This document shows positions 1 through 28,828 of a DNA stretch of 28,828 bases, piece after piece (position 1 is the first letter of the stretch; each line of letters starts with the position of its first letter). The notes under the pieces are model-generated. The model made no database searches. It was not told the DNA's origin and worked only from the letters and a program-made list of their open reading frames with translations. A program made the position numbers and the translations under genes. The DNA comes from a virus, in the IMG/VR virus record IMGVR_UViG_3300045918_000377, positions 1 through 28,828 of that record, one strand, 5' to 3'.

Positions 1-716
1 TTCTTGCTATTGGTGAAGAAGTTGAAGCTATTGTCCTTGGTATTGATATGGGGAATCGTAAAATTTCTCTGGGCCTCAAACAGGTGTCGGGAAATCCCTG
101 GGTATCCATTGCCGATAAATATCCGGCAGGTACCAGGATTGAGGGACAGATAAAGAACATGACTGATTTCGGGATGTTCATCGGCATCGAAGACGGTATC
201 GACGGCCTGGTTCATGTGTCGGATATGTCATGGACAAAGCGCATCAAACATCCGAGCGATGTCTATGAAAAAGGGAGCCTCGTACAGGCGGTTGTCCTGA
301 AGGTTGATGTGGAAAACGAGCGGCTTTCCCTCGGTATCAAGCAGCTTGAGCCTGATCCATGGAGTCTTGCTCCGGGTAAATATCGTGCCGGTGCTCTGGT
401 TACCGGTAAAGTTACCTCTTTAACTGATTTTGGGGTCTTTGTGGAACTTGAAGAGGGAATCGAAGGCTTGATTCATGTTTCCGAGCTTTCGCGTGAAAAA
501 GTTGCCTCAGCTAAAGAGTTTGCTGCAATCGGCGATAATCTTGAAGCTGTTGTCTTAAGCTGCGATTCCAAAGATCGCCGTATATCGCTATCGATAAAAT
601 CGATGCATGTCGCAGTTGAAAAAGCCGATTTCGAGCAGTACATGGGTTCGCAGGGTGAGTCAACATCAACGTTTGGCGATTTACTTAAACAGAGCTTAGC
701 CAATAAAAACAATTAA
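1..716 (+). CDS. rpsA: 30S ribosomal protein S1, C-terminal part (5' end outside window)
   Basis: The reading frame is already open at base 3 and runs to TAA at 714-716, so this is the 3' part of a longer gene; the internal ATG at 48 is not a start. It carries the end of one S1 (OB-fold) repeat and then two complete ones. Each complete repeat shows the S1 signature: TDFGMFIGIEDGIDGLVHVS, then TDFGVFVELEEGIEGLIHVS. Each repeat closes with a SLGIKQ or SLSIKS strand. The protein binds mRNA on the 30S subunit and helps start translation on structured or weak leaders. The tail after the last repeat (about 30 residues) is polar, as usual for S1. The gene is followed after 25 bases by ihfB, an arrangement common in Proteobacteria. 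Identification is secure; only the N-terminal part is missing. Confidence 0.96.
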   Translation, partial: LAIGEEVEAIVLGIDMGNRKISLGLKQVSGNPWVSIADKYPAGTRIEGQIKNMTDFGMFIGIEDGIDGLVHVSDMSWTKRIKHPSDVYEKGSLVQAVVLKVDVENERLSLGIKQLEPDPWSLAPGKYRAGALVTGKVTSLTDFGVFVELEEGIEGLIHVSELSREKVASAKEFAAIGDNLEAVVLSCDSKDRRISLSIKSMHVAVEKADFEQYMGSQGESTSTFGDLLKQSLANKNN

Positions 717-741
717 TATATATTATCTGCCAGAGGTATGT

Positions 742-1020
742 ATGACAAAGAGTGAACTCATTGAAAAAGTTGTCCAATCGCACGGAATGTTGAATATCAG
801 AGTTTCGGAAATTGTCGTAAATACGGTTTTCGATTCAATTGAAGAAGCGCTCAAGTCCGGCGATAAAGTAGAAATCCGCGGGTTTGGCAGTTTTACCATT
901 CGTGAACGTCTTGGACGTGAAGCGAGAAATCCGAAAAGCGGAGAAGTCGTACGTATTCCTTCCAAGAAGACGCCGTTTTTCAAAACGGGAAAAGAACTTA
1001 AAGAACGCGTAAACTGCTGA
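742..1020 (+). CDS. ihfB: Integration host factor subunit beta (HU/IHF family DNA-bending protein)
   Basis: A 92-residue protein, the usual length for HU/IHF subunits. It shows the family hallmarks: N-terminal MTKSELIEK, the core RGFGSFTIRER, the DNA-intercalating beta-arm region with REARNPKSGE, and the C-terminal FFKTGKELKERVN. It binds the DNA minor groove and bends DNA sharply as a heterodimer with IHF alpha, acting in recombination, replication and transcription. The position directly after rpsA favours IHF beta over HU. The start at 742 has an AGAGG ribosome-binding site about 6 bases upstream. IHF commonly assists tyrosine integrases, so it is notable that the prophage attachment site lies right behind this gene, though that may be coincidence. 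Confidence 0.94.
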   Translation: MTKSELIEKVVQSHGMLNIRVSEIVVNTVFDSIEEALKSGDKVEIRGFGSFTIRERLGREARNPKSGEVVRIPSKKTPFFKTGKELKERVNC

Positions 1021-1021
1021 G

Positions 1022-1041
1022 TAATTATCTGCTGATAATTA
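1022..1041. other. Small AT-rich palindrome between ihfB and tRNA-Leu
   Basis: TAATTATC and GATAATTA form an 8-bp perfect stem around a 4-base TGCT loop, starting two bases after the ihfB stop codon. The stem is AT-rich and has no T-tract, so it is a weak candidate for a terminator or processing signal. It could equally be a chance palindrome. Confidence 0.3.
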
Positions 1042-1042
1042 T

Positions 1043-1081
1043 GCCCGAATGGCGGAACTGGTAGACGCAAGGGACTTAAAA
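1043..1081 (+). tRNA. 5' half of tRNA-Leu(UAA), interrupted at the anticodon loop by the prophage
   Basis: The sequence starting GCCCGAATGGCGGAACTGG matches the acceptor strand, U8/G9 and D-arm of a bacterial tRNA-Leu. It continues into the 5' anticodon stem AGGGA and the loop CTTAAAA (anticodon TAA). The next bases should be TCCCT to close the stem, but are GGCCA, and no variable arm, T-arm or 3' acceptor strand follows. The tRNA is therefore incomplete at this end. Expected (inference): the 3' half lies at the far end of the prophage, possibly rebuilt there by phage-borne sequence. Confidence 0.85.
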
Positions 1082-1086
1082 GGCCA
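1069..1086. other. Prophage attachment junction (att site) in tRNA-Leu
   Basis: tRNA identity ends within or just after the anticodon stem-loop (AAGGGACTTAAAA). Anticodon stem-loops are a well-known class of crossover site for tyrosine integrases. All genes right of this point are phage-like and on the opposite strand to the host genes. The core length cannot be fixed without the other junction. No integrase gene is adjacent, so it probably sits at the other end of the prophage. Confidence 0.7.
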
Positions 1087-1097
1087 AGTGTGAGAGT

Positions 1098-1136
1098 AAA
1101 AACAGCTTATAATTCAATCGGTTATAAGCTGTTTTT
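1098..1136. terminator. Bidirectional intrinsic terminator at the prophage edge
   Basis: A perfect 15-bp inverted repeat (AAAAACAGCTTATAA / TTATAAGCTGTTTTT) with a 9-base loop gives a hairpin with A-run and T-run flanks on both strands. It would stop the minus-strand phage late transcript after the lipoprotein gene, and plus-strand readthrough from ihfB or the broken tRNA. A further 6-bp pairing outside it (AGGCCA at 1081-1086 with TGGCCT at 1139-1144) makes a nested structure that begins exactly at the tRNA break. Confidence 0.75.
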
Positions 1137-1144
1137 GCTGGCCT

Positions 1145-1164
1145 AATTGTCATAAATTGTCATA
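1145..1164. repeat. Two tandem 10-bp repeats near the att junction, possible integrase arm sites
   Basis: AATTGTCATA occurs twice head to tail, about 65 bases inside the prophage from the tRNA break. Short direct repeats at this distance are the usual layout of arm-type binding sites of tyrosine integrases. No experimental or comparative support is available. The rest of 1165-1308 shows no gene or clear signal. Confidence 0.35.
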
Positions 1165-1308
1165 TGCCATTATGCCCTCTCTGCCCACCCTTTTCCACGC
1201 TCCACCACTTAACCAGACAACCCCCTGTCGAAAATCTTAACACTTTCAGTTATCCGCCAAACCCCTTTTAGATAAACTCCCATTTATTAAGCAGTTATAC
1301 TCATGGAG

Positions 1309-1683
1309 CTAAAATTGCTTTAGTAAAGTTTTCTGCGGGATATAATTTGGGACTATATCGACCATCCCGCCATGTCCTTCACCGCTCAGAATATACGTTC
1401 CTTGCCCAACGTCAAAAAACACGTAATACCATCCGTCAGCCAGGTTAGCGGGATCATCGCACTGCTCAAACATCCTGCGATTGCCGTCACCGAGATATGT
1501 ATCAATAAAAACCATTCCTTTGTTATTGCCGACGCTGCCGGGATAGTACTTGCCAGAAAACTGATGGATACCCTGTATACAGCCATCAGTACCATAATCG
1601 TAATATGCAACCCTTACGCACTGCGGTTGAGTTGCGCACGCTGACAACATCAGCGCCAATATGATAATTAACAACATATTCAT
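1309..1683 (-). CDS. Prophage-encoded lipoprotein of unknown function, last gene of the late operon
   Basis: A 124-residue protein starting MNMLLIIILALMLSAC. This is a short signal peptide ending in a clear lipobox (LSAC), so the protein should be lipidated and anchored in the outer or inner membrane. The start at 1683 has an AAGGAG site 8 bases upstream; a longer in-frame start at 1722 lacks this support. The mature part is rich in Gly, Tyr and Asp and has several Cys (CVRVAYYDYGTDGC), suggesting a small disulphide-stabilised domain. It is the last gene before the prophage boundary and follows the anchored 209-residue protein by 13 bases. The place suggests either an outer-membrane spanin-type lysis partner or a lysogenic-conversion (superinfection exclusion) lipoprotein. 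It is longer than typical o-spanins. I do not recognise the family. Confidence 0.75.
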   Translation of the reverse strand: MNMLLIIILALMLSACATQPQCVRVAYYDYGTDGCIQGIHQFSGKYYPGSVGNNKGMVFIDTYLGDGNRRMFEQCDDPANLADGWYYVFFDVGQGTYILSGEGHGGMVDIVPNYIPQKTLLKQF

Positions 1684-1696
1684 CGAAAAACTCCTT

Positions 1697-2326
1697 TCAT
1701 GGCCAATCAAATCGACGTTCAATATTCAACCACAAAACACCTTCCGCCGTTCGGCCTGCTATCGCAGTCGGCCGCGCAATCGCCTCAATTTCTACCTGCA
1801 GATAATTACCCTTCACTTGCGCTAGATCTCGTTTGGCATAGATCCGCCCGACATACCCATCCACGCCTATACCGACACTGCCGCCGACATAGTTTGTCCG
1901 TTCGAGTGCAAACCACGGCGCTTTATTGACAACTATGCTTGACCGTACCTGTCCCGTTGTCTGGTTTGCAAACGTCACAACCGTGGCGCCATAACGATTG
2001 GCCCTGACAGCAGTTGCAGTCAATAACGCCTCTTTCGGATCCATTGCTTCTGAGGAGGGGAGCCCGAGTTTTTCAACTGCTTTGGCTTTGTCCTTTATCA
2101 CTATCAGTCGGATCGGCGGCGCGTACGTTGTTTCCATCTTGGCTATCTGAGGAGCTACCGGGGCTGATATGACCACCGATCCCGGCTTTAACGCTCTCTC
2201 TCCCCATAGTGACCATGCAAAGTACAGCAGCGCCAATAGTACGATGCCACCATACACTTTCAGGCGCCACGAGGGGATGAGGTACAGCCGGTCAGTTACC
2301 TGAGTTTTGATCTGCTTTAATTGCAT
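1697..2326 (-). CDS. Single-pass membrane protein with periplasmic domain, lysis-cassette position
   Basis: 209 residues. After a basic cytoplasmic N-terminus (about 20 residues) there is one membrane segment (KVYGGIVLLALLYFAWSLW). A roughly 165-residue, beta-rich, presumably periplasmic domain follows, ending ERRFDWP. The start at 2326 is preceded by AAGGTGG at a good distance and overlaps the end of the upstream holin-like gene by 35 bases; the alternative ATG at 2350 is less well placed. The topology and position (endolysin, holin-like, this gene, lipoprotein) fit an inner-membrane spanin-like role paired with the following lipoprotein. However, no coiled coil typical of Rz is obvious and the size is large. 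The function is unknown and the spanin reading is inference from context. Confidence 0.65.
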   Translation of the reverse strand: MQLKQIKTQVTDRLYLIPSWRLKVYGGIVLLALLYFAWSLWGERALKPGSVVISAPVAPQIAKMETTYAPPIRLIVIKDKAKAVEKLGLPSSEAMDPKEALLTATAVRANRYGATVVTFANQTTGQVRSSIVVNKAPWFALERTNYVGGSVGIGVDGYVGRIYAKRDLAQVKGNYLQVEIEAIARPTAIAGRTAEGVLWLNIERRFDWP

Positions 2327-2573
2327 CGCAGTCCACCTTTGCTGTGGCAACTACACCTTTTTTAGATGTATTGTCTGAAACTACCTTTACGCCTTTACAC
2401 CCGACCAGAAACACCATAACTGATTCCAGGTGCGGGATAGTCGTGCGGGATAGTGTTACGTATACCCAAAGGGCTATCAGTGTAAGAGACCCATAAAGGA
2501 AAACCACGTCCGTAGGGCTTTGCGGCTTTGTGCTGTCTATTAAATTATTTATTGATTGTCGAAATGTAGTCAT
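2292..2573 (-). CDS. Small holin-like membrane protein
   Basis: 93 residues with a hydrophobic segment (DVVFLYGSLTLIALWVYVTL). A second, weaker apolar stretch around HLESVMVFLVGCKGVKVV is followed by a charged tail. The start at 2573 overlaps the endolysin stop codon by four bases (ATGA), and a GGAGGG site lies upstream, so the two genes are translationally coupled. A small membrane protein coupled to an endolysin is the usual setting of a holin, which would release the lysin. The fold cannot be assigned from sequence alone; a lysis accessory protein is the main alternative. Confidence 0.6.
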   Translation of the reverse strand: MTTFRQSINNLIDSTKPQSPTDVVFLYGSLTLIALWVYVTLSRTTIPHLESVMVFLVGCKGVKVVSDNTSKKGVVATAKVDCDAIKADQNSGN

Positions 2574-3151
2574 GGTTCTTTTCCCTCCATTATGTGTAAA
2601 ATATTGTTGTATCGTCTGACACAATCTTTCGGATGCTCCCGCCCGTACTTCGTATGATCTAGCTTAAAATCAAGTACATCCCGTGCGACAAGGGGCCGGT
2701 TTACGCCCTTCATAAATGCCGAAAACTGCTCCCCCTGGCTGCCATACTGGTTCACGTAATCCGCAGACGCCAATATCATACCGGTATCCGTTACCGGCAA
2801 GCCGTGCGCAGCATAAAAATTCATTGCAGAGTAGATACAGCGAGAAAGTTGCGCTTCATCATATTGAGCTATTATGTTTGAAGCGGCCTTGAGTCTTGCC
2901 GAGAACGGACGGACATCAATAGTCTGGTCAACGATCCCATGGATCTCGTCCTGAGCGAATCCACAAGCAGCGAGACACTTTAGCGCCTGGTCGTTATTGC
3001 GCGTGTCGAACTGGCAGACACCGAATGACCAGCCACTTTTCCCTGTGCGTTCGCCATCCGGGTCACTGAACTGAAAAGCGAGTTTTAAATTTCCGTCGAG
3101 TTCGTTTAGCAGGATGACTTCACGGAATAGTTCGTTAATAGATTTAATCAT
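2570..3151 (-). CDS. Predicted phage endolysin (lysozyme-like cell-wall hydrolase)
   Basis: 193 residues with no signal peptide. The conspicuous motif near residues 28-55 (FQFSDPDGERTGKSGWSFGV, then CQFDTRNN) resembles the catalytic-cleft region of lysozyme-like phage hydrolases, where a conserved GxSFGxxQ segment follows an acidic residue. The rest is helical, and no separate cell-wall-binding domain is visible. Lysis neighbours on both sides (a coiled-coil membrane protein upstream, a coupled holin-like protein downstream) support the role. Without a signal peptide it would need a holin to reach the peptidoglycan. I cannot name the exact glycosidase family; family-level confidence is moderate. 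Confidence 0.65.
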   Translation of the reverse strand: MIKSINELFREVILLNELDGNLKLAFQFSDPDGERTGKSGWSFGVCQFDTRNNDQALKCLAACGFAQDEIHGIVDQTIDVRPFSARLKAASNIIAQYDEAQLSRCIYSAMNFYAAHGLPVTDTGMILASADYVNQYGSQGEQFSAFMKGVNRPLVARDVLDFKLDHTKYGREHPKDCVRRYNNILHIMEGKEP

Positions 3152-3163
3152 TATCTACGCTCC

Positions 3164-3568
3164 TTACCCTTTCATCTGCTTAAACATACCGGCGAAAAAC
3201 TGGATTACGTTGAATTTATCAGCCAGCCAGAGGACAAAAAACAGCACAGTGAATGCGTATGGAGTGGACTGCTGTTTAATCCCATTCCAGAATTGGCTAT
3301 GTTCTTTCACAATATCCTCCGCGCCATCTTCATGCGCGTGCCTAAGATCAATGCGACGAATCGATTTAAACGCTATTTGCAAATCACGTTCATTGTCATC
3401 TACCCTGCTGGTTATTGATCGTAATTGCGCCCCTTGTTCGCTGATTACGGAAAGAACCTTATACGTTTCCGCGCTGATCGCTTTTTGGTCGGTTAGCGTT
3501 TCGTTCATACTCTTCAAGATCATTTCGAGGGTGATCAACCTATCGCCTTGAATGCAGGGTTCTGCCAT
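3164..3568 (-). CDS. Coiled-coil protein with C-terminal membrane anchor, XhlA-like
   Basis: 134 residues from the ATG at 3568, which has a GGAGG site 9 bases upstream; the longer frame to 3724 runs into the HTH gene and is rejected. Residues about 10-85 are heptad-rich and polar (for example KSMNETLTDQKAISAETYKV), suggesting a coiled coil. One membrane segment follows near the C-terminus (YAFTVLFFVLWLADKF). This architecture is that of XhlA/haemolysin-type phage proteins, which sit next to holin and endolysin genes and assist lysis. The endolysin starts 12 bases downstream. The role is inferred from topology and context only. Confidence 0.6.
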   Translation of the reverse strand: MAEPCIQGDRLITLEMILKSMNETLTDQKAISAETYKVLSVISEQGAQLRSITSRVDDNERDLQIAFKSIRRIDLRHAHEDGAEDIVKEHSQFWNGIKQQSTPYAFTVLFFVLWLADKFNVIQFFAGMFKQMKG

Positions 3569-3587
3569 AGCTGGTGGCCTCCGCGTA

Positions 3588-3806
3588 TTAAAATGCTTTC
3601 CAAAAATTTCTACTGATGGTCTCACGCGACAGGCCGAGTAGTTCCCCAATATGTGCATGAGTAGACTGCCGCAACGCTGGCCATTCCTTGAACAAATATG
3701 CAAGAGCTGCCGGGACACCCTCATTTCGCTGCATTATAATGGTGTATAATAGCAACATCGCCTGATCGTATGTTTCTGGGTGCGGTTTACACCGTTTTGA
3801 TTTCAT
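3588..3806 (-). CDS. Small helix-turn-helix protein (Crp-type HTH)
   Basis: 72 residues. The C-terminal segment HAHIGELLGLSRETISRNFW fits a Crp-family recognition helix-turn-helix (IGELLGLSRETISR), including the G-S-R-E-T core. No cyclic-nucleotide-binding domain precedes it; the N-terminal half is a short helical region. The start at 3806 overlaps the stop of the preceding fibronectin-like gene by four bases (ATGA). It may regulate lysis or late genes, or may act as a structural or terminase-like HTH protein. The position between decoration and lysis genes is compatible with a timing switch, but this is inference. Confidence 0.65.
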   Translation of the reverse strand: MKSKRCKPHPETYDQAMLLLYTIIMQRNEGVPAALAYLFKEWPALRQSTHAHIGELLGLSRETISRNFWKAF

Positions 3807-4162
3807 CTGAACGTAAACCGACCGGACGCCCGGATAACCGCTACCGGCATAAATGAGACGATTACAACGTTGGAGTAAATGCTTTCGAGCGCTGACGTAT
3901 TATAAGCGGTTGCGGCAAAATAATAGACATGTCCAGGCGCCAGGCCGCTTATAGTTCCTGTGGTCACATTACCGACATCAACAGGAGATGCACCTTCAGT
4001 CGCTCCTGTGCCGATAAATGGCGGCAATGGATTGTCGGCCTGATAGTAGATACGGTATCCGGCAAGATCGGTTTCAGTGTTTGCATTCCATTTCAAATTG
4101 ACGGATTCTGCCTGGGCAGATACTGCGGCAATCAGTAATATGCAAAGGATTATTTTTACCAT
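3803..4162 (-). CDS. Secreted fibronectin type III domain protein
   Basis: 119 residues. The N-terminus (MVKIILCILLIAAVSAQAES) is a Sec signal peptide with a likely cut after AQA. It is followed by one FnIII domain: VNLKWNANTETDLAGYRIYY at the start and TTGTISGLAPGHVYYFAATA near the end are the typical W and G-L-x-P-G-x-x-Y-Y-F-A-A positions. FnIII domains mediate carbohydrate or cell-surface contacts and are frequent in phage tail proteins, but those normally lack a signal peptide. The start overlaps the end of the upstream gene by 7 bases (ATGGTAA), so it belongs to the same translational unit. Export suggests a surface role in the lysogen or during infection; the exact function is unknown. 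Confidence 0.75.
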   Translation of the reverse strand: MVKIILCILLIAAVSAQAESVNLKWNANTETDLAGYRIYYQADNPLPPFIGTGATEGASPVDVGNVTTGTISGLAPGHVYYFAATAYNTSALESIYSNVVIVSFMPVAVIRASGRFTFR

Positions 4163-4563
4163 TCGAGTTTTTGAACCCCGTTCACGTATAGTCCGTGGTT
4201 TCCGATGGTAATGACCCGATTGCTACTCATGTTTGCCATTGGTTTGATGGTGACGATGTTGTTCCCATTCGCCGCCGCCTCAAATAGTGTTATTGCCTGT
4301 TCGTCCAGTTGTTGCGGGACGGATATCGAGTTGGCAGAAATATTGTTGAATGCGGTGTTGCGACCTTTGACCGGCAGTTCCACTTTGCCGGTTGTGGTGC
4401 CGACAAACATCCGGTTTGTATCAGTGGTAAATAATGGCTCACCCATTGCAGCAGTAGCAGGGAGGGCAGATTCAAGACCCCGCTTAAATTGTATGGTAGT
4501 TGCCGCACACGTTATTGACACGCCGAACACTAATACCGGTATCAAATACAGATTTTTAAGCAT
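4156..4563 (-). CDS. Exported tail-like protein with Mtd-N-type RRG/GEP motif
   Basis: 135 residues. A signal peptide (MLKNLYLIPVLVFGVSITCA) is followed by TTIQFKRG...GEPLFTTDTNRMFVG. This matches the short motif (I-Q-x-x-R-G ... G-E-P-x-x-x-T-D-T-x-R-x-x-x-G) found at the N-terminus of many phage tail fibre and receptor-binding proteins, including the Bordetella phage Mtd N-terminal domain. The C-terminal half is beta-rich with no recognisable variable lectin domain. The start shares one base with the preceding stop (TGATG). A tail-fibre motif behind an export signal is unusual. It could be an exported decoy or adhesin, or the hydrophobic N-terminus may serve as a virion anchor. Confidence 0.65.
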   Translation of the reverse strand: MLKNLYLIPVLVFGVSITCAATTIQFKRGLESALPATAAMGEPLFTTDTNRMFVGTTTGKVELPVKGRNTAFNNISANSISVPQQLDEQAITLFEAAANGNNIVTIKPMANMSSNRVITIGNHGLYVNGVQKLEW

Positions 4564-4829
4564 CAGAATAACCCTCCATCAAATGTGCCCTGTGGTGTGT
4601 CGCCGAAACCACCGCCATCCAGGGTGTTAGGTGTCGTTGTCGTCGTTGGTGCAGCTGTCGTTGTCGTTGTCGCTATAGGTGCCATAGTTGTAGTGGTAGT
4701 TATATCGGCATACAGAATATCGGCAATTTCGATGATACCTATTGAAACTACAGATAGATACGACTTCGATATTGATACCGTAGTACTCAATTTCGGGGCT
4801 AACACCGTAGTTGTTGGGTTGACACTCAT
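4563..4829 (-). CDS. Small Thr-rich (mucin-like) protein
   Basis: 88 residues. Residues 1-42 are Ser/Val/Ile rich and probably beta-structured. They are followed by a Thr-rich tract (DITTTTTMAPIATTTTTAAP, then TTTTTP) and a Gly-rich tail (GGGFGDTPQGTFDGGLF). The start overlaps the upstream stop by four bases (ATGA). The TTTTTAAP pattern is the same composition as in the proteins at 7286-8611 and 9709-10536. That suggests a shared feature, either a flexible stalk or a target of the neighbouring glycosyltransferases. No homologue is recognised. Confidence 0.65.
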   Translation of the reverse strand: MSVNPTTTVLAPKLSTTVSISKSYLSVVSIGIIEIADILYADITTTTTMAPIATTTTTAAPTTTTTPNTLDGGGFGDTPQGTFDGGLF

Positions 4830-5299
4830 CGTGTCACTTCTGCCGATACCTTTGCTGCGCCTCGGTATAGTTTTTTCACTCTGTTCTCTGCCGTCACCAG
4901 TTCAATATCGTAAACGTGCCGCCGCACTCTCAGAGCTGCCGTTATTTCCGCCGATACCTCTACAGAAATCTTGCCCCTGTCTACAACTTGGTCTGGGTAT
5001 ACACTGCATGAGAATGACCATGCAGGCGTAACACTAGTGAATGCAATTCGGCCCATACCCCGCACTGTACAACCAGTGAGATCCATCGCTTCTCCGTTCG
5101 AGTCCTGTACTAATATTTCCCAATCGAAGGTATCCCCTTGAAGAATATCTATGTTAAGAGTCTCTGCCATTCCGTACCTCGCTGATGTTCGTAATGTAAT
5201 GAATCGTAGAGCTGCAATTACTACAGCCATGATATCTAACCATAACGGATAGCTGCTGCCGTCCATATCCAGCATGGTTTGCTCTATCCAGTTCGCCAT
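4826..5299 (-). CDS. Phage tail/baseplate-associated protein, BppU N-domain-like
   Basis: 157 residues from 5299. The part from residue 44 (MAETLNIDILQGDTFDWEIL) has the layout of small phage proteins related to the baseplate-upper-protein N-terminal fold: I-x-x-G-D-T-F-x-W near the start, DLTGCTVRG in the middle, YDIEL and a closing VSAEVTR. An internal ATG at 5170 with GAGG upstream would start exactly at this domain and may be the main start. The longer form adds 43 residues with an apolar stretch (WLDIMAVVIAALRF) and begins only 5 bases after the preceding stop, so both starts are plausible. It likely connects a fibre or decoration protein to the virion; this is inferred from family resemblance. 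Confidence 0.65.
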   Translation of the reverse strand: MANWIEQTMLDMDGSSYPLWLDIMAVVIAALRFITLRTSARYGMAETLNIDILQGDTFDWEILVQDSNGEAMDLTGCTVRGMGRIAFTSVTPAWSFSCSVYPDQVVDRGKISVEVSAEITAALRVRRHVYDIELVTAENRVKKLYRGAAKVSAEVTR

Positions 5300-5304
5300 T
5301 TGTG

Positions 5305-5982
5305 CTATTCCCTGATCTGGATTGGCTGTAAATTAAAGACTCCGCCCACCATGCATCGCAAAGCATACTCGTCATATACCTGCTGTGTCCTATCTCCGAA
5401 AGCCGATAGATGCAATTCTGATACTCCCCATCGGTAGAGATAAAAGCACTCTGCCTCTGTTAATGCTCCGTCGATAGTTTTACATTGTGCGCGGAGCAAG
5501 CCGTCCATTGCAGCGTCCTGTGGCCCTGACAGCAAAGGATAACCGCCAACTTTCAGCCATGCAGTCTTGCGGAACATGGAACAGTTGTGAGCATACCCAC
5601 CTCTGTCAAATGTGGTTGCTCCGCCACTCCGGCAAAAATAGGCATGAGGGTTAAAATAGTCGGCATCACCAATACGTTCTACGGATAATGATATGCGGTG
5701 CGGAAGAGAAAGGTCATCATCTTCCCACGAACAGATCAACTCCCCGGTGCATTGTTCGATAGCGTAATTGTATTTCTCTCCCAGGGTGGCAAAACGTTTC
5801 GGATGGTTGATAACCACAACGTCAGGATGGTCGAAATGTATCTGCTGCCCTGAATGATCGTTGATGATTATCAGTTCCTTGTCCACATAATCCTGTTGCA
5901 GAAAGCATTGCAACGCCTCTTCCAGTAATGTCTTGTTGCTGACTACTCGGTTATATGTCGGGCAGATACAGGAAACTCTCAC
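5305..5982 (-). CDS. GT-A fold glycosyltransferase, family 2-like
   Basis: 225 residues, starting at a GTG that overlaps the upstream glycosyltransferase stop by four bases (GTGA). The N-terminus RVSCICPTYNRV and the segment DKELIIINDHSG are the first two nucleotide-binding strands of GT2 enzymes. SWEDDDLSLPHR (residues 85-96) holds the acidic DDD metal-binding motif. LSGPQDAAMDGLLRA fits the region of the catalytic base. No membrane segment is present, so it should be a soluble cytoplasmic enzyme transferring sugar from a nucleotide donor. Translational coupling to the GT-methyltransferase gene suggests both act on one substrate, perhaps extending a glycan on a Thr-rich virion protein. Donor and acceptor cannot be read from sequence. 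Confidence 0.85.
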   Translation of the reverse strand: MRVSCICPTYNRVVSNKTLLEEALQCFLQQDYVDKELIIINDHSGQQIHFDHPDVVVINHPKRFATLGEKYNYAIEQCTGELICSWEDDDLSLPHRISLSVERIGDADYFNPHAYFCRSGGATTFDRGGYAHNCSMFRKTAWLKVGGYPLLSGPQDAAMDGLLRAQCKTIDGALTEAECFYLYRWGVSELHLSAFGDRTQQVYDEYALRCMVGGVFNLQPIQIRE

Positions 5983-7289
5983 GCTGTCCTCCGCAGTACC
6001 GTCAGTCCGTTGTTGTTACGGTAGACAGTTTCGATATACCAATCAGGATTGTCGGCAAGGAACAGATAGATTGCGCGATTTAAGCCACCAGTCCCATCTT
6101 CTCCTGTACGCCCAAAAGTGACGGTATCATGCATCACTATGCATTCCCTGACTGCCGGAGCGTGACGGGCAAGCTCTGCGCTTAATTGCGCTTCGGTGTG
6201 AAGAGTATCAATAAACAGTACGTCTGTTTCTTCAATGACTACATCAAGGCTGTTGCCGACCTGGAAGTTAAACGGGATTGCCATCACCCCTGCCATTTCA
6301 TTCAATTCGTCAATACGACCACACGGGTTAATGTCATAGCTGGTCAACGCGGTGGGCCTGCCATAGAGCAGTCCGGTGGTTGATTCGCCGGTTCTCACGC
6401 CAAACTCTACGACACGTTTACCGGATGACAGTCGTGCCAGAGTCGGGATGTGTTCGCCTATATCAACAGCGTTGCAAGCGGTGGCGTAGACCTGTTCAGG
6501 GTTTAATTCAGAGATGTACTTCATAACCTCTGCTTCTCCGAAATGTTCATATAATGGGAACATATCAAGGCCCAATTCTTGGAAACCTATCGCATAGTTG
6601 CGGATCTTGTCGCTATGTAGGGCTACATAGTCGGTCGGCTTGTTGCCTGGACGGAAGTGATGCACCCATTGCAACCACGGCAAACAGATCGTCTTGTGAC
6701 CAGCCTTGCGATACTTCTCGTGGATGTATCCCTCTTCACCGCCAAAACCTTTGAAGCGGGGATTGAACCCTAGCCAAGCGTCACGTTTGCAACCAAACAG
6801 TCCCATCCCCATTGCAGGGATTTCGTATGGTTCAAGTGTTCTGTCAGTATTGATGTTGTGCCACTGACCCCACATACCATCAGACCATATCGTCGTGAAT
6901 GAGTCTGCCCCGCTTATGAGGTTGTCGTAGAGAAGTGGACCTTGCAGTAAATCCATGCAATCGGGGTTGTCGCTGATGTATTGCTTTAGTTTTGTTACAG
7001 CACCCTCGACAAGTAGCACATGGGAATCCATGCAAAAGACCCACTCCCCTTGTGCATGTTCAAATACTTTATTCTTCGCCGGTGCGGTACCTTGATTGCT
7101 GGTATCACGTACATAGCGCACGTTTGAACTGGCCCACCCTGCAATGAAGTTTTTGATATTGTCACAGCCGAAATTATCAACAATCAAAATCTCGCAATCA
7201 GTCAGATCGTGGTGCATTCGGAGTGCCTGAACTGTGAACCATGTCTCCGCGTAGTTGTTATATGAGGCCATACCGATCGTAAGTCTCAT
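5979..7289 (-). CDS. Glycosyltransferase (GalNAc-T-like motifs) fused to a SAM methyltransferase
   Basis: 436 residues. Residues 1-230 form a GT-A domain: LTIGMASYNN and CEILIVDNFG at the start, then FCMDSHVLL with a DSH triad at 88-90. A GFGGEEGYIHEKYRKAGHK segment follows at 181-199 and WVHHFR near 208-213. The D-x-H motif, GGE segment and H-x-F-R are arranged as in polypeptide GalNAc-transferases (GT27), which start mucin-type O-glycans, although plain GT2 membership is also possible. Residues about 270-436 form a Rossmann methyltransferase: VVEFGVRTGES (SAM loop), SYDI, LFIDTLHT and CIVMHDT. The fusion suggests a methylated sugar product. The start overlaps the propeller gene stop by four bases (ATGA). 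Confidence 0.85.
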   Translation of the reverse strand: MRLTIGMASYNNYAETWFTVQALRMHHDLTDCEILIVDNFGCDNIKNFIAGWASSNVRYVRDTSNQGTAPAKNKVFEHAQGEWVFCMDSHVLLVEGAVTKLKQYISDNPDCMDLLQGPLLYDNLISGADSFTTIWSDGMWGQWHNINTDRTLEPYEIPAMGMGLFGCKRDAWLGFNPRFKGFGGEEGYIHEKYRKAGHKTICLPWLQWVHHFRPGNKPTDYVALHSDKIRNYAIGFQELGLDMFPLYEHFGEAEVMKYISELNPEQVYATACNAVDIGEHIPTLARLSSGKRVVEFGVRTGESTTGLLYGRPTALTSYDINPCGRIDELNEMAGVMAIPFNFQVGNSLDVVIEETDVLFIDTLHTEAQLSAELARHAPAVRECIVMHDTVTFGRTGEDGTGGLNRAIYLFLADNPDWYIETVYRNNNGLTVLRRTA

Positions 7290-8611
7290 TTAATAACCTT
7301 TACCCCTTGTGAGGTCATAACACGAACTGAGCCATTATTACCCGTTCGGTCAATTTCAAAATTGACAGTTTTTCTGCCAACCCGGTATCGAATCTCGCCC
7401 CATGCTACGGCAGTCAGTCTTCTATTGGCAGAAACATCGGGTGTTGGTGTAGTCCCACTTGGGGCATTGGTAGTCGTAGTTGAAGTAGTCCCACTTGGGG
7501 CATTGGTAGTCGTAGTTGAAGTAGTCCCACTTGGGGCATTGGTAGTCGTAGTTGAAGTAGTTCCACTTGGGGCATTGGTAGTCGTAGTTGAAGTAGTTCC
7601 AATTATTGTGGTCGTAGTTGAAGTAGACGTATCTGCTGGATCAAAAATCTGGGCCAAAGTTGCATTTTGGTAGCCATAGGCAAAAAACATCGTAGTGGTT
7701 ATGCCTGATTGATCCGACTGTTCAGTCCACCAGAGATGGGTTTTACCTTTCGCCTCCAATATACAAAAATCAGCGGCTTGCGCTGGTGATCCGGGCGCAT
7801 TAGAAAAATTCACCAGTTGTAGCAGAACTCCTTTGCTAACCCACCCAGATGGCCCAAGGATGTCATCATTTGTATAATAATAACCCTGTGAAGGAGTGTT
7901 GTAACCACCCGGCACCGTTTCATGGGTAACCATTACCCATTTATTACCAGCCCTCACAATACTTGGATCGCTTAGCCCTCGACCATTATTTAGTATTGGA
8001 TTCCCTGAGTATAAAGCTATATGCTCTAAATCAGAACCAGACGCATACCCGACATTCCAAGTCCCCCCAGAATATTGTTCAAAGAAAATCTTTACAATTC
8101 CAGCGTCCCATATAATATCGCCAGCATTGCCAAAAGTGGCACCAGACATGGCCGCATTTTTTATAAGAGTCCATGTGCCTAGTGCGCCAGTAGGCGAAGC
8201 ATAATAGTCAAATTGAGTTACCAACCCTGTTGCCGGTGAATACCCGAACGGGCCTACCAGCATGTGATAAGTGCCATCTGGCCCAACTTTTACTAATGAC
8301 CTGCCATAGTTTGTATCAGTAGCGATATTTGAACCATCATACGTACTCGGTAGAGCATCACCTAAAAAAGTGAAATTGATACCATCAGCAGATTCGGCGT
8401 AACCAATACGGACACCTGTAATTACTGAGGAATAGCCCGGATACAGTGGGGGTTTACCTGTCTCATTATAATAGACTCGGCTCCCCCACATTTGGTACAC
8501 ATCTCTTGATTCATTATAAATAACAGATATTTCTCCAAGCCTATGACCTGATGAAAAATCTTCTACCAGCCCAGTTCCATTGTATCTGATCCAATCAGTA
8601 GGACCACTCAT
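7286..8611 (-). CDS. Beta-propeller (GH43/GH32-like) protein with Thr-rich repeats
   Basis: 441 residues from the ATG at 8611, which has GGAG 6 bases upstream. Residues 1-320 repeat blade-like units (YQMWGSR, YHMLVGP, IWDAGIVKIFFEQ, SDPSIVRAGNKWVMVTHE) typical of five-bladed GH43/GH32-type propellers that bind or cleave polysaccharides. Residues about 328-395 are a Thr/Ser/Pro tract with four 12-residue repeats (NAPSGTTSTTTT), followed by a small beta-rich C-terminal domain. A lipoprotein signal peptide is encoded upstream in the same frame but is cut off from any start codon by a T10 tract, so the real gene may be longer. Catalytic residues cannot be assigned confidently. Likely roles are host-surface glycan binding or depolymerisation. 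Confidence 0.75.
   Translation of the reverse strand: MSGPTDWIRYNGTGLVEDFSSGHRLGEISVIYNESRDVYQMWGSRVYYNETGKPPLYPGYSSVITGVRIGYAESADGINFTFLGDALPSTYDGSNIATDTNYGRSLVKVGPDGTYHMLVGPFGYSPATGLVTQFDYYASPTGALGTWTLIKNAAMSGATFGNAGDIIWDAGIVKIFFEQYSGGTWNVGYASGSDLEHIALYSGNPILNNGRGLSDPSIVRAGNKWVMVTHETVPGGYNTPSQGYYYTNDDILGPSGWVSKGVLLQLVNFSNAPGSPAQAADFCILEAKGKTHLWWTEQSDQSGITTTMFFAYGYQNATLAQIFDPADTSTSTTTTIIGTTSTTTTNAPSGTTSTTTTNAPSGTTSTTTTNAPSGTTSTTTTNAPSGTTPTPDVSANRRLTAVAWGEIRYRVGRKTVNFEIDRTGNNGSVRVMTSQGVKVIK
7449..7592. repeat. Minisatellite: four 36-bp tandem repeats encoding NAPSGTTSTTTT
   Basis: The 36-base unit (beginning gtagtcccacttggggcatt on the plus strand) occurs four times in tandem at 7449, 7485, 7521 and 7557, with only a C/T change in the last unit. 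A degenerate fifth copy starts at 7593. The unit is a multiple of three, so gain or loss of copies changes the length of the Thr-rich stalk without shifting the frame. Confidence 0.92.
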
Positions 8612-8624
8612 GTTTACTCCATAA

Positions 8625-8696
8625 CTACACGCTGAAATGATTAGTGATGCTACGATAGCAAAAAAAAAACCGCATAATTCTGAATGTCTCCGCCAC
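8625..8696 (-). pseudogene. Out-of-frame signal-peptide leader of the propeller gene (T10 tract at 8660-8669)
   Basis: A GTG at 8696, with GGAGG 9 bases upstream, opens VAETFRIMRFFF and then hits a run of ten T. In the frame as sequenced it ends 11 codons later at TAG (8625). With one T fewer, translation would continue as AIVASLIISACSYGVNMSGP straight into the propeller protein. Together that is a perfect lipoprotein signal (MRFFFAIVASLIISAC). Explanations are a sequencing or assembly error in the homopolymer, a true frameshift, phase variation by slippage, or transcriptional slippage. The remaining intergenic sequence to 8765 shows nothing else. Confidence 0.7.
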
Positions 8697-8765
8697 GTAA
8701 GTTATCCTCCGGTGAATTCAACTGTTCTAATAATTCTGAATAACTTGTAACTATATCTGGATCTA

Positions 8766-9698
8766 CTATAATGTTCCAGCGGCAAAGTTATCAGCCGTTG
8801 CACCAGATTGTACCGACAATGCTGGGTATCCAGAGGCAATATCTGAATCTAAGGCTGTTATTCTAGTAGTCCATATAGAACCATTAAAGGTGTCAACCTG
8901 TAATGAGGTACCCTTTACTCCGATTCTAACTTTTAGAGGCATCGTTGTACCCACGTTAACCATCACAGAACCGGGAACAGTTTCTGCAGGCGATGATGAC
9001 CCAAGAGAGGTTTGAGTGCCCGCCAAATATTTATTAAGCCTTACTTCATAGTCAGATATTGGTCTACCAACAGCCCCCTGATAGCAAGTATTTGCGCTTG
9101 CACTTGATCGCACCATCGCAACAATATTTCCACTTCCCGATTCGGAAACAATATCTGCTTGTGCGTATTGGTTGTCACCGGGGTTAGCCGCCCAGTTCAT
9201 GCCTGCAAACACGCCGGACCCAGCGGTGACAACGGTGTTGCTAACAATAATTAAATTAGTATAGCCGATTGCGGTATTAATCCAATTCGCCCCCGCTCCG
9301 TTAATCCCGGTAGACCGGTTAAATGTATCGTTGATGGTATTAGTGAGTGTGATGAATAATAATGTCGTAGGGGTAAATGATACAGGGGTTGACCATGTTC
9401 CTGCTTGTGTCCCACCACCTGACTTATTCTCCGTAACCCGTACTGACCCATAATATGTTGATTCTGAAACTAAATTTACAGAATTTACTACATACCCACT
9501 CGCATTCGGTGCAGTACCTGACACGGTGGTTTGTGAGAAATTAGCCATATCTTGGTTAGAGGTTAGCGTCACACCTCTACCAGCGGCTACCGCCGTAGCT
9601 TCTGCTTCCCCAGAACTCGTTTTCCATACGATCTCGATCTGGCTGATTGAATCACCAGCACCAATTCCGCTGACTGTCCCGTTGATATGTGCTTGCAT
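8766..9698 (-). CDS. Jelly-roll-like virion or decoration protein of unknown function
   Basis: 310 residues from the ATG at 9698, which has AAGGAG at ideal spacing; the longer open frame to 9962 is only an out-of-frame reading of the upstream Thr-repeat DNA and is rejected. Residues 1-110 are beta-rich (HINGTVSGIGAGDSISQIEI). The second half contains DTFNRSTGINGAGANWINTA and YEVRLNKYLAGT, the pattern of concanavalin-like (LamG-type) jelly rolls found in phage and secreted proteins that bind glycans. No signal peptide is seen. It follows the Thr-rich 275-residue protein by 10 bases and probably forms part of the same surface structure. The precise function is unknown. Confidence 0.7.
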   Translation of the reverse strand: MQAHINGTVSGIGAGDSISQIEIVWKTSSGEAEATAVAAGRGVTLTSNQDMANFSQTTVSGTAPNASGYVVNSVNLVSESTYYGSVRVTENKSGGGTQAGTWSTPVSFTPTTLLFITLTNTINDTFNRSTGINGAGANWINTAIGYTNLIIVSNTVVTAGSGVFAGMNWAANPGDNQYAQADIVSESGSGNIVAMVRSSASANTCYQGAVGRPISDYEVRLNKYLAGTQTSLGSSSPAETVPGSVMVNVGTTMPLKVRIGVKGTSLQVDTFNGSIWTTRITALDSDIASGYPALSVQSGATADNFAAGTL

Positions 9699-9708
9699 AT
9701 TATTCTCC

Positions 9709-10536
9709 TTACGTCGCGAAATTGCTGAACGTGATGGTTGATGTTGGTGCTGGGTTAGCTGTAGTCGTAGTCGTCGTAGGTGCCACAGTTGTGGTGGTTG
9801 TAGTCGGTGCTGCCGTTGTCGTAGTGGTTGTAGGTGCGGCTGTAGTGGTGGTGGTTGTAGTAGTTGGGGCCGCTGTCGTTGTTGTAGTTGTTGTTGGTGC
9901 AACAGTCGTTGTGGTCGTAGTCGTTGTTGTGGTAGTAGGTGCGGCTGTAGTGGTAGTGGCATTAGCTATAAAATTAGAGAAAACGATTGTTGCAGTTGGT
10001 GCAGGATTCGACGTTGTGGTCGTAAGCGCTGGCATTGTTGTGCTGGTAGTCGTTGTTGGTGCCACTGTTGTGGTGCTTGTGCTTGTCATAGTCGTGCTGG
10101 TAGTTGTAGGGGCTACAGTAGTTGTAGTAGTCGGAGCAACGGTTGTTGTACTTGTGGTCGTGGTGGTAGGTGCTGCGGTTGCAGTTGTCGTCGTAGGTGC
10201 AACCGTGGTGGTTGCAGTTGTCGTAGGTGCACTTGTCGTAGTAGTGGTGGTCGTTGGAGCAACAGTTGTGCTGGTACTGGTCGTTGTTGGTGCAACAGTC
10301 GTTGTGGTCGTAGTCGGAGCAGGTGTTGTTGAATATCCCAACAAATCCATACGCACAACAAACGTACTGCCAGCAGCAAAAGCGGCATCTTCGTCTATTT
10401 GACTGTATACTTCTGTCACAGTTGGAACAGTCAGCAACAAAGCACGTAAAGCCGTCCAGTCAGAGGGCTGGAGCTTGGCAGCATTGATTCCGTCAGCAAA
10501 TTGTGACAGGTCTTTTATTGTTGAAATGTTTGCCAT
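9709..10536 (-). CDS. Mucin-like Thr/Pro-rich phage protein
   Basis: 275 residues. Residues 1-70 form an ordinary N-terminal domain (MANISTIKDLSQFADGINAA, ending VVRMDLLGYS), which probably attaches to the virion or oligomerises. Residues about 71-262 are almost entirely Thr, Pro, Ala and Val in units such as APTTTTTTV, like eukaryotic mucin stalks. Two copies of a short motif interrupt and end the tract: NPAPTATIVFSNF and NPAPTSTITFSNF. Start 10536 has GGAG 6 bases upstream. It is the first gene after the giant protein and follows a 47-bp repeated element. The tract should be an extended rod and a good O-glycosylation target; the two glycosyltransferases downstream are candidate modifiers. 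Confidence 0.75.
   Translation of the reverse strand: MANISTIKDLSQFADGINAAKLQPSDWTALRALLLTVPTVTEVYSQIDEDAAFAAGSTFVVRMDLLGYSTTPAPTTTTTTVAPTTTSTSTTVAPTTTTTTTSAPTTTATTTVAPTTTTATAAPTTTTTSTTTVAPTTTTTVAPTTTSTTMTSTSTTTVAPTTTTSTTMPALTTTTSNPAPTATIVFSNFIANATTTTAAPTTTTTTTTTTTVAPTTTTTTTAAPTTTTTTTTAAPTTTTTTAAPTTTTTTVAPTTTTTTANPAPTSTITFSNFAT
9757..10331. repeat. Low-complexity ACN/GTN-codon repeat DNA encoding the Thr-rich tract
   Basis: The plus strand is a run of gtNgtNgt triplets with recurring ggtgc or ggtgca blocks (codons for Ala-Pro between Thr runs). It is interrupted only around 9960-10040. Such DNA is prone to recombination and slippage in multiples of three, so tract length is likely to vary between relatives. 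The long plus-strand poly-Val frame it creates is not a gene. Confidence 0.85.
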
Positions 10537-10570
10537 GTAAACTCCAGAAGATAGGGTCTTGCGCAGATCC

Positions 10571-10617
10571 GTTTACTATCATATTGAACAGCTACCGCAA
10601 CATAAAATATTTCTCAA
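10571..10617 (-). promoter_or_regulatory. 47-bp repeated intergenic element, copy B (candidate phage promoter/operator)
   Basis: Lies between the stop of the giant gene and the start of the mucin-like gene. Read on the minus strand it begins TTGAGAA and contains TTATGTTGCGGTAG and TGTTCAATATGATAGTAAAC. It matches copy A (27385-27431) without gaps at about 40 of 47 positions, although the flanking genes are unrelated. A TTGAGA hexamer is followed by a 17-base spacer, but the putative -10 is poor, so an activator or phage-specific polymerase would be needed if it is a promoter. Confidence 0.55.
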
Positions 10618-10619
10618 CA

Positions 10620-13600
10620 CTATTCAGCACCATGCGCACGTTCCCAACTGTTTTTCTTCTGGTTGGTTTTGCCCCAGACGTTTGCCAGCGATTCAGATGA
10701 TATTAACGGTACCAAGCCTTTCGCCTGGCTGTTCTTTAAGGCAATATTGAATTCCTGAATAAACTTCAACTTACGGCTCATGCGATAATTATCCAGAGCA
10801 TCCTTACGCCGGTCATTCCATTCGGCCTGCGTGTTCTTCTCAAAGCCGCGCGTCTCCGAAATGTCAGCTGTCCGAACCGGTTGCATGCCAAAGGCCCGGA
10901 TAACCGCCTCGTGCGGCTCCATCTTCAACTGCTTGCCCTTGTACTCAACCCGCTTGCCGGATGCCGTTTTAACGCCATCGGTCGCCTGCCTGATCGCGCT
11001 TAATGGATTCGCTACCGCCGTCGGCAGCATATATTCAACAGAGCGACCCCAATCGCCCCTCAGCGCCGCCTGAATTGACATCTTCCCTTTTTGCGCCAAA
11101 CCCCACACCGGACCGCCGAGCGACTTGGCCATATCATCCCCGGCAATGACGTTGGAGATAATCGGCATGCGCAACTGCGTGGCGCCGGTCAGCGACACAC
11201 CAACCCCGAACGGCTTAAACGCCCCAGGGACACCGTGCCAGACAAACCCCTCCAGCATTTCACCAACAGTGTCATAATCCTTGGCCATCTTGCGGGACCA
11301 CCCTTTCAAGGCCAACTTCGGAGAATAGCCGAACATCTTCTGAATCAGCTTATCCAGCTCATCAGATCCCGGCGCACCGGCAGGCAGACCACCGATCAGG
11401 AACATGGCAAACAGCAGGCGCAATATCGCTTTCTGGTCGGCTCGGTTGCCGCTGCTGCTGCGGTTCCAGAGATAATTGAGCATGTGCTGGATGTATGACT
11501 GCAGCGCATAGAACATGCGGCCTATCGGTCCACGCGCCCATCCCGGCAGATTATAGCGTCCCATGTCGATATTGACGGCGCTGTTGACGTCCAGCGACTT
11601 TTTAAGCGCCGCATCATGGCTCATCCCCTGGCCGCTGAATACCCGGTACCCGGCAATGATCATGGTATGACGGTTCAGTACTTCAACCTTTTGCCCGATC
11701 GCCATGGCAACCTGCGTGACATTATGCAGCGTCTGTGACGCCTTGCCGGTGACACCTTCTAAAGATCCGGTCATTTCCGCCATCACCGAATCATGATCCT
11801 GACTCCGTACCTGGATATCTTCAAGCAGTGCCTTTTCGACAGCAGACAGTTTACCGGTCAGAACATCCTTCTCCGCACGGGCAATCTTGCCGAGCGCCCC
11901 GCTGGTATAGCGTGACAACTCAGCCTGTCCCAGCACATACGGTTGCGTCGAGTTAACCAGCATCCACGAGGTATTGAAACCGAGATACCAGAGCGATACG
12001 ATAGCCCGCATGTTTCCGGACCACTTATCCATTGTCCCCATATTGCGGAGCGAATCCCCGACATACTTAGTTGCCCAGGCCCGAGTAGCCGCCGGCACAC
12101 TCTTCATATTATGAAACTGCCGCAAGGCATAACGCGCCTTAGAGAACAGACCGGCGGTGCCGTTAACATAATCCTCATACTTCTTGACGGCGTTGTCGGT
12201 ATCGTACCCCTCAATCAGATATTGCGCCCGCCTGATCTGGTACAACCCGGCGCCGCGCCCCAGGAGAATTTCCGCCGTACTCCGGACGAGCTCATCCTTG
12301 ATCGCCGTTGCATCCTCCGAGCTCACCTCATCCTTGGCTTTGGCCTTGTCAATGGCATTACGCAGGATCAGTTCCAGCTTCATATCACTGGTTTTCAATA
12401 CCTGATAATCCTCTTCCTGCACCTTGTCAGAGCGGTTCCACGATGTTTCATAGATATACCCGGCACGATGATTACGCGGCATGGCAGCGGCATAATCCGC
12501 TTTTACCGCAGCCGCAAGCTTCTTCGCTTTAGCGGACGAAGCCACAAAGCGGTTATACGTCAGCACCTTGTATTTATAATCGCCGTTCTTGTCAGTCAGC
12601 GGGATACCATCAATTGCGTCCAGCGTCTGAACGCCAGCCCCTTCCGGCATCAGGATCACAATAGCGCCATTGCGCAGCTGCTTGAAACTCCCCCCCTTTA
12701 TTTCAACAAGTTTTTCAATCTTTTTCGACAACTCCGCGCCAGGGAAGGTACCAAGCCGCAACCGATCCGCAGCTTTTCCCTGGTGCTGAACAACATCGCT
12801 ATCGAAATCAAGCCGGTCAACCGTCTGATATACCCGTACCTGATAATCACCTTCACCATGATCCCGATGTACCCACCCCTTGATACTGGCATACTTGGAG
12901 CGGAATTCAGCAATATGCCCTTCGATATCCTCCGGGCTTATGCCAGCCTCGGCCATATTCTCCGCCGCAATAGCAATCTTTACCTCAAAAGCCTTGTTCT
13001 CTTCAGCAAGAGCCGCTTGATAGAATTTGAACGTCGCTTCATCCAGCCCGGATTGCTTAATCCGCCGGTTACGCAGCGCATCGCCCAACTGTGCATAGAT
13101 CTTATTATAGGCGTCCCCTTCAAAGCGGATCACGTCATACGCCGCCTTTTGCTGCTTGGTCAATGCATCATACTGCTCCTGCCGGATCTTGCCCCAGGCG
13201 GTCGTTTTGTCGGTCCAGTCAAACAGCCCTTTGACCTTATCCCAGCCAACCCGTTTCCCCTCTTTATCCACCAGCCCACCAAACATCCGGATGTTATTAT
13301 CCATGCGCGTAACTTCCCGGTCCTTGGCCTCTTCATAAAACGGCACCGCCGCAGGGTTATTTTCTTTCTTCCAGAAGGGGTTACCAAGGTTATCCGCCAG
13401 CCAGTCGGTTGCCACCGGCGGCAAATGGTCAATAGCCGTGTCACGGAAGCGGGAATAGTCGAGGGGATTAATGATGTTTTTCAGGTTATCCAGCAGGGAT
13501 TTACCCGAGACGTTTTCGAAGTTGCGTTTGATGGAATATTTATTGGTGATCGAGACGTCAGCATCGTTGAAGATTACGTAGTTGTAATTCTGCTTCGCAA

Positions 13601-16600
13601 CTACCGGGCCAAACATGGTAGATCGCCCCGGCATGGCAATAACGTTACCGGCCCGGCTTGTTCCATCCAGATATTTGATGCCCCGGATACCGAGAGAGTG
13701 GAGATATTCGGAAGCATCGCGTTTCAGATCACCGGAAGTGTCTTCTTGTCCCGGCAAAGGCGACTCACTGGCATACTTTACAATTGACCGATACAACTCT
13801 TGCCCGGTTATATCTTCAAAATCAGTGTTTAAATGATCTTCGATTTCTTCAACGAAACTGGTACCAAGAGCTTCTTTTATCGCAGGGATTGCGTTTAGAA
13901 GAGCGCCCTCAGCATGAGAAATAGGATCATCCCATAATAGATATTCATTTTCTTTCGGAGCAAGTTCGACCTGGTAGAGACGACCAGCGCCAGGCATAGA
14001 CTTAATTGCATCGGATACCGATTTCCAATCTTCACCAAGTGCGCTATGGGTGCCAGCGGAATTGATATTCTGAATCAAATACCCGATTGCGGTGTCTCCG
14101 GTACCATAAAATTCATTGGTGCGAGTGGCCTTATCCAATTTGCTCCACGCATCAGGAGAATATTCTTTGATGATTCGGCCCAACTCTGACGCACTTTCCT
14201 TCCTGATATTATCCCGATAATACTCCGCCACATCTTTGTTCCCAGCGAAATATAGCCCATACCCGTAAGCCTGTGCTCCTTCACCAGTGCCAATATGTGC
14301 AGTGCTAAACCCATCATGATCATGCGGCGAACCATGCCAGGCGGCAGCCAGCTTATTCTCCCCAACCCCCAACGCCGCCCGCAGCCTATCCTCCGTCATC
14401 CCGACCGAACGAAGGTGCTCCAGAATACTCTGCCCCGCCAGGCGGCTGTTTAGATATTCCAGATCCTGCTGCTCGGCAAACTTGCCGTACAGCTCCTTGT
14501 TCACATTCTCGCCATACTGCAGCAGCGTCTTGGCAATGATTGCGCGGGACTGTTCCAGATCAGAAACATACGTCCGTACGTCATAGCCAACAATCCGCCG
14601 CAGCGCCTTATTGATCAACTGGATAGCCCGCCGCGCAATCCGGGTGAACAGCCCGGCGTTCTCCTTCGCCATATCCTTCCAGAACAGATCGTTAAGGAAA
14701 TGATTACCCATGACGTCGGAAAACAGCTCCTGAAGCTTATCATCGTCAGAGAGCTTGTCATATTGGCCCGGCAGTGACTCCTTAAAATCACTCCAGCGCC
14801 GTACCAGCGGCTGCAACTCTTTTGCCATCTGAGCCCACAACGCCGAATCTTGCATTTTGATAGCGTGGCTCAATTCATGCCCGGCGATATAGAGAAGGTG
14901 ACTGGACGAATCGACATTCAGGAAGATAACATTCGGCTGAGCCGGATTTACAAACCCAGAGATTTCACCTTTTCCCGATAGCGCCGCGCTTTCTCCAGAT
15001 CGTCCGGCGCCAGGCTCGCTGCCAGTTCCTCCATCGTGTATGCGTACTGCCCCGTTTTCAGATCCATCAGTTGCCACACCAGCGTCACGCACCCTGAAGA
15101 ATACAATGGTTTTTCCGAATCCCCTGGCAACGTGTTTAAGTGCATCAACATTCCCCCCCTTGACTAACACCTGTTCAGCATGTTCTTTTTCCAGTGAACG
15201 CTTGATGAATGGCAGAGACTTTGCGGGAGTGACCGTGACATCACCCAGGCCGGAATCGCCTTGCATGGTGGTGCGGGGGATACTGAAGCTGGAAGATTTG
15301 TCCCAGGCATCAACGGCCGCGTCTACTTCATCGCCAAACTCTGGCTTTTCCTGTGCCGGCACTGGCAGAGAGTCTATTCCCGCCTCTTTTGCCAGTCGCT
15401 GTGCCTTTGTATCAAGATCAAATTCAATTACCGGATCAACCACGTAAATTATGCCATCGGCATCAACGCGGGAATTATCGCCATGCACGTCCCGAACAAC
15501 AAGACCGGTCTCGGGGATTCGGTAACTGGTGGGGGCCGGGCCCGTACCGACCGGCTCATATCCGGACCTGATCATATTACCATGTGACTCTTCAAGGGTT
15601 GCCTTGCGGCCACGTACCCATGGCTGAGACGTAACTGGCATTAACACCCCGTCCGATTCGACAAACCCCTCAAGAGTGTACGGGGCGTTAGCAAACTCCA
15701 CATTGTGAACAGCCAGGCGTTGAAAGTAATCGAGGTAGGTTTCGTGGAAGGCGAGATTCAGCTTGTTGCGCTTGAATACCCGTTTGCCGTCTGATGAGAG
15801 ATATACTTGATGTTCGGCACCGCCTTTCTTGCCGTCCCTTTGCCATTGGCGGTCAAACTCAGCGGTGTCGATAATAAGGTTATTCGTTTCGGCCCACTGT
15901 TTCAGTGCGGCGGTTTCCTGCGGTCTTATGCTGCTTTCGGCAAGCTCTCTGTAGCGCTGGTGTTTTTCCCAGGCAGAATCGCCGGAGATTTCCCCTCGTC
16001 GCACTGCCTCATGAATTCTTCTCGCGTAGCTGGAGGCTGCACCAAGAGTGCCTTCCTGCCCCGTTCGTTCATATCTTTCCGGTAATCGTTCATGGACATA
16101 GTACCCCGCTTTTATGTTATCGATTCTCTGCGTTGCTGACTCAATTTTACTCTCTTCAGCGTTTATGTCAACACCAACCATGCGGCGCTCATCAGCAACA
16201 ATCTTCTTTGCCTGGTGATACACCTTCAGCATCACACCCTTGAATGCATCCCACTTCTCCCCCAGATATTGCTTCATGCCGGCCAAAAACTGCTGATACT
16301 TTCCGACACCCTCGCGAAGCACCACTTGCCCCAGCTTTACCAGCTTCGGAATGTCCTCTTTCAAATTCTTGGCGAGTCCGGAGAGGGAGGTGACAATTGC
16401 TTTTGGGTTAAGCATAGGGTTCTGGTAAAACACATCGCCGCCTTGCGGCATTACTCCCGTCTCCACCATGCTCACGCCATCCATCGCCGCCGCATCGAGC
16501 ACTCTGGCGCCTAAAACGTTACCAAAAGAAATTACATTCTCTACCGCGCGCCGGTCGAGGTAGGTGTCGTTAATGGAAAGCATCAAATGCGTAGCGCCGG

Positions 16601-19600
16601 TTTCATGCATCCGGTGCATAATTCGCCCCGCGCCGCTCTCTTTTGTCCCGGTAGACAACTGCAACATTTCTGCGGGGGTCATCGGTATAAAACCGACAGG
16701 CCGGTTCTTGCCGTCAATTAACAACACGCCGGTTTTTCCGGGGAAATATTGGTTACGAACATCCATGAATTGTGCCGGGGCCGTTATCCGTGGAGTATCC
16801 GCTATCGCCTCAATATTTCGGTCATAAACAGATAATTTGTTTTTCCGCGCTTCCGTAGTGTCGTTCGTTCCCCACTCCTGGTTATATTTGTCCAGCGGCG
16901 GAAACGCCTGATACTCCCCGGTAAAACCAATCTGGATTGACGCCTTGACCTCAATACCCGCCGCCTGTAAAACACGGGCAACACGGGCGGTCACCTCATG
17001 ATCTTCAGGGGAGGGGGTCGGGTCTCCGGTGGGGTGGTTGTGCGCCAGGTAAACAGCATTGGCTCCCGGAAAATCGAGAATAACTCCGGAGAGGTCACGC
17101 GGATGGACAATGCTTTGGTTTGCAGATCCGGTCGAGTGTTGGACAACGCCCAAAATCTTCCCGGACTTGTCAACCACAATTGCTATCAGGCCCTCTTGCG
17201 CTCGGTTGGCGATAGGCTGTGCCACACGCGCCGCATCTTTGATGGTTTTTATTTTGGTAAGGGGAGAATAGAGAACACCGGAGATAGCCCGAACGACTTT
17301 ACCGTGGAATTGTGGGTCTGGAGGCTTGGTTATTTCCGAGAAAGAGGCGGCAAAATTGAAGTCTGTGGCGAGTGGTTTGGTTGCTGCAGAGGCGGGCAAG
17401 AACAGCCCGAGTTGTTCCCGTATGGTTCCGGAGGCGTCCACGTTCCGCTCCACCCCGGCGGGGCGGTCACTGTTGGTGTTGGTATAATCAGATCCTGCGG
17501 CTGGTCCGTCGTTGTGTATAGCGGTGATTTCATAAGACACCTCATTAGGATCAAGCGTACCATAAATCTCACCTTTAGCCATATTCTTTTCTGTGACCGG
17601 GATGCCATATAGCACCCCTGGCTCAAAAATCGCCACACCCTTATCAGTTTCCTCCGTTTTCAGTTTTCCAAATAACGCATCGAACGCAGTATTGATCGCC
17701 TTACGCTCCTCGCCTTGTGGCGCCACCGCCTCCAATCCGGACAGATAGGTGTTCTTCTGGTTCAGAGCAGCAATCTTGTCAGTGATATAGGCATCAACCG
17801 CACGGGCAAACATCTCCCACGGCGTTGACCAATAGAGAGAGTTGGCTGTTTTACCGTTGTCCGCCGCCTGCGACGCTTTGGCATAATCAGTATTCACACT
17901 CAATGGCGCATGTTCCTGCTCTTGAACTTCAGCCGATCTTTTGACGCCATACGCCGCTTGATGCAGCCAGCCGAATTCATCAATGTTTATTTTTCCGCCA
18001 TGCTTTTGAGTAACCTTGTGCTTTTTAGCCAACTGATACAGGTCGGCAACAGCGGGGAAAACAACCTTGGCACTACTGATTGCAACATAAGCATCACCGA
18101 ATTCATGGGCCCGCAGCCGCTCAAACAGCCGGGCTGCTTCCGCTTTACCCTCCTCCGGAATGCTCTCAAAATATGCTTCAAAGCGGGAAACATACTTTTC
18201 AAAAGACTTTTCACTTGCTTCAGCACTGCGCTTGATCCGGTCAGCCGCCTCCTGCTTTGTCTCCCGCCGCCGGGACATTGTTTCCATAATGGTCCGGAAC
18301 GCTTTCACCACTTCAGGGCGAACGGTACCCTCCTTGGCGTTATCACGATGCTTCGACAAATACGGCTTCTTGTCGGTAGACCAACCAGCCATCTCCCCAA
18401 AATAATTATCAAGGCCATGGCCGAGCAGTTCATGGATAAAGGCACCAGCGCCGGTCGTGCGGGTAATATTAACTTCCTTATACGCCGGGACATAATGAGC
18501 AGACGCCTTCCCGCCGCCCTGCGCACCAACCGCAATGCCAATGGTGCCGTTGAAAGAGATTGCCGGTAGCGGTACATCAAGAAGTTCTGCCAGATCGTAT
18601 GACGAATCATAGATAAAATTCAGATGCATCTGTGCTTCATCAGCAGGCACCCAATTACCGATATTGATCCCGCGATAACCAAAGGCGTCAATAATCTGCT
18701 GCGCAGAAACGTTTTCCCCTTCCAGCCGCCGCGCCGGACCAATCCGCTCCGCAGCCGCCACGTTCACGCCCCGCTCATCAGGCCCTTTCTTCTGCTCTTT
18801 GGTAACAAGCTTTTTAGCAGCCGCTGCCGCTTCCTCATCGGTGGCAAACGAATCAATGATGCTGTAATTCTTCCGGACCAGCAAAACAGGGTTGAGACTA
18901 TCAACATACGCTTGCGCTTCTGCATTGGTGTCAAAACTCTGTACAGGACGGTCTTTAAGCCGGATCGTGAAGCGTTCCGAACGGTTCGGCTGGCTCACCG
19001 GTTTGATTGTAACGTCATCTTTAGAACCAAGCGAATAGCCCTGTTTCTGCCACGATGTTGTTTTACCCGGCCAGCCTTTACTAAGATCCTTGCTTGCCCG
19101 GACAACTTCATTATACCCCGGCTGCAGGCGTGACATAATCTTGTTTCCGCCAAGAATATAAACCTCGTCCTTGAAATTGCGCCAGCCGCCCGGATAGGCA
19201 ATGTCATACGGCTGCACAACCTTCGCCATCATATCCGAAATACTGGTAACGGTACCAAGTCCGGCGCCTGCAGTTTTGGCATTCTTTGCCGCCCAGGCCC
19301 CGATAGCAGCATTGTCCTGGCTCCAGGACATAACTGCATCCATAACTCGGTTGACCGCCGTTATATACGTCTGAAAATCAGCATCAGTCGGAGTGGTACG
19401 GGTCACCGGAGCATTTGGCAGTGCATCGTACACCTGCTTTACTATATGCGCGACAATTCCCGGCATACCGTCTTCAACCAGCGCCGCGTAATCAGGTTTG
19501 GCATACACATTACTCTTCTGGACACTCTCCGCCTTCAGTGCCCCGGTAGCATCCTTGATATCATCCCACTTGATACCTTTCAGGCGATTGCGCTTGTTGT

Positions 19601-22600
19601 AGATCAGTTCTTCACCAGCGTCGGCAACCGGTTTTGTTTTGGTTTTGGCGGTTGATTGCAGATCCGGCTGGACGCTTTCCGTGCTGGTGAAGTTATCCAG
19701 CAAGCCTGACGTAGAAACGTCACTGTTTGTGGTTTTGGGTTGTGGCTTATGGCCGAAGGTGGGAGGTGTAGCGAAAAGCTTATCTTGAGATTCTACTGTG
19801 CTTGCGGCGCCTGCTCTTTTTCCTGTTTCAGGTGTTTCAGCTGTACTATCTCTTTCGACGACAGCAAGGCCACTGCTTTCAGGCACTGCAGCCGCTTCTC
19901 TTTCGGAAATTTGTTTATCTTGTCGAACATCTGTTGTGCTCTCGGAGTCAGCATTTTCAATCTCCTTTATTAATTCGACTGCCTTACGGTTAATTGCCTC
20001 ACGATGAGCAATAATCGCATTGTAATCCTCTTCAGATAATTCTTCAAACAAATCTGCATATTCATCAGCAATAAATTCAACAACGGAACTATCCAGGCTC
20101 AACTCTTCCAGATCCTCATCAGAGAATTCCGGCAGTTCCAGTTTCACCTCTTGGTGGTTCTGATCACTCACCACCGTTTTACCGGCGATGGCATTTGCTA
20201 ATTTATCCTCAAACTCCACCAGATCATGCTTGCCGTTTTCATCCCGGCGCAGATAACCGTTCTCGGCCAACAATTCGGCCATACGATCAACAGTCAAGCC
20301 CCCTGTTTTCCGGAAGAGAGGTCGGCCAAAGAGTTTATGATTAATCTTCTTATCGGCAGCAGCGTCACCGGCCAGGTTACCCCACAGAGACACGGCATTG
20401 CCCAGATCAAACCCACCCAACTTGGCGATTGCAGTAAGCAGGTGGTCCCGTTGCGGGTTCAGCCCGGCAACCGGCTTGGCTGCGCGGACAGTCTTGATTT
20501 TTGTTGGCGGGGAACTTACTTCTGTTTCGGCGGCAGTTTTACTTCTGTTATTTTCGATCCCGGCGGGAGGTTCTGCAGAAACTCCAGCAGGTTTTTCGCC
20601 TCGTGCGGCTCTTTCACCGACTGCTTCACGTTCTGACTTTCGCTGTGCAAGGGCTGTGTCTGCTTCTGCGAGTGTTGTTCCTGTGCCATACGTGGCCTCC
20701 AATCCCTTCCATCGGTAAATCGTACCATCCGGAGCGGTACCGGTTATCTCCGCATTCTTCAGCCGGGCATTAACGCGAGACATGGTCTCATGCACATGCG
20801 CCTGGTCTCGGCCTTCAACGATAAACTCATCACCACTGATATGATACCCTCTATCAGTCTCTTCCGCAATAGCCTGGGCGATACCTTTAAGCAAGGCATT
20901 ACCAGACTCATGCCCCATATTATCATTCACCCACTTCAACGAATCAGCATCAATCGCCGCATGGTGCCCGAGACGTTCCGCCTCTTCATACGCCCGCTTG
21001 TTCGGAATGCCGGTCAAGTGATTCGTCAGCAGCGCCGCGTTCTTTTCCGCATCCGTCATCTCCGCAACTTTTTTCCGGGTCTCCTGGTCACTGCGACGAT
21101 CAACCGGAACGACAGCAGTACTGTCTCCCCCCTGTGCCATTGTCGCTTTATGCGCATCAAGCGCCGCCTTGGCCTTCTTCCGTTCAGCCGGTGTTTTCGC
21201 ATTGTTCAACTTCTTTTGTAGAGCGGTCAACCGGGTCTGCGCGAACTTGGCGGCGTTGTCAGCTTTTTTCGCAGTGGCCGCACTATCAGCAGTCGCAGGA
21301 CCTCCCTCCGGCACCACCGAATATTGCACAATAGGAGCAGAAAGATTTCCCTGGCTCCGCAGCCACAATGAATATTCCCCTTTGTGCCAATCCTTGCCCC
21401 GCTTCTCCCATCCCGCCGTCTGTAACGCCGCCTCATAATTGGCAATTGACGCAACGGAATCAACCCCGGCATCATTGTTGACAGCAGGAATTAACGTTGC
21501 ATTACCGTGCCCCTCTGCCAATGATTTCTCAATATCGGAAACATGTTCAGCCGTATGAGCAGCAACATCAAGCGGCTTTGCATCTTCGTTCCGCACTGGT
21601 GACACTTCTTGCGCTTTGCCTGTTTCTTGCCGCAGTTGGGACACGTCATCGGTCAATCCTCCGGGTTGAGATAAATTACTTCCTGATCCGTCATCTGTTT
21701 TTTGCACTTCGGGCACAGATACGCCCACCCCGTCCACGTTGGCCGGGCCTTGCAATAAAGACACTGAATCTGTAGCGCCATTTGTTATCCCCTTCGACAA
21801 TTCATTATCATATTGAACAGCAGGCGCAGCCGAATCACGCGCGACCGTCGGCGCAATCACCTTCCGATATTCAGACAGCAACCGCCAGGCGCGATCACGC
21901 TCTGTTTCCCCTGCTACTTCCGAAATAGCCGCTTTACCCTGCTTCTCCATATTAAGCGCCCACTTCACCGCGTTCTCAAAATCAACCTGATCCGCTTCCG
22001 TGACTTCCCGGACCGGCTCAACAACAACCGGAGCAGTCTGAGACGAGGGAGCCATGCCGCTTTGTGACGGCACGGGCTCTGGATTGACAGGAGTAGGGGA
22101 GGGGGTAAATGCGGGTATATGATCAGCGGTATCCGCTGTTGTTGTCGGCACAACGCTTTCGGCAGCCGTCTGCAGCGGGCCCTTCGGCGCCGGCATATCT
22201 TCGGTATCGTCGTAGGATTCGTTTTGGAAGGAGGTAGGCGCGGTTTCCTGTACTGGTGTCTGCATTCCCTGTTTCGGTGATGAAGCACGCAATGCCGCCG
22301 CTTGTGCTGATTCTGGTGTAAAATTACGGCCACCGGTTATCGCGTCAGCAGGGTTACGTTGCAGATCATTGAACGCTTCCAGCCATGCCGGAGCGGCAGG
22401 GACTTGAACCGGCGCAGCGGTGCCCGCCGCAATCTGAGGCGCATAGAGACGCTGGTACTCTTTGGCATCAGCAACCTTGCCGCTGTACTCCTCATACTCT
22501 TTTTCCTGCTCCGGCGTCATTTTCAACAGCGGATCTTTGCTTATTTTGTTCTGGACCGCATGCGCCGCCTTACCCATAGCACTCATGGCGCCGGTCTGCA

Positions 22601-23627
22601 GCAACGTAGTCCAGAAGGTATCAATCTGATCTTCGTTGAACTTGTTACTTTCGATATACTTCTGTACCGCAGCAAGACGCTTGGCCGGATCTTTCTCCTC
22701 GAAATAGGCATCAGACGAATTCTGCAGCGCCGTCGCCAGATGTTCGCCCGGAATCTCCGAAACCAGCACCTCCGCCAGCTGCTTACGCAGCGACTCATTT
22801 GCAAACACGCCCGGTTTCATGAACTTGGCAAACTTCATAAACGGCAGTATCTCGGTACCAACCTCAACACCAGCCTGAATACCAGCGTTGGCCGTGGCAT
22901 CCTCAACCGGCATACCGGCAGCACGGTTCTCCGCATACTTCTGGCCGAACGTCTGCACACCCATTACCGGCAATCCAAACTGCGGCATACCTCCAAACGC
23001 CAACATCAGACCGGGAGCCTGCTGAATAATACTTTCGTTGGTACTTTCCACCGTCTGACCGATCTTGGTAGAGCGTCGGTCATTCATGCGGTCTTTGGTA
23101 AGGTCAGTAGTTGCCTGCTTACTCCACTCCATCCCCTGACGAGCTCCGTAATTGCTCAAATCAGACGGCGAAACACCTTCCCGGTTAAAGAACGAGGCAG
23201 TAGGATTGAAACCTTCAGCATCAGTTGCGTTCGGATCATACGTCGGTGATTCGTTGAGCGCCTGCCAGACACCAGCCCCCATCTGTTTGAACTGGTCCGG
23301 AATGCGCCTGCGGCTGGCACGCTCTGCCGCCATGACATCGTTGTAAACCTTGCCGGGATCGTTCAATACTTCCATACCCATATCATAGGCAGACTTCGGC
23401 AGACCGGCGACAACACCGCCAACCTTCTTCATGGCTTTAGTCAGAATACCGTCGTCAGGCTGCACAGTATAAGCATCCATGAAACTGCTTGTTTGAGCAG
23501 GGGCCATCCCTTGAAACCGGTCCGGCTGGACAACCGGCTGCTCAACCGCATCAGGAACAAGCAACCCGTCTATATTGACATATTCACCGCCAGCCTGCTT
23601 TCCATAAACCCTGTCAAAAAGATTCAT
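10620..23627 (-). CDS. Giant 4335-residue polyvalent protein (DarB/DdrB-type, probably injected with phage DNA)
   Basis: Start 23627 has AAGGACGG upstream. Modules read in order (residues): 1-400 apolar ejection-protein-like N-terminus; linkers; GGDEF-like domain about 860-1010 (LTGIPNKRAYEE, DADSLKWVND, SGDEF at 931-935); 1055-1160 helical polyvalent-associated domain (DHLLTAIAKLGG); 1395-1500 region starting YNKRNRLKGIKWDD; LPD1-type zincin 1640-1945 (HELLGH 1732-1737, distal WEMFARAVD with E1938); RadC-like JAB 2110-2250 (HNHPTGDPTPSPED at about 2196); degenerate JAB 2295-2395; polyvalent kinase 2560-2750 (VVRDVHGDN, VDPVIEFD); second zincin with HELSH 2917-2921; ADP-ribosyltransferase 3095-3360 (WHGSP, GEGAQAYGYGLYFA); C-terminal apolar region 4020-4090. 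Such proteins enter with phage DNA and counter host defences (Iyer, Burroughs and Aravind concept). Its place after ejection-type genes supports this. Confidence 0.9.
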   Translation of the reverse strand: MNLFDRVYGKQAGGEYVNIDGLLVPDAVEQPVVQPDRFQGMAPAQTSSFMDAYTVQPDDGILTKAMKKVGGVVAGLPKSAYDMGMEVLNDPGKVYNDVMAAERASRRRIPDQFKQMGAGVWQALNESPTYDPNATDAEGFNPTASFFNREGVSPSDLSNYGARQGMEWSKQATTDLTKDRMNDRRSTKIGQTVESTNESIIQQAPGLMLAFGGMPQFGLPVMGVQTFGQKYAENRAAGMPVEDATANAGIQAGVEVGTEILPFMKFAKFMKPGVFANESLRKQLAEVLVSEIPGEHLATALQNSSDAYFEEKDPAKRLAAVQKYIESNKFNEDQIDTFWTTLLQTGAMSAMGKAAHAVQNKISKDPLLKMTPEQEKEYEEYSGKVADAKEYQRLYAPQIAAGTAAPVQVPAAPAWLEAFNDLQRNPADAITGGRNFTPESAQAAALRASSPKQGMQTPVQETAPTSFQNESYDDTEDMPAPKGPLQTAAESVVPTTTADTADHIPAFTPSPTPVNPEPVPSQSGMAPSSQTAPVVVEPVREVTEADQVDFENAVKWALNMEKQGKAAISEVAGETERDRAWRLLSEYRKVIAPTVARDSAAPAVQYDNELSKGITNGATDSVSLLQGPANVDGVGVSVPEVQKTDDGSGSNLSQPGGLTDDVSQLRQETGKAQEVSPVRNEDAKPLDVAAHTAEHVSDIEKSLAEGHGNATLIPAVNNDAGVDSVASIANYEAALQTAGWEKRGKDWHKGEYSLWLRSQGNLSAPIVQYSVVPEGGPATADSAATAKKADNAAKFAQTRLTALQKKLNNAKTPAERKKAKAALDAHKATMAQGGDSTAVVPVDRRSDQETRKKVAEMTDAEKNAALLTNHLTGIPNKRAYEEAERLGHHAAIDADSLKWVNDNMGHESGNALLKGIAQAIAEETDRGYHISGDEFIVEGRDQAHVHETMSRVNARLKNAEITGTAPDGTIYRWKGLEATYGTGTTLAEADTALAQRKSEREAVGERAARGEKPAGVSAEPPAGIENNRSKTAAETEVSSPPTKIKTVRAAKPVAGLNPQRDHLLTAIAKLGGFDLGNAVSLWGNLAGDAAADKKINHKLFGRPLFRKTGGLTVDRMAELLAENGYLRRDENGKHDLVEFEDKLANAIAGKTVVSDQNHQEVKLELPEFSDEDLEELSLDSSVVEFIADEYADLFEELSEEDYNAIIAHREAINRKAVELIKEIENADSESTTDVRQDKQISEREAAAVPESSGLAVVERDSTAETPETGKRAGAASTVESQDKLFATPPTFGHKPQPKTTNSDVSTSGLLDNFTSTESVQPDLQSTAKTKTKPVADAGEELIYNKRNRLKGIKWDDIKDATGALKAESVQKSNVYAKPDYAALVEDGMPGIVAHIVKQVYDALPNAPVTRTTPTDADFQTYITAVNRVMDAVMSWSQDNAAIGAWAAKNAKTAGAGLGTVTSISDMMAKVVQPYDIAYPGGWRNFKDEVYILGGNKIMSRLQPGYNEVVRASKDLSKGWPGKTTSWQKQGYSLGSKDDVTIKPVSQPNRSERFTIRLKDRPVQSFDTNAEAQAYVDSLNPVLLVRKNYSIIDSFATDEEAAAAAKKLVTKEQKKGPDERGVNVAAAERIGPARRLEGENVSAQQIIDAFGYRGINIGNWVPADEAQMHLNFIYDSSYDLAELLDVPLPAISFNGTIGIAVGAQGGGKASAHYVPAYKEVNITRTTGAGAFIHELLGHGLDNYFGEMAGWSTDKKPYLSKHRDNAKEGTVRPEVVKAFRTIMETMSRRRETKQEAADRIKRSAEASEKSFEKYVSRFEAYFESIPEEGKAEAARLFERLRAHEFGDAYVAISSAKVVFPAVADLYQLAKKHKVTQKHGGKINIDEFGWLHQAAYGVKRSAEVQEQEHAPLSVNTDYAKASQAADNGKTANSLYWSTPWEMFARAVDAYITDKIAALNQKNTYLSGLEAVAPQGEERKAINTAFDALFGKLKTEETDKGVAIFEPGVLYGIPVTEKNMAKGEIYGTLDPNEVSYEITAIHNDGPAAGSDYTNTNSDRPAGVERNVDASGTIREQLGLFLPASAATKPLATDFNFAASFSEITKPPDPQFHGKVVRAISGVLYSPLTKIKTIKDAARVAQPIANRAQEGLIAIVVDKSGKILGVVQHSTGSANQSIVHPRDLSGVILDFPGANAVYLAHNHPTGDPTPSPEDHEVTARVARVLQAAGIEVKASIQIGFTGEYQAFPPLDKYNQEWGTNDTTEARKNKLSVYDRNIEAIADTPRITAPAQFMDVRNQYFPGKTGVLLIDGKNRPVGFIPMTPAEMLQLSTGTKESGAGRIMHRMHETGATHLMLSINDTYLDRRAVENVISFGNVLGARVLDAAAMDGVSMVETGVMPQGGDVFYQNPMLNPKAIVTSLSGLAKNLKEDIPKLVKLGQVVLREGVGKYQQFLAGMKQYLGEKWDAFKGVMLKVYHQAKKIVADERRMVGVDINAEESKIESATQRIDNIKAGYYVHERLPERYERTGQEGTLGAASSYARRIHEAVRRGEISGDSAWEKHQRYRELAESSIRPQETAALKQWAETNNLIIDTAEFDRQWQRDGKKGGAEHQVYLSSDGKRVFKRNKLNLAFHETYLDYFQRLAVHNVEFANAPYTLEGFVESDGVLMPVTSQPWVRGRKATLEESHGNMIRSGYEPVGTGPAPTSYRIPETGLVVRDVHGDNSRVDADGIIYVVDPVIEFDLDTKAQRLAKEAGIDSLPVPAQEKPEFGDEVDAAVDAWDKSSSFSIPRTTMQGDSGLGDVTVTPAKSLPFIKRSLEKEHAEQVLVKGGNVDALKHVARGFGKTIVFFRVRDAGVATDGSENGAVRIHDGGTGSEPGAGRSGESAALSGKGEISGFVNPAQPNVIFLNVDSSSHLLYIAGHELSHAIKMQDSALWAQMAKELQPLVRRWSDFKESLPGQYDKLSDDDKLQELFSDVMGNHFLNDLFWKDMAKENAGLFTRIARRAIQLINKALRRIVGYDVRTYVSDLEQSRAIIAKTLLQYGENVNKELYGKFAEQQDLEYLNSRLAGQSILEHLRSVGMTEDRLRAALGVGENKLAAAWHGSPHDHDGFSTAHIGTGEGAQAYGYGLYFAGNKDVAEYYRDNIRKESASELGRIIKEYSPDAWSKLDKATRTNEFYGTGDTAIGYLIQNINSAGTHSALGEDWKSVSDAIKSMPGAGRLYQVELAPKENEYLLWDDPISHAEGALLNAIPAIKEALGTSFVEEIEDHLNTDFEDITGQELYRSIVKYASESPLPGQEDTSGDLKRDASEYLHSLGIRGIKYLDGTSRAGNVIAMPGRSTMFGPVVAKQNYNYVIFNDADVSITNKYSIKRNFENVSGKSLLDNLKNIINPLDYSRFRDTAIDHLPPVATDWLADNLGNPFWKKENNPAAVPFYEEAKDREVTRMDNNIRMFGGLVDKEGKRVGWDKVKGLFDWTDKTTAWGKIRQEQYDALTKQQKAAYDVIRFEGDAYNKIYAQLGDALRNRRIKQSGLDEATFKFYQAALAEENKAFEVKIAIAAENMAEAGISPEDIEGHIAEFRSKYASIKGWVHRDHGEGDYQVRVYQTVDRLDFDSDVVQHQGKAADRLRLGTFPGAELSKKIEKLVEIKGGSFKQLRNGAIVILMPEGAGVQTLDAIDGIPLTDKNGDYKYKVLTYNRFVASSAKAKKLAAAVKADYAAAMPRNHRAGYIYETSWNRSDKVQEEDYQVLKTSDMKLELILRNAIDKAKAKDEVSSEDATAIKDELVRSTAEILLGRGAGLYQIRRAQYLIEGYDTDNAVKKYEDYVNGTAGLFSKARYALRQFHNMKSVPAATRAWATKYVGDSLRNMGTMDKWSGNMRAIVSLWYLGFNTSWMLVNSTQPYVLGQAELSRYTSGALGKIARAEKDVLTGKLSAVEKALLEDIQVRSQDHDSVMAEMTGSLEGVTGKASQTLHNVTQVAMAIGQKVEVLNRHTMIIAGYRVFSGQGMSHDAALKKSLDVNSAVNIDMGRYNLPGWARGPIGRMFYALQSYIQHMLNYLWNRSSSGNRADQKAILRLLFAMFLIGGLPAGAPGSDELDKLIQKMFGYSPKLALKGWSRKMAKDYDTVGEMLEGFVWHGVPGAFKPFGVGVSLTGATQLRMPIISNVIAGDDMAKSLGGPVWGLAQKGKMSIQAALRGDWGRSVEYMLPTAVANPLSAIRQATDGVKTASGKRVEYKGKQLKMEPHEAVIRAFGMQPVRTADISETRGFEKNTQAEWNDRRKDALDNYRMSRKLKFIQEFNIALKNSQAKGLVPLISSESLANVWGKTNQKKNSWERAHGAE
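21801..21819 (-). repeat. Third copy of the TGTTCAATATSATAATGAA core, inside the giant gene
   Basis: The minus-strand 19-mer TGTTCAATATGATAATGAA differs from the core of copy A at 27384-27403 at one position, and from copy B at two or three. It lies in the linker-coding part of the giant gene (AVQYDNEL). Chance occurrence of so long a near match in 28 kb is unlikely. It could be an operator or internal promoter element, or a remnant of module joining. Confidence 0.45.
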
Positions 23628-23645
23628 AACCGTCCTTTTCGCTAT

Positions 23646-25220
23646 TTAGAGAGCATTGGCATTATCGTTGATCATTTTCTGTAAGCGTTCATCGCCCATT
23701 TCTTGTGCCTGCTGCCGCGAAGATTGGACATACGCCGGATGCATCACCGATACCGGATACGCGCCTTTGTTGCCGGTCGCATTCAACAGCGCGTTCATGG
23801 CGTTTGGCCTGCCGACCACGTTAATCACGCCCCATTTATCTTTCTTTGCAGCCACCCCTGCCGCCGTTGCCGCTTTGGCAAATATCGCCGCAGGCATGGC
23901 AGTATACTTCGAGGCAACCGGATCATAAACCTGAACCATTTGTACGCCCCGACTCGCCCCTTCGTTCATCAGGTATTCAACTCGCGCATGGTTGGTCTTA
24001 TCAGTCGGAGTAACCGCTGTGGCATCAGTCGGCAGCGTGTAACTCTTCCAGAAATTGTTGACGAAAGATGATTCGGCTTTTGTATCCGGACGTCCGCTCT
24101 CCATGCCAGCAGCAACCCGAAGTGGACTTTTACCTACAAGAGTCCAGGTGCTTTTAGGTTGCGACTTATCACCTTGATACGACAAAGCGTTATTGCCATC
24201 GTGAACCGTAAACACTTCATTCTTGGACTCCTTTGCATTCTCGGCAATCACCTTACCATCAGAGGAAACCAGACTCGCGCCGTAAGGTAGTGTAATCGGC
24301 TTGTCATCCCGAATCGCCGTCTTATCCCCCAACGCTACCCGCTTGGCATGAATCCGCTCCTGCACATACTTCGCTTCTTCCGGGGAAAGCGTCTTGAGCG
24401 CATCAGTCACCGATTTGCCAAACAACACCTTGGCCTCCAGCGCCTCAATCGGCACCGCATCAAGCCGGGCATCCGGCCGGTTGCTTCGGTCAGCCGTGCG
24501 CGGTACCAGCACCGGCGAACCATCCTGTTTCATAACCGGATTTCCGTTATCATCGACAATCGAATACCACGGCGTCACCGATCCGGTGCCCTGACCGGAC
24601 ATGATCGTATATGCTTCAGTCTTGTTGACGCTGTACTTCGCACCTTTCGGCAGTTCGGCAATCTGGCCCTCGTTGGTATGTGACTCTTGCTTAAGATCAT
24701 TGGTACGCAGAAAATCATTGGCATCCAGAATATCATTCACCACCGGGATATTATCCGATCGCTTCACCACCAGCGGTTTATCGCTTGGCGGGGCATTGGC
24801 CACCAGCTTCACCGCACCCTGCATGGCATTCAGCGCTTTATCGTGCTGATCAATATTATTCAGATCATTCGGCGTGTAGGCGGTCCGGGCATTGACATCA
24901 GCCAAAATCTTCAGCGCTTTTTCACTCTTTGGACGTGCCCGGTTGGCAGGTTCGAACTCCGGCGCCACCTCGGTATAATCCTGCAACATCTTCGCGTCAG
25001 CCTCTTCCCGCCGGATCTTATCCGTCTGGGCGTCACTATGCCGCACCGCCGCATCACGGGTATCTTCCTGCGCTTTCAACGTTCGCTCCGCACGGGCATT
25101 CTCGACACCCCGCTGCGCCTGATCATCAGCAGACTTCTGCATGCCGTTGATAAATGTACCCATGCCGATCATCGACTTATTGAAATCTTCACCATAATTC
25201 TGCACCGGATACATTCCCAT
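23646..25220 (-). CDS. Putative internal virion / DNA-ejection protein
   Basis: 524 residues. The N-terminus (MGMYPVQNYGEDFNKSMIGM) leads into a charged alpha-helical, probably coiled-coil region, residues about 30-100 (ENARAERTLKAQEDTRDAAV). It continues as a mixed domain with no recognised enzymatic motif and ends in a helix rich in Gln, Glu and Arg. The start at 25220 follows the upstream stop by 11 bases, with AAGGGGTGA as ribosome-binding site. The giant polyvalent gene starts 18 bases after its stop. Its position between the small Gly/Ala-rich proteins and the giant protein is that of internal virion proteins in podovirus-like phages. The family is not recognised and the role is inferred from context. 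Confidence 0.6.
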   Translation of the reverse strand: MGMYPVQNYGEDFNKSMIGMGTFINGMQKSADDQAQRGVENARAERTLKAQEDTRDAAVRHSDAQTDKIRREEADAKMLQDYTEVAPEFEPANRARPKSEKALKILADVNARTAYTPNDLNNIDQHDKALNAMQGAVKLVANAPPSDKPLVVKRSDNIPVVNDILDANDFLRTNDLKQESHTNEGQIAELPKGAKYSVNKTEAYTIMSGQGTGSVTPWYSIVDDNGNPVMKQDGSPVLVPRTADRSNRPDARLDAVPIEALEAKVLFGKSVTDALKTLSPEEAKYVQERIHAKRVALGDKTAIRDDKPITLPYGASLVSSDGKVIAENAKESKNEVFTVHDGNNALSYQGDKSQPKSTWTLVGKSPLRVAAGMESGRPDTKAESSFVNNFWKSYTLPTDATAVTPTDKTNHARVEYLMNEGASRGVQMVQVYDPVASKYTAMPAAIFAKAATAAGVAAKKDKWGVINVVGRPNAMNALLNATGNKGAYPVSVMHPAYVQSSRQQAQEMGDERLQKMINDNANAL

Positions 25221-25231
25221 TACATCACCCC

Positions 25232-25741
25232 TTACATGAACTCGGAAAACAGATAACCAGCCAGCGCACCGATAGCCAACCCGGCAACCGCACCGACCGG
25301 TCCGAGAGTAGAACCTGTTGTCGCGCCTGTAGTAGCCCCTGTCGCTGCGCCACCACCTGCTGCAGCAGCGGCCCCCGCCGTCGAACCAACCGCCGCACCT
25401 TCACCTACTACTGATAAAACCGGCAACGTTGCTGCGCTACTGGTACCGCCAAGCGCACCACTCGAAAGAGATCCGGCCAGCGGAGCGACTCCCGCAGAAG
25501 AAAAGCCACCCGCCCCGGCCATACCTGTAGCAGTAACCGCCGTTGCTGCAGCCGGGGTGGCATACCCCATCATCGCGCCACTTCCCGCCATACTGGCAGT
25601 AGACCCCTTCACCGTCGCATCATGCGCCGCTTCCAGTTGCGTCTTGGCATTCTCCCGCTGGGTCTGCATACCGGAAGCAACACCCAACCCTTTTATACCT
25701 TCATCCGCAAAATAGCGGTTCATCCCCATTAAGCTTGCCAT
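25232..25741 (-). CDS. Gly/Ala-rich membrane-active protein (glycine-zipper type), probable ejection protein
   Basis: 169 residues. After a charged N-terminal 45 residues (MASLMGMNRYFADEGIKGLG), the protein is dominated by Gly, Ala, Ser and Thr, with small-residue periodicity. It ends in a glycine-zipper hairpin (TTGSTLGPVGAVAGLAIGAL, then AGYLFSEFM). Glycine-zipper proteins insert into membranes, and small Ala/Gly-rich proteins of this kind occur among phage ejection proteins that form the channel for DNA transfer. The start at 25741 has a strong GAGGGGG site lying just after a 20-bp perfect palindrome. Assignment is from composition and neighbourhood. Confidence 0.6.
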   Translation of the reverse strand: MASLMGMNRYFADEGIKGLGVASGMQTQRENAKTQLEAAHDATVKGSTASMAGSGAMMGYATPAAATAVTATGMAGAGGFSSAGVAPLAGSLSSGALGGTSSAATLPVLSVVGEGAAVGSTAGAAAAAGGGAATGATTGATTGSTLGPVGAVAGLAIGALAGYLFSEFM

Positions 25742-25756
25742 CTTAACCCCCTCAAT

Positions 25757-25776
25757 CCCCCCTTAATTAAGGGGGG
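25757..25776. promoter_or_regulatory. Perfect 20-bp palindrome (C6-TTAATTAA-G6) before the ribosome-binding site
   Basis: CCCCCCTTAATTAAGGGGGG lies in the short gap between two ejection-type genes, directly upstream of the GAGGGGG site of the 169-residue gene. As RNA it can fold into a GC-clamped hairpin with an A/U-rich centre. It could set relative translation, stabilise the processed mRNA end, or cause partial termination. No T-run follows on the minus strand, so a strong terminator is unlikely. Confidence 0.5.
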
Positions 25777-25782
25777 AGGTTA

Positions 25783-26367
25783 CTACTTGGTTATCCCGGC
25801 TGGACTGCTCATGCCGGAAACCAGCTGCTTGTTCAGATCATTCTGATACTGAGTCGCCCGGTTGAGCGAATCCACCTCAGCCAGTGCCTTGCCGCTCGAC
25901 AACGCACTTGACTGTGCCGCCTGTTGCTCCACAGTCTGCTTCATGCCATAACGGGCGACATTGCGCCCCGCCGTCGCTGCAGCATTGGTAAACGACTGCG
26001 CCGTCTGTGCCATCCCCTGCGTTTTTAAATCATCAACCACGCCCTTATTGCCGTTATACGTGGTCATCTCGATTAGATCATTCTTCACCGGGATCGCCGT
26101 ACTAAAGAAATCATCCGACATACCACGCAGCACATTCGCCATCGTGCCGCGCGGATCAATCGTTGCCGCCCATTCGCTCAACGTGCCATCCGGCGCCGGC
26201 GCATCTATAGCCGTTACCAGATCAGCAGCTTGTTGCTCTTTGGCATCTATCTGCTCCTGTGCCGTATTCAAAGAATCCCACGTAGTATTCGGCATGATCG
26301 CGCCCTTGAGGGTATTAACCGAGAACGGGTTACTCGCCATCTGCCTGACTTTATTCCAGATACCCAT
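25783..26367 (-). CDS. Putative ejection/internal virion protein, helical
   Basis: 194 residues, largely helical and polar, rich in Ala, Gln, Asn and Thr. There is a short coiled-coil stretch near residues 30-50 (DSLNTAQEQIDAKEQQAADL) and a helical C-terminal half (GMKQTVEQQAAQSSALSSGK). No cysteine cluster, enzyme motif or signal peptide is seen. The ribosome-binding site is a G-rich run (GGGGGGTA) ending 6 bases before the ATG at 26367, 12 bases after the previous stop. Composition and layout resemble the neighbouring 196-residue protein, so the two may be distant paralogues in one ejection complex. The function is inferred only from position. Confidence 0.55.
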   Translation of the reverse strand: MGIWNKVRQMASNPFSVNTLKGAIMPNTTWDSLNTAQEQIDAKEQQAADLVTAIDAPAPDGTLSEWAATIDPRGTMANVLRGMSDDFFSTAIPVKNDLIEMTTYNGNKGVVDDLKTQGMAQTAQSFTNAAATAGRNVARYGMKQTVEQQAAQSSALSSGKALAEVDSLNRATQYQNDLNKQLVSGMSSPAGITK

Positions 26368-26379
26368 GAAAGTACCCCC

Positions 26380-26970
26380 CTATGGTTTCTTCTTCACGGC
26401 ATTGGTATACGCCATCCCGGCGCCCGCTCCGGCCACTGACGAAATCGCGCCAAGAGTTGAAGCATTGGATGAAAAATCAGCCTCAGAATCAGCGATATTG
26501 CGCGATACTGCATCACGGGCCATTCCCTGCTGTGCGGTATTAACCGTCGTATTCAGCCCCATTGCATTCTCGACAAAACCCTTCTTGGCCGCTGCCTGCT
26601 GAGATACCGCATCCTGCCCCAGATCATTCATAACTTTGGCATTCAGCGTTGCCGCCTTAGCCGGAGCAGACGGATTCATCCCGGCATTCGGATTACCCGG
26701 CACAAAAACATTCTTCTGCGCCAGATCCGCCCCCGCTTCACCCTGAATCGCACGCGCCGTCTCTGCCGGATCACGGTTGATATCATTAAGGTAATCAGTA
26801 ATTACCGGCTTGTCTTTCAAGTATTCGTTGAAGTTACGCGCCGCAATCTGTGTCTGCGCCCCTTCAACCACCGTCGGCTGATTAAAATCTTCCGGGTCCG
26901 CACCTTTAAACATCTTAAAGCGCTGTGTAAAGCGCTCCATAAAACTCCAGCCGTGAAAAACGTTATGCAT
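26380..26970 (-). CDS. Putative ejection/internal virion protein with apolar C-terminus
   Basis: 196 residues from the ATG at 26970 (MHNVFHGWSFMERFTQRFKM), which has GAGAGG upstream and overlaps the preceding stop by 8 bases; the longer frame to 27060 reads through the upstream gene and is rejected. An N-terminal basic-aromatic stretch is followed by a polar helical body (DPEDFNQPTVVEGAQTQIAA). Ala/Gly-rich helices end the protein (LGAISSVAGAGAGMAYTNAV), a candidate membrane-inserting segment. Together with the next two genes it forms a series of Ala/Gly-rich proteins upstream of the giant protein, the expected position of DNA-ejection proteins. No specific family is recognised. Confidence 0.55.
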   Translation of the reverse strand: MHNVFHGWSFMERFTQRFKMFKGADPEDFNQPTVVEGAQTQIAARNFNEYLKDKPVITDYLNDINRDPAETARAIQGEAGADLAQKNVFVPGNPNAGMNPSAPAKAATLNAKVMNDLGQDAVSQQAAAKKGFVENAMGLNTTVNTAQQGMARDAVSRNIADSEADFSSNASTLGAISSVAGAGAGMAYTNAVKKKP

Positions 26971-27367
26971 TGCGGCCTCTCTTGTTCGGGTAATATCGAA
27001 AACGCCCCGGCGATTTATATTTATGGTGCCAACAGACACCCTGCCGGCCAATCTCAGCACGGATAAAGCGGATCAATCCGGGAAGTCCTCCGCCACAATG
27101 ATCAGCAACATAGACAAAAGAACCGCCGCTAATATCATCAGGCCGCCCCCCTTGCCGGACCAACTCGATATCTTCCGGCCGGATCATCCACCAGGTTGAA
27201 ACAGCAGACAGTTGCCCCGTGTCATTCCGCGTAATTCGGTAGCGACCATCAAACAGCGCATCCAGCAGATCCCGATATGTTTCTGTATCCATATTGGTAT
27301 ACGTCCCGCCGCAACTGTGGCAGAACGCCGTAATCTCCAGGTACAACTCTTTGACGCCTTCAATCAT
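26963..27367 (-). CDS. Conserved-type phage protein of unknown function, first gene of the ejection cassette
   Basis: 134 residues, start 27367 with AGGTG 6 bases upstream. The N-terminal part contains CHSCGG (residues about 16-21), and further Cys and His occur later (DHCGGGLPGL, VCWHHKY), possibly a metal site. The C-terminal half is compact and aromatic, ending in a basic tail (GRFRYYPNKRGRNA). The segment FVYVADHCGGGLPGLIRFIR followed by GVCWHHKYK resembles small proteins encoded just before internal virion proteins in podovirus-like phages, but I cannot name the family. It lies directly behind the 47-bp repeated element copy A, so it may be the first gene of its own transcript. Confidence 0.55.
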   Translation of the reverse strand: MIEGVKELYLEITAFCHSCGGTYTNMDTETYRDLLDALFDGRYRITRNDTGQLSAVSTWWMIRPEDIELVRQGGRPDDISGGSFVYVADHCGGGLPGLIRFIRAEIGRQGVCWHHKYKSPGRFRYYPNKRGRNA

Positions 27368-27384
27368 GGTGTCACCTGTTAAAT

Positions 27385-27431
27385 GTTCATTATGATATTG
27401 AACACCTACCGCAACATAATAAAATTCTCAA
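27385..27431 (-). promoter_or_regulatory. 47-bp repeated intergenic element, copy A, with a 19-bp palindrome
   Basis: Between the tail chaperone stop and the 134-residue gene. It matches copy B at 10571-10617 without gaps (about 40 of 47). The downstream end, GTTCAATATCATAATGAAC (27385-27403), is an imperfect palindrome of the form GTTC-N11-GAAC, suggesting a dimeric DNA-binding protein site. Both copies sit at borders between gene modules, fitting module-specific promoters or operators, or conserved linker DNA at which phage modules recombine. Confidence 0.55.
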
Positions 27432-27432
27432 T

Positions 27433-27789
27433 TTAATTCGGCGGGGCAGGCCAGACAGGATTATTCACATCGCACATTTCCAGGAAATCCCGCAACTGCT
27501 GCCGATATACTGCCCATGCTGCCATTTGTCCGGGCGTTAAAGGAGAGTCGATAACTTGCGTCCAATCACAGGAATATAAAAGGGTATTACGCTTGATACG
27601 AATTTCTTCAAGGGTTGGCGGAGTAATAATCGTCACCGGATCGTTGTTGATTATGTGAGTCGCACTGTCCGGACAGTTCAGATATATTTCATTTCCTGCA
27701 TCCAGATACGGTTCTACCATGCTGGGAGGACCGGTTATCCGTTGTAATATCTTTCCTCCACCGACAGGATCATACACTGCACATTTCAT
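27433..27789 (-). CDS. Tail fibre assembly chaperone (Phage_tail_APC type)
   Basis: 118 residues. The C-terminal half carries the signature RNTLLYSCDWTQ followed by SPLTPGQMAAWAVYRQQLRD, the hallmark (L-x-x-x-D-W-T-Q ... A-W-x-x-Y-R-Q-x-L-R-D) of phage tail assembly chaperones encoded next to tail fibres. The protein ends NPVWPAPPN, also typical. The N-terminal part is a small beta domain (AVYDPVGGGKILQRITGP) seen in many such proteins. The start overlaps the tail fibre stop by four bases (ATGA), so synthesis is coupled to its likely client. It should assist folding or attachment of that fibre. Confidence 0.8.
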   Translation of the reverse strand: MKCAVYDPVGGGKILQRITGPPSMVEPYLDAGNEIYLNCPDSATHIINNDPVTIITPPTLEEIRIKRNTLLYSCDWTQVIDSPLTPGQMAAWAVYRQQLRDFLEMCDVNNPVWPAPPN

Positions 27790-28828
27790 CGTTGCGCCCC
27801 CAAAACAGATAATACGATAGAAGATGCGAAGGTAATATTGGCTTCAAAATGGCGACTGCCAGCAGTCACACTTACCAAAAATGTATACGTACTCGTAAGA
27901 TTAGCAATCCCGGCGAAAGTTTTTTGCACGGTCCCATCCAAAGATATTGTCCCACCGGTGTTGTATAATGGCGTGAATGTCAGCAGAATAATAGCGGTTC
28001 CGTCTTGATCGAACGGTACATACACATGGACATACGTGCCCGAAGCGGTTTCTGCTGCACGGGTTATTGTTACTGCTTCCCCTGCAATCTGCAACGTATC
28101 AACATAGGCCTCACCGGTATAAATCTTGTTGCCGTCAATCTTGGTATAGCCCGGCTTCACCCAATGGCTTATGCTCACGACAGGCGGATTCCATGTATAC
28201 TGGCTGTCTCCGGCCGGACGTGTGCCGGTTGATTCATAGACAACATACGTTGCAGACGTTGGCGGAGCAGATAACCAACCGGTGGGTATACCGGCACTTG
28301 GGCTCGGCGTACTTGCAGATGCTGCATCAATATACGCCACCAGTATACTGGTTCCAACGCTCCCTGTCGGACCTTGCTGACCCTCCGACCCCTGTATCAG
28401 ACTCCAGGTGTAATCGGCTGGATTCGTGCTTTCAGTTGCACTGGTCTTGTTAAAGGCAAAACCGATATACGAGCGCGCTGCAGGGCTGTCATTCAAATCC
28501 GCCCCTGCCGCAGTTGTCGCGTATTTAACCCATGTGTATCCGGCGGCGCCTTGTAATCCCTGGTCTCCCTTCACATAACTCCATGCATAATCACTATATG
28601 TGCTGGATGGAGTCGCAGAGGACTTGTTGTATGCTATTCCGACATAATCTTTGTTTGTCGGAGAACTGGATATGCCGGTTGTAGGAGTGGTGGCGTAACG
28701 AATCCAGGTATAATAAGTTACCCCCGCAACACCCTGATCACCTTTAAACTTGCTCCAGGCGTAATCCGTTTTAACCGTACTTTCTGCCGCAACAGCTTGA
28801 TTCGGAGATATCCCGATATACAGCGTAT
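27786..28828 (-). CDS. Tail fibre / tail tip protein with ~50-residue repeats (5' end outside window)
   Basis: The frame stays open to the window edge; the GTG at 28574 is internal. The visible 346 residues begin in a series of roughly 50-residue repeats with the pattern YTW-x-[KR]-Y-A-T-T ... Y[IV]G[IF]A[FY]NK[ST]SAT ... DY[AT]WS...KGD(Q)G. Such units are common in siphovirus and podovirus tail tip or fibre proteins, and the GDQGLQG and GQQGPTG joints are short collagen-like links. The C-terminal 150 residues form a beta-rich domain (YTGEAYVDTLQIAGEAVTIT), likely the distal receptor-contacting or trimerising end. The coupled downstream chaperone supports the fibre assignment. Confidence 0.8.
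   Translation of the reverse strand, partial: TLYIGISPNQAVAAESTVKTDYAWSKFKGDQGVAGVTYYTWIRYATTPTTGISSSPTNKDYVGIAYNKSSATPSSTYSDYAWSYVKGDQGLQGAAGYTWVKYATTAAGADLNDSPAARSYIGFAFNKTSATESTNPADYTWSLIQGSEGQQGPTGSVGTSILVAYIDAASASTPSPSAGIPTGWLSAPPTSATYVVYESTGTRPAGDSQYTWNPPVVSISHWVKPGYTKIDGNKIYTGEAYVDTLQIAGEAVTITRAAETASGTYVHVYVPFDQDGTAIILLTFTPLYNTGGTISLDGTVQKTFAGIANLTSTYTFLVSVTAGSRHFEANITFASSIVLSVLGAQR

Follow-up and report, generated by a model that had tools for sequence, protein, structure and literature searches.

The viral DNA considered here (record IMGVR_UViG_3300045918_000377, positions 1 to 28,828, the whole of this stretch being called the window below) raises a specific question: does a phage encode an enzyme that attaches sugar directly to Thr and Ser residues of proteins, the first step of mucin-type O-glycosylation? 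A sequence-only reading had proposed this for one gene, P0001, based on its resemblance to the polypeptide GalNAc-transferases of family GT27. It had taken such an enzyme to be very rarely described in phages and had named the Thr-rich proteins encoded next door as the obvious acceptors.

The gene, its family and its operon

P0001 is read from the minus strand and encodes 436 amino acids, while the plus-strand frame is full of stops (Table 1). A locus search in viral contigs with the single protein P0001 found no relatives. With tblastn, 50,697 phage records yielded no credible relative and one weak, generic match at most; over the phage and plasmid searches as a whole, all that came up were weak GT2 matches of a generic kind, or nothing. 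At least 119 viral stretches were retrieved when the GGEE segment was written as a degenerate DNA pattern, and a profile-guided scan of bacterial genome contigs gave 94 confirmed relatives, 80 of which were kept. Relatives of P0001 (n = 191) are found in viral contigs and in about ten bacterial phyla. The fusion partners among bacterial members are HPr-kinase-like, GT25, sulfotransferase, LicD or FkbM-methyltransferase-like domains; a number of these matches score below the cut-off. P0001 belongs to a large, separate family of prokaryotes and phages, and with these numbers the supposed rarity of such an enzyme in phages did not hold.

Table 1. P0001, its domains and motifs, and neighbouring genes of the window
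Feature	Position	Strand	Basis or remark
P0001, GT-A glycosyltransferase (residues 1-250) and methyltransferase-like domain (251-436)	5979..7289	-	
GT-A domain, nearest solved folds GT27	6540..7289	-	AF2, Foldseek, Pfam Glycos_transf_2
D88-S89-H90, DxH metal motif (predicted)	7020..7028	-	hhalign: on GALNT2 D224-S-H226
G181-FGGEEGYIHEK-192	6714..6749	-	aligned to GALNT2 WGGEN; second Glu against Asn of GT27
W208-V-H210-H-F212	6654..6668	-	H210 on GALNT2 H359, F212 on GALNT2 F361
SAM O-methyltransferase-like domain (predicted)	5982..6539	-	Pfam, AF2, Foldseek
Probable acceptor, 441 aa, Thr-rich tract TTSTTTTNAPSG (about 4 repeats) and C-terminal module	7286..8611	-	
Second Thr-rich protein, 45% Thr, APTTTTTT repeats, probable further acceptor	9709..10536	-	
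Second glycosyltransferase (GT2), possible glycan-extending enzyme	5305..5982	-	Glycos_transf_2 E 2.3e-13
Tail-associated protein	4826..5299	-	phrog_1084 E 4e-20; tail-fibre assembly PHROG E 1.3e-5
Small protein, Thr-rich C-terminal part, possible further acceptor	4563..4829	-	

The start of P0001 overlaps the stop of the gene for the probable acceptor (ATGA), and its own stop overlaps the start of the GT2 gene (GTGA). The probable acceptor has weak PHROG tail and Pfam mucin matches, and its C-terminal module resembles those of the acceptors of relatives. Its TTSTTTTNAPSG repeat is encoded by a 36-bp tandem repeat (7449-7601, 4.2 copies, 99% identity); judged by its sequence, this array is recently expanded. 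In the second Thr-rich protein all four Thr codons are used (41 ACA, 31 ACT, 27 ACG and 26 ACC), which points to selection on the protein, as the operon overlaps also argue. On this codon usage we rejected mere DNA slippage as the origin of the Thr tracts, although the 36-bp array does record recent expansion. According to phrog_1084 and the tail PHROGs on the neighbours, the P0001 cassette sits in a tail module.

Other parts of the window are described here for orientation. An FSNF motif stands beside the Thr tracts both in the second Thr-rich protein and in another viral locus (L050, 7548-11477). The left end (48-1081) is host DNA with the 3' part of rpsA, an HU/IHF gene and a tRNA-Leu(UAA) (about 1043-1081) that is severed at the anticodon; the rpsA protein is 91% identical to its counterpart in a genome of the Desulfocapsa phylum. 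These host genes and the severed tRNA-Leu suggest a prophage inserted in tRNA-Leu, of which the window would be one end. A single protein of 4335 residues (10620-23627) includes a DNA-repair-like stretch and matches several PHROGs of unknown function; it looks like a giant polyvalent phage protein.

Signature motifs, predicted folds and known enzymes

The DSH, GGEE and WVHHF motifs pointed out in the sequence-only reading are all present, and they are not chance features of one protein, as five of their residues are conserved across 191 aligned GT domains of the family. Specifically, D88, H90 and W208 are each found in 191 of the 191 domains, and H210 and F212 in 190. It is important to note that these five residues lie outside the pattern by which the relatives were selected; the GFGGEEGY(IH) columns were themselves what the search selected for, and finding them invariant adds no independent evidence. 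The second Glu of GGEE is nevertheless a genuine hallmark, since a scan with GFGGE[N/D]GYIH found no viral contig, as compared to at least 119 for GGEE. In the W-G-G-E-N segment of GT27, cited in the sequence-only reading, this position is Asn. The D-x-D metal motif of typical inverting GT2 enzymes is not found; the P0001 family always has D-x-H. For the later His ligand, either H210 or H211 had been suggested. From the alignment, the candidate for the third metal ligand is H210, which pairs with a known ligand of GALNT2 (see below). H211 is ruled out, as this position is Arg in 181 of 191 relatives and His only in P0001.

The AlphaFold2 model of the GT-A domain, made with 29 relatives in the input, has a mean pLDDT of 92.8 and a pTM of 0.91. 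In a Foldseek search of the PDB the best 50 matches of this model are all GT27 polypeptide GalNAc-transferases, in a ranking where GT27 has many redundant PDB chains and which was made without a folded control glycosyltransferase. The best match is GALNT2 (4d0t, E 6.9e-13, TM-score 0.78 over the query). Alignment by hhalign of the family profile with GALNT2 (PDB chain 2ffu) and fragments of four other GT27 enzymes extends over 184 columns and places DSH on D224-S-H226, GGEE on GGEN and W-V-H-H-F-R on V-G-H-V-F-R. In this profile alignment D88, H90, H210 and F212 are paired with GALNT2 D224, H226, H359 and F361. In GALNT2 structures D224, H226 and H359 are the Mn ligands, and F361 is a residue of the peptide groove whose replacement (F361A) nearly abolishes activity (PMC4432651).

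Sequence profiles give a different picture. Pfam Glycos_transf_2 (PF00535) matches the N-terminal half of the P0001 GT domain (E 2.6e-16, score 60.4 vs cut-off 23.3) and does so in 29 of 29 family members, in the N-terminal half only. Through this generic nucleotide-binding half the full-family profile matches TarP (E 3e-10), TarS (E 2.7e-5) and chondroitin synthase; it gave no GT27 match at E ≤ 1, and a profile of the C-terminal half gave no PDB match at E ≤ 10. A single-sequence search matched residues 124-245 of P0001 to GALNT7 (E 0.0012). In sequence the N-terminal half is nearer to TarP, TarS and chondroitin synthase; the predicted fold of the whole domain is nearest to GT27.

GT27 enzymes (GALNT2 and GALNT7; animals and Toxoplasma) share with P0001 the GT-A fold, DxH, GGE, the later His and H-x-F in register. 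Unlike GT27, the P0001 family has GGEE in place of GGEN or GGEQ, lacks the C-terminal ricin-type lectin domain, is fused to methyltransferase or kinase-like domains and is prokaryotic. Since the sequence profiles fall short of GT27, partly in that the C-terminal half found no PDB match, and since Glu follows GGE, we do not claim membership of GT27. The likeness lies in the fold and the metal motif, and to this extent the proposal of a GT27-like enzyme stands. E. coli K4 chondroitin synthase (GT2) and the GT7 galactosyltransferases also have an acidic residue after GGE, and in the former, whose N-terminal half is similar, a His follows the GGE glutamate at a distance of 25 residues, just as H210 follows E185 in P0001. 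As the spacing from GGE to His is 25 residues in both GT27 and chondroitin synthase, it does not discriminate between them. Chondroitin synthase and GT7 differ from P0001 in having DxD, no H-x-F, Asp as the acidic residue and sugar acceptors. The Glu of P0001, at a position occupied by Asn or Gln in GT27 and by Asp in the inverting GT7 enzymes and chondroitin synthases, would leave open an inverting mechanism. TarP and TarS, wall teichoic acid GlcNAc-transferases of GT2, share the N-terminal nucleotide-binding half with P0001 but have a DSD motif and a polymer acceptor, with no match over the C-terminal half.

Residues 251-436 match Methyltransf_24 below the Pfam cut-off (E 0.0012). Their AF2 model has a pLDDT of 87, and the best Foldseek match is 6g80 (E 7.2e-9, 20% identity), MeT1 of Mycobacterium hassiacum, a sugar O-methyltransferase. 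The likeness is one of predicted fold; in P0001 the domain is fused to a glycosyltransferase. The predicted class I SAM methyltransferase fold goes together with a SAM-binding motif in the stretch EFGVRTGEST. Eight viral relatives of this domain (35-43% identity) are stand-alone where read. At locus L084 (1860-4160) a downstream protein has GT2, GT32-like and Methyltransf_24 matches and so echoes the pairing in P0001.

Glycosylation of virion proteins, both capsid and tail, by mycobacteriophage-encoded enzymes is known, e.g. Che8 gp108-gp110 (PMC12363180). Che8 gp108 is, by eye, an apparent fusion of glycosyltransferase and methyltransferase like P0001. Unlike P0001, gp110 has no DxH/GGEE signature and looks GT25-like in sequence; P0001 as an enzyme of the gp110 type is thereby ruled out. 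The tblastn search of phage records gave no Che8 match to the P0001 family.

Thr-rich neighbours in phages and bacteria

The suggested link between the enzyme and Thr-rich neighbours was borne out beyond the window. In 41 of 106 viral loci the ORF that ends directly upstream on the same strand has a Thr/Ser-rich tract, as compared to none of the 72 scorable loci (87 fetched) of a control glycosyltransferase motif, GWGGED (Fisher p 1.2e-11). After de-replication at 85% identity the upstream gene is Thr-rich in 26 of 69 loci and the downstream gene in 2 of 68; the control was reduced to 39 loci, about 32 of them scorable by proportion, and p is 1.2e-5. In a family tree built with FastTree only, the pairing turns up on scattered branches, phage as well as bacterial, and all eight members of the clade to which the window belongs are Thr-linked. 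It is not universal: an aquatic-phage clade of 25 members is without a Thr-rich neighbour wherever this can be judged. In many of its members a PD-(D/E)XK nuclease gene precedes the glycosyltransferase, and in this clade the enzyme may have been reassigned. The nuclease arrangement was seen at L002, L007, L012, L052 and about 20 related viral loci.

The C-terminal ends of the Thr-rich proteins have features of their own. In aquatic phages a C-terminal Cys tag, C-x(2-9)-C-x(1-3)-[LM]-x-[FYW], is carried by 17 of the 73 ORFs whose end coincides with the start of the GT. Among the remaining ORFs on the same strand, 1164 in number, it occurs once, in a further Thr-rich protein of the same locus. 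The tagged Thr-rich proteins are those of L006, L008, L010, L011, L018, L020, L045, L046, L064, L079, L084, L091, L094, L106, L109, L110 and L117. Compared by eye, the upstream proteins of the window's clade have in common a different C-terminal module after the Thr tract, while their heads vary; GDSL lipase heads were read from the sequence in L065 and L050, and two members match that Pfam family. This arrangement of differing heads and a constant tail would fit a signal on which the enzyme docks, and the Cys tag is possibly a docking or sorting signal. A PHROG scan of the upstream Thr-rich proteins gave no match.

The pairing extends to bacteria. Of 56 de-replicated members that could be decided, 37 have a Thr-rich tract no more than 3 kb away, and a protein with a Tat-like leader is encoded near the GT in 28 of 80 bacterial loci, many of these proteins having Thr-rich tails. 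Typically they are small, with a twin-arginine leader, RRxxLK...W[TSM]KPVVxSVxxPAHA, ahead of a Thr-rich tail (L126, L128, L131, L136, L140, L142, L157, L166, L167, L177 and others); at some loci there are tandem arrays of at least two. Some bacterial members have no above-threshold tract; L133, L140, L177, L196 and L198 have the leader with a shorter tail. The Tat-leader proteins are often found near kinase-like/GT fusion proteins and near NTP_transf_5 and PqqD genes. Among bacterial neighbour proteins NTP_transf_5 nucleotidyltransferases were counted in 9 of 78 and PqqD-like proteins in 5 of 78. Runs of seven consecutive Thr codons were also located in eight genomes (3.7-10.8 Mb). Among the matches listed there are 16 clusters, four of which lie 98-408 bp from a GT gene, with 0.009 expected, and one genome of 3.7 Mb has a single run, located next to the GT. 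Where genomes are rich in Thr tracts, as in some actinobacteria, proximity to the GT means less.

Proposed function, alternative readings and meaning

Taking these results together, we consider P0001 a likely protein O-glycosyltransferase with Thr-rich tail proteins as its acceptors. The sequence, its conservation, the predicted folds, the operon structure and the statistical Thr link are shown, while how the metal is held, which protein accepts the sugar, which sugar it is, in what order the pathway runs and what purpose it serves are inferred. P0001 would be a cytoplasmic, metal-dependent enzyme of a distinct prokaryotic and phage family, with a catalytic domain built like that of GT27. The nucleotide sugar would be bound via a metal that is most likely held by D88, H90 and H210. 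The first sugar would be placed on Thr (and Ser) of the mucin-like tracts in the neighbouring tail proteins, mainly in the product of the adjacent upstream gene, which overlaps that of P0001 in one operon. Extension of the glycan is probably carried out by the downstream GT2 enzyme, and the fused methyltransferase probably O-methylates the glycan as a cap. The tail protein that results would have a stiff stalk coated with glycan.

We also weighed an ordinary GT2-type enzyme that acts on a polysaccharide or lipid-linked sugar, for example at the host surface in lysogeny, like GtrB or TarP, its position among tail genes being coincidental. The PF00535 match, the match of the N-terminal profile half to TarP and a weak PHROG match to GtrB-like O-antigen conversion agree with this, but the profile matches span the generic nucleotide-binding half only, and the whole-domain fold is nearest to GT27. 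Moreover, the DxH found in all 191 relatives is DxD in TarP and chondroitin synthase, and the control glycosyltransferases show no Thr-rich link; we regard an ordinary GT2 role as unlikely. The Thr tracts could instead be flexible linkers of tail proteins, with the GT travelling along in hypervariable tail cassettes and its true acceptor elsewhere. Tail cassettes are hot spots for gene gain, and one large viral clade is without the Thr link. The same pairing beside Tat-leader proteins in bacteria of several phyla, however, goes beyond any explanation by phage tails, and the strong bias to the gene directly upstream also speaks against linkers, which makes this account rather improbable.

Modification of phage DNA bases or other nucleic acid is a further alternative. 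Virus-encoded DNA glycosyltransferases are known (cited in PMC12619734), and many GT genes of the Thr-less clade follow the nuclease gene. P0001, however, overlaps a Thr-rich gene and sits in a tail module, not among replication genes, and we consider a nucleic-acid acceptor very improbable. Our preferred reading remains protein O-glycosylation, and it is directly testable because the genes for the enzyme and the proposed acceptor are adjacent.

No description of the P0001 family or of its pairing with Thr-rich proteins was found in the literature, which is weak evidence of novelty as most subscription journals lay outside the search. Animals are regarded as the chief home of mucin-type O-glycosylation. 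The P0001 family, likened here to GT27, has Thr-rich, mucin-like neighbours in phages and bacteria alike, and it could be a prokaryotic sister of the animal GT27 enzymes. A broader proposition, for which in our judgement the chances are evenly balanced, is that bacteria and phages have a widespread mucin-type O-glycosylation of their own. In such a system a family of GT27-fold, DxH glycosyltransferases would act on dedicated Thr-rich acceptors (tail proteins in phages and Tat-exported proteins in bacteria), while further glycosyltransferases would lengthen the glycans, and methyl-, sulfo- or kinase-like domains would decorate them. If this is true, prokaryotes glycosylate Thr tracts by a dedicated enzyme, which bears on the origin of GT27, and the side-by-side pairs of enzyme and acceptor would be available for O-glycoprotein production in bacteria. 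For the phages it would mean glycan-coated tail proteins, with a possible effect on adsorption and recognition.
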